A stretch of 64,000 nucleotides of DNA from Gracilariopsis chorda (Eukaryota; Rhodophyta; Florideophyceae; Gracilariales; Gracilariaceae). The stretch spans positions 1 to 64,000 of the forward strand of contig NBIV01000298.1 in assembly GCA_003194525.1 (NCBI GenBank), read 5' to 3'. The notes beneath the pieces are model-generated. The model saw nothing but the letters and a program-made list of their open reading frames with translations, was not told the origin of the DNA and ran no database searches. This document shows positions 1 through 64,000 of this stretch, piece by piece; within the stretch, counting starts at the first letter, position 1; every line of letters begins with the position of its first letter. Made by a program: the position numbers and the translations under genes.

Positions 1-1642
1 CGGACGCCTCTAGTGTTTCACTCGGCGCAGTTCTCTCCAGAAAAAGGAAGATGGGGAAGATACATCCTCTGCAGTTTGCCAGTCGTACTATGACCGCTGC
101 GGAAAAAGAACTACTCGGCATGTGAAGAGAAGCATTGGCAGTTATTTTTGCTCTCAAGAAGTTCAGATTGTATCTACTCTCGTCTGTTCCATTCAAGGTA
201 ATCACGGACCATATGGCTTTACGATATGCATTTCAGAAGCGCGATATACATGGACGCTTAGCTCGCTGGCTAGACTTTCTGGCCGAGTATGACTTGAAAT
301 AGTGTATCGGGCAGGCAAGGAGAATGGCGCAGCAGATTATCTGTCAAGGATAGTTCACGGAGACGAGTTCGAGCCGTTAGAAGATGAAGGCGACCTTGCT
401 TGTATGGCTGTTGAGCCTGAAGACTTCTCCGGTCTTGAACCATACTACGCAAACATTGCGCGCTTCTTTTGTGGTCTGCCTACAGATGAGACTGATGCAC
501 GTCTCCGCCAAGCAATCCGACGAAATGCGAAGAAATTCCTGGTCTGGGAAGGAAAATTGTTCAGAAAGATGCCAAACGCACTGCGAGTTGTTCCTGTTAT
601 TGGTCGGCGACAGATCATTATCAAGTCATTTCATGATGAGATTGGACACTGGGATTTGAAGACTACAAGGAAGTTCATCACTGAGAGATACTGGTGGCCC
701 ACTATGCATGAAGATATCGGCAACTACGTCAAGAGTTGTGACGAATGCCAGAGACTCGCACCACTAACAAGGTATTACAGCAACCTTCGGACTCCCATTT
801 CCTCTCTCTTTGACGTCTTCTCGATTGATTTTGCAGGTCCTCTTCCGACTACCGAATCCGGAAACCGTTTCATTCTGGTTTGTGTTGAGCATTTGACTGG
901 TTGGCCACTTGCCGTAGCGACAAAATGGTCTACGTCACAGGAGGTCATAGACTTCGTGAGAAAAGAGATCATTGCCGTGTTTGGTTTCCCTCGTATCGTG
1001 GTGTCGGACAATGCTACATGCTTCACTTCTAAGTCGCTCGTCTCATTTATGGAGGACCATGGTATCAAATGGAAAACGGTCTTGGCGTACGCCCCCATGT
1101 CCAATGGCCGAGCTGAAAGGATGTTTGGTACTCTGAGAAGAGCAATAGGAAAGAAAGCTCTGGATAATCGTTCAAGTTGGGACGAACACCTGCCTTCGGT
1201 TCTGTACGGATACCGGCGCAGACATCTTGCCAGTGGGATCTCTCCGTTCGAGTTGCTTTACGGCGTGAAACCACGTATGACCTCCGATGAAGGTGGTGTC
1301 GTGGCACGAGTTGGGGACTCCTCCGACCGGTTCCGCTCCGTGGAGCTGCTCGCATCAAGGAATCATAGAGCTAAACGTTCTGCTCTGAGGCCTTTGAAGG
1401 AAGTCGATGCAGTCTCCATTACGAAGTTTGAAGTCGGTGATCTGGTCCTTGTGGCTCGTGGAAAGGCCCTGAACACTACCGTGAAATGGCCTGCTTTTTC
1501 CTCTAAGTACTTTGGTCCATGTCGTGTGGTGAAGGCTCACCATCCAAGGTACACGTTGGTTTCTCCACACAACCGGTACACTCGCCATGGAATACACGCC
1601 CGTCGTTTGAAGAAGTATATTGCGCGCCCGATGGAAGGTTAG
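1..1642 (+). pseudogene. Ty3/gypsy pol 3' part (RNase H to integrase), left copy A
   Basis: This is the end of a gypsy-type polyprotein cut by the window edge. It matches 5680-7322 of the complete copy nearly base for base. From 302 it reads open through the HHCC zinc-binding region, the DDE integrase core (SIDF, SDNA and GRAER motifs) and the GPY/F-like tail to the same stop at 1642. Before 302 the RNase H part is broken by five single-base indels relative to the other copy: near 38 (T lost), 54 (G gained), 105 (A gained), 125 (A lost) and 295 (T lost). After that, the only coding change is one G/A difference at 1389 (Arg instead of Lys). The clustering of indels at the sequence edge suggests sequence error rather than decay. 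The upstream part of the element lies outside the window. Confidence 0.9.
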
Positions 1643-1684
1643 GTTTTCAGGTTGCCGCGGCGTGGCAACCCTTGAGGTTGGGGT

Positions 1685-2750
1685 TGTGTCGGTCGCTAAT
1701 GTTGCAGAATGTGCCAGAAATTGCTGGAACACACGTGTAGAATGTTCCAGTAGTGTCTAGCACATTGCACGCTTTGTTGGCCCAGCAAAGACTACAGTAT
1801 TTTAGTGATGCTGGCGCAAATTGTCGCTTTATTATTGGTTAGTGTGCAGCTCCAGAGGTCTCTAGAAGCCAATGGAGTAACCTAGACGCACACATGAGTA
1901 AATAGCAAGTAGAAATGCGTATTTGGCTCGTTTGTAGTGCCTCTAAACACTATAAAAAGAGGTTCTGAGCTTCGGACTTCGGTCTGAACTCACCTCAACA
2001 ATCGACCAACATCTAAGCCCCACCCCCTATCAACCTTCAGCCACTTCAACTATCATCAACAACCAGTGAGGCGTTCGCCACTGGATAGAGGGCTTCTAGT
2101 GAGGCGTATGCCGCTAGTTGTCCAATAGGGTGGGGAAGTACCATCGCTAAGACCGGTTGAAGCGCCTTAGGCGTGGAAGGGAGACGGGTAGTGTGTACCA
2201 AAGGTGTTTCTGTCGTCTGTGAGCCCCACCGGAGCTTTGCTCGGATAACGGTGTCGGTCGAAAGACCTGGTGATTTCCGGACGGAAATACTTGACGGGAA
2301 GCTATCCGCAGGCGACGTGCCGTGCAACCTTTCCTGCAAAGGGCCAGCTTGGGTATAGAGTGAAAGCATATCCCGCTGTTAGTAGCTTTCCTCGGGAAGC
2401 CCTGTAAGGATTGTATGCGCCTGCTTCTGGTTAGTGCAGAGGTAGGTAGGCTGCAGAATCCACTTCACATCCGGAGTGTCTGACCGGAAGCCGAGGGTGT
2501 GACCCTTAGTGATCCTTGACATAATTCTTTGGGTTGCGCGCCGTTTCAACAAAGAAGTTAAGAAGTTTTATTTGGGGATTGAGCCTCTTGCTCTCCTTAG
2601 TGTTGTTTTATTTCATCGAGTGGGTTTAGTTCTTTTGATCCCACTGTTTTCAACTTGTTTTGGGGCTTTTAGCTACGAAGAGCACCCTTTTGGCTTTTAT
2701 TATTACAACTTTTCGGCCCCCTGCGTCACCGTCTCGTGATGGCGCCCACA
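1685..2750 (+). repeat. LTR shared by copies A and B
   Basis: This LTR begins TGTGTCGG and ends GCGCCCACA. It contains a TATA box at 1951-1958, which would leave an RNA leader of roughly 760 nt before the gag-pol ATG at 2739. That ATG lies inside the LTR, 12 bases before its end. The exact left boundary rests on the TG...CA rule and the purine tract, because both copies continue identically into pol. Confidence 0.85.
1951..1958 (+). promoter_or_regulatory. TATA box in left LTR
   Basis: TATAAAAA lies about 266 bp into the LTR and is the obvious core promoter for the element transcript, with U3 on its left. The same motif is at 7631-7638 in the right LTR. Confidence 0.7.
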
Positions 2751-5700
2751 TGGTACTCTCGAGTAGGGAGCTCTTCTGACTCTAACGCTGCATTTACTTC
2801 TTATGACGGTTCTTCTATTGACGTCGTAAAGTTCCTCTTTTACTTTGAGAATGTTGCAATGAGAGGAAAGACTGACGAGGACATGGCACTTGAGTTGCTT
2901 GGTTTCCTTGGGAACAAAGCCTTTGAGTTCTACTATGATTCTTATGCTGTTAATGGTTCACTTTCGGAAGAAGCAAAGGACTACGGCTCCGTTAAGCTAG
3001 CTTTCATCGATCGTTTTGGAAAAGCCGAGGAGCCTGAGGAAGATATACGCCTTGCAATTTCTGCTAAATTGGATTATGCAGACTTGGTTGGTTCCTTGAC
3101 CTATATGGACAACCTCTTCTTAAAGGCAGGATTCAACGCTAAGGCTAAGTTTGGTCTTTTGAAGAAAGCTGTAATGGAATACGCTGATCTAGCCCAGTTC
3201 GTTGTTTTCCGTGGCGCTGATGATTATGATGAGTTGAAGGTTCAAGTGAAAGCCTTCGATGCTGCCCGGAAAGCAATGGGGAACTACGTTTCATTAAGTA
3301 CCCCACCTAACCGTATTGTCCAAAACCACAGGTCTTCTGAAGAAACTATCTCTCATGCTTTGGAGTCTAAGGTCGACAAACTCTCTGAGCAGTTTGCTCA
3401 GCTGTCATTAATGGTTAAGAAGACACAGACGGAGCGTCGAGACTACGAAAAGGTTTGTTCATACTGCAAGAAGCCTGGACATTATGCCTCACAATGTGAC
3501 TCTAATCCGCACCGAGATACGCGATGCCCGCGTTTTGGGAAAATTGGACACTCAGAGATCACTTGTTGGCGAAGAATCCGACCTGAAGAGACCCGCAAAG
3601 TATGGGATGCCAATGAGGAATCTAAAGAGTCAGCATTTAATCTTCGGAAAGGATCCGACCCCGTATCAATTGTCACCGAAAACGCCGGGAATGCTGATGT
3701 AGTCGCCACAACCAAGAGAAGTGCTGACGGTGAAGCGTTGCCCAAACAGCGCCGTTCAGACGGTGGTGCACCCATCCCGCTTTTGCTCAATCCAACAAGA
3801 TACGAAGAGAGAGTTCGGAGACCTAATGTTCATGAACAGAAAGTCAAGAAGCCGAAACAGAGGAAGTCGAAGAAGCAGAGTCTTCAAGACCATGCAAGCA
3901 AATATAACGTTCTCACTGAGCTCGCGAATGCCTCTTCCGGAATAAACTTTGGACAACTTATCAGAGGAGACGCAGATGATGCAAAAAAAGAGATTCGTAA
4001 GCTCATCGGTCGCAAAAGCAATGTTCGACGCCCTTTTGTTGGGCCAGTCGGTAAGCAGCCTAGACGTCTTAAGGCGGTCCCCGTTATGATATATGGGACT
4101 GAGACTGAAGCTTTGCTCGACTCTGGAGCTGTTCCAAACCTTATTTCAACCAAGCTGTGTGACAGGCTAGCACTGGAACCCAAGCATACGACGAAGAACA
4201 TAACTGTTGCCAATGGACAGAGCGCCGTGTGCAGAGGAATGCTATACGATATCCCTATATCCTTCAGGGGCGTCTCCGTTCCATTAGACTTTCTTGTTAT
4301 TGATGGTCCGCCATTCGACATCATTGTGGGTTGTCCAACACTTGAATCGTTACAAGCCTGCCTTGATCTCGGAAATCAGCACGTGAAGATGAATATTGAT
4401 GGAAAAAGAGTAACACTTGGCTTTGACTATGCTCGCGTCGAGATTTCAGACGAAGAGGGTTTCCAGACGGATAGCGACGACTTCACTTCAGATTCTGACG
4501 CCGCTATTGACTCTGATACTGCTTCTGAAAATGACGAACAACTCGTGGTTGCTCTAACAGAAAAGAACCATGGCGAGACTCCCGAAATGATCCCGCAATT
4601 GGACATCACTACCGATGAGCAGCACGAGAAGTTACTCTTTTCAAAACTCTCGCACATTTCAGAGAATGAAAGAGACGACTTGGTTTCTTGTCTGAAGGAC
4701 TCGAATGTAATCGCTTGGTCATTGAAAGACTTACGCCCAGCCGATGTGCCTGTTTCTCACTCTTTCGAGTTGACAGTTGACAAACCAATCTACTTCAGAG
4801 CCAGGAGGATGTCGCCGAAGCACAACGAGTTCGTACGCAAGGAGATTGATCTTCTTCTCGAAACTGGTATCATTACCCCTTCAGCCTCTGCTTGGTCGTT
4901 TCCAATTGTCATTGCCTCGAAGAAAGATGGGAGCGCAAGGTTTTATGTCGATTACAGAGAGCTGAACAGAGTCATGAAAGCTGACCGCTGGCCTTTGCCA
5001 CGCATGGAAGAGATCTTTGACGAACTTGGAGGTTGCTGTGTCTTCACTACGCTCGACCTGTTCTCTGGATACTGGCAAGTCAAGATGTCTGAGGATTGCA
5101 AAGAGATGACGACCTTTGTGTGCAGATACGGAACTTTCATGTTCGAAGTCATGCCATTTGGTCTCATGAATGCGCCTTCCACCTTTCAACGGATGATGGA
5201 TCATGTGCTAAGAGGACTTCCATTCGTTCGGGTTTACATTGATGACGTTGTCATATTCTCAAGAAGCCTCAGAGAACACGTGATTCACTTGAAGGCTGTG
5301 ATTGGTCGGATTGCGAAGCATGGATGGAAGCTCAAACTGTCCAAATGTTTCTTTGCACTATCGGAGGTGTCTCTTCTAGGCCATTTCATCAACGGAGATG
5401 GAGTGCACGTGGACCAGGAGAAGATTGCTAGGATCCAGGATGCCCCAATTCCTGCCACCACTACGGAACTACGATCTTTTCTGGGACTAGCCGGATACTA
5501 TCGAAGGTTCATCAGAAACTTTGCTGAGACCTCCGCCGTGCTTCACAGTGCTACCTCGGGGAATAAGAAGCTGAGTTGGACCGGAGAGATGCTAGAAGCT
5601 TTCCACGGTCTGAAGAAAAAGATGACTGAGCCTCCGGTACTTTCATTTCCAAACTTCGAGCAGCCTTTCATTGTGGAAACGGACGCCTCTAGTGTTTCAC

Positions 5701-7322
5701 TCGGCGCAGTTCTCTCTCAGAAAAAGGAAGATGGGAAGATACATCCTCTGCAGTTTGCCAGTCGTACTATGACCGCTGCGGAAAAGAACTACTCGGCATG
5801 TGAAAGAGAAGCATTGGCAGTTATTTTTGCTCTCAAGAAGTTCAGATTGTATCTACTCTCGTCTGTTCCATTCAAGGTAATCACGGACCATATGGCTTTA
5901 CGATATGCATTTCAGAAGCGCGATATACATGGACGCTTAGCTCGCTGGCTAGACTTTCTGGCCGAGTATGACTTTGAAATAGTGTATCGGGCAGGCAAGG
6001 AGAATGGCGCAGCAGATTATCTGTCAAGGATAGTTCACGGAGACGAGTTCGAGCCGTTAGAAGATGAAGGCGACCTTGCTTGTATGGCTGTTGAGCCTGA
6101 AGACTTCTCCGGTCTTGAACCATACTACGCAAACATTGCGCGCTTCTTTTGTGGTCTGCCTACAGATGAGACTGATGCACGTCTCCGCCAAGCAATCCGA
6201 CGAAATGCGAAGAAATTCCTGGTCTGGGAAGGAAAATTGTTCAGAAAGATGCCAAACGCACTGCGAGTTGTTCCTGTTATTGGTCGGCGACAGATCATTA
6301 TCAAGTCATTTCATGATGAGATTGGACACTGGGATTTGAAGACTACAAGGAAGTTCATCACTGAGAGATACTGGTGGCCCACTATGCATGAAGATATCGG
6401 CAACTACGTCAAGAGTTGTGACGAATGCCAGAGACTCGCACCACTAACAAGGTATTACAGCAACCTTCGGACTCCCATTTCCTCTCTCTTTGACGTCTTC
6501 TCGATTGATTTTGCAGGTCCTCTTCCGACTACCGAATCCGGAAACCGTTTCATTCTGGTTTGTGTTGAGCATTTGACTGGTTGGCCACTTGCCGTAGCGA
6601 CAAAATGGTCTACGTCACAGGAGGTCATAGACTTCGTGAGAAAAGAGATCATTGCCGTGTTTGGTTTCCCTCGTATCGTGGTGTCGGACAATGCTACATG
6701 CTTCACTTCTAAGTCGCTCGTCTCATTTATGGAGGACCATGGTATCAAATGGAAAACGGTCTTGGCGTACGCCCCCATGTCCAATGGCCGAGCTGAAAGG
6801 ATGTTTGGTACTCTGAGAAGAGCAATAGGAAAGAAAGCTCTGGATAATCGTTCAAGTTGGGACGAACACCTGCCTTCGGTTCTGTACGGATACCGGCGCA
6901 GACATCTTGCCAGTGGGATCTCTCCGTTCGAGTTGCTTTACGGCGTGAAACCACGTATGACCTCCGATGAAGGTGGTGTCGTGGCACGAGTTGGGGACTC
7001 CTCCGACCGGTTCCGCTCCGTGGAGCTGCTCGCATCAAGGAATCATAGAGCTAAACGTTCTGCTCTGAAGCCTTTGAAGGAAGTCGATGCAGTCTCCATT
7101 ACGAAGTTTGAAGTCGGTGATCTGGTCCTTGTGGCTCGTGGAAAGGCCCTGAACACTACCGTGAAATGGCCTGCTTTTTCCTCTAAGTACTTTGGTCCAT
7201 GTCGTGTGGTGAAGGCTCACCATCCAAGGTACACGTTGGTTTCTCCACACAACCGGTACACTCGCCATGGAATACACGCCCGTCGTTTGAAGAAGTATAT
7301 TGCGCGCCCGATGGAAGGTTAG
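2739..7322 (+). CDS. Ty3/gypsy Gag-Pol polyprotein (intact)
   Basis: One open frame of 1527 codons encodes structural and enzymatic proteins for retrotransposition. In order: a Gag-like N-terminal region; a CCHC knuckle (CSYCKKPGHYASQC, about residue 240) followed by a degenerate second knuckle whose second Cys is Phe; an aspartic protease with DSGA (about 460); reverse transcriptase with YIDD (about 833); RNase H (TDAS); an integrase HHCC finger; the DDE core (SIDF, SDNA, GRAER); and a GPY/F-like tail. There is no chromodomain. No stop or frameshift separates Gag from Pol. The ATG at 2739 is used; a GTG one codon earlier is ignored. The primer-binding site follows 12 bases later and is translated. 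All key residues are present, so the copy looks competent. Confidence 0.95.
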   Translation: MAPTWYSRVGSSSDSNAAFTSYDGSSIDVVKFLFYFENVAMRGKTDEDMALELLGFLGNKAFEFYYDSYAVNGSLSEEAKDYGSVKLAFIDRFGKAEEPEEDIRLAISAKLDYADLVGSLTYMDNLFLKAGFNAKAKFGLLKKAVMEYADLAQFVVFRGADDYDELKVQVKAFDAARKAMGNYVSLSTPPNRIVQNHRSSEETISHALESKVDKLSEQFAQLSLMVKKTQTERRDYEKVCSYCKKPGHYASQCDSNPHRDTRCPRFGKIGHSEITCWRRIRPEETRKVWDANEESKESAFNLRKGSDPVSIVTENAGNADVVATTKRSADGEALPKQRRSDGGAPIPLLLNPTRYEERVRRPNVHEQKVKKPKQRKSKKQSLQDHASKYNVLTELANASSGINFGQLIRGDADDAKKEIRKLIGRKSNVRRPFVGPVGKQPRRLKAVPVMIYGTETEALLDSGAVPNLISTKLCDRLALEPKHTTKNITVANGQSAVCRGMLYDIPISFRGVSVPLDFLVIDGPPFDIIVGCPTLESLQACLDLGNQHVKMNIDGKRVTLGFDYARVEISDEEGFQTDSDDFTSDSDAAIDSDTASENDEQLVVALTEKNHGETPEMIPQLDITTDEQHEKLLFSKLSHISENERDDLVSCLKDSNVIAWSLKDLRPADVPVSHSFELTVDKPIYFRARRMSPKHNEFVRKEIDLLLETGIITPSASAWSFPIVIASKKDGSARFYVDYRELNRVMKADRWPLPRMEEIFDELGGCCVFTTLDLFSGYWQVKMSEDCKEMTTFVCRYGTFMFEVMPFGLMNAPSTFQRMMDHVLRGLPFVRVYIDDVVIFSRSLREHVIHLKAVIGRIAKHGWKLKLSKCFFALSEVSLLGHFINGDGVHVDQEKIARIQDAPIPATTTELRSFLGLAGYYRRFIRNFAETSAVLHSATSGNKKLSWTGEMLEAFHGLKKKMTEPPVLSFPNFEQPFIVETDASSVSLGAVLSQKKEDGKIHPLQFASRTMTAAEKNYSACEREALAVIFALKKFRLYLLSSVPFKVITDHMALRYAFQKRDIHGRLARWLDFLAEYDFEIVYRAGKENGAADYLSRIVHGDEFEPLEDEGDLACMAVEPEDFSGLEPYYANIARFFCGLPTDETDARLRQAIRRNAKKFLVWEGKLFRKMPNALRVVPVIGRRQIIIKSFHDEIGHWDLKTTRKFITERYWWPTMHEDIGNYVKSCDECQRLAPLTRYYSNLRTPISSLFDVFSIDFAGPLPTTESGNRFILVCVEHLTGWPLAVATKWSTSQEVIDFVRKEIIAVFGFPRIVVSDNATCFTSKSLVSFMEDHGIKWKTVLAYAPMSNGRAERMFGTLRRAIGKKALDNRSSWDEHLPSVLYGYRRRHLASGISPFELLYGVKPRMTSDEGGVVARVGDSSDRFRSVELLASRNHRAKRSALKPLKEVDAVSITKFEVGDLVLVARGKALNTTVKWPAFSSKYFGPCRVVKAHHPRYTLVSPHNRYTRHGIHARRLKKYIARPMEG
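2751..2764 (+). promoter_or_regulatory. Putative tRNA primer-binding site
   Basis: TGGTACTCTCGAGT starts at the first base after the LTR, where LTR elements place the site complementary to a tRNA 3' end (TGG pairs with CCA). It is read in frame as Trp-Tyr-Ser-Arg. The priming tRNA is not identified. Confidence 0.6.
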
Positions 7323-7364
7323 GTTTTCAGGTTGCCGCGGCGTGGCAACCCTTGAGGTTGGGGT

Positions 7365-8430
7365 TGTGTCGGTCGCTAATGTTGCAGAATGTGCCAGAAA
7401 TTGCTGGAACACACGTGTAGAATGTTCCAGTAGTGTCTAGCACATTGCACGCTTTGTTGGCCCAGCAAAGACTACAGTATTTTAGTGATGCTGGCGCAAA
7501 TTGTCGCTTTATTATTGGTTAGTGTGCAGCTCCAGAGGTCTCTAGAAGCCAATGGAGTAACCTAGACGCACACATGAGTAAATAGCAAGTAGAAATGCGT
7601 ATTTGGCTCGTTTGTAGTGCCTCTAAACACTATAAAAAGAGGTTCTGAGCTTCGGACTTCGGTCTGAACTCACCTCAACAATCGACCAACATCTAAGCCC
7701 CACCCCCTATCAACCTTCAGCCACTTCAACTATCATCAACAACCAGTGAGGCGTTCGCCACTGGATAGAGGGCTTCTAGTGAGGCGTATGCCGCTAGTTG
7801 TCCAATAGGATGGGGAAGTACCATCGCTAAGACCGGTTGAAGCGCCTTAGGCGTGGAAGGGAGACGGGTAGTGTGTACCAAAGGTGTTTCTGTCGTCTGT
7901 GAGCCCCACCGGAGCTTTGCTCGGATAACGGTGTCGGTCGAAAGACCTGGTGATTTCCGGACGGAAATACTTGACGGGAAGCTATCCGCAGGCGACGTGC
8001 CGTGCAACCTTTCCTGCAAAGGGCCAGCTTGGGTATAGAGTGAAAGCATATCCCGCTGTTAGTAGCTTTCCTCGGGAAGCCCTGTAAGGATTGTATGCGC
8101 CTGCTTCTGGTTAGTGCAGAGGTAGGTAGGCTGCAGAATCCACTTCACATCCGGAGTGTCTGACCGGAAGCCGAGGGTGTGACCCTTAGTGATCCTTGAC
8201 ATAATTCTTTGGGTTGCGCGCCGTTTCAACAAAGAAGTTAAGAAGTTTTATTTGGGGATTGAGCCTCTTGCTCTCCTTAGTGTTGTTTTATTTCATCGAG
8301 TGGGTTTAGTTCTTTTGATCCCACTGTTTTCAACTTGTTTTGGGGCTTTTAGCTACGAAGAGCACCCTTTTGGCTTTTATTATTACAACTTTTCGGCCCC
8401 CTGCGTCACCGTCTCGTGATGGCGCCCACA
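7365..8430 (+). repeat. 3' LTR of copy B
   Basis: It is identical to the left LTR except A instead of G at 7810. It carries its own TATA box (7631-7638), so it could drive transcription to the right into the flank and the gene at 8786. It ends sharply at GCGCCCACA. Confidence 0.93.
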
Positions 8431-8785
8431 ATATCCTTCTTGCCAACACAAAAGGTTGTACACCCGTCATGTTGTTTGGTGGAAGCCGCGGCAGCTGTGC
8501 GTTGGACTTGCTACCTGTCCATAGCTCGAGATTGTCTCCGAGATCATAAATTTCATTTTTGGAAGTGGGCTGCTGTACAACGGTTCCTGTACCCTGGGTA
8601 TCCTTTGTACCGCGGTAATTTACCCTTCGGTAGAAAGAAGGCTGTACACCCGTGTGATACAGTAAGCCGCTCCAGGCGATCACTGCTCTCCCAAAGAACG
8701 CGTCACGGAGATCTTGCTAGACTTCGATTTGGCAATCTCAGATAGCTACGATTCACGAAACCGCTAGACAATCCCCACAGTCGAG
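8431..8785. other. Flank between LTR and next gene
   Basis: I see no gene. A short imperfect direct repeat (GGTTGTACACCCGT near 8453, GGCTGTACACCCGT near 8640) is the only visible structure. The open frames here begin inside the LTR and have no family signature. The native promoter of the following gene should lie here unless the LTR has displaced it. Confidence 0.5.
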
Positions 8786-9394
8786 ATGTTCATGTTCAAT
8801 CGAAAACCCACTTTTCCGTCACCATTACATTCGTCAAAGGAACCACTTCACTTGGCAAAGGCGTCTCTTCCCTTCCAGGGCCGGTTGTATGACAAGCTCA
8901 CGCTAAGCAATTTTGTGGATCTCGATGCTCAATCACTCACATTTCAGCTCAACAAAACAATTCCAACCTCTCTTTTGTCTACAGCTTTTGATGCTGACCT
9001 GCCAGCAAAATTTGTGCTTTCGGCAAGACCGGGTGCCATCTCCCAGAAGGGCGCTAACTTCGCACCCTTGGCGAAAGCAAGTTTTAACGTGAGGCTGCTT
9101 GATCTCGGAACCACCGATTCTCACCAGAAAGGCTTTCTGAAGTTCAAGTACACTATTCGCTCAAATGGTCGCCGAGATCATGGTTTTGAAATAGATCGAA
9201 AGCTCAGCCTGTTTGGCCTGCCAAGCACAACTCTCTACGGAAACGTCACATATCGAACCAATAACAAGGCACGTGAATGGAAAACGAAGTCCAGCTTTGG
9301 TCTTCATCAAGATTTCAAGTTCGCAGGGATCAAATGTGCAGCTAGAGTAGGGTTAACGCCAGAAGGCCATTCTGTTGTTGATATTAAGATCTAA
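8786..9394 (+). CDS. Hypothetical beta-rich protein, 202 aa
   Basis: I do not recognise this family. The frame is uninterrupted and its composition is protein-like: alternating polar and hydrophobic residues, many Lys, Thr and Phe, no Cys cluster except one late Cys, and no membrane helix. Residues about 20-202 look like successive beta strands (patterns such as FKYTIRSNG and LYGNVTYRTNN), which would suit a small beta-sandwich or an outer-membrane-type barrel such as an envelope pore. That is inference only. There is no clear signal peptide. Two Met codons open the frame (8786 and 8792); the first is used. The Ty3 element ends only 355 bp upstream, so its promoter may be disturbed. Confidence 0.6.
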   Translation: MFMFNRKPTFPSPLHSSKEPLHLAKASLPFQGRLYDKLTLSNFVDLDAQSLTFQLNKTIPTSLLSTAFDADLPAKFVLSARPGAISQKGANFAPLAKASFNVRLLDLGTTDSHQKGFLKFKYTIRSNGRRDHGFEIDRKLSLFGLPSTTLYGNVTYRTNNKAREWKTKSSFGLHQDFKFAGIKCAARVGLTPEGHSVVDIKI

Positions 9395-10365
9395 AAACAT
9401 GACACTAATGCTTACTTTGCGAAGTCGTCCAGGGGCGGTTGGTTTTACGACTCGAACTTTTTCGCGGATGCTAAGAACTTGATTCGAATACTTGTAACAT
9501 GCTCTGATCATCATTTAGCAGAGGAATCTAAAGAAAAGCACGTTGAAGTATTGGTTCAATTGCGCAAATGAATTGCGGCTTATTGGAGGACGGCGTTTGG
9601 GACCGAATCCGAGCTCAGTTTCACATTACAGACCATCAAAAAGTGGCGACCGTAGTTTTAAAGTTGGATGATCTGCTTCATCTTGGCTAGTGAACCAACG
9701 GAAGAAGCCATAGTCTCGGTGTTGCTGCCAGGTAAAGAAAGCGCAGGGGGCTGCTCCTTTCCCTGGGAGCAGTTTCTTATTCTTTCTTTTGTCCTCAGTA
9801 ACGTGCCACGGTATTTCAGAACAGCATCTGAGTCGAGGCACTCTCAAGTTGAATGGCAAAGGCTTGCTTACGTTAAGTATCTCGTGGAAAATTTTCGATC
9901 CCCATGCGTCATTCCGCGAGTGAGAATATCAGAACTTAGAAAGAAATTAGGACTGTCGGAGAACGGTTCTCGTTCTCCCCACAGCCAGTGCTTTTTACTC
10001 TACATGCAAGGTTTATGGTTTCTCTCTTGAATCGAGCCTCTCCCATAAGACCCCATCCTCTGCCAGCCTAAAGCTAAATCAAACGACGTTCGCATATTAG
10101 TATACATGACCGGATAACGCCAAGAACACATGCATTCGTTCAACTAAATCCGATCCTTCGGTATCGTCAAATATTCTAAGGAAGCATCCATCAAGTTCAG
10201 AAAAAGAGCATACTTTATTGCATTGAACGTGCAAAATGGACGGTTATTACAAAGACGTCCACAGACAGCCAACGCTACGCTAATCTTTCACGCACACATG
10301 TTGTGGTGACTTAGGACCTTGTCTAAAGTTCAGTGAGTACATGAATGATGAGGGTTTCCGGTCCA
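9395..10365. other. Intergenic, no gene seen
   Basis: A 120-codon frame on the plus strand (9668-10030) has no recognisable domain and I do not call it. The stretch separates a plus gene from a convergent minus gene, so it should hold both 3' ends. Confidence 0.5.
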
Positions 10366-11097
10366 TTAGAGCGGGAGAGTGTTGATCGTACCGCCGGAAG
10401 ACGGGACAGTGTTTCCACCGGCATCAGCAGCAACCAGGTCGCTTCCGCTCTGAGAAACAACAGTCATAGTGCTTCCGTCTTGAAGCGTAACGCGAGCAAT
10501 TCGAATGAAAGCAAACACAGTTGTCGGGATGAAACTAGTTCCAAACGCAGTGAGCGATCCGGATACCTGAATGTTCTGCTGTTGCACGTTCTCCACAATC
10601 TGCTGAGCAATGCTAGACTGAGTGTTATAGTTTTCACGAAGTTCGAAGCTTCTCTCCATTTCTTCGCGAGTGACCTGCGAGTTTCCAAGGTTGACTCCGA
10701 TCCACCTCAGGAACGGGATGTTCAAACCGCGGTTGTACTCGGCACGGAAGCTCTCGTATTCCTCGCGCTCTGAGACCGTCAGAGAGGACTCAAATTCTTG
10801 ATCGAGGTTAGCAAGCGTCTCAGACTCTACAGCGAACACTTGGATGGAGAAGGTGAGTGTTCCGCTGGTTCCACGCTGCACGGTGATTCCAGTCTCAGTA
10901 GTACGGGCGAATCCGCTTTGGGAACTGTTGACTGCGAACACGGCTTCTTCCGATTGCTGGCGAACAAGCGGCACGGCGATCGTGGACTCTTCGACCTTCA
11001 AAATTGGGAGCTTGGTGCCATAGATCGGGTGGGCCAGTGCGGAGGATGCAAGCAAGCTCGCAAAGCACATAGCAAGAATAGCGGTAAAGGCGTTCAT
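10366..11097 (-). CDS. Small secreted protein of unknown function, 243 aa
   Basis: The first 22 residues form a clear signal peptide (hydrophobic core AILAMCFASLLASSALA, then HPIYG). The mature part has two visible regions. About residues 25-150 are Ser/Thr/Glu-rich with an extended beta-like pattern. About 150-200 hold a polar helical segment ending in a Gln-rich stretch (IVENVQQQNIQVSG). The C-terminus is Gly/Ser/Thr-rich (GGNTVPSSGGTINT). There are no Cys residues after the signal peptide and no known motif. A TATA box lies 113 bp upstream of the ATG (11210-11217), matching the spacing seen at the hog-domain gene. The product is probably extracellular or in the cell wall. Confidence 0.75.
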   Translation of the reverse strand: MNAFTAILAMCFASLLASSALAHPIYGTKLPILKVEESTIAVPLVRQQSEEAVFAVNSSQSGFARTTETGITVQRGTSGTLTFSIQVFAVESETLANLDQEFESSLTVSEREEYESFRAEYNRGLNIPFLRWIGVNLGNSQVTREEMERSFELRENYNTQSSIAQQIVENVQQQNIQVSGSLTAFGTSFIPTTVFAFIRIARVTLQDGSTMTVVSQSGSDLVAADAGGNTVPSSGGTINTLPL

Positions 11098-11209
11098 TAT
11101 GAAAGTTAATGAGAATTTGACCGTGGTTAGAAAGGAGAGGTGCTTCGACTATTCGTGGAGTTGAGGATGTTGGTGAGAGTGAAGACGGAAGAGTGGTCGA
11201 GGAACGGGA

Positions 11210-11217
11210 CTTTTATA
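11210..11217 (-). promoter_or_regulatory. TATA box of the small secreted-protein gene
   Basis: TATAAAAG on the minus strand, 113 bp before the ATG at 11097. Transcription would start near 11185 and leave a leader of about 85-90 nt. Confidence 0.65.
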
Positions 11218-12561
11218 GTGCTCCGGAACTACCTCGTCGAGTCCATGGCCGGAGGAGGAGCTTCAATGATCGAAGAATGACGTTCAGCCTTCAGAGTACT
11301 CTCCTACGTTTGCAAACTTTGATGTGCACCCCATGACAGTCGGATGAGATTGATGAGGACGAAGTTGACGAGTGTAAAGTCGTTACCGGTGAGACCCTGA
11401 CTGGGCAAGAGCACAAGAGATGAAGTTGACGACACACTTGGCTTTTTGCAGTGTATGGATGAAGAAGAAATGGAAGTGAAGAATGTCAAGAGTCAAAACA
11501 CGACTAGGCCGTGATATCGTGTATCCCTTGGCACTTCGCTAATCTGCAATCGCACTCTCTTGAAACACGTACGGAGACCATCATGTCTTTCGGTCCTTGC
11601 CATCAATATTCATGGTTGGATGTGATGGGATCATTCGGACTGACCCATTGATTGATCGGCTCCAAACCCACAGAGTGAGCACTGCAGAGGGTTCCCTACT
11701 CAGAAAGGAAGAGATGATTCTGATATCATACAGAGGTAGGGTGAGCAGCTCCAGAATCCTTTTCAGGGAAGTGATCGAAGATGCACGTCACAGATATTCA
11801 CACTCGTTTTCGGAAACATGCAACTGGAAACATACAGCTGCCAAGGCTACAGTATCGTACAGTAGAGAGAGTGTTGCCCATGCCAATGACAGTAAAGGAC
11901 TGCTTTGACTTTAAGACAGCATTGCTGCTTGTGCCATTTTTGTTGAACGTCTGTTTGGGTGCGCGAGAACCCATGATAGCTACTGTACCTATGTAACCGT
12001 TTCCAACGGTACACCCGATGCCGCCGCTGATTGTCATAGATTGGCGACGGTGTGGACTCGTAGATAACGCGTTGCAATTAATCACCCCTACCATCCGCGA
12101 TGTCGTTGAACTTGTCCAGGCGAAACGGGAACTTGAAGCTGTTGCAGCTGACCTCCCTGGTAGAGCTGTAGTGCCAAATCGCTTTTTACTCGATTAGTAC
12201 TGCGTTGAGCAATCACGCGGGAATCCGCCCGTTGTGGTGTGCCGACCCTCCTGCCGATGCGAGCAAGCAGCAAGCGAAATGGATCCGCAATTAGGCCAGC
12301 CTCGAGAGCGTGCATTTGGCGGCAGAGACTAGCTTCTTTGGGGCTTGGGACGTCGAAGTGGGAGTTAGGCTTCGTCCGCCCACAAACAACCACGACAATC
12401 ATCCCTACGTCATCGCTAACAGCATCCTCTATAACGTTTATCAACACCACGTGACCTATCACGCTTGCAAGTGATTCAAATTCCTGGTTCAATCCTTTCG
12501 ACTGTTTCTGCCTCGATCGTTGCTGCTGGAGGTGAATATGCATACCAATCCATTAAGTGCT
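11218..12561. other. Intergenic, one doubtful small ORF
   Basis: Apart from the 59-codon plus frame at 12018-12197 I see nothing supported. A 151-codon minus frame (12088-12543) overlaps it and has no recognisable motif. Confidence 0.4.
12018..12197 (+). CDS. Possible small ORF or exon remnant, 59 aa
   Basis: The frame ends in a well-formed amphipathic helix (DVVELVQAKRELEAVAADLP), unlike the random composition around it. It may be a small gene, the last exon of a decayed gene, or chance. No homologue is recognised. Confidence 0.2.
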   Translation: MPPLIVIDWRRCGLVDNALQLITPTIRDVVELVQAKRELEAVAADLPGRAVVPNRFLLD

Positions 12562-14344
12562 CTAACTGACGGACGTGTCGGTCTTGGTCCGCTTTTGCAT
12601 TCTGCTTTGCATGGTATCACCAAGTCCACTAGCGAGTTCTTTGACGTGCTCAGGTGTTGCTGGACACCTTTTTATATCTGCAACGTCTCTGGTTCTCTTT
12701 CGCATGATTGGTGAGTTCAGTGATGCTCCCAGGTTTTCGCGCCTCATAAAGTTGCGGAACGCAACTGATACTGCTTTCTTAACATCATACAAACTGTCAT
12801 CTTCTTCGCGTTTCACAAATATCCGGATTATATTCTCTTCAAAGACAGCTGGGAGAACGTACGAAGCTTTCGCAGAAGAAATATGAATAGGATTCATATC
12901 CTCCCTACGAACAGAGTTGTTTTGCGGTGAAAAAGAATCCCTCAGTTAGACAGAGCTTACCCAAGGGTGTGGTATCATTCCCCAAAAGGTGCAAACAAGC
13001 TGGACGCAAAAGTCAAGATGAACGTACCAATCTTTGAAAAACAGCACACGGTCGACAGGGTTCTTATCTTTCATACCAAAGTTAAGTGATACATGAGCAA
13101 CATAGATGTCATCAGGTGTGAGTATCACGCCTGTACCAGCGGAGTCTTGACATGTAGCAATTTGTTGGGGGGTGAGACGACGAGACATTCCCGCAGGCAA
13201 CAGCACCTCCTCAACAAGCCTGTACAACTTTCGACAGCGTAATCGCCGGATGAGGTTGCGTGCTGGTGCCATTGCTATATCTTTTGATCGCTCGATTATT
13301 GCAGTCAGACTATCAGTCACAGTCAGAAACTCTTCAGGATCTACAATAGATGATGAGATTCCAAGCTGTCTATCCGCGTGAAGAAATGCGTCGGAAACCA
13401 TCGCGTCCATACTGATCGCAGCTCGATGGTTGTACACAGTGCCTACAGTAAGTTAGAGGTGTGAAGATTATGATAAAGGAGAATAAGCAGCACGTACGGT
13501 GTAGTTGAAACCTAGTGAGGAAGAGATGATAAACGTTGAAGATCTCCTTCCGATGGAAACAAATGTTGTCATCGACAACCTTTGCGAAATTCATCAAACG
13601 ACGATGATCAAAGCCGTACGCACCTTGTAAACCCACGTTATGTACATCTCTGGCTAAGTAATCAAACTTATCTGTATCGATACCGGTGGTAGAGTTAGCG
13701 ACTATATCATACATGAAGCGTGGTGTGAGACTGCCAGCGCCCTTATCGCCGCGAATCAGCTCACCAACAGCTCGAGTCTCTTCCTTCGTCAAATCTATGT
13801 TGTATTTATCCACGCAGTGTTCGAAGAGCAGAACACTTCGCTCCTCGTGCTTCAACAGCGGTGAATCGCGAAGTGCTGGTACTTTCTCCGCGACAGCCGG
13901 CAAAAACACATGGTCAAATGTGTGACTGAAAGGGCCATGACCCAGATCATGTGAAAGCCCCGCGAGTTGAACTAGCGTTTCGGAACGTTTGAAGTGGTCT
14001 TCACCGTCGTACGCTGACCGAACGTAGGGGTCCCTGGAGTTCCAGTATAATTTCTGCACAAATGAGCGTGAAAGGTGACACACGCCCACACTGTGTTCAA
14101 ACCTGTTGTGAGAAGCTCCGGGATAAACGTAGTATGTTGTGCCTAGCTGCTTCAGGTCACGCAGACGCTGCACGTGAGGTGTGTCGATGACGCGTAAGAT
14201 TGGGTCGCGGAGTTCAAAATGGCCGTGTATAGGGTCATTGATGACTTTCACTCTCGTCTGACATGGTGATACGGTCTGCGAGTTTATGAAATCAAAGCCA
14301 TCAGGCTGTGATGTGGAGGACGACATGAGGAAATTTGTCTGCAA
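12562..14344 (-). CDS. SAMHD1: SAMHD1-like HD-domain dNTP triphosphohydrolase, three exons
   Basis: The SAMHD1 family removes triphosphate from dNTPs and limits nucleotide pools. Exons are 14344-13498, 13442-13028 and 12904-12562; introns of 55 bp (13443-13497) and 123 bp (12905-13027) both have GTACGT donors and TAG acceptors. Splicing gives 534 residues. The metal site is complete: His84 (RFEHS), His132-Asp133 (HDLGHGPFSH) and Asp225 in GIDTDKFDYLARD, almost identical to the animal enzyme. Exon 2 carries the DAFLHAD and GMKDKNP blocks; exon 3 carries the C-terminal lobe (AKASYVLP, NIIRIFV). The N-terminal SAM domain of animal SAMHD1 is absent. A second Met at residue 7 is an alternative start. 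The C-terminus is basic and may hold a nuclear localisation signal (MRKRTR). Confidence 0.92.
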
Positions 14345-17300
14345 GCTTCAACGGCTGCAGTCCAAGAACTGCAACAAGTTCTTCTCAGAACTGCATTGTG
14401 GGCTGCCCGGTTCGACTGCCCCAATTCTTACTATTGGCCCAAGTTCCGCTCTCTCGAACACCCCGGACAGGAATAACTATTGTGTTTAGCCTTCTACCCT
14501 CGATATCTCCAAGTGATGAGGCCGTGGCAGACAGCCGTGGTGGTTGTTCGAAGCAGCGAACCATTTACAACGGGCCACCGATGTTGCAGGTCCACACGAC
14601 GCATGCTGCTGAGTCAGCAGCAGTGCTGACATCAAAATCAGCCGTGTGGCCTGCACAGCGAGATAAAAAAAAAAGCAGTAAAGCCCTGCAAGCAAGCCGA
14701 AACTGTTGGCAACGTAACGCTTCCGTTGGCTCAAAAAGCTATGGCCTTCACGGTGAAGGTAACGATTAAGAGGTTATCGTTATACCCTTTTAAGCGTTAG
14801 TTCATGACGCGATCCAAAGTGGACGCCTGTGACTTGTGAACGCCCTTTTACACTTTGCACACCATATGTATATAACACCCATGATGCACCGGTGTGCCGC
14901 AACCAGCTTAGCCTCTAGCCAAGGCTCACTTGCGTTTTCTCGCTCACTTGGACACTTCAAAATTCAGATAAGTCTTAACTAACGACCTCAGATCTACTCC
15001 TTGCGCTGCGCTCCCGGTCACGTCTATACCCCTTGTATGCTTATGATCGCAAGGCTTGTCCTCACACATCTGGATTCACGTCAGGCGCAGGTGCTTCCAC
15101 GAAGAACGACACGTTTGTCGTCGCAATATTCACATACCATGCGGCTTGCACCTTTTCATCCGAGGCTACTCTGGCACATACGCGGGCAGAGCAGCACGGT
15201 CCTTTTCAAGTGTCAAAAGGTCACAAATGCGTACATGCAGTATTTCAGAGAGTAGCCGTATGAAGAACAACGCTAGCCTTCTAAATAAGATACGCTTGTT
15301 CCTCCGTTTCAAACGTGAAACAGAAATAGAGGTAAGGGTTATACACAACACAGGCAAGACGCATGGTCACCACACGTCTTCATCTTCGGTCTGTCTGAAC
15401 TCGCATCTGCCTCCCCTTCTGTCAAGAGGAGCTTTAGAGGGCCGGAAGGGAAGGCTAAAAGATTAGCAAGCCTGTAGATACCTCTGGTTAGCCCTACACC
15501 CCTTTGCTCACCACATGGCAGCATATTGAAGCTTGTTCCGCCGCTCATTACCGTTGATACACGTAACAATTTACTGTTGTTTTGCGATGATGCTTGCGAC
15601 GGCAGCCATTACCAGCCGTCGAATAAATGATTAGCCTTTTACTTGTTCTAGAAAGTTGATACGGCTGCATCGGGATTAGAGGCACGTGCCCGTAAACACA
15701 CACACAAACATTTTTTTAAGCGTTGCAGTTGTGGCAAACCATAACGATACTTTGCGTTTCTTTGTTGTGCTCCAATGCGTCTCACACTGCGGTGTTGTGG
15801 AGATAAGTTCTCAGCGAAGGGACTAACCCTTTACCGCACGTAGCTATGTATCAGGAAGAGTATGAGTCGCTGCACATGTGACGTGAAAGCTACGCCAGCT
15901 TGCACGACACGGTTCTGCGTCAGACGCAAAGAAGCGCATGAGATGAAGACGTGATTGGGAAGAGGCGTAGGCGGTTGCGTGCAAGTGCTCTTATGGGAAA
16001 GGCCAATGAACGGTGAGAGCGAAAAATGGTAAACAAGGTTGCTGTGCGTTTTCATGTGCGTGTAGGGATGTATTCCTCCGAGAAAAAGGTTTCGGTTTGG
16101 CGGAGGAAAATGTGAAATGGGAGCCGGCATTGTGAAGGCTATTGTTGGGCGGACGCCTTCTCCAGAAATAAAAGCGTGTTTGGGATGGGAGCGATTGAGG
16201 CGTTGTGTAAGGGCGATGTGGTTTTGAGGTGCATTAACTCCGAGCGTGTTTGGTTTGTTGGTGTCGACAGACGAACGTGTAGGCGAGGTGAGAGCGCAAA
16301 CATATGTAACGTTCGGAAATGAAACGGGGTGAAGTTAACGACTTGGGTGTTTAACGTTAGCAACGGATGTGGCGGGTGGTTGGTTGGTTGGCACCCAAAG
16401 TGAGGTGTGTGGATGGGATGTGAGTTGGGTAAAGATAGAAGAGCTCGCGCAAATGGTATGACATGGGTCAGAAAAGCAGAACCAAACATGCAAATAAGAC
16501 AAGAGCGGAGAGGTGCAGGGGTGCGTGAAGCAGGCAAAGTTGATTGGGAGTAAGGAAATCAATATGCATGTGTGGTAGGTGCAGAAAGTGGGAGAGAAAA
16601 AGTGCGTCAAACAGGGCATGAGATTGGGCGGTAAGTCGGGGGCTACACATTGAGCTGGTGGCGTGCAGGGCCGGTAGCGGTGGTGAAAAACGGGGTGAAT
16701 TGTGTGGGCAGTAGTGGTACTATAGTAGAAGAAGGCAGCGCGAAAGATGGTTAAAAGAGGCGGCGAGCATGCCGAGCTTGTGGTGCGAAGTGAAAGAAAA
16801 GCAAGTGCGGTGACAATGGAGGAGGATGAAGATGCATAGTGTATATAGGCGGCTGGGGAGAAGGGGGGTGCGGATAGCGGTGTGGCGGGGTGGGTGGTTG
16901 GCAGTACTTTTTGATATGGGGGCGCAAGGGAGTGGACGAAGAGACAGCGCAACAAGTTGAGCTGTTGGGTGCTATTTGAGAGCGAGCGCGGTGAGTGTGG
17001 CCAAGATGAGCTGGACGTGAAGTGCTTCGACGTACAATTGTGAAAACGCGTACAAGTCCGACGCTGACAAAGAAGGAATGACGTACAACATATACATGAC
17101 ACGTCCGCCAGTGACAGACTTTAGTATCCCAAGGGTGGCGTAGTACTGTACAGTATCCCTATATAAGTAAAGGCTCATCCCCCAGGAGACCGAGAAGGAG
17201 TCGCGGCAGATTGCTGTGCCGAATACCGTTGCTTGTGAGAGAGGCGGCCCCCTCCACAGCGCAAACATGAACTTGTCACATATGTCAGAAGCGCATGCGA

Positions 17301-17515
17301 CAACAGTACGTGACGCACATGGGCGCCGCAAAGAGCTAAGCGCAGTGTAGGGAAGGGGGGGTGTGTGGCGGTGGAATGGGAGCGCCGACAGGCAGGGGGT
17401 TTGAAAAGGTCGGGGAGGGGGAGGCCGTGTAACGGCGTGGTGGTGTCGAAAGCGCGCACGCATTTCACCCCCAAACGCGCACAAAGCGAACCGCCTTGTA
17501 CCCGCGGCCACGCCC
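14345..17515. other. Long gene-poor stretch with strong strand skew
   Basis: I find no supported gene. Positions 15613-15710 hold a LINE tail. From about 15860 to 17100 the plus strand is rich in G and poor in C, then from 17480 it becomes C-rich. The skew keeps long Cys/Ser/Pro-rich frames open on the minus strand (such as 16335-17102), but they show no domain or codon pattern. A non-coding transcript is possible. Confidence 0.4.
15613..15710 (+). repeat. LINE-like 3' tail with CA repeat
   Basis: These 98 bp match the reverse complement of 27681-27778 with about nine differences. They share the block GGATTAGAGGC..GTGCCCGTAAACA with 32129-32270 and end in (CA)n. This looks like a 5'-truncated non-LTR retrotransposon end. 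Confidence 0.75.
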
Positions 17516-17550
17516 CACACGTGGCACCACACGTGGCACCACACGTGGCA
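17516..17550 (+). promoter_or_regulatory. Triple G-box tandem repeat
   Basis: A 12-bp unit containing the palindrome CACGTG is repeated three times (CACGTG at 17518, 17530 and 17542). This is a classic bHLH/bZIP-type binding site. It lies about 385 bp upstream of the pseudokinase ATG, in the CpG-rich start of its promoter. A single CACGTG also lies between the divergent peroxidase and pseudouridine synthase genes (38490). Confidence 0.5.
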
Positions 17551-17861
17551 CGCGCGCGCCCCGCGCAGCGGCGTCACGCACGGCGCGGCGCGAGCTGGCC
17601 GCCGCCACCGCACAAGTGCGCACACGCGCAACGGCACGCGCGCCGCCCGCCCCCCGCCCGCCCCCGCCCGCCCAAACGCCGCCGCGCTCTCGCTCCTTTC
17701 AATTCCATCGCCCACTGCGCTCGCTGCTTTCCGTAACGGCAGCACAGCCGCGCAGTCACGTCGACACCCCAAAATAATAAAGCACCCCACCGCACTAACG
17801 CTCCCCCCACAATAAATCACCTCCCCACACCCCCCCAAAGCCCCCCTCTTCTTCGCGTTCT

Positions 17862-17876
17862 CCCCCCCCCCCCCCC
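17862..17876 (+). promoter_or_regulatory. C15 tract before the pseudokinase gene
   Basis: A run of 15 C lies 55 bp before the ATG at 17932, inside a C/T-rich leader. The HSBP1 gene has a C16 run 56 bp before its ATG on its own strand. The matching distances suggest a promoter or leader element. Confidence 0.45.
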
Positions 17877-17931
17877 TCCCAACCCTCGCAAATCCCCTCA
17901 CCCCTCCCTCCCTCACCCCCAACTCAAAACA

Positions 17932-19190
17932 ATGGTCAAGTTCTTCTCCCGCACCCCGTCCCCGCTCTCCCTTCAATCAGCCTCCACCTCCCCACCACCA
18001 TCCCCGCCCAAATCCCCCACCAAATCTCCACCCCGTCGCGAGCGTTTACGACATGGCGCCCCGCCCTTCTTCGAGGGCTGGGCAAACGTCCGACTTCTCC
18101 CCGCCCGAAAGGCACATCTGCGATACCTCACCCTTTCCGGCCCCCACTTACGATACTCCGCCACCCCCGGCCACCCCATCCTGGGCGGCTGCCTAACCGT
18201 GTACAGCGCCCAAGTCACAAGCGAGGAGTTCCCCACCCTTCGAATCTGTCTCAAAACCTCCCACGCCCGCCTCTACATCTACGCCGAGTCGCGCCGCGAG
18301 CATGTGCACTTTTATCAGCAGCTCTTGTTCGCCTCTAACCGCTCGCTCACCAGCGTGTACAAGTTCCGAAACGACTTGAGAGACTCCGGTCTAGGCCGAT
18401 GTAGCGCCGCCCTCGATTTGCACACCTCCGATTCGGTCTGCGTCAAAGTCACCACAAAGGCGCATCGCACCGCTTTACAGGTGGCACAGGCTATGAAGGA
18501 GGCCGTTGTGTTGCTATGCATGCCGCATCATCCCAATATCATCCCCATTCTGGATGTGTACGAAAGTGCCCGAACGCTTTACCTCGTCACCGATTATCCG
18601 ATGCAAACACCCTTACCGAGGTGGTCCACTTTCGCGGCATGCTTTGTGAGGCCGATGTGGCAACCATAATCTCCGGCTTGTTGAACGCTCTCGTGCATAT
18701 GCACCATGCTCAAATCGTTCACCGCCTCATCTGTCCGGACAACGTCTTGCTTCTACCCAAGCCGCACAACCAGTACACCCCCGTGCTTCACAACTTTGAA
18801 TACGCCGTATCCTCCGTCGACCTTGACGATTGGACCCATATGGCACAATGTTACACACCTCACGGTCCATTGTTACTGTCTCAACTAGCGTACATCGCTC
18901 CCGAAGTGGCACGCGGTGAACTGGGACATTATCAACAGGATATCTGGTCCGTCGGAATTCTCATGCACTATTTACTCGTCGGGTGCACTCCATTCGATGA
19001 TAATCTGCAAGACCTGCACACTCTCAACGCCACCATCTCGTCAACAAGAGGCATGCCAACCTTTTCAGGTCGCCTTTGGGGCGGCGTCACTTCAGGTGCA
19101 AAACATCTATGTTCTAGTATGTTGCATTCAAATCCTAACCATCGTATCAGTGCTTCGGACGCTTTGCTTCATCCTTGGCTTAACTTGTAG
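17932..19190 (+). CDS. PH-domain pseudokinase with a one-base frame break
   Basis: The N-terminus is Pro/Ser-rich. Residues about 47-135 resemble a PH domain (RYLTLSGPHLRYSA). A protein-kinase fold follows: a G-loop-like GLGRCS, a VAIK-type Lys (CVKV), HPNIIPILD, then in the next frame VHMHHAQIVHRLICPDNVLL, an APE motif (YIAPEV) and WSVGILMHYLL. The catalytic-loop Asp is replaced (HRL at 18720 instead of HRD) and DFG reads NFE (18792), so it should lack normal phosphotransfer: a pseudokinase. Between about 18592 and 18612 the reading frame shifts by one base (the first frame runs to 18669, the second is open from 18516). No splice sites or slippery site explain it, so a base is missing in the gene or in the assembly. 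Function unknown; possibly a membrane-lipid-linked signalling scaffold. Confidence 0.7.
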
Positions 19191-19496
19191 CGATGTTTTA
19201 ACCCTTAGCTCGTGATTACCGTTTTGTACACATACCTTTTTACATATACATATACCCAACTCCCTTTTTCTTTTCCTTTTTTTTGAACGCATCGAGCGGC
19301 TTTTTGACTTGAAGCAGGTGTAAAAACAGTATTTGTACGCTCGAGCAACGCCGTTCGTTCCCGCATGCTACACCGCATTCTCTACGCATGTGCCGCCATC
19401 GCCCCGCTACCACCGCTCCCGCAGCCAACGCTCACGGCGTTATACACACCAATGTGACCCAAAAAACGTGAAGCCGCACCAAGCAGACGGGGATAT
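19191..19496. other. Convergent 3' ends
   Basis: About 305 bp lie between the stops of the pseudokinase (plus) and HSBP1 (minus). A T-rich stretch at 19260-19285 is the only visible feature, and no gene is seen. Confidence 0.5.
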
Positions 19497-19814
19497 TCAT
19501 TGCGAGCCAAGCACTGCAACGCCGTCGTTGGAAATTTCCGAAGAGGACATTTGCGCGTGATTGCCAAGGCTCTTAAGCGTGGAATCCAGTTCACTGATCT
19601 TCGCCTCCATTTGGTCAATCTGAGTGAACACGTTATCCGAAAACGATTTGAAAGTGCTCTGCATTTCCGACAACAGTTGCTGCACTTCCTTTTCTATCTG
19701 GCGATGCGCGTCCACTTCGGCGTCCTTAACGGACGGACTGGACGGAAGATGCGTGGCGGCTATTTTGCTGTGCGCCGCCGTGCTGGCGCTAACGGGAGTG
19801 CTTCCGGAACTCAT
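19497..19814 (-). CDS. HSBP1: Heat shock factor-binding protein 1 (HSBP1) homologue
   Basis: HSBP1 is a small nuclear coiled-coil protein that binds the trimerisation region of heat shock factor and damps the heat response. It has also been linked to WASH complex assembly. Here the core is residues about 42-88: EVQQLLSEMQSTFKSFSD, then heptads of Ile/Leu/Met (IDQMEAKISELDSTLKSL), matching the family pattern of Q.LL.QMQ..F...SD....ID.M...I..L. The protein is 105 residues, longer than the usual 75-80 because of a Ser/Thr/Ala-rich head. The start at 19814 is preferred over 19868: it follows GCTGCA, the extra 18 residues upstream look like leader, and a C16 tract then sits 56 bp upstream, mirroring the neighbouring gene. 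Convergent with the pseudokinase. Confidence 0.82.
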   Translation of the reverse strand: MSSGSTPVSASTAAHSKIAATHLPSSPSVKDAEVDAHRQIEKEVQQLLSEMQSTFKSFSDNVFTQIDQMEAKISELDSTLKSLGNHAQMSSSEISNDGVAVLGSQ

Positions 19815-19870
19815 TGCAGCGGAGCAGATGCTGATTTCACGCCTGCAAAAGGCGGTAGAAAGCGTCAAGA

Positions 19871-19886
19871 GGGGGGGGGGGGGGGG
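19871..19886 (-). promoter_or_regulatory. C16 tract before HSBP1 (G16 on plus)
   Basis: Sixteen consecutive C on the minus strand end 56 bp before the chosen ATG. Compare the C15 tract of the pseudokinase gene. Homopolymers of this length are also prone to length error. Confidence 0.45.
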
Positions 19887-22800
19887 TGGGTGCGCCGGTC
19901 AAGACTGTTTGCGCCACGAGTCACTCGGAGTGGGGCGGGCGACTGCAAGGGACAAGTGCGAGTGAGTGTGTTGGAAACGGTCGCCGTGCAGGCTGGCGGC
20001 GTGTGGCGCGCGGTGGATACACGTGGACGGAGCACATTCGCGTTTCGAATGATGCCGTCGACCAATTGTTTTAATTTTTTTATTGGGCGCGTTTTGTGTT
20101 GCGCTACGCACTTGCGGTCACGAGGCTGCGCGCTGCTGATTGGAAGCATGTTGCCGCCAAAACTGCCACCGATGACCCGCCGCCGGGTCTCGCGTCGTGC
20201 ACACCGCTTTGACGTTCATGCTCGAGCCACGCCTCCGGCGCACCAACGGTAGCGCTTTTTCTCCTTCCCCGACTATCTACTTTCCCTTCGATACATGACA
20301 TCACAAGATGAACACTTCCTCGCAATGACAGCCATCCCCTTCTTCCAACTCCAAGTAGTGCGTTCTGTACCCGCTTCATCACATTGCATGCACGCTTAGC
20401 AAGAGCATGTACACAGCTACCCAGCGATCCACACTCATGTCCCCGTTCGCCGTTTTGTCTGCGCACTACCTAAACACGTTGTCTCTCGTCTTGTGCGTGT
20501 GTGTTGACAGTGCAAAAAGTACCGTTCGTGCAACGCTACTTTTGCATCTCTCAGTCGCTGTCTCCACTCTACGTTGCAGCCGTCATGACACGTCCATAAC
20601 GTTTGCAAAAGCATTGAGCAAACTATCCTACCGTTTGAAACGCTGTGATGCACCCTTCGTTGTACTACATACAACCAAACGGCTGGCGTGAATGCATGTC
20701 GTACATATATGCTTTCGGCTGCATGTGAACGACCAAAAAGGTGAGCTTCACGCCGTTGTGTGCAATCCATGCTTTCATTCTCCACATGCTCACCTTGTTT
20801 ATAAACATTGTGTATTACATCCACGTCCATTCGTCGCAACCGTTGCGCTCTCACCCTGCTTGTGTGCTTGCAAAACTGGCAGCCCGAGGGAAACTTTGCA
20901 TCCCTCCCACCGAGCACGTGGCTCTGAATACTTGTCCCACATTCTTCGCACGCATCCATATGGTATTCTAGCGCAGCTCCTTTATTGCGGGAATACGCAC
21001 CTGGCCGCTGTACGAGCCTTTGCAACCTGCTCAGCAGCCCGCTGACAGCTAATCATGAGTTTGTCACCACTCTGACCGTGTGCAGCGATACTGACAAGAT
21101 TGTTCTACAAGGTACAAAACTACCGACGCTGCTCCTACCTCCTACTAGTTTTACGCGCCGGAAGCCTTCCTCGGCACTCTTGAGCAGCTCCACACAGCAC
21201 TAAACCAAATGTTTAAGAGCAGGGGATCAAGAGCTTCCAGCGCCCGTTGAAGCTCACATCTTTGCCTTCTTCTTCCGACACGTTCGAATTGGAGACTGGC
21301 ATGCTCAACAATGGAAACCACCGTGACGTGTCTGTACAAACTTCATTCCAACAACAACAACATAATAGTGTACGGTATGAAGTATCTATTGCAGTGCACT
21401 CTGTTCTGGACTCGCAACATGGTTTTCTACCAGATGAGAAGTGAGGACGTGTTAGTCCGCAAACAAACAACAATGTTTAACGGCCCGGTTGATTCTGGTA
21501 CTCAATCTCCGCGCTGAACTAACAAGGTAATTCCGCATCGTGCGATGTGGGATTACCTTTTCATTACAGGGGACACTACCGTCGTACAGACCGACCCCCG
21601 TTACAATTAACTCGCAAGGAACTGCTTGCCTGGATGAGTAGACGCGTGTTCCGCGTCATACCGTGAGTCGCATTGGACGCTTATGGAGTGAAACTGTAGC
21701 CCCTTGCAGTACGAGAAGCGGATATGATTCAGCTCCCCTAACGGCTCTAAAGGGGGAGATATTAGTTTGCTGCAATTGTGCTTTCTAAGCGCATTATCAA
21801 TGCTATTAAGCGGATCGGTGCTACTGACTTGGGCAAAGACTGATTCTCTGTAAGAAATCAGCGTACCAGTTCCCGCGCTTAAACTCATTAACAGCGCAAC
21901 ATCGCGAGAATTCCTCATCCTGTTGAGACACAGTCCAGCCTCGAAGAGATTCATAATTTCCCGCGCCCTTTGGGACAGTGATAAACGTTACTCCTGTCAC
22001 GTCTTGACTTGGAGACTCAAAGCAGAAAATCTGTTTGAGATGGTGCGCAATCTCGAATGAAGCCGAATTCAGTTTCATGCTGATACAGCAATGCACGCTT
22101 CTTATTCCAAAACTTTCCTATGTCCCGAGTCCCGAGTTTTCGTCTTTTGGAATCTCGACACTCGTTGAGACCCGGCCAAGGGCTAAGCGCGGAAGAGTGT
22201 GGGGTGCGAGTGCCGAGGAGTTCCCGTTGTGAACAAGGTTATGAGCTCATCTCGTGCTTTTCCTATCCGTTTTTGACCCGTTAGCACTAGTATTGAAAGC
22301 AGATTATCTTACAACATCACCGTGCGCCACCATAATCTTCACTACATATGGACCCATTCCAGGGAACTTGCAAAAGATACGCTCTTCAAATATCAATGCT
22401 TTATGTGTCTGCACTGATCTGGTGAGAGAGGCGTGGTAGGCACAGTGCTCAAGCGTGACGTCTCATGACCTACCCCGCTCTTTTCAGCTTCCCCGCGAAT
22501 GAACGTTGTGTCCGCATTCCAACACATAATGCCGCCGTTCCACCCATACCAAAAGCACAACGCCCGAAGGCGAGCCTTTATTCTCCAGATCAATCGATTC
22601 GGAGTGACGAACAATCTCAAGTCGCGACTTGGATCGGCAAATCCGTATGCTCGCACATATAGTGCAATGATTAAGCAGTGCAGTGTTCCTTCCTCCCATG
22701 ACTCCAGACATGTTTGTATGCCTATTCATGAACTTGCAGACTTGTCCTGGTCCACTTGAATCCCAACGAAGAGCCTGGCTTTCAACACTTCATAAACATG

Positions 22801-23831
22801 CAGACGTCTGCCTAGATCAATCGTCATGTTTCTGATACCTGGTTGCGTCATCCTTTGCCTCCAATACCCAGTACAAATACTGGATTGCGTACAATGACAA
22901 ACCTCTGATGATTATGTTGTTTCTTCTGCTCAACTGTTATTTGTTGCTATGCCACGTTCCGTCGGCGTCCGAGACGTGAGAATCATCCATGTAAAAGGCA
23001 TATGAAAGCCGCCATCTGATCAATTGTTGTTCTGTATACACCCGTTTCCCGATGCCACTTGCGCCATACCCTGGAAGCCTAAAGTGAGAACTTTTTGCTT
23101 TGTTTCGTAACTAGAACGAACATGTTCTCCATATATTCACTATTGCCGCACCTTTCAATGTGAAACGCCGTGCTCTCGCAAGCCCACGACTTCTACTGTA
23201 TCGGTATCTGTGTTATTCAAGCGATTTTTGCTATCAGGTAGGGAACGCTTCAATCCAGGAAGCGACACTTTCGAGATGACCTTGAGTTTGATCGGGTGCC
23301 TTTATATCGAACGCTTGAGCAGAACTCATATTCTGTTTGTCATAGTCGATTTCTCTAATGCCAAAAATTGTACGTCACGCTCTGAGACCTCAAGACCATA
23401 CTGAAGTGGTCCCACTGGGCCCAGCGGTCAGCTTCTTGTGATCGTTGCCGCCGTTCTTAAAGTGTCGTATGGAAGCTGTACGTGTCTCTTCAATGGAAAT
23501 GAAGTTGCGCAATGGATTCAATGATGCGCCGCCGAGAGCGCGTAGACATCGATTTAATGTCACGTCCCGCATCACAGCGGAGAAGGTGAGCACGCACAGT
23601 ACATTATAACTGTCACAGTATAAGGGGTCTTGTGCTTTCAGAAATCCCGGCAGTCACGAGACTTCGCGGCCCAAAAAAGCAAGATGCATCTTGTTCCAAG
23701 CTCATACCATTCCCCTCTACCTACGAGAGCTACATAAGAGGTTATACATGCGGCAACACTCAGTTGATGACCGGTGCTGTCTTGCGCTAGAACTACAGTA
23801 CTAAGTCCCAAACTATTCTCCCTACCGAAAC
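19887..23831. other. Gene-poor 3.9 kb
   Basis: No gene is supported. The longest frame (196 codons, minus, 20435-21025) is Cys/His/Arg-rich with no domain. The plus strand is C/T-rich at about 20240-21140. A hairpin at 21524-21559 is described separately. Confidence 0.4.
21524..21559. repeat. 17-bp inverted repeat, 2-base loop
   Basis: Arms 21524-21540 and 21543-21559 pair at all 17 positions if two G-U pairs are allowed in RNA. The two mismatches are compensatory-type (T opposite G, G opposite T), which fits selection for RNA structure. Confidence 0.6.
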
Positions 23832-25688
23832 TTAAGTTGATTGCATATGCAACGAGCGCCAACCCGCAAGTTTGTACAGTCCCGCAATCGTCGCTTTGAA
23901 CATTCGTACGTAATCGGCCGCCGAGCGTTCATGTAACCAGTTCATTCGACGCAGAATAACACGTCCCCATCTGGAATTATCGTATAGAGCTCGAAAGGGA
24001 GCCAACATTGCCGCAGCAGTACGTTCTGGTAGGATCTCCGTGTAAGCCGAAACGATAATGCCATCCACCGACAACGACCCGGAGGTAGTTATGGGAGAGT
24101 ACATCCCTCGCATCACTTGGTCTTCCAGTACTGATACAGTTGCAAGATCACCTCTATCTGTGAATAGCTTGTCTCCGACCATCACCATTCGCGCTGGTAT
24201 TTTCCCTCTTCCAGCGACTGGTAGGATATGAGCATGGCTGATATACAGTACATAAGTGCGCTCATTCTCTAGTTCATTCGTTGTCGCAGTCACCCTTCTG
24301 TAAACCCCCCATTGAGAAGATGTCTTGTGGCCGAAAAAGTACACATCAGAAGTATCTACTCCGAACTTGTAGAACAGGGCATCCCCGAAGTGGATCTCCT
24401 CCATGGTTTTATACACACAGGATCCAAGAGGATTGACTGTTTTGACAACTGATCTTGCCGGAAAACAGGAGTCTTTTGCATTGACATTTGTGCTAGCGTT
24501 TCCCTTTGGACACACCAATGCTTCGTGGGAAATGTCGCACATGCACCCAGTCTTCAAGCACGAAAGCGTGCAGCATTCTTTGTTGATTATTTCCTGACTG
24601 AAGATTGTCCCGCTTAAGTCGATATCCTTGTTCGAAATGGATACGTTGACGAAAGTGATTCCCTCCATAAACTTAGCCCCCGCGAAGGTGATCTTTGTGG
24701 TCGCAACGTCCGACAGTGTATCGCCCTCCACAGTCGCATCTCTCAGTGAGAACGAGCTGCACACGTCGTCCGCATACGAAGTTATGTTCTTCACGACAAG
24801 GTTCACGATGTCAGATTTAGATAGATCAAGGTGGTTGCGAACGCGAATGTCGAGTAAATCCAGACCGGTGATTTCTGTTTGATCGCAGTAAAAGCCATCC
24901 GTAAAACTGACATTTTTGATCAGAGATCTGTCAAGCGTGATTCGCTTCTTGGCACGTCCGTCTTTGTTCGTAACCTGCTCGTGGCAACTGAGGGCCCCGA
25001 TCCTCGAAGATATGACTTCTAATTCATCTACAGATGCACTCTGAATGCGGATGGAACCGGAACCTATCGTACTGTGAATGAGGATGCGATGAAGCGACAT
25101 TTCGGACATAAGCATATTCCCTCCATTCTTTTCCGTACCGTTGGCAGTCGGAGAGCCCAAAATGGAATGCGAAATGGTCATTCGACTTACATCCCCCTTA
25201 GCGAACCGTATCTCATTCCTGAAGATGCAATTCCTGAAAGTGACGCTGTCGAGCGAAAACTTTTCGAAGGACAAGTCAAAGGAACTCGAGAAAACGCAGT
25301 CCTCAAACAATACGTTTTGCATAGTTGCATGTGAGAAGCTGGCGATTTGCTTTTGAGTGCCCTGCTTACCTCCAAAAGTACAAGCTTTGAAAGTAACATT
25401 GTTCCAAGTTGTATCATCGAGAGCCTGGTTCCGGGAGGTGGGAAAATGGAAAGTACAACCCGTGAACTGCGTATTCCTTATTACGGATTTGGAAAAGTCC
25501 CACTCGCGTGTAAGGTTCTCGAAGTGCTCTTCCTGTACACAAACGTTGAAGAACCTTCCCTGAGCTGCTTGGCCTCCAGTATCTGCTGGTCCGAGACAAT
25601 GCTTGTAGCTGATTTCCGCTTCAGCTCGATCCACTAGGCAGAAGACAACAACAACGATAAGCAGAACAGCAGTGAAAGTGAAAGTCAT
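23832..25688 (-). CDS. Secreted pentapeptide-like protein with C-terminal Hedgehog-type Hint (hog) domain
   Basis: The protein has 618 residues. Residues 1-24 are a signal peptide (TAVLLIVVVVFCLV). Residues about 60-390 hold repeated strands of the type FTGCTF, FKACTF, FEDCVF, FRNCIF, consistent with a right-handed beta helix of pentapeptide-repeat type. From about residue 410 a Hint module starts at DSCFPARS (catalytic Cys followed by Phe-Pro, as in Hedgehog), with the block-B histidine in YISHAHILPV and the late block YSPITTSGSLSVDG. A Hedgehog-like tail segment (LAPFRALY) follows. Hog domains cleave themselves from the secreted N-part and can attach a sterol. The Cys of the Hedgehog SCY motif is Ala here (VSAYT). 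The Met at 25688 is chosen because the TATA box at 25848-25855 puts transcription start near the earlier Met (25820). Confidence 0.85.
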   Translation of the reverse strand: MTFTFTAVLLIVVVVFCLVDRAEAEISYKHCLGPADTGGQAAQGRFFNVCVQEEHFENLTREWDFSKSVIRNTQFTGCTFHFPTSRNQALDDTTWNNVTFKACTFGGKQGTQKQIASFSHATMQNVLFEDCVFSSSFDLSFEKFSLDSVTFRNCIFRNEIRFAKGDVSRMTISHSILGSPTANGTEKNGGNMLMSEMSLHRILIHSTIGSGSIRIQSASVDELEVISSRIGALSCHEQVTNKDGRAKKRITLDRSLIKNVSFTDGFYCDQTEITGLDLLDIRVRNHLDLSKSDIVNLVVKNITSYADDVCSSFSLRDATVEGDTLSDVATTKITFAGAKFMEGITFVNVSISNKDIDLSGTIFSQEIINKECCTLSCLKTGCMCDISHEALVCPKGNASTNVNAKDSCFPARSVVKTVNPLGSCVYKTMEEIHFGDALFYKFGVDTSDVYFFGHKTSSQWGVYRRVTATTNELENERTYVLYISHAHILPVAGRGKIPARMVMVGDKLFTDRGDLATVSVLEDQVMRGMYSPITTSGSLSVDGIIVSAYTEILPERTAAAMLAPFRALYDNSRWGRVILRRMNWLHERSAADYVRMFKATIAGLYKLAGWRSLHMQST

Positions 25689-25847
25689 ATCTCGGATTAG
25701 ATGATCGAAGTGTATGACAGACGGTTGTTGGTGTGGATGGGTACGTCGGTGAAGTAATCCAAGTTCACGAAGTGTGGACTCGTTCAGTTGCGCGACACTT
25801 CTGGTGACAGAGGTTGGCATTCTTCACATGAAACGTGCGACGCTGCA

Positions 25848-25855
25848 CTTTTATA
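25848..25855 (-). promoter_or_regulatory. TATA box of the hog-domain gene
   Basis: TATAAAAG on the minus strand. It predicts transcription starting near 25820 and a leader of about 130 nt to the signal-peptide Met at 25688. Confidence 0.65.
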
Positions 25856-26950
25856 CCGTGTCAGCGGTAGGAAAAACTGGCGATGAACGAAAGCAAAGTT
25901 AAGCCAGATTTGGCTAAGTGACGACGATTTGTTCTGATGGAGTTGCCCAAAAAGGGTGGGTGTTATCTCTGAAGGGCAACGCAAACATTGACTAGGAACT
26001 CCAGATCGCCTACTCTGAGAACGGATTCAGAAGAGGACGAAGTAGCATTTTAGAAGCGTTCCCAGTCTCTGCAGGTGAAAGCGTTGTGCACATGTCTTCA
26101 CGATTCCGGGTCCAGCTATATGCCCCCAAGAACAGCTGTTGATGAAAGAGGGTAAAGACTGTTTTGAGAGCTCCCTGAAGAAAACTTAGCAGAAGTTGTC
26201 ATTTCGTGCGCATGCGATGGGTCCATCACGGTTGCGCAAAGCCCGATCGTGCTGAAAAAGGAGAGCGTCCTTCTCCGGAGTTGGGGGGCCCGTTAACGAA
26301 GCAGTTTGTCCAATGGCAGGAGTCCAAAAACATCTTTGTTTGTGCACCGCTAGCTAGTATGAAGTGGTACGGAGATGTTAGGATGGAAACAAGAGCAGGA
26401 AGCCGCTCATCATGTGATTTGAGGCATCTCGAATCAGACGTTGCAGGGTGACCCTGGAAAGAGGTTTTATTGAGTCCGCCCTTTTGCGGCGTACAGCCCT
26501 ACAGGCGTCCGATCCGTGAATTTCACCGCAGGTGTTGAGTAAGAGCCCGTGACCCAAAAATGGCGGCAAAATCCAAATCGGAACTCCCGCATCGTTTTTG
26601 AAAGGGAGTCATCCACGTCACGGTGCCCCTCGCCGACCAATAGCAAGACAGCATGCACCCGAGATATGCGTGACAGCCAATCAGTGCGCTCCTCCCGCAG
26701 TTTGCTCCTTCTGCTCCTCCGTTCGGCGTCACGGCCCACTTCCTTCTTGCTTGGTCCGTGTGAAGTTATCGCATCTCTGTGAGCATGGCAGTGTCATACC
26801 TCATCTTGGTAGAAGTGAACCACCGGAATCCAACTATCCTTCCTGTTCTGCGGATCTTAACTCCAATCAAAATCGCTAAACAACAAACAAACAACTTGCT
26901 TCTATCTTTGTGGTACCTCAACCCTGCTCTGCCCGTGCACTAGTCGTATC

Positions 26951-27304
26951 ATGGAGCAAAATGAAGCACATGTCCAAAACCGCACAGGACGCGTTGATTC
27001 AGATGACCCCTGGGAAAACCATCATCTCCCAGTTGACTCAATGCATGAGATTGAACTTATGCTTTGGAAGAACCCACCGAAAGTGCGCCATCAGACCAGC
27101 TCTATCAAAGTGGAAAAGGGAATGATCACGGAAAACGGACCATGCATGACTAGCTACCATGGCAGTGGCCATCCGCCAGGAGAAGACGCCAACGGGCAGG
27201 ATGAAAAGCGTGGAATACTGAAGAGAACTACTACTGCAGCCTTGTGCAAAGGCGAAGCGATAGTTAGGAAGCTGAAGACCGGAATTCTTTCATCCAAACA
27301 CTAG
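26951..27304 (+). CDS. Possible small hydrophilic protein, 117 aa
   Basis: The frame is Lys/Glu/His-rich with no hydrophobic core and looks disordered. It contains GILK within KRGILKRTTT, which fits the [GS]IL[KR] protein-phosphatase-1 docking motif. No companion RVxF site is clear, and such short matches arise by chance. It is not recognised as a family. It stands out only because several other frames around it are much shorter. Confidence 0.25.
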   Translation: MEQNEAHVQNRTGRVDSDDPWENHHLPVDSMHEIELMLWKNPPKVRHQTSSIKVEKGMITENGPCMTSYHGSGHPPGEDANGQDEKRGILKRTTTAALCKGEAIVRKLKTGILSSKH

Positions 27305-27680
27305 GAAGCTCCCTCTGTATTACTTTGACTTGTGGTTCCAGCCCTGCTCGCTTATTCTAACAAGGAAACACTGATATGTGAAACGGATGATGTCGCCAAT
27401 GTCTGCATCTGGAATCTTATGCAAGTCCTAATCTGCGGATTTACGGGTCCGGCACTGTGGAATGGTGACCTTGGAATAGTCCTTCCTTTGGGGTAGAGGG
27501 CGAATAGTTATATAAAGTACTCTAGCGGTCTGCTATGCAACATATAAATACATTTTACTCGTTGTCTTTCTAGTAACCCGCGCCTTACTCATCATTTTCC
27601 GGTAAATCTCGTTCCGTTCCAACAAGTGAATGACGCCTATCTTCTCGTCTGTCGTGAACGCTCGACTCTTGTATCTCTTA

Positions 27681-27778
27681 TGTGTGTGTGTGTGTTTACG
27701 GGCACTTGCCTCTAATTCCGAGGCAGCGGTATCAGCTTTCTAGAAGAAGTAGAAGGCTAATCATCTATTCGACGGCTA
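27681..27778 (-). repeat. LINE-like 3' tail with CA repeat
   Basis: Reverse-complement copy of 15613-15710, same 98-bp length and about 91 percent identical by eye. The tail is (TG)n on plus. A minus frame upstream to 27963 may be the last piece of its ORF. Confidence 0.75.
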
Positions 27779-28648
27779 TATTCCCGTAAGCATATCCATT
27801 TGGCTTCCTCATCCGGCGTAACTTCATAGTCTTTTGTAGCCTCTTCGGAAGGTCGGCACACCTCGACGGGCGGAACTGCATGTGCCCTTAGTGGGACAAC
27901 TTTGACGCCCTGTACCTCTTGTGTTCGCGAACTTAGATGCGCTTCATATTGTGATCCCAACACTTACTACTTCCTAAACGCTTTCATTCGGATTGCTCAT
28001 TATCTTCACAACATTCCCCGCCGGTTCCCGGCAGGAGCTAGTTAAGGTAGAAGCGTATTTGACCGCTCTGTATCAATGAAAAGAAAGATTTCAATAGCGA
28101 TTATGTATGGTGTCGTGAAATGGTGGGAATTTGCTGACGCTCTGAGTCGTGTCGTGATCCGGCAAGATCAGGACATCAACGCCAATGCAAGCATTCCTGG
28201 CCACGAAACGGTGAATCTTCTATCGTTCATGGCTTCCGAAATCAGGGGGGGCTGAAGAAGGCAAGTTCCAAGAGGTGTGCGTCAACAAGGCGTGGAGTGA
28301 TGCGGTGTTTCGTGCTCTTGTAAGCTGACCTTAACTTTCGAGGCTGCGTTTGAGCAACTTTCAAGGAGTGTGGACAGAATAGAGTCACATCACGCGGACA
28401 ATTCAGCTGATGAATCTGCCAATCAGAGGCGAGGGCATTGTTGGGTGCTCCTCATCTTACCGTTTGAATTCGCCCAGGATCCGACTCCTTCGCCACTTAC
28501 ACCGGGTTGCGAGAGAAGTTCTGTCTTGGAGTGCTCAAGCAATGTTCGCGCATGTCATGCGCGAATTCCGGGCAATGTTATTGTACTTCAGCGTCCACCG
28601 ACAGTACGGCATGATTCTAAATATTTAATAGTTGTGTAAACAAGTTTG

Positions 28649-30562
28649 TTAGCCTCTGTGGAAAAAGACATTTCCACGCAGTTCGCGTCTAGTAATGTCA
28701 CTGTTTTTCAGGATGATGTCTTTCAAACCGCTTCTCCTTGAGAATAATCTCCTCACTGTGGGTATCCTCTTTAGCCATCCAGGGAATCGGTCATTCATGT
28801 AATAAAACCGATCTCCATCACGTAGGTTTCTGAACTGTCTCTCCCACATTGCCGACATTGTACTTCCGAGAGAACCGCCATGCACATGATCTTCCGCTAT
28901 CATACCAACCCACGCTTCAACTTTGTTCACATCCCCTCTGTACACAGTAGAAAGCGATGAGGCAACGTTTGCGTTCTTCGTTATATCGCTGAATGATCTG
29001 TGGGCAGGCAGTCCCAAACGTCTTCTGATGGCGTTCAGCGGCGGTAGAGCGTGATCTCTCCCGCGTTGCAAGTTCAGTGAGACCAAGTCAAACGCCAGCC
29101 CTTCCTCCGGAATGCCGGTGAACAAGAAATTTCGCAGAGAGTCGTGCACCATAACGTCCACCTCCTGCGCGTTGGTCGTAGCAGCACCTCGAAGAAATTC
29201 TTCAACGTTGGTGAACTGCTTTGCAGTGCGGAAGAACATCTCCATGAAAGAAAGTGGTTTCAATGGAGTATTTCCTTTTCCTGCTCGGCTGATCTTGTTT
29301 CCAACCATGGTATGTCCAACACGGAAAGCCGCAGTACTGAATACGTCAATGATTGCCACATTCTTGTAGTATTTGAATCCAGTATACGATGGGAGCTTCT
29401 TACCCACCATAGCTGGGTAATACTCCTCGAACACAATCTTCTGGAACTGTGCGGTGTTGATGAGCTTCGCCAACTCATACAGATACTTGTCACCCAAGAA
29501 AAAGAAAATCCTCTTCAACTCATCGCAAATTCTGTTGTGTTCCCGGACAAATATGGTGTGCAGGGAGGTCAAGACCGGGTGCTCATTGGCTCGGTGATCA
29601 CCGGCCAGGAAGAAGAAGGCATCAGCCGTAGGAGCGTTAGAAAGACCTGCAGTATTCAGCGGCAACAGATTACCGGCAGAGACCTTGAGCTTGCCGTTCT
29701 TAAATGTTCTCATAGCATTATTGCGTTCAACGGTGGGTCCGTACACAGTGACAAGGTCCAAAGCAGAAGAAAGAGAGTTGATCGGACGTTCAGCCCCGTA
29801 GTAAATGGAAGCCTGGCGCGGCTTGTAAGAAGGAGAGGACTCCTGGGCGGACACTTGACGGAATACCTGCTGCAGAGACGGTGCAGCTTGAGCCGCGGAA
29901 AGTGCAACTTTCGGCGCTTGACCCAAAGATTGTGCTGTGACACCGGGAACCTTGCTTGCCAGAAGGGGATCTTGTTGCACCACCGAAGGGATGTCCTTTG
30001 CTACTTCATCGGAAGACGAACCAAATATTCCGAGAATATCAACCTTTGCGCGCTGACTTCGAGAGAACTGGAGAACTCCGCCGGAAAAGTTTGCGAAGAT
30101 GGGATCGTCGTTGGGAATTGGAATAGGCATTTTTTCACTACTAGCGGGTGTTGCCACAAAAGTGTGATCGACAAACTGTCCGAAGAATACGACGAGTTCG
30201 TTGAGATTGCGTCGGTTGAAGACATCTTTGGATTGCTTACAGACGGTGTTAGAGATATAACGTGCGGATGGTAGCCCTTTTCCGGTCGGAGTGACAGACG
30301 TCTGGGTGAAGAACAGGGAAGACTGTGCACGACCAGTGGAACCCCATAGCTTGAAGACCGGGTTCGTGCAGACCCCGTCTAGTTGGCGAAAGAGAGGTGA
30401 ACAGCGAACGTTCACGCGTTGTTCTTCTACGAAACCGCCTGGTTGTACTGCTTGTAACTCAAGAGCCTGTGGTCGCTGACGGGAATTTTGTCGAGGAGCT
30501 TGCGCAAACACCAGCGGAAGCAGGGCGCAGAAGAACAGGGGTGCAAATGTGAAGGAGTACAT
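28649..30562 (-). CDS. Secreted animal-type haem peroxidase 1, 637 aa
   Basis: Members of the peroxidase-cyclooxygenase superfamily oxidise halides or phenols with peroxide. Residues 1-20 are a signal peptide (FAPLFFCALLPLVFAQA), so it acts outside the cell. The distal site reads FFGQFVDHTF: Gln, Asp and the distal His are kept, but the residue after His is Thr where animal enzymes have the calcium-ligand Asp. Also present are the REHNR block (VREHNRICDEL), the proximal His (FRVGHTMVGN) and the late family blocks NLQRGRDHALP and MIAEDHVHGG. Compared with peroxidase 2 it has an extra Ala/Gln/Ser-rich insert of roughly 75 residues (about 185-260) before ERPINSLSS. The start at 30562 is chosen because the longer frame adds 65 residues that precede the signal peptide. 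Confidence 0.93.
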   Translation of the reverse strand: MYSFTFAPLFFCALLPLVFAQAPRQNSRQRPQALELQAVQPGGFVEEQRVNVRCSPLFRQLDGVCTNPVFKLWGSTGRAQSSLFFTQTSVTPTGKGLPSARYISNTVCKQSKDVFNRRNLNELVVFFGQFVDHTFVATPASSEKMPIPIPNDDPIFANFSGGVLQFSRSQRAKVDILGIFGSSSDEVAKDIPSVVQQDPLLASKVPGVTAQSLGQAPKVALSAAQAAPSLQQVFRQVSAQESSPSYKPRQASIYYGAERPINSLSSALDLVTVYGPTVERNNAMRTFKNGKLKVSAGNLLPLNTAGLSNAPTADAFFFLAGDHRANEHPVLTSLHTIFVREHNRICDELKRIFFFLGDKYLYELAKLINTAQFQKIVFEEYYPAMVGKKLPSYTGFKYYKNVAIIDVFSTAAFRVGHTMVGNKISRAGKGNTPLKPLSFMEMFFRTAKQFTNVEEFLRGAATTNAQEVDVMVHDSLRNFLFTGIPEEGLAFDLVSLNLQRGRDHALPPLNAIRRRLGLPAHRSFSDITKNANVASSLSTVYRGDVNKVEAWVGMIAEDHVHGGSLGSTMSAMWERQFRNLRDGDRFYYMNDRFPGWLKRIPTVRRLFSRRSGLKDIILKNSDITRRELRGNVFFHRG

Positions 30563-31623
30563 TTGTGGTTGCTGCTGTGAAAGTAGGAAGACGGGGTGCA
30601 GCTCGCGATGCAGATCGAAGTGGACATGGTGGTTGGGGATTCGGCGGCTTATGAATGGTTCAGGGATGGATGGAATGCTGACTCGCACAGATTGAATGAC
30701 ACTCGCATTGACTTGAGAAACAATGCAGCAGTCGAGGGTTTGTCGGGGTGAATGCAAATGGTTGCTTCTCGAGCTCTTCTTTGAGCGCGTGGCGAACGGC
30801 AGTGCATAGATACACTCCTGAGCTTACCGCACTGTTTGGTAGCATGACGGATGCCAAACACAGGTTTACGGCACCTCTTTAATGGTCCATGTAAGCAACT
30901 GACGGCTGACATTGTACGTTGCGTGCAAGAAAGCTAATCAGAATTCAGCAAGGCACGCTGACATCGGCTCCTCAAGGATCGGGGGGCCTCCACTTGTCCA
31001 GCAATTCCGCAGCAACGCCTCGGCATGGTACAAACGGAAGGGTTATCATACAACGGAAGTTACCATTGAACAACAGATAACCGACAGATTGTAGTCGTCT
31101 CCCCTGCCAGACGCCGACTTCCACGGGCTGGAGATGCGTTGCTAACTATGCTGCAAGGGATATCGAACTTAAGCATCATATCAGTGTTTGAGAAAGAGTT
31201 AGATAGACAGATACCTGTAACTCACTTTGAAATCTTACAATCCTTGTTGTGGGAGGCCCTTTCCAAGGAATACAAGTGCACAACTCAAGTCGGCAGATTC
31301 TACGGAACTCCGTTAAAATTAGTGGCAACAAAATCTCACACAAACATGCACCTCCCCTTCCGACATGAAGACCTAGTTAGGACATGCGTTCGTGTACCTA
31401 CAAGACGACTAACCCTCGTGCTCCAGAACGTGGCGATTCTGCGAAAGTCATTGCCATGCCATGCATGTAAGAACACCACGTCAGATGACCCCGACAGCAC
31501 TCATCCTCAACTAGAACCCCCACCGCGGGCCTTGCACTGTCTTGGCTTCTGTTTGTTACCTTCAACCATCACCATCGTCTCCCGGTAATATGGGTCTCGT
31601 AGCTCCCAACCTTCTTAGAAACA

Positions 31624-31678
31624 ACCATTGGTTCGACTACCCCATTCACATTGTGAATAGGGTAGTCGAACCAATGGT
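31624..31678. repeat. 55-bp near-perfect palindrome
   Basis: Arms of 27 bp mirror around the single base 31651. Only one pair fails (31643 C with 31659 A). The outer 19 bp run from ACCATTGG to CCAATGGT. No transposase or target duplication is seen beside it. Confidence 0.85.
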
Positions 31679-32128
31679 GAATTTCACAATGTTGTCTACA
31701 GCGCACCTGACATCTCGATTTTTTTACACGTCAAAACAATGTTGGTGTCAGAAGATCGGTTTGAATTCTGATGATGCTTGTCATTAGGGTGTCGGTAAAC
31801 TTTGTGTTCTTCGTAAACGTCTCGAACACTATGAGCAATCTTGAAACGAATATTTAAGCATTATTGCCTTGCTGGTGAACTCAGATCAACCCGTTTCGAA
31901 GGTCAAAGATTCATTCGACAGACAAGTGCGGTGCTCTGAATTCTTCGCAATGTGAAATTCTCTCTGACAGCGCGCCAGTGCTAACCTGCATACCAAAACC
32001 CGAACTGAAATCCCTTACTTGCCACGCAACCCTTACTTGCCACGCTGCCTCCCTCATGGCTTGATCCAGAGACGTTTGCTTTTTTAAAAGTCTTTAAAAA
32101 CACGCTATCTCAGCGGTTTAAAAATAAG

Positions 32129-32270
32129 ATGAGGGAAGTATCGGAAATAGTGAAGAAATGGCCGGAAAGGTTGTTGGAATTCTTGTGGAGAGAGGGATTC
32201 ATCAACAAGAGTACCTACCACGCTGTCGGAATTAGTGGCGTGCGCCCGTAAACATACATACATACATACA
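32129..32270 (+). mobile_element. LINE-like ORF end and tail
   Basis: A 40-codon frame starting MREVSEIVKKWPERLLEFL ends at TAA 32249-32251, followed by (ACAT)n. Its WPERLLEFLWREGF block matches WPENLLVYLEREGLF at 32948-33319 and WPERVLAFLMRELFF at 62363-62756. The nucleotide tail matches 15613-15710. It is the 5'-truncated end of a non-LTR retrotransposon. Confidence 0.7.
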
Positions 32271-32947
32271 AGATAAGGGAGTGTCCAGTACACGAACAGA
32301 AAAGTCTTGAAGCTTGACGCTGTTTTGGCTCTGTCTTGGTACCGTTGTAGATGTACTAGCCTGTGAGCGCACCATGGCTGCTGTAGTTGGGGTGGAGGTC
32401 GCAGCACTCATCGGCTACAACCAGACAATGAAAGTTAAGAACAGTGTCACAGGAATGTGACCGTTCTTAGGAGGCCTTTTTACCGCGTCGGAACTAGGCC
32501 CTTATTTGAGATGCGGAGGTACAAGAGTGGAGAAAGATCACAGTCTGGAGATGCAGGGTAGAGAGAACTACTGAGAAGTCCTGCCACGTATTCGGATTTA
32601 GGAGTACGGCCTATAAACGACAAAACAACAAGACTTGGGGAGATCTGTTTCGAAAGACCATCAGTTGCTGTAATCCATGAGTGACGGATGTTCTTGATAA
32701 AACGGCGCAATCTGACTGACTCTTCCTGAAGAGTCAAAGCGAGGTCAAAAACGATGAAGAGGTTCAGCGCTATGACCTGACTTTAGTCACTCTTCCTTGC
32801 CGATAGGATCTGACTCGTTGAACAATAATGCTAGATAACCCTTTATTTGGTTGTCAATAAATTTGCCTGCGTAGCTTATGTTAGAACCCCGAAGTTGTGG
32901 TGTACTCGGGCAAGCAACGACGGAGAACGAAAACCTAGACGTTAGGT

Positions 32948-33319
32948 TTAGGTTACAGTAAGTTTTAAAGGATTACCGGTGAAGTTTGTGTGTGTGTGTA
33001 TATGTTTATATGCGTTCGTGTCCCTAATTCCAGGACTACGGTAAAGGTTAAGTGAAAAGAGCCCCTCTCTTTCTAGATAAACCAATAAATTCTCTGGCCA
33101 TGTTCTTTCTATTGATTCGGCGTCAGAACCTTGTCTCTCTGGGAGAGGTGGAAGTTCTCTGATTCGGGACGCCGCTCTTCGGCGGCATCTAAGAACGAAA
33201 TGGTCTACACTATTCAGTATGTTGAGCCCACATCCGAACGGGCAGAAACATTTCCTGTCGTGGATAAACTTAGAAATTGGATGTAGTGTTGGGGCGTGAC
33301 CGGTATATATTTGCACCAA
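32948..33319 (-). pseudogene. LINE-like ORF2 C-terminal remnant
   Basis: The frame contains a C-terminal zinc-binding pattern of the LINE reverse-transcriptase ORF type (CPFGCG...VDHFVLRC) followed by LPPLPERQG and WPENLLVYLEREGLF. The same order is at 62363-62756. A (TG)n stretch closes the 3' side. The reverse transcriptase itself is missing, so the copy is strongly 5'-truncated. Confidence 0.65.
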
Positions 33320-36300
33320 GGCCGCATCGATTACGCTAAGATAAAGCAGGGAAAGAATATGAACAATGAAGTTTCTGATCTTTCATAAGGAACACTTCAA
33401 TGGATTCTAGAGAACGGGACACCTTTTCATCTGAAGTTGTCAATACTACGCCAGCAGATTCAAAAGTCTCTCGATGCAAGGCATGGGATTTCAAAGTTTG
33501 TTGCGAGAAGTAGAAAGGTGAAACAATTCGGAATAACTTTTATCAATTTCGTACAAGAGCGATAACTTTTTCTGCTCGCCGAAATGTGTGCTCCCAAAAT
33601 CCTCGCGAGATCTACCAGTGGCAAATGTAACATATAGATCACGCTGTACAATTCAAACGATCAACGCCGTTTCATGAGCATGGACCCAGATCTTGGATAT
33701 TAGAGTCTCGCCTTCTATGGCGAGAACACAATCAAATACATCACTTCAGAAAAGCCGAACTGCGGTTTTTGACTGGTACTATAGGAGTTGAGCAAAAGAT
33801 TAACAAAAATGACTTTACGAGCGAAGCAGTCCTGTAAGTCATCAATCTAAATCATTCATTGCAGAATGTGGTGGTATTCCGCTAGGTTTACACGATTTCG
33901 CTGAACACAGGTGGAGGTTTCGGGCAACTCGCTTTCGTAATCGAAGTAAGAAGCCCATCACCAGACTTCTCCGATGGAAGAAAACCCTGTGAGTTCAGTT
34001 ACAAGTATAACGTTTCCATGCTTTGTGGTCCGAATTGAAATAGGATGGAATTGGGGGTATTGTCCAGGAGAAGAAGAGGATATCGTGTAACATGTGCATT
34101 AGAAGTAATTCAAAGAACATGGCAAGAACTGGAAGACATTGACAGACCACTGCTGTTTCATGTGGGATTTGATTGGAAGAATCGGTAGAGATGCAACCGG
34201 GATGCGCCATTGGCTGCAGTTGTTTCGCATGAGTGGAACACAGGCGCGCGAAGTGCATATTAGGTGATTCTATGATCACGAAGAATCATGCTGGAAGTAG
34301 CGATCTAACCAAATCACAAGAACGGGGCATATTTTTTAATACATAACTTGGCTCTCGAGCCAGAGCATACCTCGTGTGCATATAAACTGGCTATGATAAT
34401 ATCCCTAACCAAGAAAGCATTCCCATCTGTTGGAGCTATAACGACAACCCTTAACCCTTACCCCTTGTGATTGTGACCTTTAAAGAGAGGACTGCGAGCT
34501 GTATCCGTTTTTTTCGGAATACCTCGTGCTAATCATGTGTATGCAAGAGAGGTGTTACTTACAGTACAAGACTACAAGGAGCACAGGTAAGCACCGAATG
34601 GCCGTAATTCTCAGGTGCCGAGAACAATCAAAGGCAATTCACAAGGTCACAAGAGCGTGAAATTGAAATGGGACGGAGATGAACTACAGAAGTGTACTGT
34701 GCCTTTGTCCAAAGAATCTTACGCTCGCTTGAGATGTCCCAATCAGAACTAGCGAGGTAAACAGTACAGCACAGTCTGTCAATGGTAATCGATCTTTAAA
34801 CTGGCCCTAGTCAACAGAATTTTCGGGCGGCTTTATAGGCCAATGCCATGACAAGCTGCAAGTTGGTATTTTATGTGTTGAATTGTTGAGTGGACCCGGT
34901 GTAACGAACTGAGAGACGATACAATGCCAGCAAAACTTGTGAATAAAGCTTTAGAAACTGTCAAACAGCATTACATTGGAGATTTTAGCACTGAAGGCAA
35001 ACGAACAGGAGATCCAAGTAAACGACAGACAGTTCCTTCCTTCACAAAAATCTGGGCAATTATCAAGATTTGGACCGACCCAGTGCGGGAAGTCTGGCGA
35101 ACAAATGCGCTCGGATTTGCACTCGGTCCAGTAGAGGCGTCCCTAGAGATAGGCTACCGTATGTTTTGTACAAAGTAAGAAGCTACCGTGGTATAGGGGT
35201 ACCACCGTAACTTGTAGTCAGAAAGTGGCCGCAACTCTAGTAGAGTTGACTCCGGCAGCAATCTCGAGTGGTACTGTGCTTTGCTGTGGTGACAAACAGC
35301 TCTCTTGTTCCGCGACAAATTATCATCAATTTGACTGGACAGTGTGCGCTGAGGTTTTTAAGGGAAAGCGCTACAGAGCGGCAGATAACCTTATGCAACG
35401 GTAGCCTTATCCAAGGTAGATAGACGCACGCAGCCAATGTACAAAAAATAAGCGCGAAGCTACATTCGAGACGTGGGAATTCTGCCGATGACAAGATGTT
35501 CAAGGCGGGACCTCCAGCTGGCATTGCCTGGCAGTGCTTGGGTTTCTGAGGGGCAAAGGCTGAAGGGTTAGCCTCCTTGTACAATGCTTCTCGGAACAAT
35601 AGGCGGCTTGTCTCGCCCCATTCTGTCCAGTGGTGCAATGCCCCGCCAGTGTGCTGTGGCTTTTCATATCGACAACACCTCAAGTGTTGTTGATATTTAA
35701 AAGCGTACCGTTAGGCTGACTTGGTTATTTCAAGGGCACAGAAAAAGATGGGCGACTAATTGAGAATAATGTGCAAAGGTACGTTATGCGCTTCCACAGC
35801 TAGGGAAACAGTAGGGACGACATGTTCTGTGCCACAGAATCTGTGGGGCCCAAACCGCACAGCAGTGGATCGTTAACGTCGCGCGGCACAATCGCACTCC
35901 AGGTCAAACACATTCTTCTGCCGATGGCGAATCGCGCTGATCTGCCCCTTGATGCCCTTGTAGCTGAACGGCTTATTCGACTATTGAAACAACCCTGGCT
36001 GAGCGCTATTTTTGGAATGGTAAGCCAACGTTTGGCGTACTTCCCTCAGCCAGTGTGCGTGGGGTGAGCAGTGGATACGCAAACTGCGCAGCAATAAGGC
36101 CGTTCGGATCGACGCTGTATCAACGGCCACTTCGGTAACGGTATTTTGATACCAGAGGTGACTGTCGTCGTTTTACAACTTTCCCCCTACACAAACCAAT
36201 GTACCCTATAGTACAGGGCCTATACGTGGTACGTTTTGTACAGTACGTCGATGGGGAGCGTCCCCGCGTACATCCAGTTCAGGCTTTATGTGCAAACCGT

Positions 36301-36609
36301 AACGAAGTCAACAAGTGTTTAGAGGTATCCGTTGAAACCAAGAAAATAAGCCCGACCGCTGAACAACTTTAGACACGGTGTTGGAAGAAAAGTGAGGAGA
36401 CAGCGCGAGCTAGAGTCGGAGCACCTGTGCGTAGAGGCCGGAGTCAAAGTGAGAGATGAACGACAATAAAGAAAGCCCAAACAGCATCAACCGGACTTAC
36501 CCACCACAGCAGCAAACAAACTCCATGTGTCTATTTTCACAAAAAAAGCCTCACACACACGATACATCAAAAGGACCAACCGTTAGAAGCTGCACAGCCC
36601 GGTAATCGT

Positions 36610-38304
36610 TCACAGTCCTCCACTAAAGAAAGGGTTTCGCGGTACTTCCCATGACGCAATACCAGTATTCTGGATGAGAATCTCTCGCATAGTAGAGCGT
36701 CTCGAGTACACAAAGCGCCGTAACGACGGAACCCGCCACCACATATGAAGAGGGAATGCTTGCCATCTTCGATAGTAGAAGCGATCACCATCACGAAGTC
36801 GAGCGAATTCCGTGTGCCAGATGCGGAGCATAGTTGGTCCCATGGACGCTCTATGCACATGATCCTCGGCTACCAATCCGGGCCATAGTTCCACTTTGTT
36901 AACAGTTCCATACGCTGTTGCCAGTTTGGATTGTACAGCTGGATCACGTGAGATATCAGCAAACGTACGGGCTGGGCGACGACCCATGAGTTGTCTGACC
37001 TTGTTGTAAGTAGGCAGTGCATGGTCTCTTCCGCGCTGAATGTTAAGCGCTACCAAATCAACTCCAGACTCCTGCGGAATGCCGGTGAACAAGAAATTTC
37101 TCAACGCATCGTGCACAGAGAGGTCAACTTCTTGTGCCCGATGATACAGTGAACCTCTCAAAAAAGGTTCAATACCTTCGTTCATAACGGTACTAGGTCG
37201 GAAAAACATTGAAGTAAACTGAAAGGAAGGCATATTACGAAGGCCTTTTCCAAGTCGATGGATGGAGTTCCCTACCATAGTATGGCCCACTCGATAAGCG
37301 GCTGTAGAGAAGATCAAACTGACAGTAGGGTTGACATTAGGAAGATATCCATAGTAACGACCAACGTAACGTCCCGTCATAGCGGGGATGAACTCTTCAT
37401 AAACGACTTTCTGGAATTGTGCAATATTGATGTGACGAGCGTTCTGAAAGAGTCGTTCATCGTCCCAGCGTGGATATTGGGCTTTAAGTTCTCGACATAT
37501 GCGATTGTGTTCACGTACAAACAGGATGTGTAAGGCCGTGAGCATAGGATGTTCATTTGCACGATGATCGCCTGCTAGAAAGAAGTGGGGTTGATTTGAA
37601 GGTGCATTTCGAAGGCGTTGCGTATTGAGTTGAAGCATGCCTTTAGGAGACGTCCTGATTTCCCCCTTAGAAAAGGAACGTAGCACGTTGGTGCGAAGGT
37701 CGTCAGCGCCATATACGGATGACAAGTCAATGAGAGAAGAAAGGGAGTTGATAGGTCGTTCAAGGTGTGGAGCATCCGGCAATGCAGCTCGTACAGACCT
37801 GTGAAATGGAAGAGTGCCCTTGGAAAAGTTGGAGAAGATAGGATCGGCATGTGGTATGGGGATGGGCATAGATTCGGATTGATTGACGGGGGTTGCAACG
37901 ATTGTGTGGTCCAAAAACTGTCCAAAGAAGACGGTGAACTCGCTCACAAAGCGGTTGTTAAGAAGGTCTGAGGATTGAGAAGAGAGAATATTGGACAGGA
38001 GACGGGCTGATGGCAAGCGCGATCCAAGCGCGGTTGTGGACGTATGAGAGGGGTGATAGGTGAATTGAGCGGTTCCCGCAGCGGCCCATAAGGGGTTTCG
38101 CAGGTTGTTACACGAACCGTCATAAGTTCGAAAGTGAGTTTGGTTGCATTGTGCCAGTTGTTGAACGGGAAGATCGGCATCGTCCTCGGAAAGCGGGGTA
38201 AGAGCTGTGTTATCCCTGCCATTTGGACGTGGAGCCTGGGCGTACACGCCTGAAACGAGGAAGAAGAACACACAAAAGTGGAAGAAGAGGGGTGGAGAGG
38301 TCAT
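36610..38304 (-). CDS. Secreted animal-type haem peroxidase 2, 564 aa
   Basis: A paralogue of the peroxidase at 28649-30562. Residues 1-22 are a signal peptide (FFHFCVFFFLVSGVYAQA), cut before the same QAPRPN start. The distal site is FFGQFLDHTI (again Thr after the distal His), then ERPINSLSSLIDLSSVYG, VREHNRICREL, the proximal His block YRVGHTMVGN, NIQRGRDHALP and LVAEDHVHRA. It lacks the Ala/Gln-rich insert of paralogue 1 and is close to a minimal catalytic domain. The Met at 38304 is chosen; the longer frame adds 87 residues without a signal. It is divergent from the pseudouridine synthase with about 340 bp between ATGs, so the two may share a promoter region. Likely roles are extracellular oxidative or halogenating chemistry, by family only. 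Confidence 0.93.
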   Translation of the reverse strand: MTSPPLFFHFCVFFFLVSGVYAQAPRPNGRDNTALTPLSEDDADLPVQQLAQCNQTHFRTYDGSCNNLRNPLWAAAGTAQFTYHPSHTSTTALGSRLPSARLLSNILSSQSSDLLNNRFVSEFTVFFGQFLDHTIVATPVNQSESMPIPIPHADPIFSNFSKGTLPFHRSVRAALPDAPHLERPINSLSSLIDLSSVYGADDLRTNVLRSFSKGEIRTSPKGMLQLNTQRLRNAPSNQPHFFLAGDHRANEHPMLTALHILFVREHNRICRELKAQYPRWDDERLFQNARHINIAQFQKVVYEEFIPAMTGRYVGRYYGYLPNVNPTVSLIFSTAAYRVGHTMVGNSIHRLGKGLRNMPSFQFTSMFFRPSTVMNEGIEPFLRGSLYHRAQEVDLSVHDALRNFLFTGIPQESGVDLVALNIQRGRDHALPTYNKVRQLMGRRPARTFADISRDPAVQSKLATAYGTVNKVELWPGLVAEDHVHRASMGPTMLRIWHTEFARLRDGDRFYYRRWQAFPLHMWWRVPSLRRFVYSRRSTMREILIQNTGIASWEVPRNPFFSGGL

Positions 38305-38641
38305 GACGACGATGTAGCGTGACGAGGGATTGGGACGGGTGTGCGATGTGAAGCGGTGATGCGGCTTTGAAGAAGTGGCGGGACGGGCGGGCGCAGCGAG
38401 CGCGGTGCGCAGCGAGCGCGGGTGTACATATCGCAACACCTCACGGCGACGTGCTGCGTGGCACGCGCAGCCGCTCGAGAGTGCAGCACCACGTGTGGTG
38501 TACGCCACGTTGCGCGAGAATCGCGCCACGAGGTGTAAGCCGGCGCCCCAAGTGTGCCGCTGCACGCTGGGTGGGACGCCGTTGCGTCTGGCCCCTCCTG
38601 GCGCCGCCGCGCTTTCGCTTCATAGCGGCGCGCGAAACGAA
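38305..38641. promoter_or_regulatory. Divergent promoter region
   Basis: GC-rich interval between divergent genes. It contains a 16-bp tandem pair (GCGCAGCGAGCGCGG, from 38391 and 38407) and a CACGTG G-box at 38490-38495. No TATA box is clear. A longer plus frame opens at 38375 but has no protein-like start. Confidence 0.45.
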
Positions 38642-39577
38642 ATGACGCCGAGGCTGGCGCCGCGAGAGGACGAGCACGATGACGGCGGTGGGGGGACGGA
38701 GAGAAGAGGAGGAAGAAGACCGCCTGTGGCACCGCAACTTCGCGTGCTGCTGCACCATCCCGCACGATATCTCGCCGTATGCAAACCGGCCGATGTGCGC
38801 ATAGACGGCGATTTTCGACATACCGTTCTCAAGTTGGCACACGCGTATCTGCGCCAATCTCGACGCGGAGACCAACTTGCGCAAGTTCGATTCGTCCATC
38901 GCCTCGACTACGCCACGTCCGGCGTCATGCTTCTAGCGCTGTCCAGACCAGCAGCAGCAGCCGTTTCACGACAATTTGAGAGTCGTCTCGTGCAAAAGTC
39001 ATACGTCGCTATTGTGCATGGGGCCATTCTTCGTAGGCAATTTAGCGTGCATGCTCGTGTTGCTGATAGAGACAAGTCAGACTTTCTCGTCCGTGTTGCC
39101 CCTCAGGGGAGGGACAGTTTTACTGAGGGAGTCGTACTGGAGTATGGAACTTTCAATGGTATGAAGGTGTCCAAAGTTTTGTTAATGCCGCGTAGCGGAC
39201 GTCGCCATCAGTTGAGAGTGCATTGCGCCTTGATGGGCCATGCGATAGTAGGCGATGCAACATATGCCTCATCCTCCCAACACTGCCGCTTCGCCGCGCG
39301 CAACGCTCCGAAAAGAATGATGTTGCATGCTGCTGCTTTGGAAGTACGTCTTCCGCCACAAGCAGACGAGCTTCCCTCACGTCGTCGTCTACGCGGTGAA
39401 CGAGTACGCGACATTTCACGGAGGTGGCCTTTACACCGTCTGCAAGCTCCTGATCCGCTTGCGGAACGTTGCATTCCTCAGCTCCGTTTGCAGCCGCTCA
39501 ATGTCGCTCTGCTTCAACGAAGCGCCTCCTGTCCTCCGCGTCTGCAGCGGAGAGCCTCCTGGAGTCAGGAGCCCTGA
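38642..39577 (+). CDS. RluA-family RNA pseudouridine synthase
   Basis: These enzymes convert uridine to pseudouridine in structured RNA. The domain runs from about residue 35: LAVCKPADVRIDGD (the KP block), the catalytic motif HRLDYATSGVML with its Asp, then SRLVQKSYVAIVHG, GRRHQLRVHCALMGHAIVGD and RMMLHAAALE, ending near LQAPDPL. VRIDGD resembles the RPUSD1-like subgroup, but this is inference. There is no S4 domain. The start at 38642 gives a short acidic/Gly-rich head (REDEHDDGGGG); the ATG at 38375 would add 89 Arg/Ala-rich residues from promoter-like DNA. The last 45 or so residues are a Leu/Arg-rich extension. A minus-strand frame (39431-39886) overlaps this end. Confidence 0.85.
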   Translation: MTPRLAPREDEHDDGGGGTERRGGRRPPVAPQLRVLLHHPARYLAVCKPADVRIDGDFRHTVLKLAHAYLRQSRRGDQLAQVRFVHRLDYATSGVMLLALSRPAAAAVSRQFESRLVQKSYVAIVHGAILRRQFSVHARVADRDKSDFLVRVAPQGRDSFTEGVVLEYGTFNGMKVSKVLLMPRSGRRHQLRVHCALMGHAIVGDATYASSSQHCRFAARNAPKRMMLHAAALEVRLPPQADELPSRRRLRGERVRDISRRWPLHRLQAPDPLAERCIPQLRLQPLNVALLQRSASCPPRLQRRASWSQEP

Positions 39578-39694
39578 CACTGGGCTTGGCGCCAAGGGTA
39601 CAGCATCGCTCACACCTCCCAAATTATAACTGAAAGTTGCGTTTATTTCCCCGTCCACGCGATCACTCCGCGCGCGACCGGACGCCGAATAGAC

Positions 39695-41143
39695 ATGTGC
39701 ATGCTGGGTTGGACGCGCGAGTTTGCGCGCAGTGCAGACCGCCGTAACCACGTATTCCTCCTCGCGCTCTCTCTGGGACTCCGCTACTTTCGTCTTAGTG
39801 TTCCCACCGAATTCGTTTTTGACGAGCCCTACTACACTACCATTGTCGACTTTATTCTTCGTCGAGTGGCTTATGATGATGCCCATCCACCTTTGGCAAA
39901 GATTACGTTCGCCCTGGTCGCCGCATTTCTCGGCTATAACCCGGACCTCTCACTCCCGCATGGCGTCGTCAGTAGAAAGAATCAAGGCATTTTGTTCTAC
40001 CCACTTCGAGAGATCTCCGCTCTTTTCGGAGCTTGTACCGCACCATTAATATACGCCATCGCGCGCGAACTCGCATTATCACCGCAGGCAGCGTTTTTCG
40101 CGGCGCTTTTGTTCAACCTGGATCCGTTAAATGTGATTCTAAGTCGTCTCATTCTCACGGACTCACAACTTGTTTTCTATCAAGTCCTCAGTTTGTACGC
40201 TGCGCTACGACTCTGGCGCACCCCGGCGTCGACCTGGACCCGTTTCAAATGGCTTTGTATAACTGCTTTTGCATCCTCTTGTGCGCTTTCAGTGAAGTGG
40301 GCCGCGTTGGGTACTACTGTTTTGATATCTGTCGAGTCCTTCTTCGCCCTATGCTTCTTGCAACACCCACTCTCCATTTTCCATTGTATTTGCGCATTCG
40401 TTCTAGCAGTGTCTTGGTACGCACATGTTTTCCACATGTATTTCTCACTCATGCGTCATGCTGGGCCCAGAGTTCGTTTTCTTCTGGATACGTTTCGGGC
40501 CACTTTGTTGGGAGACCCACATTACAACCCACAGGCCGTTGCCCCATCGTTCGCACAAAGTGTTGTACACCTTCATCGAAAAATGTTTGGTGCCATTACT
40601 GCAGTCACCAATGCACATGCTTGGCACAGTTATTGGTACCAATGGATCGTTAACTGGAGGGGCTTGCTCATGCATACCAAACAATTCGATCCTCAACGTT
40701 GGCAGATCGTGTACCTAATTTCAAACCCCGCCATATCTATATGTTGCTTCCTGTGTACTCTCATATTCTTAACCGCGTGTCTGTTATCCAGCCGCTACCC
40801 GAAATTGATATACCGCTTTGAATCGCCATTCAGTAGCACGTCACCGCATGAAGTGTTGCGTAGGGGTACTTTTTTGTTGTTTGGATGGTTGCTCCACTTG
40901 CTTCCCTATGCGTTTTTTGAAAGCCCCGCGTTTCTGTATCACTATTTGCCTGCACTTGTGTACGTATATTTGTTGAGTGCGCTTGTCGTTGATCAGCTTC
41001 CTATCCGCTTGCGTACAGTGTTTGTTTTGCTTATCATTTCGGCCGCTGTCGCTTGCTACGTTTATCTTGTGCCTTGGATTTACTGCTTCCCGCTCGAAGG
41101 AACACAGCATGCCGCCAGACGATGGTGGGGTCGCTGGGACTGA
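39695..41143 (+). CDS. Protein O-mannosyltransferase (GT39), MIR-less
   Basis: PMTs transfer mannose from dolichyl-phosphate mannose to Ser/Thr of proteins entering the secretory pathway; they sit in the ER membrane. The signature is in the first loop: FVFDEPYYTTIV (the DE pair) followed by DDAHPPLAK. Many hydrophobic segments follow (about ten), with a long luminal stretch around residues 270-330 (WHSYWYQWIVNWRG) and the C-terminal four-helix region (FLYHYLPALVYVYLL). At 482 residues it is much shorter than fungal and animal enzymes (about 750-900), because the three MIR repeats normally found in the central luminal loop are absent, as in bacterial PMTs. The start overlaps no gene; the ATG at 39695 lies 117 bp after the pseudouridine synthase stop. 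It could modify the secreted proteins encoded nearby. Confidence 0.85.
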   Translation: MCMLGWTREFARSADRRNHVFLLALSLGLRYFRLSVPTEFVFDEPYYTTIVDFILRRVAYDDAHPPLAKITFALVAAFLGYNPDLSLPHGVVSRKNQGILFYPLREISALFGACTAPLIYAIARELALSPQAAFFAALLFNLDPLNVILSRLILTDSQLVFYQVLSLYAALRLWRTPASTWTRFKWLCITAFASSCALSVKWAALGTTVLISVESFFALCFLQHPLSIFHCICAFVLAVSWYAHVFHMYFSLMRHAGPRVRFLLDTFRATLLGDPHYNPQAVAPSFAQSVVHLHRKMFGAITAVTNAHAWHSYWYQWIVNWRGLLMHTKQFDPQRWQIVYLISNPAISICCFLCTLIFLTACLLSSRYPKLIYRFESPFSSTSPHEVLRRGTFLLFGWLLHLLPYAFFESPAFLYHYLPALVYVYLLSALVVDQLPIRLRTVFVLLIISAAVACYVYLVPWIYCFPLEGTQHAARRWWGRWD

Positions 41144-42518
41144 ACGATGTATGGAAATCTTATCGATCGCACCCATTACCCCAGCTTGCCGTTCTTCCTT
41201 TTTTTTTCAGGAACGGTCTCATCCGTCATATCTCTCCCTTTTTGTCGATTTCTAGGACAAGTTGCATTCAGTTTCTACGACCATCCTCCATTCGTGAACA
41301 ACAGTTTGTATATCTCGAGCACAACCAAATCTTGCGTACCTTATTCATGTCATGCTTGCCATACAGCAAGCGCAGCGCTTGTGTTGTCCGCATCCCGCCT
41401 CCAACGTGTATCCTTAGCATACAAAAGTAGATGTTTAACCCTTTACCTTTGTCAATGCCGAACAAGGAAGATCCCGCCTCACCCACCATGAGGGATTAGT
41501 CGTGAAGTGATATCCACAAGAGCTGCATTGTCGATCTCGTGGACTTTTTTGCGTCCGCAACTTGTATCTTTTGCATTACTCTGTATCATGTCGGGTCTTC
41601 AGCGGAAGCGCACGCTCTACTCTCTTCAAAAACTGCACTATAGCGTTTCCAAGAAATGACCGAACTAACATCTAAACAAAAAACTGTGTATGCCAGTGAA
41701 CACGTACTATTCATATGCACAACACAGTTTTCGAGGCGGCCGTTTTTCTTGCGATGCTGAAAGTTCAGCGTGCAATGAGAACAAATTCGGTCACAATCCT
41801 TGGGTAAATATAACGGGCTCAGCATTGCCTCTGATCAGTCTATCGCGTGAAATTACCATCAACGCATTCACTTCAGCTATCGAACTGAATCGACCGGAAC
41901 AGTATTGTAGTCTGCATTCGACCAGATAACAAGGATGTTTGGCATAAAGCAAAGGACAAGCGGCTGATGCCTTACCTTTACGCACTTCACGTGGGGCTAT
42001 GAGACTCTTCCCAAACGAAATCAATGCACCGCGTTATCGACGTGTTTGTCAGATGCGTCCAACCAAGATACCACACTAGTGGAACCCCTCTGTTTCTTTG
42101 CATAGTTGAAATTGGGCGCCGTGGCAGAAGCAGCTTTTGACATCTCTATCAGCGAGGCTATATAATATTGACGAACAAATACCTGAATTGACGCATGTGT
42201 TCCGGATGCGACACATACCCTACAAAGGTTCGAGCATCATGCTGACAAAATGCTAACACTTGTATTGTAAACGTTCATTTCACCTCCTTACTTTCAGTTC
42301 TTGCGAGCGTGGCGCAATCGAAATATGCACTGAGTATTTCCGAGGTCGTTGCACTCTTGCAGTCCAAAGGACACGATAAAACGGGTCTCCATCGTTTCGC
42401 TACCCTCTACAACCTTCGCTTCACCCCCATCGACCGCACCTCACAATACACTGACAAACTGCCAAGCTCAACAGGACGCTTATCCTCCGTTTGTTGCTTG
42501 CACGAATACTGAACCAAG
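41144..42518. other. Intergenic 1.4 kb
   Basis: No gene is supported. A TATATAAT at 42159-42166 lies 353 bp before the acidic-protein ATG and may be its promoter. The frame at 42309-42512 begins with GTG and shows no family. Confidence 0.45.
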
Positions 42519-44636
42519 ATGTACAACCGAGTTATTTGGGTACTACTCGCAGCGTTCTGCGTGACTGGAGTCTCGATACCGTCCCAGGAACATTTGGGCA
42601 TTGGAATGAGACGTCGTAGAAGGGTTGCACCAGAAGCCCAACACTTCGGAAAGCATTTCACCAACCGGAACGTTCATCGCAATGGAGGTGTACCGCACGG
42701 TATATCGAAGCATCATGACGTTAGAGATGACACCGTCGCGGGTTTATATGAAGATGGGCCTAGTGCATATATGAACACTCGTTATCTACAAGACAAGATT
42801 GAAGCTGTTACGCACACCGACGGTCTGTTCGTGGACTACGAAGAGGAAGAAATTCAAACTCCCTCATCTTTTGAAATGTATGAAAAGGCGGGATTAAATG
42901 AGAAGTTTCCTGACGAGAGTACCGTAGATCACACCAATTTCAACATTGTTGGATTGTCTGCCCACGATACCGAATCTGCCCTTGAGAAAGAAGATTTGAA
43001 TGATGACTTCCTTGATACAGACTCGGATGACACTGATCACAATGACTTTGAGATTATCGGGCAGTCCACCGAGACGGAACAAATGAATCTGCCGAACGAT
43101 GGCAGCGATGATGACGATTATGATTCTGAATATGACGCTTTGTCAGATGACGATGAGGACGACGGAGATATTCTTGTTCAAGGGCAAGCCATACTTCTAG
43201 ACGACGGTGGGTCAGCATCCAACTCAGATACAGAGAAGTACAAAACGTGGACGGAAGATGAGCTATATGAGCCTCTGGAGGACGGTTCATTTGACAGCAA
43301 AGACCTTCCAAACATGGCTACCGATACTTTTCGCGCTGCAGAGACCCCCGATGATATCGACATGAGTGAAGGCTTTGAGACGGATACGCGGGACTTTTCT
43401 GAGGTTTCTAATTCAGAAGGTTTCGCGCAAATTCCTGATGAAATGGGTGACGGGCTGGACATGGAAGGAATGGCTTCCCATTATGTACAAGACGGATATC
43501 AAACAGAAGATTACTACAGTTTGGCTTCGGAAAGGGTTTCAAGTGTTGATGATGATGATACCTCGTATGAATCAGCTCGTACTATTCAAGAAGACGATAC
43601 TCATGTGAATGGGCAAAGCATGATTCGTGATAGCCATTCGTCGAGCGATGAATCCTCGGAAGCTCCCGATTTGCCAATACATACAGAAGAAGGCGATCAT
43701 TTGCACAGTGAGAACCGGAAGTATGTTGACTCCGAAGAAGAAGATGATGACGATGATGATGAGGGAGACCTAGAACAGGCCCACGATGAAAGAGAAGCAT
43801 ATCTTCTTGATGAAGATGAGTATTTGGTGGGTGATATGGAATCCGCAAGATTCGAAGACAATGAATATGATGCTTACTTTGAGGACGCGGACAGTCTCAT
43901 CGAAGACTCATCACTTGATTCTGATCGCGGTCCGAGTATTAGCACTACACGCTCGACAATGCACATGTTCGATTCAACAGATCATGATCGTTCTGAGGAT
44001 GATAACGATGCATCCGAATGGGCTGACGAATTGGATGAAAGCGACCATGACCATGACTGGCCGACGTACAATACTCGCACAGCCTCATCTGAAAGTCATT
44101 ATTCGTCGGACGGAGAATACGAATTCATTGATGACAAATTGCCTGATGATTCCCGCAATGTACGTGTGGGTGGCTTTGCAATCGTTAGTGACAGAACGCC
44201 TGCTACTCATACTTCGTCTTCTTCCTACCAGAATTCCGAGGATATGTACGCACTGGAGCAGGGGTTCTCTGAGAATGACCAATACCACGCAAGGCTGGAC
44301 GATGACACTTACATACATTCCAGCGCACGCGACATATCGGGCTTTGTACAAGACCGTGAGACACACAATTCAGATGACGAATACAGTTTTGATGAGGAAG
44401 AAGGATGGGGTGAGCACCAGGATGTACATCTTTCTCGTGAACGATTCTCGCAAGATGGCTTGCACCACTACACAGGTGGTGACTTAACAATCCATGGGCA
44501 CAGCAGAATGTCAGATGACATGAGCAATAATGTTGAGGACCAATACTCTGAGATCTCTGGGAATTACGACCGTGAAGAAGAGTTGCATCAGGTTCAGACA
44601 CACACACACGAGAGATCCTCAGAGATGCTTCAGTAG
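42519..44636 (+). CDS. Secreted, highly acidic Asp/Glu/Ser-rich protein, 705 aa
   Basis: Residues 1-20 are a signal peptide (VIWVLLAAFCVTGVS). A basic patch follows (RRRRR at about 31-35), a possible processing site. The remaining 660 residues are dominated by Asp, Glu and Ser with runs such as EEEDDDDDDEGD and almost no Cys. A short hydrophobic motif recurs in acidic surroundings: NFNIVGLS, NDFEIIGQS, EGFAQIPD, EYEFIDD, GGFAIVSD. No known domain is recognised. Composition suggests a disordered calcium- or polycation-binding protein of the cell wall, a mineral-interacting protein, or a Ca store; all are inference. Many low-complexity proteins look similar, so homology by composition alone would mislead. 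Codon usage is normal and the frame is clean. Confidence 0.75.
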   Translation: MYNRVIWVLLAAFCVTGVSIPSQEHLGIGMRRRRRVAPEAQHFGKHFTNRNVHRNGGVPHGISKHHDVRDDTVAGLYEDGPSAYMNTRYLQDKIEAVTHTDGLFVDYEEEEIQTPSSFEMYEKAGLNEKFPDESTVDHTNFNIVGLSAHDTESALEKEDLNDDFLDTDSDDTDHNDFEIIGQSTETEQMNLPNDGSDDDDYDSEYDALSDDDEDDGDILVQGQAILLDDGGSASNSDTEKYKTWTEDELYEPLEDGSFDSKDLPNMATDTFRAAETPDDIDMSEGFETDTRDFSEVSNSEGFAQIPDEMGDGLDMEGMASHYVQDGYQTEDYYSLASERVSSVDDDDTSYESARTIQEDDTHVNGQSMIRDSHSSSDESSEAPDLPIHTEEGDHLHSENRKYVDSEEEDDDDDDEGDLEQAHDEREAYLLDEDEYLVGDMESARFEDNEYDAYFEDADSLIEDSSLDSDRGPSISTTRSTMHMFDSTDHDRSEDDNDASEWADELDESDHDHDWPTYNTRTASSESHYSSDGEYEFIDDKLPDDSRNVRVGGFAIVSDRTPATHTSSSSYQNSEDMYALEQGFSENDQYHARLDDDTYIHSSARDISGFVQDRETHNSDDEYSFDEEEGWGEHQDVHLSRERFSQDGLHHYTGGDLTIHGHSRMSDDMSNNVEDQYSEISGNYDREEELHQVQTHTHERSSEMLQ

Positions 44637-45499
44637 TGATGAACGTTTAGACAGCGGTGCACCATAGAGGATACCAGGATACTACTAACATCTGACTTCG
44701 GCCGTTCGCTTTAGTGTGTGCTCCCGCTGTGTTGATACCTTGATTCAGAGGCGAAGATATACGTCAACTACTGTTTTGGGTTTCCACAGAACAGAAAGCT
44801 GCTAACTGAGAAACCAGTGTCGTCATGTCTTGTAGACTTAGATTAAATCGCTTGAAGAGCATTACAATTGAGAAGAAGTGAGGGTGTTCGAGTTCTCAGT
44901 GTTGAAGGAGAGTCGTTGAACTTGAAGACCTGACACTCCAGAGTTCGCGTGCATCACTGAAACACGTTCATACTAAGTTATCAAGATTACAATGGTATAC
45001 GCTTGCTGGTCATACGTTACCACCGTTTCTTGTTCTCCAGAAGAAGTAGATCCCGTATTCTTTTAGCGAAATGTCTAACACCGTCTATGATGCCAACATG
45101 GTTGCAACGTCTGAGGCTTGCGCTGTGTTCAAAATGTATTTATGAGTGTGTGCATGTATAAACTCTTCATCCCGCAATTTCTTAGTAATGGAGCGGTACA
45201 AGACAGTAGAAGTCGGTGGCTTTTACAGAAAACGAAGCAAAGCCTTCGATCAAATGGTACCGCAACGTCCATAAACCAATGTGGCTCAAGGGAGAAGAGT
45301 TGCCTAGCCCACACGAAAGATGTATTAGCCCTCTGCCCTTCGTAAACGAGTCAAAGGGCATCACATGCAATATCACTTGAATTGCTACGAACAGAAGGAG
45401 TGAACGACCAAACACACTCGTAACCTTCCTGACAAAGAATAGCTCCCTAGCGAGTGGAAATACGAAGCTGCATAAAGCGAAATACATATATACATTCCT
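44637..45499. other. Intergenic between convergent genes
   Basis: It holds the 3' ends of the acidic-protein gene (plus) and gyrA (minus). No gene, RNA or repeat is recognised. Confidence 0.5.
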
Positions 45500-48415
45500 T
45501 TAGCTGCCACTGCTTTCGACAATTTCGTCAACATCCTCATTTTCCACACCGTCCACAATGACATCTATAGAATCGACTTCATCTCGTTCTGATAGTTCGA
45601 ATACCACGACATCCGCAACGGTATCACGTTGGTCTAATCTCTGAAGTCGTACACCATATGACATTCGTCCTTGCACAGGAACCTTGGACACTCTAGTTCG
45701 TACCATATTCCCTTCACTGGTTATTAGCATTACCGAGTCATCCCTACGGCAGGAATGAACTGCAACGAGCCTGTCTCCTTCTTTGCTTCCCTTTCTCTTC
45801 TTCCTCAGCTTTGTTCCGATGACCCCAAGTCCCCCTCGATTCCTTGGTCGTAGATCGGACACTCGAATTCTTTTCCCATATCCTTGTCTTGTGACTGCGA
45901 GAATATATCTTTCGTTGTCGTCCTCCACAACAACTGTGTCGTCTTCCAGGTCTTCTTCATCTTCAACTACATCGGCCGACAAGTCCTCAATTTCATCAAG
46001 CTCGTTCCATGGTATAATATCCATGCCTGCTATTTCATCATCTGGTCGTAGACTGATACCGCGTACCCCGCGGCTTAGTCGCCCGCTGGCGCGTAGGATT
46101 TTCTTTTCCGTAGCGAACCTAATTATTCTGCCCTTCGTCGTCGCTATGACAACATTGTCTCTCCGCCTACACCTCCTCACCCATAACAATTCATCGTCTT
46201 CACCCACAGACATGACACGCTTTCCTCTTGCGTTAACGGACAAAAATTCATCCAGGGCCGTCTTCTTGATAAAGCCTTTTCGTGAGAGCAGCACAAGATA
46301 TTCATCATCCTTTGTAACTGGCAGCACAGCAGCCATTCTCTCACCAGTCGGAACCCCAGGTAAAAGCTGAAAGATCGGCACTCCTCGGGATGTCAAAGAA
46401 GTGGCTGGGACATGATGAGCCTCTAGGCTGTACACGATACCTCTGCCCGATATCGCGATTAGACAGTCATGCGTCATACATGAGAAGAGATGTGATATCT
46501 CATCCCCCATGCGCAGTCTTCCTATACCGCGTTTCCCTCTCGTACCTCTGTTTTGACTGTCAAAAGCACATGCTGGCATCCTTTTGATATAACCCTGCTC
46601 CGTGACAGTGATTACACTCCGATCATTTGACGTGAGTGACCTCTCATCAATTTCTGTTGCATCCAAACTGCTACCGCTTAGAATAGTAGATCTCCTCTTT
46701 TTGCCGTACTTCTCTGCGCTCGTCTGCAAATCATCCGCAATTATCGCATCGACTCGTGAGGGACTCTCAAGGATCTCTCGCATTTCCTTCACGGAAGATT
46801 CTAGCGAACGCTCTTCTTCTTGAAGTTTCCGATACTCCAAAGATGTTAAACGACGCAATTGCATTTCCAGCACTGAGTTTGCTTGCTGCTCACTTAGATC
46901 ATATTCTTCAATCAAGCGGAATCGAGCTGTAGAAGTATCAGCTGATGATCTTATTGTGTTGATCACCTCATCCATGTTCTTCTGCACAACTAGCAGTCCG
47001 TTTACAATGTGGAGCCGTCCCTCAGCTTTCTCAAGATCGAAAGCGATCTTTCGTCTCTCAGTTTCTCTGCGGAAATCTAGAAACTTCACAAGACAATCTC
47101 GCAAGCTAAGTTGAATTGGAAATCGGCCATTATCCATCGCCATCATATTGCCTGCAAAGGAGCTTTGAAGCTGCGTCTTCTTGTACAAATTGTTCATCAC
47201 TACTGACATCACGGCATCTCGTTTCAATTCAACAACAATTCGCGTGCCAGTCCGATCTGATTCGTCGCGCAAGTCAGCAATTCCTTCTAGTTTCTTATCG
47301 TTTACCAGCTCTGCGATTTTTGCAACTAATCTCGCCTTGTTGACTTGATACGGCAACTCAGTGATGACAATGGCTTCTCTCTGCTTTCGCTTTCCTTGGC
47401 CCTCCAGTGTTTCGGTGTGTGCCAGCGCTCGAACTGTAATTCGTCCGCGTCCAGTTCGATACATTTCTTTTGCACCGTCTGTGCCGAGAATGAGCCCACC
47501 AGTGGGAAAGTCTGGTGCAGGTACGAATTCAAATAGACGCTCATCTGACACATCAGGATCTTCAATCAATGCTGTGAGAGCAGAAACGAGCTCCCCAAGG
47601 TTATGAGGCGGGATGTTTGTGGCCATTCCGACGGCAATGCCAGAACCTCCGTTTACCAGTAGGTTGGGGACTTTAACAGGTAGAACAAGCGGCTCATGCT
47701 CGGAGCTGTCAAAATTAGGCATGAACGAAACAGTGTTACAGTCAATGTCGGACAGAAAAGTATCTGTTGCTAGTCGAGACAGCTTGCATTCGGTGTATCG
47801 CATAGCAGCGGGCGGATCACCATCTGTAGAGCCAAAATTTCCGTGTCCGTTGATGAGAGGAATGGACATTGAAAACGGTTGAGCCATTCTTACAAGTGCA
47901 TCATAAACGGCGGTATCGCCATGAGGGTGGTACTTTCCAAGGACCTCGCCCACAACTCGCGCACATTTTCGGAACTGACCGCTAGGGGCAAGCCCCAAAA
48001 CATGCATAGCATAAAGTATGCGGCGGTGTACCGGTTTGAGTCCATCGCGAACGTCTGGCATGGCGCGTCCCAGGATGACGGACATGGCATAACCCATATA
48101 AGAACGCTCCATTTCTAATCGCAAGTCTGTTGGAACAACGTTCAGCCCGGCTTTTCCAGGTCCGCTGGAACCATTCTGCGTGTCTGACATTCTGGGAATT
48201 CTTCGGTTGGAAGTGGCATAGTTCCGGAAGCGGCTCTGCGCCGCTCCGCACCTGCCCAGAAAACCTGAGCGAAAGTTGAGTCGGTAGGGCGTCCATGCTG
48301 ATATGAATACGGCAGCAGCTGGACGCAACATTGTGGAATGAAATGCTGGTGGTTCGTCGAACATTGCTTCATCTGACGCTGATCGGCATGTTGTGGAGAT
48401 GGTGGCCACTAGCAA
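45500..48415 (-). CDS. gyrA: DNA gyrase subunit A, organelle-targeted
   Basis: Subunit A of type II topoisomerase, which breaks and rejoins DNA and with GyrB introduces negative supercoils. In plants and algae the nuclear-encoded enzyme serves plastids, sometimes also mitochondria. The N-terminus (about 90 residues) is Arg/Ala/Ser-rich presequence. Then come [17 protein letters not shown] and [18 protein letters not shown], the catalytic Tyr in AAMRYTE (about residue 206), the tower and coiled-coil region, and a six-bladed C-terminal domain with a GyrA box (QNRGTRG). A strongly acidic insert ([16 protein letters not shown]) interrupts the C-terminal domain, and the tail is acidic. At 971 residues it is longer than bacterial GyrA (about 800-880) because of these additions. 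Met codons at 48415 and 48331 are both possible; the second gives a cleaner presequence (MLRPAAAVF). Confidence 0.95.
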
Positions 48416-49635
48416 GGAAGCTAACTAGCGAGCGCAATTTGAGATGGTCGACGACGATGATGCAGTGCACTTAAACATGACTTCGCAGTGTAGATTTTCT
48501 ATTATTTTTCCCCTGGAAGGCTACCATCATGGTGATCATGATCACAGATTTCTCAGCACATCTCCCGCGCGTGCGGTGTTCACACTGTTTTCCAAGGGTA
48601 GAATTCGTTCTCGAAGATAAGGGATCCGTCGCTAGCTAAATGCGAAACCGAATATGGACTGCAGTGCACTCTGCAAAATTAGAAACCCCCGTTATGGTCG
48701 TCAATTGTTCCCATAGTTGTCCCGGCACAAGATGCAGAGCTCTTGAAGGAAGCATTTCCTTGAAGAATTGTCCATCGACATAATACCGATTGACAGGCCT
48801 GCTTGAATATTGTTTTGATTAGTACTAGGGAAGCAAAGGGACTGCAGATATGCTTCTAAATCATCACAACAAGGCTGAAGGCTTGACCGTGACATTGCCA
48901 GCCCGAAGGATACCAACCCACTGATATGACTACAAGCCACGGTATTGCGTGCCTCAGTTATGTACTCCTTACTATCGAGTGCCGCCGGTACTATCCTATG
49001 CCTCAGGGGATACCAATAGACCGCATTCTGCTGAAATACATTGCTCGTGAACTTGCTAATGTGACAAGATAACAGCCCAAGAACACAGTCCACGACACTC
49101 CACATCCTTTTTCAGAATTCTCACCTTTCCAGTTCTGAGAGTGTCGTACTATTTCGAAGAACTAATGTCTACATCACAAAGCTAGTTTCCAATGCGGCTC
49201 TGAAATCGCCAAGCATGCACATGCCGTCAGAATTAAGTCCATCCGGACTCTACAAACTTCTTTATACTTCACGCATTGCGAGGTGTACGTGCAGATAAAT
49301 GAAGTTATCTGCGTGTGATTGGCCTTAGCTAGACTGCATTACTGTCGCGCCAAAGTCTATTGACGGTACCTATCTGTCGCGTTCACTTCTCGTTTAAGTC
49401 CGTCTTTGACGCTACAGCAGTTGCAGTACAACCCGTTCGACTTAAATCTCAAACACTGCACCTACCCTTACTAACTTACAAAGTGTTACGCCCAGCTTCA
49501 GAGCAATACACCATAAGGGGTCTGGCACTAGATGGAAGTTGTGACCGGAAGCAGCGGTCACATCGACTTCACTGTGTTGTGGCCCGGTGCGCTCCAGGTC
49601 AGAAAGACAGAAGCTTATATGCTTCGATCTCCCTG

Positions 49636-49665
49636 TCACTGTCTCTGAACAGTCAGAGACAGTGA
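49636..49665. repeat. Perfect 13-bp hairpin
   Basis: Stem 49636-49648 pairs perfectly with 49653-49665 around the four-base loop ACAG. It is not followed by a T run on either strand and has no gene beside it. Confidence 0.7.
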
Positions 49666-50400
49666 GAACGCGGGGAGACCAAAGACGTAAAGGCATCCTT
49701 TGTTGACTGACGATCAAGGGTCAGCGAGGTAGACATGCCCTCTCTCCTCTTTTTTCCTCCGTGGATCTGACGGAACCGCTCTGCGCTCCAAATGACTCCG
49801 AGCGACTGCTGTAGATCCCAACACAAAGGTATACTATGTTGGGGGAACCGGGGACGCTGTTTCATTTAAGCGATTTTCGACAGGCAATCAAGGCAACGAT
49901 ACTCAAATGTCTTAGCCACTGTTCACTTACATACCGGTCTTCGAGAGAACGAATCGTCAGATTATTGCCTCGTTCCTGAAAGGGCTATAGGGACTCAAAC
50001 CGATGTTGTATTCTAAACTATACAACATCCGAAAACATGTGACAGATGCTTGCTTTGTTGAAGGGCTCCAAGAAGTACGTGTATATTCTTCGTGCTTATC
50101 AAACTGGATCTCAGACCGGATATGGATCAGGGTGCTTGGGCGGAGCACTAAAATGCTTTTCCAACAAAAAAAATTTTGAACAGCAAAATAGAGCGTGATG
50201 CATCAGCAGCTTCGGAATCTTGGAACCAAGTTTGCTACTACAGTGCGCGAAACGATAATAAATACACCCTACTCCGCTTTCTTTCTCGCCACCTACCAGA
50301 CCAATCTAGCACTCCCAACCAGAAACCTAGGTAGTGAATAGGTAGATATAAAAACCCCCGGTCGCATGTCGAACACGTACACCTGATCTATACTTGTAGC

Positions 50401-50443
50401 TACGAAACAGTTATAAATACACGAAACAACAATAAATACACTT
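50401..50443. repeat. Inverted copy of the mariner subterminal sequence
   Basis: It matches the reverse complement of 58155-58197 at 40 of 43 bases (TACGAAACAG start). It lies just 3' of a transposase C-terminal remnant on the minus strand, which fits the opposite end of a related element. Confidence 0.65.
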
Positions 50444-50474
50444 TACTTTACGTGTATCTACGCATAGCTCAGTA

Positions 50475-50650
50475 CTAAGTAGCACCCCCCTTCTTATCCA
50501 TAACAGCAAGGAGCCTTCTCGGTATAGACCTGTACAGCCAGGAAGTCTTCGTCAGGAAACTTTTCATGGTCTCTTGGAAATTTCCGTAGCAACTAGCATG
50601 GACTCCACGTGGCAAGAACTTGGCATAGAATCCTGAATAGTAGTACACCT
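50475..50650 (-). pseudogene. Tc1/mariner-like transposase C-terminal remnant
   Basis: The minus-strand frame ends with IPRRLLAVMDKKGGAT and a stop at 50475-50477. This resembles the conserved end of Tc1/mariner transposases (pattern MPRR..AV....GG.T.Y). The catalytic domain is not recognisable upstream. Together with the terminal fragment at 50401-50443 it marks a decayed element. Confidence 0.5.
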
Positions 50651-52361
50651 TTTATAGTATTCAAGGCCCCAAGTATAGCCTTACGTGCTCGCATGTATGC
50701 TTTCGTGTCCATACGGAATGTTTACGCACTTAAACCTCTTACCTACCATCTTTCAGACAATAACGTCAGTGTTGATGATTTTCTTGAAGGTGCAAGACTA
50801 CGTCGCTCATTCTTTTTTGCCCACAGATCTTCACACAGAATACTACAACTTGATCGGCGTCTTGATCCTTTGATTGTACGTAGTTCATCAATCCTTTGTA
50901 CAAACTTGCTTCTACTTGAGCACAGAAATGCGCAACCTGACTCTGGAGCGCGATGTTTTTGTTCGTAATGAAATACGAGTCTGGAAACTACGACAATATA
51001 TTCAACAAATGTCATTGAAACCATTTCAAAACGTATCGAAACTACATTCGTTAGATGTTGATGTGAAATTGGCAATTTCCAAAACCCAATACAATGAAAT
51101 GACAACATTTCTGAAATCACAGAAAAAGTAACACTTCTTCGAAAAGTTTCTCATTCAACTGGCAACCACAAACAGACTTTACAGCTCATATGTTACCAAA
51201 CTGGAGAATTTGCGAGATTGTGATCATATAAACAACGTAAGCCTTCGTCAATTTATTTTCAAGAAGAAAATAACCGTTTTGCGCCGTGGTTGTAAGAAAA
51301 AGGTGCGGTTCGCAAGGAATTTAACCACAATTTCAACTCATGTTGAGTCTCCTCAAATGGGAAATGGTGTATCTGATCAATAACACGTGCGAACGTTCGG
51401 AAACCCTTTGCAATGCTTTAAGTGTTTCTGCATTTCTATGGAAACAAATAGGAAGACTTAAGGTATGTTTTATCATTAACCATTGTCTAATGCGCTCCGA
51501 CTAACAAACCTTGCCTTTTTGTTGATAATAAATGCAGCTATATGATCCATTAGTAGCGTGGCAGAGAGGATTGCTAGTCAGCGGTACATATGAACGCAAA
51601 AAAAGTCCACATATGGATCATGTCTCTTGATCGTTAATCAACGGAAAGGAGATTCCATTATTGTGGAAGAGAGTACTGGTCTGTGAAACAGAGGCAGATA
51701 AAAACTTCCCATGGTACATCCCCGAGGCCTATTTATCACGAGGGGGTTCTTATCTGAAGTGGACCTTACGATGATGCCATGACTGGCTTCGGTGAACAAT
51801 ACTACCAGAAGTTGCATGTCTTTGGCCGTATTCGCGCTTGTACTTTTGACAAACCTTTCAAAATCCACAATTCCTGCACCCACTCGTCTGTACTTTTTCC
51901 AAACGGCTCTCTTGTTTTCATACGCCATCCACCACGCACCCGTTCTGCCCCAACTCTTGTCTCGTCTCCGTTTGCAAAAAGAGACTTTGTTTCATATCTC
52001 ATTTGTGTGTCTTTTCTTCTGGCATGCACGGCGGCTTTGCTATGCGTCGCGGAAAAACACCAACAACAAACCTTTCCTGTATGCAAACCACAAGTCAAGA
52101 GCGTTGTCTTGCCCCGGGTGGTCTGTACTGTTTGTTCAAAGCCTTTCTATCTCCCTTGTATTGAAAACTAGCTTGTAAAACCTTGTCTTTCATTTCGTAT
52201 GCATCAGTACTGCCTGTATGCTGTTTCGCGGCTCCTCGCCCATGCTGCTGCATGCCGCCCTAATTCCTGCCATCCCTGATAGTCGCACGCCAAACGTTAG
52301 TGATCAAAGGTTCCCTTCGCACCATAACAGAAACAAAAATCTGACTTTCATACGTAGTGAA

Positions 52362-53292
52362 CTAGCCTCTTTGGTTCCTCACCAAGAGTTCACAATTGAA
52401 ACGTTCTCGGGCAGCCTCTCTCATCGATCTCGCACCCATGCCCATAATTTTCACTACATCAGGTGTGCACATGTCCTTCACCTCCATACCATTTGCCAGA
52501 CAAGTTTCATAAGCATACATAATAGTATCTGGACCAATTGCATTAAACTCGCTATCCAGCGCCAAGATATTATTCGAAACGCGAGCAATGCGCCACCACA
52601 TATCCAATAAAATGGCATCCTTCCGAGTCTGTGACAGGAAAACGAACCCGTTGTTGCGCAGAGTCATGTGCACTCCGCAGGGCAGTTCATGAAAGTGCTT
52701 CTTTGCTCGTTTCACCAGTTCGGATTGCAAGGTGACCAACTGTCCACCGTCCACTGGACAGCTTTCTATACCGTAACATTCTCGCGTGGAGGGCGACGCT
52801 GCCGTCTTTTCGTCGTTCCTGAACTTCAGCACTGACCAAATCACCCTCTTTGAAATACTCACGCATGTTGAGTTCATCCTCTTGATTGCGAAGTCGGTGC
52901 ACGCCGCCGGGCAATTTGATGGCGGTGAGCAACAAGAAGGCAAGTTTGGTAGCATTGACATCCATTTTGTAGCGCTTACTGGCAATTTCAACGACGCGTC
53001 CACCCACAACGTCGCGGGTTTCCAGAATGTATCGCGAGCGCAGTGGCATGACCATGACCAGTTTGTTGACGCATGAGATGACGCCAGCGCGAGTGGCAGT
53101 GAGCACATTTCCGGACTCGCCGCAGCTGAGCAAGGTTCGGCGCGCTCGCACAGAATGGTCCTCGGTGAGAATTATGGAGCCTGGGGATGTGATGGGCACG
53201 TGGGACAGCCGGGAAACAGCTTCGGCGTTGTCGGAGAGGCGCTTCGGACGAAGAATGGTGAACGAAGCGGACGAGCTCCTTTGCGCTTCCAT
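52362..53292 (-). CDS. RRP4: Exosome subunit RRP4 (EXOSC2), frame broken by a 7-bp duplication
   Basis: RRP4 is a cap subunit of the RNA exosome with S1 and KH domains that guides RNA into the barrel; it is normally essential. Blocks are collinear with the family: VISCVNKLVMVMPLRSRY, RDVVGGRVVEIASKRYKMD (S1), KLPGGVHRLRNQEDELNMRE, EGDLVSAEVQ, then in another frame SELVKRAKKHFHELPCG (KH start), NNGFVFLS and a C-terminal helix. The first frame (from 53292) continues to 52687; the second is open from 53108 to the stop at 52362. The switch falls at about 52745-52760, where GTGGACG and GTGGACA stand in tandem. Removing seven bases would restore the family spacing exactly; no intron with GT-AG fits. 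It is either a real mutation or an assembly error. Confidence 0.85.
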
Positions 53293-53878
53293 TGCGGTGT
53301 TGCGGTTTGCGCGCGGATCGGGGCCGCCGACAAGGACAAGCTAACTGCACTGAAGGTACAGGTAGGTATTGCTACCGTTTACCGTTGGTACCGTTGTGCC
53401 GGTATCTTCCCGCAGTAGAACATGACATTGTGATGCATGTCGAGGAAGTGTGCGCTTGATCCGCAAGCGCCGTCCGTTCTCCGCATGTGAAATTCACAGT
53501 AGTCTACCGCATCACGCCCCTTCGCGGCCATAGTGCATCGGAAACGAGATCATGTACTGTAATGGAAGATGTAAGGGCATATTTGAAATTGGTGTGGGAC
53601 TTACACCGATTCAAAACCTAGAGTTTTGTTGACTGCTGGCCTGCTCTTTGCCTTGTTTTTAATGTGTTTTTAATCTCCTCCTAGCGAAGAACAGCAATTT
53701 GCACCTGGTTGGATTGTCAATGCGCACCCCACTCACCTCTTTTCTATTCTTGTCTGCCTCACGTTTGAAGTTCTCTCCTGGTTCCTACTAAACCTCTCTT
53801 CTACCTTGTTTCCCAATTCTTGTCTTCCCGCATTTCTCCGACGTGTGTTGTATTGTGTGAGAAGTTCTTTCTTCAAAC
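53293..53878. other. Divergent intergenic region, RRP4 / hAT
   Basis: It contains the RRP4 promoter and the 5' flank of the hAT transposase. A short imperfect repeat ACCGTT..TACCGTTGGTACCGTTG occurs at 53378-53397. No hAT terminal repeat could be recognised. Confidence 0.4.
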
Positions 53879-56266
53879 ATGTGTGAGTTGGAGATTTCAG
53901 CTTCTAATACTCGCACAGAGCGCAGCAGTACATTATCGAGCTCTGGTGTATCGCATCGCACCAAAAAACGGAAGTGGTGGATGTCAGATCTCTTTGAGAT
54001 GCGTGAACATTCCACTGGTGCGACGAATGTATCTTCGACTTTATTTTTAACGTGCAAGGGTTGTTCGTGGTATACCAATGCCAAAATTCCCAACACAACC
54101 AAATTGGGTCAACATTTGCTGCGATGTGGAAAAATATATTCTGCTGCTCGACAAAGGTTACTCGCAGACAAACGCCTGAGAGAATACTACAATTCTACTC
54201 TCAAGGAAGGAGGCTCAGATCTCTTCGGGGTTCCCGTGACTCCTGCCATCTCCCGAAATCGAAAGAGGAAGGTTTCACAGAAGAGCGATGATTCCGTTCG
54301 CAAACGAGTGTGCGATAGTTCTCAGACAAAACCGAAAGCCGTCACCTACAAGCTCGACGTTCATGAGGAGAATAGTGAAGATTCCTACGACAACAGAACA
54401 AGGTTTAATGAGCTTCTCACTAAGTTTATGGTGAAACACATGCTTTCATTTTCATTGTTAAGTCGGCAACCAGGCAGTGACGACTTTTTTCAGCTCATCA
54501 CAATTGCGAGTCCGTTACTTGGACAACAACTTCCTACACCGAGAATAATGGGTAACAAGAATGTGAAGAGATATTATGAGGCAATGCGATCTGGCGTTCT
54601 AGAATCAATTGCTGGTTTACTTTCAGAAGGTTACGCTACATTGATTTTTGATGAATGGACGGATACGTGTGGCGCTTCGGTAGTTAACGTGTTGCTGTCG
54701 TTAACTGGAACTCAGAAAGTACGAAGAACCTTTTTCTTGCGGTCCATTTACACTGGTTCGAAGAGCTGTGACGCTGCTCTCTATGCTGGTCTTTGTGAAG
54801 AAGCAATCGCAGAGTACGGTGACATCCAGAGAGTTTGTGCGGTTGTCAGTGACAATACTAGTTCTTGTATCAAAGCCAAAGAACTGTTGTTTCAGAAGTA
54901 TACCCATCTTGTATCCGTAAAAGACCAGCCTCACATGGCAAATCTTCTGATGCAGGACATCGGTGACATATCTTGGGTTAAGGAGGTCCTGTCAATCGTT
55001 TCAACCGTTATAGCTGATTTGAGAAATCACCCGAAGCTGTACAGTCGTTTCAAGAATTTGAAGACTGCATTCAATTTACAATGCTCTGCTCAGTCTTCAT
55101 TGGGTACTGATTGCTATGGGAGAGTGCAACTACCTAAGACAGCTATTCTGCCGTGTCGAATGGTCGCCACAAGGTTTACATCATCGGAGAGTATGGCTGC
55201 ATCTTTTCTTAGGAGCAAAGAAGTAATACTGAGATTGGTGGACTGTCCTGACTTTAACGCGAGACTATACGGTAGTCGCAACCACGAGAAGCGAGACTTG
55301 TTTAAGCAGAATGTACGAAATGATTCTCTTTACCAAAAACTGTTGGACATCTACCACATCCTGCGTCTGATCAGGCAGTACTTGAGACTGTTTGACGACG
55401 AGTCTTCTTTGCTGTCGGAAGTGTACCCCGCCACTATGCAGTTATTTACGAAGATCAAATCGCTTCCACTAACATCGTTTTACACCGCAAAGAGACGAGC
55501 AGATGTCATTCGGGTATTCGAAGAACGCTTAAACGGTGCGAATCGCAAGGTAGCTCTACTTACTCCCCTACATCGGGTATCATATTTGTTGGATATATGG
55601 AGTATGATGGAAAACTTGAATGCATATAGGCCACATGTTATCAGGCACATTCTGTCATTTGTGCGCTCGGACTTGTTTCCTGTAAGTGAAAAGCTTTCCA
55701 GTGATGGTGGAGAGGATGCTGCCGTGCAGCGTTTGTGCGATGAGTTCCTGGAAGTGCGGCTGTCCTGGCGCTCACAGCTTTCTGATCCTGTTTTGCGACA
55801 CTCGCTTATGATGTACAGCCGATCCCCTGTGTACTATTGGACTGAGTACACCGAATCTCCACGCTTGCGCGAGTTTGCGCTTCGGATTTTATGTTCTAGC
55901 CCTTCTTCGTCAAGCGTCGAGCGAAGCTTTAGTTTGCAAAGTCGCATACGAACTTCTATGCGAAATCGGCTACATACTGATAAGGTCTCTCAACTCGTTT
56001 TCTGTGCTTGCAACGAAACCCTTTTCTTGTCCCGAAGTAGAACAGTTCAAAAGCTGAGCAGAGATTCGTACGCAGAACTACGTTTCGGAAAAGGATTGGA
56101 CGCAATTGAAGGAATGGAAAGTGGGCAGGTGTACGCCGGATTTCTGGATGATGAATACGTTTCTCGCGACGACGTAATCGAGGGTGATGACGACCTGGAG
56201 TTGGATGAGCTTGACAATGAGACTTTTGATCTCTTGGACGCGGATGAGGCACTGGAGATGATTTGA
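53879..56266 (+). CDS. hAT-superfamily transposase (intact ORF), 795 aa
   Basis: hAT transposases cut and paste DNA transposons; some are domesticated as host proteins. A BED-type zinc finger is at residues about 59-85 (CKGCSW...HLLRCG). A DUF659-like RNase H fold starts at LIFDEWTDTCGASVVNVLLS (first catalytic Asp in FDEWTD), followed by AVVSDNTSSCIKAKELL (second Asp). The C-terminal dimerisation domain contains SSPSSSSVERSFSLQSRIRT (ERSFS is typical) and NRLHTDKVSQLVF. A strongly acidic tail ends the protein. There is no stop or frameshift. I could not identify terminal inverted repeats or an 8-bp target duplication, so it may be a recent element with unseen ends or a domesticated gene. Confidence 0.88.
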   Translation: MCELEISASNTRTERSSTLSSSGVSHRTKKRKWWMSDLFEMREHSTGATNVSSTLFLTCKGCSWYTNAKIPNTTKLGQHLLRCGKIYSAARQRLLADKRLREYYNSTLKEGGSDLFGVPVTPAISRNRKRKVSQKSDDSVRKRVCDSSQTKPKAVTYKLDVHEENSEDSYDNRTRFNELLTKFMVKHMLSFSLLSRQPGSDDFFQLITIASPLLGQQLPTPRIMGNKNVKRYYEAMRSGVLESIAGLLSEGYATLIFDEWTDTCGASVVNVLLSLTGTQKVRRTFFLRSIYTGSKSCDAALYAGLCEEAIAEYGDIQRVCAVVSDNTSSCIKAKELLFQKYTHLVSVKDQPHMANLLMQDIGDISWVKEVLSIVSTVIADLRNHPKLYSRFKNLKTAFNLQCSAQSSLGTDCYGRVQLPKTAILPCRMVATRFTSSESMAASFLRSKEVILRLVDCPDFNARLYGSRNHEKRDLFKQNVRNDSLYQKLLDIYHILRLIRQYLRLFDDESSLLSEVYPATMQLFTKIKSLPLTSFYTAKRRADVIRVFEERLNGANRKVALLTPLHRVSYLLDIWSMMENLNAYRPHVIRHILSFVRSDLFPVSEKLSSDGGEDAAVQRLCDEFLEVRLSWRSQLSDPVLRHSLMMYSRSPVYYWTEYTESPRLREFALRILCSSPSSSSVERSFSLQSRIRTSMRNRLHTDKVSQLVFCACNETLFLSRSRTVQKLSRDSYAELRFGKGLDAIEGMESGQVYAGFLDDEYVSRDDVIEGDDDLELDELDNETFDLLDADEALEMI

Positions 56267-57044
56267 GTGGGAGCTGAATATGAATACGGTTTTCTTTACG
56301 ATTGATTTGAGAAATTGGTTTTGAGGTGCTTTCAGAGACCTGAAAGTCGACATGCTTAAGAATAAAGATATGTAGAAGCTGCTGAAAAGTGCAAGATGTG
56401 TTTATAAATTATTTTGTATCAGTGAAAACGTGGGGCGTAGCCAGTTATGTACTACTTCAAGCGCTATATATCTTCACTTCGAACCTTCAACCCGTTCTTT
56501 CCTTGAGTAAATGACATAGGACTTGTAGTCAGCGATAGTACTGAACGCAAAGGAGGAGCGAAGGAAGCGTATACATGGATCACGGCAGGCGAGGCGCAAG
56601 TCGACGCAATTGCAGAGGGAAAGGGCGGAATCCAATTGCTGATGTAGTTTCTCCGCTTTTAGATGTTGTCTGCTTGCACAAATAGTTCTGCGAACACAAG
56701 GTCTCCAAAAGCGGCTTGAGTGTGGTCGGTAATCCCAACTGTGGCGGCATCGCCATCGAGTTTAGCCCATTCGTGAGAAGAGTGGTAAACAATACCGAGC
56801 TGTCTTTTTACGCTTCACAAAGGAGCAAATTTGATATCCTTGTCAAAAACTCAGTAAGTGACAAAGAGAGCGGAAAGTGATAGTAAGTTGGTCTAGATTA
56901 TGAGCAAGTGACGGTCGGGTGACGAAAACGACAATTCAGAACAAGCAAGCACTACGAAAGGTCCGTAATATAGTTCAATGTTTTAGGACTTGACGGAATT
57001 TTGAACAGACTGCAAGACCTGGCGAAACTTGCCCATCAAAAGTG
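56267..57044. other. Intergenic between transposase genes
   Basis: It should hold the right end of the hAT element and the left end of the mariner element, but neither terminal repeat is recognisable. No host gene is seen. Confidence 0.4.
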
Positions 57045-58070
57045 TCACGTGCCGGGAAAGGCGGAAAGTTTCCTCTCCGGGTTTTCCTGGCTGTACAGCT
57101 GTTGAAGGTAATCTTTAGCTACATCGTCCCATACAGCAGTAAAAGCGTCCTTAAGATCAGTTACATTACTGTACTGCTTTCCACGTTCATAAACACGCCT
57201 AGCCATAAGTCCCCACACATTTTCAATAATTTTCAAATCCGGGGACTTTGCAGGCCATGGTAGAACGCGTATATTCTTTGTACGTAGCCAGTTCCTTGTG
57301 TAGATAGAGGTATGTATGGACGCATTATCCTGTTGAAGGTACCAAGTCCGTTCTTCACCGAAGACACCATCTACCCATGGTAGTAGATTAGACTCTAGTC
57401 CCTCACAGTAATTTGTAAAATTCTGATTTCCAGTTATAAAAACCAAAGGACAGACTCCATAGAAAGATATTGCTCCCCATATCATAACCGAATCTCATCC
57501 ATTCTGACGCTTAGAAAATCGTTGAGGTTCCTTCCGAAGATCATGCCAATAGTATGCGAATCCATTCGGTCCATCTAGATTAAACTTCTTCTCATCGCTG
57601 AAAATTACCTTGCCCCAGAAATATTCCCCACGAGATATATTACGACGTGCGTATTCTATGCGTGCAGTTTTATGCTTCTGAGTCATTAATGGACCGGTTT
57701 TAATTTTACGATATTGAAGATGTTCACATTGAGATAGTAATTGCTGAACTTTTCGCACCCCGATGGGTAAATTAAGCGACGATTTTAGTTGAGAAGCAGA
57801 TTGAATGCCTTTGGATGCTTCTCTTAGTAGTGCTCTTTTCTGTTGCATTGACATCTTGGCCTTTTTCCTGACGTTTCCATGTGGTTTAGATGTTGTTTTG
57901 CGTCTCAGTACTGATGGTACTGCTCCTGAAGAGCGGTTGATAGTGTCAGCAATTTGTCGAAGAGACATTTCTTCATGTCTCAGGGCATGAATCTGGCCGA
58001 GTTCGAACTCAGAAAGATGAGGGCCTCTAGCCATGTTTGGTTTGGCAAAAGACTGGGCAGAAGTCGTCAA
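57045..58070 (-). pseudogene. Tc1/mariner transposase, DD34E, one in-frame stop
   Basis: Two frames in the same phase, 58070-57495 and 57494-57045, form one transposase of 341 codons interrupted by a single TGA at 57495-57497. The N-terminus has paired helix-turn-helix motifs (LSEFELGQIHALRHEEMSLR, then RKKAKMSMQQKRALLREASK). The catalytic triad is present: FSDEKKF (first Asp), QQDNASIHTS (second Asp) and SPDLKIIENVWG (Glu) with exactly 34 residues between the second and third. The TGA stands where family members have Gly in a GG.SVM.WG block, so a GGA to TGA change is likely. The C-terminal end (NPERKLSAFPGT) departs from the usual ending and may be frameshifted. Nearly intact, hence young. 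Confidence 0.88.
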
Positions 58071-59047
58071 GATGTGGCAAAGAACTGTTTATTTGATGGT
58101 GGTAAGTATCTAGAGAACGGCTAAGGTGGTTTGAATATGGTTCGGTTTTTGCGGAAGTGTATTTATTTTTGTTTCATGTATTTATCACTGTTTCGTAGGG
58201 TGTAGAGAAGTTTTTTATATTGCTAAAGTGACATTCTGCCTGGTGCAAAGTTGTGAGTTACAGGGTTGGTTTAGGAGTAAATACCTCTACATTTACTAAA
58301 GCTACATGGCCACAAACGGAGAGAAAGACGCAAAGTCTTTAAGAGTGTGGCGTGTATTTAATGTTGTTTCGGGGACTGTATAAGTCACTGATCGCCTTTG
58401 CTGTGTCCACATAACGTGTCCACGTAACGTGTCCACGTAATGTGCATTGGTCCGTGCTGCTTTTGATAATCAAGTTGTATCAAAAACCTCGTACAGTTCG
58501 CCTGCGACTCGGGACCAGTTTTGGCCCCTCTCGTGCCCCGTAATCAGCACTCGTTCTACGATATAACTCATACTCACCTGACATAAGTCTAACTTACGTT
58601 CCTGACAGATATTGGTCAGAGAACTCGTGCGCGAGTAGGATAGTAGCCTGATGATTGGCACGTGCTGGGCAAAACAGCTGGAAAAGAAACTCGGCATGCT
58701 TTTTCTCCAGAGGAAAGATCTTCCGTAACCGGAGCCCGGATCGACCAATCCGCTACACAAATTGCACTGTATGACCTCTTGTATGAACTCAGTTAGTAGA
58801 CTGCTACCACATCCGCGCACTTGCGACTTGGCATTAACCCAACTATTCGAACTTTGATAACGACGCCTGGTGCAATAATGGAGAATGATTTGGTCAAATG
58901 AACCGTGCTTACTGTGAGAACACGCAATTGTACGGTTGCACTATCGGCTGTTGTAATCCAGTGTCAGTTGCATTTGTAATCTTGTCCAACTCTCTTCATT
59001 ACAAATGCAGACCTCTCCTAATTACGTACATTTTAATTAGAATTGTA
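58071..59047. other. Mariner right flank and region before copia LTR
   Basis: The subterminal sequence 58155-58197 recurs inverted at 50401-50443. TTTCGGGGACTGTA before TA near 58367-58382 looks like a mariner terminus (CAGTCCC in the other orientation) and may be the right end. No gene is seen to 59047; the rest of the 5' LTR of the copia element probably lies in its last few hundred bases. Confidence 0.45.
58403..58441 (+). repeat. Three 13-bp tandem repeats
   Basis: GTGTCCACATAAC, GTGTCCACGTAAC and GTGTCCACGTAAT stand head to tail just outside the inferred mariner end. No gene is adjacent. Confidence 0.7.
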
Positions 59048-59119
59048 AGACTATAAAGAGCGGGCGGCGGCGCTGACCTGAGCACCACCGGCCGGAGGGA
59101 GACCCCTTCACCCTTCACA

Positions 59120-59888
59120 TGGTAGCACTCGCCCAACCCTCTCCGCAGCCTCTTCCCTCAACAACCGCTGATCAACCTTCAACCGGCGCTCCGCAACGCT
59201 CTGTACCGAACCATTCCTTTGACCCACGGATGCATCAACATACAACCTTTCTCTTCTCGCTGATAAACGGCTTCGTTCATCGTGCATCTTTGTGTTATTT
59301 CTTTTTCTTCTTCTTCTCATCTCTTTGCGTCGAACGGATAAAGGCGTGGTAGCTTGCAAGCTGAGTACCGGGACGGGAATCGATTGGGCACTTGAAGTAA
59401 TCTGCTAGATTTGACATCCTTCTAGATAACCGGCTCTGCTGGGGGCGGCTCTGTCTGCTAGTGGTGACACGGTGTGTCGTCGTTCGGCCCAAGCTACCGC
59501 ATACGCCAGTGGAGTTTTGTACTATCTCCTTCAACCTCTCGCTCCGCAGAACGCCGCGCAGCATTCCTGCAAGAGGCCAGAAGGGGTCAACTGGTGAAAA
59601 CTTATCTTCAGCTAGTAACCTCCCTTGGAAGCTTCGTAAGGATTCAAAGCATTTTGCTTCTTTTCGCGGGATGCTTAGCAGACAGATCAAAGCGACTCAC
59701 CGGGAGAGTGTGACCAGGTTCCAGGGGTTGAATCCTTAGGGTAGCGGAGGTAGTATCTCTTGTCAGTGCGCCCGCTCGAAGGAAGACTAATAAAAGGTAC
59801 CTCGCTAGCCAGAGGTCAAGTAGAATAAGAAAAGGTACCTAGATAACCAGAGGTCAACTCACTCTTTCTCTACTCACAAGACATCAAC
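59120..59888. other. Copia 5' leader
   Basis: About 770 bp from the primer-binding site to the gag ATG. It contains a 38-bp-period imperfect tandem pair (59792-59819 and 59830-59857, AAAAGGTACCT...CCAGAGGTCAA). No independent gene is seen. Confidence 0.5.
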
Positions 59889-61363
59889 ATGAGTGAGAAG
59901 AAGGCAAGTGCACTATTCCCCACCTTAAAGGATCCTCGGATTATTACACATGGAGGATCTACATAAGGGACCTGATGAATGTTGACCAATTTCTCTTCGT
60001 CTTAACCGAACCCAGACCATTGGAAGGCGAAAGCTCAGCCCAAGTCCGCCGCCGATGGGATGATGCGGATCGAAAAGCTCGTTCGATAATTGTTCAAAAC
60101 CTTGGAACACAACCAATAGTTGCCGTTTCTGAATTACTGGAACGTGAACAATGTTCTGCGTTGGACGTCTGGAGGAAACTGGAGGGCACGTACAAGAAGG
60201 ATAACATCCAAACCAAGATGAACCTTCGACAGCGCCTGAACAATCTCGTTTTCAAGGACGATAGAAATATCCTTGAACATCTCCAGGAAATGGAAACAAT
60301 CTTTCTAGAACTGGCAAGCCTAGGAGATGCTCTCAACGATGAGGAGAGAACTGCTTGCTTACTCAGAACTCTACCAGACTCTCTTATGGCTATCACGCTA
60401 CTCGCAGACGCCAACGATATGGAACATGACCAAATTGCTTCTTTGATAAGATCAGAAATGGACAGACGCAAACACAGGGACTCGAGAAACCAAACAAGCT
60501 CCGCACCTCCACCACCAAATACACAGCACCCCTACATGGCTGCGAGAAAGACATCCTTACTTTCCTCTGTGAAGAAAAGGAAGTCTAAAGCCGTAATATG
60601 TTGGCATTGTGGAAAAATAGGTCACATTCGTTCCGAATGCCGGTTGAGAAAAGAAAACAACCCCAACCAAAACCATCGTAGGCGTACCCAAGCCAACAAA
60701 CACAAACACCAACCATCTAGTACTAGAAACAGTACCTGGGACTCCAAGGGAGGAACAAACAAACCCTCAAGTCACTACAACCGCAACCCCCAGCCCCGAG
60801 GTTTCGTAGCTATTGCCGAAGCTAAATATTGTTCAGTGAACAATGGAACTACAACCTGGCTGGATTGTGGAGCGACTCATGTGTTTGTAAACGACAGAAA
60901 TCTCTTCTGGGATTATGAGCCTGTGGAAAATGAGTCCGTCCGATCATGCGACAGACAATCGGAAATAGTTGGAGCAGGGACAATTATGCTGCCAGTAGGA
61001 GACGGAATAAGGTTACCTGCGAAGCACACACCTTCGTTTCACTCAAACCTTACTTCATTATACGTTTTATCACAGCATGCAAACGTTTCCTTTTCCAACG
61101 AAGACTCCTTTCATGGATTTTTCCTAAGTGACGTCAAAACCAGGAAAGAAATTCACTGCTGCAAAGCTTAAAGCGGTTTGTACCAACTACCAAAGCCGAT
61201 CGCTCCACCGACAGCCCAAGCCGCACAAGTCATGCCCAGAAACACAGCAATTGACTGGCATGAAAAACTCGGACACCCCGGCAAGGACAGGTTGCTTCGC
61301 ACAATCCCGCAATCTTCAGGAATCCCTAACCTGCCGCAGATGGAAATCGAAAACAGACTATAA
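59889..61363 (+). pseudogene. Copia Gag-protease with frameshifts, truncated before integrase
   Basis: Gag starts at ATG 59889 (MSEKKASALFPTLK). Near 59938 the frame shifts by one base and continues in the frame open to 61171. That frame has a copia Gag (VWRKLEGTYKKDNIQTKMNL, LPDSLMAITLL), a CCHC knuckle (CWHCGKIGHIRSEC at 60597-60640) and a protease site reading WLDCGATHVF, with Cys replacing the Ser of the usual DSGA. A second shift near 61165 leads to the pre-integrase block (DWHEKLGHPGKDRLL), which ends at 61363 inside the right repeat. The element cannot move by itself. Confidence 0.82.
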
Positions 61364-61426
61364 AGAGCGGCTGGCGGCACTGGCCTGAGCACCACCGGCC
61401 GGAGGGAGACCCCTTCACCCTTCACA

Positions 61427-61832
61427 CTTACGGGTTCTCAGGTTGAAAGCGTCAAGGAAACCTACAAACCATGAGATGTCACGGTGTGACGATGTAGACG
61501 TTATGGAAGCTTATAGCGCTACCAGTAAAGTAGACTTAGGTGGAGAGTCAAACATTGATAACAAGCAGAATTTGAATAAAAGCTTTCAAAACAACTTTCT
61601 AATTATGGGACAAAGCACCACAGCAATGCAATCACTGGACTTTGTTATAAATGAGAGCATTCGAATGCAAAAAAATGCAATTACAATCTTCAGGAGTAGT
61701 GAGAACTTTTCTCAATGACACATGCCAATAAACAGTACAGTTCTCTTCCGAAGTTAATTGCAGGGTTTCAAATTATATAGCTTATAAGAACCGTTTTTTC
61801 GCTCTCTACATGCTGATAACGGTTCTCACATT
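61427..61832. other. Between copia remnant and satellite
   Basis: A 91-codon plus frame (61443-61718) is Asn/Ser-rich and unrecognised. An inverted repeat (AGAACCGTT / AACGGTTCT, about 61787-61838) borders the satellite start. Confidence 0.4.
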
Positions 61833-63385
61833 CGTGTCACCGTCTTGCTCTGTATCAAAGCATAAAAGATGGTGTGACCAGCTTTAGTGCTCTCGCCAAA
61901 GCTGACAGACCCCATAAAACTCGGCTCGCCAGGTCATATGAAGTTGTTTCGCCAACTGTGGTAGGTGGGACGATTGCTGGCTTGTCCAGCATTCGTGCCA
62001 CCATTTCGCTCTGTGTAAGAGCACAAAAACTGCCTTAACCAGCTTTTTTGCTCTAGGCCAAGCGGGCGAACCCCTCATATAACTCAGCTCGTCCAGTCAC
62101 ATGAGGTTTGTTGGCCCAATGTAGCAGGTGGCACGAATGCTGGCTTCTGCCGCATTCGGGTCACCTATTCGCTCTGTATCAGAGCACAAAAACTATCTCG
62201 ACCAGCTTCTGTGCTCTGGCCAAAGCCGGCGAACCCCTCATATCTCCTGGCTCTCCCAATGATATGAGGGGTGTTCGCCATGTGTAGCGTGTACCACGAA
62301 TGCTGGCTTGTCCAACATTCGTGCCACTTGGTCGCTCTGCATAAGAGTACAAAAGCTGGCTCGAGAAGTTCGTCGAAGAGTAAAGAAGATCATGGTCGTG
62401 GCACCTTTGCTATCATGGCCTCAGGAAAACTTGCACGGAATTATCACACAAAGAATGGCAGAAGTAGTGTTATCTCATACGTCCATGCTAAATCCGTTGG
62501 GATCCTACTTGCTGAAGATAAGAATGGTCTGTCACTCTCGCCCTGGAGTCTTAAACGATGTGAACCACTATTTGCTAACATTCCCGATGAGAACAATATT
62601 AAGAAGAATCAGCCTACCACCCTTAAGTGAGCGTGAGGGTCTCGCTGTTAGTGTAATTATCTCCAAATGGCCAGAAAGAGTGTTGGCCTTTTTAATGAGA
62701 GAACTGTTCTTTCAGAAACGCTCCGCATGTAGTTGCAATTAAGCTACTGTGCCTAAAAAAGCTGGCTCAACCAGCTTTTGTGCTCTACGCAAAGCCGTCG
62801 AACCCCTCATATCTCTCGGCTCGCCCGATGATATGAGGGGTGTTCGCCATGTGTGGCATATGGCACAAATGCTGACTTGTCCAACATTCGTGCCACTTGG
62901 TCGCTCTGCATAAGAGTACAGAATCTGGCTCGACCAGCTTTTGTGCTCTACGCAAAGCCGTCAAACCCTTCATATCTCTCGGCTAGCCCGATGTTATGAG
63001 GGTTGTTCACCATGTGTGGCATATGGCCCGAATGCTGGCTTGTACAACATTCGTGCCACTTGGTCGCTCTGCATAAGAGTACAGAAGCTGGATCGAACAG
63101 CTTTTGTGCTCTACGCAAAGCCGTCGAACCCCTCATATCTCTCGGCTCGCCCGATGATATGAGGGTTGTTCACCATGTGTGGCATATGGCACGAATGCTG
63201 GCTTGTCCAACATTTGTGCCACTTGGTCGCTCTGCATAAGAGTACAGAAGCTGGATCGAACAGCTTTTGTGCTCTACGCAAATCCGTCGAACCCCTCATA
63301 TCTCTCGGCTCGCCCGATGATATAAGGGGTGTTCGCCAAGTGTGGCAAGTGGCACGAATTGTTGCAGCTCCCGCATTTATGCTAC
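61833..63385 (+). repeat. Palindrome-rich 163-bp satellite, seven units
   Basis: The anchor CCCCTCATAT recurs at about 61910, 62071, 62234, 62803, 62966, 63129 and 63292: steps of 161, 163, then 569 (163 plus a 406-bp interruption), then 163, 163, 163. Every unit contains several inverted repeats: CCCCTCATATC with GATATGAGGGG (11-bp stem), GCACGAATG with CATTCGTGC (9-bp stem) and AAAGCTGG with CCAGCTTT. The left units are more diverged than the right ones, so the array is growing or being homogenised on the right. No coding function is apparent; frames inside are shadows. Confidence 0.9.
62363..62756 (+). mobile_element. 5'-truncated LINE-like insertion inside the satellite
   Basis: 394 bp interrupt a satellite unit and are flanked by a 12-bp direct repeat AAAAGCTGGCTC (62351-62362 and 62757-62768), which is satellite sequence duplicated on insertion. 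The insert encodes the same C-terminal region as 32948-33319: LPPLSEREG then WPERVLAFLMRELFF. A 12-bp target duplication and 5' truncation are typical of target-primed reverse transcription. Confidence 0.8.
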
Positions 63386-63568
63386 GTACCTATGACAGAG
63401 TTTCGTTACTTGGATAATTTCTATGTTGGGCGGTTTGTGTATCTGTCGAAGGGATGGTGTTCGTAAATCTTATAGTAGTTTGGAGTACTTCCGGTTTTGG
63501 ACTTTTGGCAGGGAATGTCATTAAGACATTGGTTTATTCTGATATGCCTTGAATCGAAAGCTAAAAAT

Positions 63569-64000
63569 TTAGTACCATTCCAAAACTCCTGCATCATGCT
63601 CGTGCTGGTTTTCCTCAAGATTAATCGTTTCCGCATGTCGCAAGAAGTCCTGCACAGATGCGAAGCGCGGCAGATCGGCTGGAGCGCAATCATTGTAAGC
63701 AGCGCGGTAATTATGGTACGCGTTAGGTCCAGACATTTGAATCAACTGCATGATCATCTCGTCCCGTACTCCCAACGAACGATATAGTTGCACACAACCG
63801 CGCTTCATTGAATGTCCCGAGTAACAGGAAAGATCTCCCTGTCCAACACCGACTTCGCTCAATCTCGAACGAAAATGATTGGTAAAGTGTTTAACATGCC
63901 AAGGATTGGATTTGTTAAGCACGGTACAGTTATTGTTTTCTCGAATATCGCAGAACAAATACCCGTTTGCTGCTCCAAGTACTGCTAGCCAAGCGAACAA
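63569..64000 (-). CDS. Tyrosine recombinase C-terminal part (cut by window edge)
   Basis: The frame holds the C-terminal catalytic motifs of a tyrosine recombinase: GHSMKRGCVQLYRSLG (the H-x-x-R block), then a helix IMQLIQMSG and the nucleophile region NAYHNYRAAY. The first catalytic Arg would lie further upstream, beyond 64000. Such enzymes in algal genomes usually belong to Crypton or DIRS-like transposons; which one cannot be decided from this part. The final 30 residues are Glu/His-rich. It is separated from the satellite array by less than 200 bp, so the satellite may belong to the same element. Confidence 0.75.
   Translation of the reverse strand: MFAWLAVLGAANGYLFCDIRENNNCTVLNKSNPWHVKHFTNHFRSRLSEVGVGQGDLSCYSGHSMKRGCVQLYRSLGVRDEMIMQLIQMSGPNAYHNYRAAYNDCAPADLPRFASVQDFLRHAETINLEENQHEHDAGVLEWY

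Follow-up and report, generated by a model that had tools for sequence, protein, structure and literature searches.

An apparent secreted Hog-class precursor with a pentapeptide-like ectodomain in the red alga Gracilariopsis chorda, and histidine at the general-base position of 38 Hog domains

The gene at 23832..25688 of the window, the whole 64,000-nucleotide stretch of DNA analysed here, appears to encode a secreted, Hog-class precursor protein of a red alga. Its Hog domain is one of 38 in the genome in which histidine replaces the general-base aspartate of fly Hedgehog (Asp303, or D46). The preliminary description had placed a Hog domain behind a secreted, repeat-containing partner in a non-animal genome, and this holds by sequence: the reading frame is intact, Pfam identifies the domain and a leave-one-out profile recovers it. 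Red-algal Hog domains are already known from ESTs; here we have a natural set of His46 domains together with varied ectodomains. By homology, the window protein (P0001) most likely cleaves itself at Ser407-Cys408, its ectodomain becoming joined to a sterol or other alcohol. The features are as follows.

23832..25688, minus strand: whole coding sequence of P0001, an intact open reading frame of 618 codons plus stop
25849..25855, minus strand: TATAAAA, a possible core promoter by consensus match only
25617..25688, minus strand: signal-peptide-like start, residues 1-24, by hydrophobicity heuristic only
24591..25496, minus strand: pentapeptide-like or beta-helix-like region, residues ~65-366, by Pfam, repeats and likeness to the paralogue L038
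24510..24575, minus strand: Cys-rich stalk, residues 372-393, each of its six Cys aligning with a Cys of L038
23835..24467, minus strand: Hog domain (Hint plus C-terminal tail), residues 408-618, by Pfam, alignments and profile
24465..24467, minus strand: Cys408, the nucleophile Cys1, invariant in 38 of 38
24327..24329, minus strand: His454, at the position of fly Asp303, in the column of D46 of 1at0 and H46 of 6tyy
24228..24239, minus strand: block B Ser484-x-x-His487 (TxxH motif), with Ser for Thr
24045..24047, minus strand: Ala548, where the SCY motif would have its cysteine, by the alignment of 38
23835..23990, minus strand: tail after Arg566, residues 567-618 (52 aa), in the place of the sterol recognition region

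Where does translation begin? An alternative in-frame ATG lies at 25820, 43 codons upstream of the start at 25688. We prefer the latter because the signal-peptide-like stretch begins there; 25820 is the less likely start, since the TATAAAA at 25855 would put the start of transcription just a few bases before it.

A search with Hint/hog profiles was the check proposed in the preliminary description, and it identifies a Hog domain by two routes. Pfam places Hint PF01079 at residues 404-574 with 45.5 bits against a cut-off of 29.7 (E 8.8e-12). A profile that excludes the window copy, and was built on the genome's remaining 37 Hog domains, scores the protein at 108.8 bits (E 1.2e-31 in a set of 10,000), while the best of 200 shuffles reaches 4.3. 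The motifs quoted earlier from the sequence are all present, namely DSCFPARS (with Cys408), SHAHILPV (Ser484 to His487), YSPITTSGSLSVDG and LAPFR (with Arg566), and the alignment bears out that the cysteine of the family SCY motif is replaced by alanine, at residue 548. The tail of 52 aa compares with ~53 aa after the matching Arg in the fly chain 6td6_B, as counted from the alignment. Comparing P0001 with Pfam up to E 1 returned no match to the Hedge signalling domain PF01085; searched against the genome, this domain gave zero matches here and zero in control genomes alike.

Could the Hint-like region be a chance likeness, or a Hint domain of another kind such as an intein, Vint or Hint_2? 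Weak matches to Vint, Hint_2, PT-HINT and Hom_end_hint do occur in the paralogues, all below cut-offs. Against this stand the gap between shuffles and protein, the rank of PF01079 as best Hint-class Pfam model in 38 of 38 Hog proteins, and the comparison of the family profile with solved structures. There, fly Hedgehog 6td6 comes top at E 2.3e-26 (6tyy scores 88.7 bits and 1at0 81.7 bits), Sonic hedgehog follows at E 9.6e-21 and intein-named chains reach 0.0003 or weaker. We consider such a misassignment extremely improbable.

None of the 38 Hog domains has diverged further than the window copy. Its end branch measures 3.17 against a median of 0.87, its Hint score is the lowest of the set, and it carries insertions absent from the other rows of the alignment. 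Is it then in decay, a secreted beta-helix-like protein whose tail is inert and no longer cleaves? The longest end branch in the tree, the insertions and Ala548 would fit decay; on the other side, the 618-codon frame is open, the six columns invariant across the 38 are all kept, and 15 of the 16 Cys of L038 are shared. We hold decay to be improbable.

What lies in front of the Hog domain? The signal peptide and the Cys-containing, pentapeptide-like repeat domain described earlier are supported by the hydrophobicity heuristic, by a marginal match to Pentapeptide_3 PF13576 at residues 65-107 (29.8 bits, cut-off 27), and by a V-x-F-x-x-C-x-F repeat at residues 98, 126 and 149 that tolerates variation at its first or third residue. 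Pentapeptide and beta-helix models of lower score, below their cut-offs, extend the region to about residue 179, and beyond this its assignment, to about residue 366, follows from likeness to L038. The assignment of the domain as a whole also leans on L038, because a whole-genome search with PF13576 (E <=0.001) reported L038 and two other places, the window being absent from that result. Two structure models, both made without an alignment, reach a mean pLDDT of 36 (Hog region alone) and 41 (whole protein), too low for us to count them towards a Hint fold; in the latter, a low-confidence model, residues 2-24 form a helix. Foldseek returned 426 matches to this whole-protein model up to E 10, none of them at 0.001 and the best at E 0.053. 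The pentapeptide proteins AlbG and QnrB1 stand at ranks 3, 6, 9 and 28 among the 50 matches listed, which is at most a hint.

The window gene has its closest relative in L038 (E 1.1e-66), with 100 identical residues among 398 aligned before Cys1 and 60 among 187 after it. The two proteins have 15 Cys in common, of 18 in the window protein and 16 in L038, and they group in the tree of 38 Hog domains with support of 95/81. The Pentapeptide_3 match of L038 scores 48.4 bits. The preliminary description called the partner of the Hog domain unusual, which stands; it is not unique, as L038 has the same layout of pentapeptide region, Cys stalk and Hog domain.

How large is the family to which these two belong? 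The assembly searched comprises 91.3 Mb in 1081 contigs. It has seven matches to the phycobilisome linker family; one of these proteins, compared with solved structures, scores highest in total with a five-repeat linker chain (8imn, 565.5 bits), and among LR3 chains it is nearer to 5y6p from Griffithsia (467.6 bits) than to 6kgx from Porphyridium (291 bits), as befits a red alga and most likely a florideophyte. The assembly holds at least 41 Hint matches. All 43 of the first-look Hint candidates were scored and the match counts are lower bounds; 38 matches, the window copy included, exceed the cut-off and span nearly the whole domain. Three weaker matches (L046, L047 and L048) were excluded from the 38, one of them reaching the cut-off together with its neighbours. 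A signal-like start was found in 31 of the 38 proteins by a hydropathy heuristic whose cut, 2.1 on mean hydropathy, was picked after the list had been inspected, and several of the seven others resemble exons without a first part. An acidic run, often poly-Asp, abuts Cys1 in 15 of the 38 (at least five Asp/Glu in the preceding twelve residues); the window protein has a single such residue there. Pro-x-Gly occurs within the last 16 residues of 14, by a loose pattern and often with hydrophobic residues after it; the window protein is not one of these. It may mark an algal adduct-recognition tail.

Partner domains named by Pfam over cut-off occur in eight of the 38: pentapeptide in the window protein and L038, fasciclin in L016, L026 and L032, trypsin in L025, temptin in L015 and the copper monooxygenase C-terminal domain in L017. 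The genome has five fasciclin matches, three of which fall within Hog frames. L011 and L017 are siblings, with 90% identity across the 173 residues preceding the Hog domain. BLAST at E 1e-3 chains an unnamed ectodomain class of 11 members (L012, L014, L019, L020, L023, L024, L027, L028, L037, L039 and L040), some of its links being weak, and at the same threshold pairs L018 with L044 and L041 with L042; 14 of the 38 ectodomains fall into no class by Pfam or BLAST at E 1e-3. In the Hog tree the two copper rows group at 100/100 and the three fasciclin rows at 93/95, while the L018/L044 pair is without support (32/0). The bootstrap had not converged, 27 of the 35 inner branches lie under 80, and the placement of the window copy depends on a very long branch; on the question whether ectodomain class follows Hog lineage, this tree speaks neither for nor against repeated shuffling. 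A Patched-family search of the genome gave three matches in two places, two at G000:C139:125220-125686 (E 1.7e-18 and 4.7e-5) and one at G000:C24:81340-81729 (E 1.3e-9).

Mean column identity across the 38 domains is 32%, and only six columns are invariant: Cys1, Phe2, His46, the His of block B, one Gly and one Val. Block B begins with Thr in 21 and Ser in 17. The SCY position holds Thr in 26, Ser in 5, Cys in 5 and Ala in 2, namely the window copy and L039. The LxPxR tail entry has Pro in 35 and Arg in 37, with Lys in one. The residue preceding Cys1 is Ala in 12, Val in 10, Ser in 6, Thr in 3, Lys in 2, and Glu, Leu, Ile, Gly or Met in one each; in Hedgehog it is Gly, according to the available part of PMC9163320. 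The window domain resembles fly Hog (1at0, 6td6) in Cys1-Phe, the (T/S)xxH block B, the late G-x-x-x-P-x-T-x-x-G block, the S-x-Y motif, the LAPxR tail entry and the form of a secreted precursor. It differs in having His where the fly has Asp303, Ala at the SCY Cys and Ser rather than Gly before Cys1, and in carrying a pentapeptide-like partner in place of the Hedge ligand domain.

What does histidine do at position 46? The column of the algal His holds His in 6tyy and Asp in 1at0, and 6tyy is an engineered fly Hedgehog, D303H (Figure 6 legend of PMC9163320). As far as the available text of that paper goes, D303H retains its fold, its pKa and its activity, and takes coprostanol and epicoprostanol far more readily; D303A keeps cleavage by DTT but not full cholesteroylation, and H329A is inactive in both. 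The substitution is laboratory-made in one protein (Zhao 2019, as cited in the accessible parts of PMC9163320 and PMC8529194), in contrast to the His of 38 natural red-algal paralogues that aligns with it, and the portion of PMC8529194 at hand discusses 'D46H' for the engineered protein alone. In one algal domain, swapping His46 for Asp shifts the Pfam score by only 0.1 bit, which suggests that His is common in the sequences from which the Pfam model was built. When Thr at the SCY position is exchanged for Cys in one paralogue, the score climbs by 5.4 bits, from 113.4 to 118.8. We take His in place of Asp303 as a variant of the Hog domain rather than grounds for excluding these proteins from the class, because the fly swap is active and the Pfam model, in the one domain, scores both residues alike. 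The idea that His46 is peculiar to this genome was dropped on the same single-domain comparison.

How would such a precursor be processed? By homology, Cys408 would attack the carbonyl of Ser407 in the ER, assisted by Ser484 and His487, to give a thioester through an N-S acyl shift. The thioester would then be displaced by an alcohol that His454, standing in for Asp303, would activate and that is most likely a membrane sterol. The beta-helix-like ectodomain with its Cys stalk (residues ~25-407) would leave with a C-terminal ester that would keep it at the plasma membrane or within the wall matrix. The Hog domain would be discarded. A module ending at least 38 proteins would act as a general tag for C-terminal processing or anchoring. 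Taken whole, from Hog precursor through thioester and sterol-ester release to general tag, we judge this explanation probable. It is favoured by the Hog homology, the kept invariant residues, the LxPxR entry and the secretion-like starts. It is also favoured by the activity of D303H and by the tolerance of unrelated N-terminal partners, the partner in Hedgehog being replaceable by unrelated polypeptides in the part of the published work at hand. For the window copy the explanation is weakened by its divergence and by Ala548, where the Pfam model favours Cys.

Must the acceptor be a sterol? The pocket is only putative, since the tails after the LxPxR Arg run from 11 to 58 aa and binding is not readable from sequence. 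The accessible part of a sterol paper cites desmosterol as 73.6% of sterol and cholesterol as 13% in 23 red-algal samples, which weakens the case for cholesterol in particular. The Hog domain could instead pass its ectodomain to water or a small non-sterol alcohol, as bacterial intein-like domains do, and so release it in soluble form. The short, diverse tails, the lack of the SCY Cys in 33 of the 38 and the broader acceptor choice that His46 confers on fly Hint would suit such an acceptor. Against it, His46 is present in every one of the 38, the fly residue at position 46 activates the sterol while D303A spares thiol cleavage, and the LxPxR entry is mostly kept. Release of this kind is possible, though we think it unlikely.

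Sterol-ester release, the preferred reading, invites a broader and more tentative proposal: that florideophytes use Hog as a general C-terminal tag which removes itself, much as the GPI anchor serves elsewhere, to esterify wall and surface proteins with sterol, the His base suiting the mixture of algal sterols rather than cholesterol alone. Its cargo would be proteases, fasciclins, temptin, copper enzymes and beta-helices and its sterols cholesterol, desmosterol and 22-dehydrocholesterol. We hold this wider role possible but unlikely. Animal Hedgehogs are the main known case of a protein that carries covalently bound sterol. Having at least 38 Hog precursors, and His46 in 38 of 38, the genome supplies natural test material for the role of Hog outside the Hedgehog ligand, and the same gene set lets the effect of the base on sterol choice be probed. 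Are many wall proteins of a seaweed sterol-anchored? The question becomes testable.

The Cyanidiales are unicellular, deep-branching red algae. Their Kelch-Hint proteins, as given in 2023 in the accessible part of PMC9812998, are likewise multicopy Hint fusions (three K+H in Cyanidiococcus, 11 in Cyanidioschyzon) and differ in their kelch partner and subtelomeric genes; the Hog genes of Cyanidioschyzon carry H3K27me3 according to the available part of PMC5405695. Red-algal Hog ESTs are recorded from Chondrus, Griffithsia, Porphyra and Gracilaria changii (six fragments) in the portion of Burglin 2008 (PMC2362128) at hand. In these the Cys of motif J is replaced by Ser, Thr or Asp, and the motif varies in other protists too. 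The upstream regions of those ESTs matched nothing elsewhere. In the same portion we found no genome-scale count, no partner of the pentapeptide, protease or fasciclin kind, and no remark about the general base. The nematode warthog and groundhog genes similarly combine several Hog domains with novel N-termini in one genome; the family here is nearly four times the ten of C. elegans given in the available part of PMC1636047. Searching the literature, mostly outside subscription papers, returned no account of Hog-fasciclin, Hog-pentapeptide or Hog-temptin fusions in red algae.

Comparisons of a kind that reaches close relatives only were also made, with contig collections free of algae, so that they carry no weight for the spread of the family among eukaryotes. 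Against viral contigs, P0001 gave one stretch and none confirmed. The Hog region of L009 gave nine with one confirmed, in L058 (E 7e-6), a frame that looks phage-structural by eye; we rejected it as a chance likeness, also judged by eye. Against genome contigs, the Hog region of L014 gave 54 stretches, none of them confirmed.

The remainder of the window holds other frames. Two related, secreted-looking frames on the minus strand (28649-30757 and 36610-38565) presumably resemble haem peroxidases of the animal type, and we take 45500-48415, minus strand, to be a gyrase A-like frame, extended at its N-terminus and possibly targeted to the plastid. Mobile elements are presumably represented by a Gypsy-like polyprotein frame whose C-terminal part recurs in a second frame (302-1642 and 2736-7322), and by frames resembling a hAT-type transposase (53879-56266), a Tc1/mariner-type transposase fragment (57495-58070) and a copia-type gag (59975-61171). 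A very acidic frame of 705 aa at 42519-44636, rich in Asp, Glu and Ser, has a signal-like start by eye.
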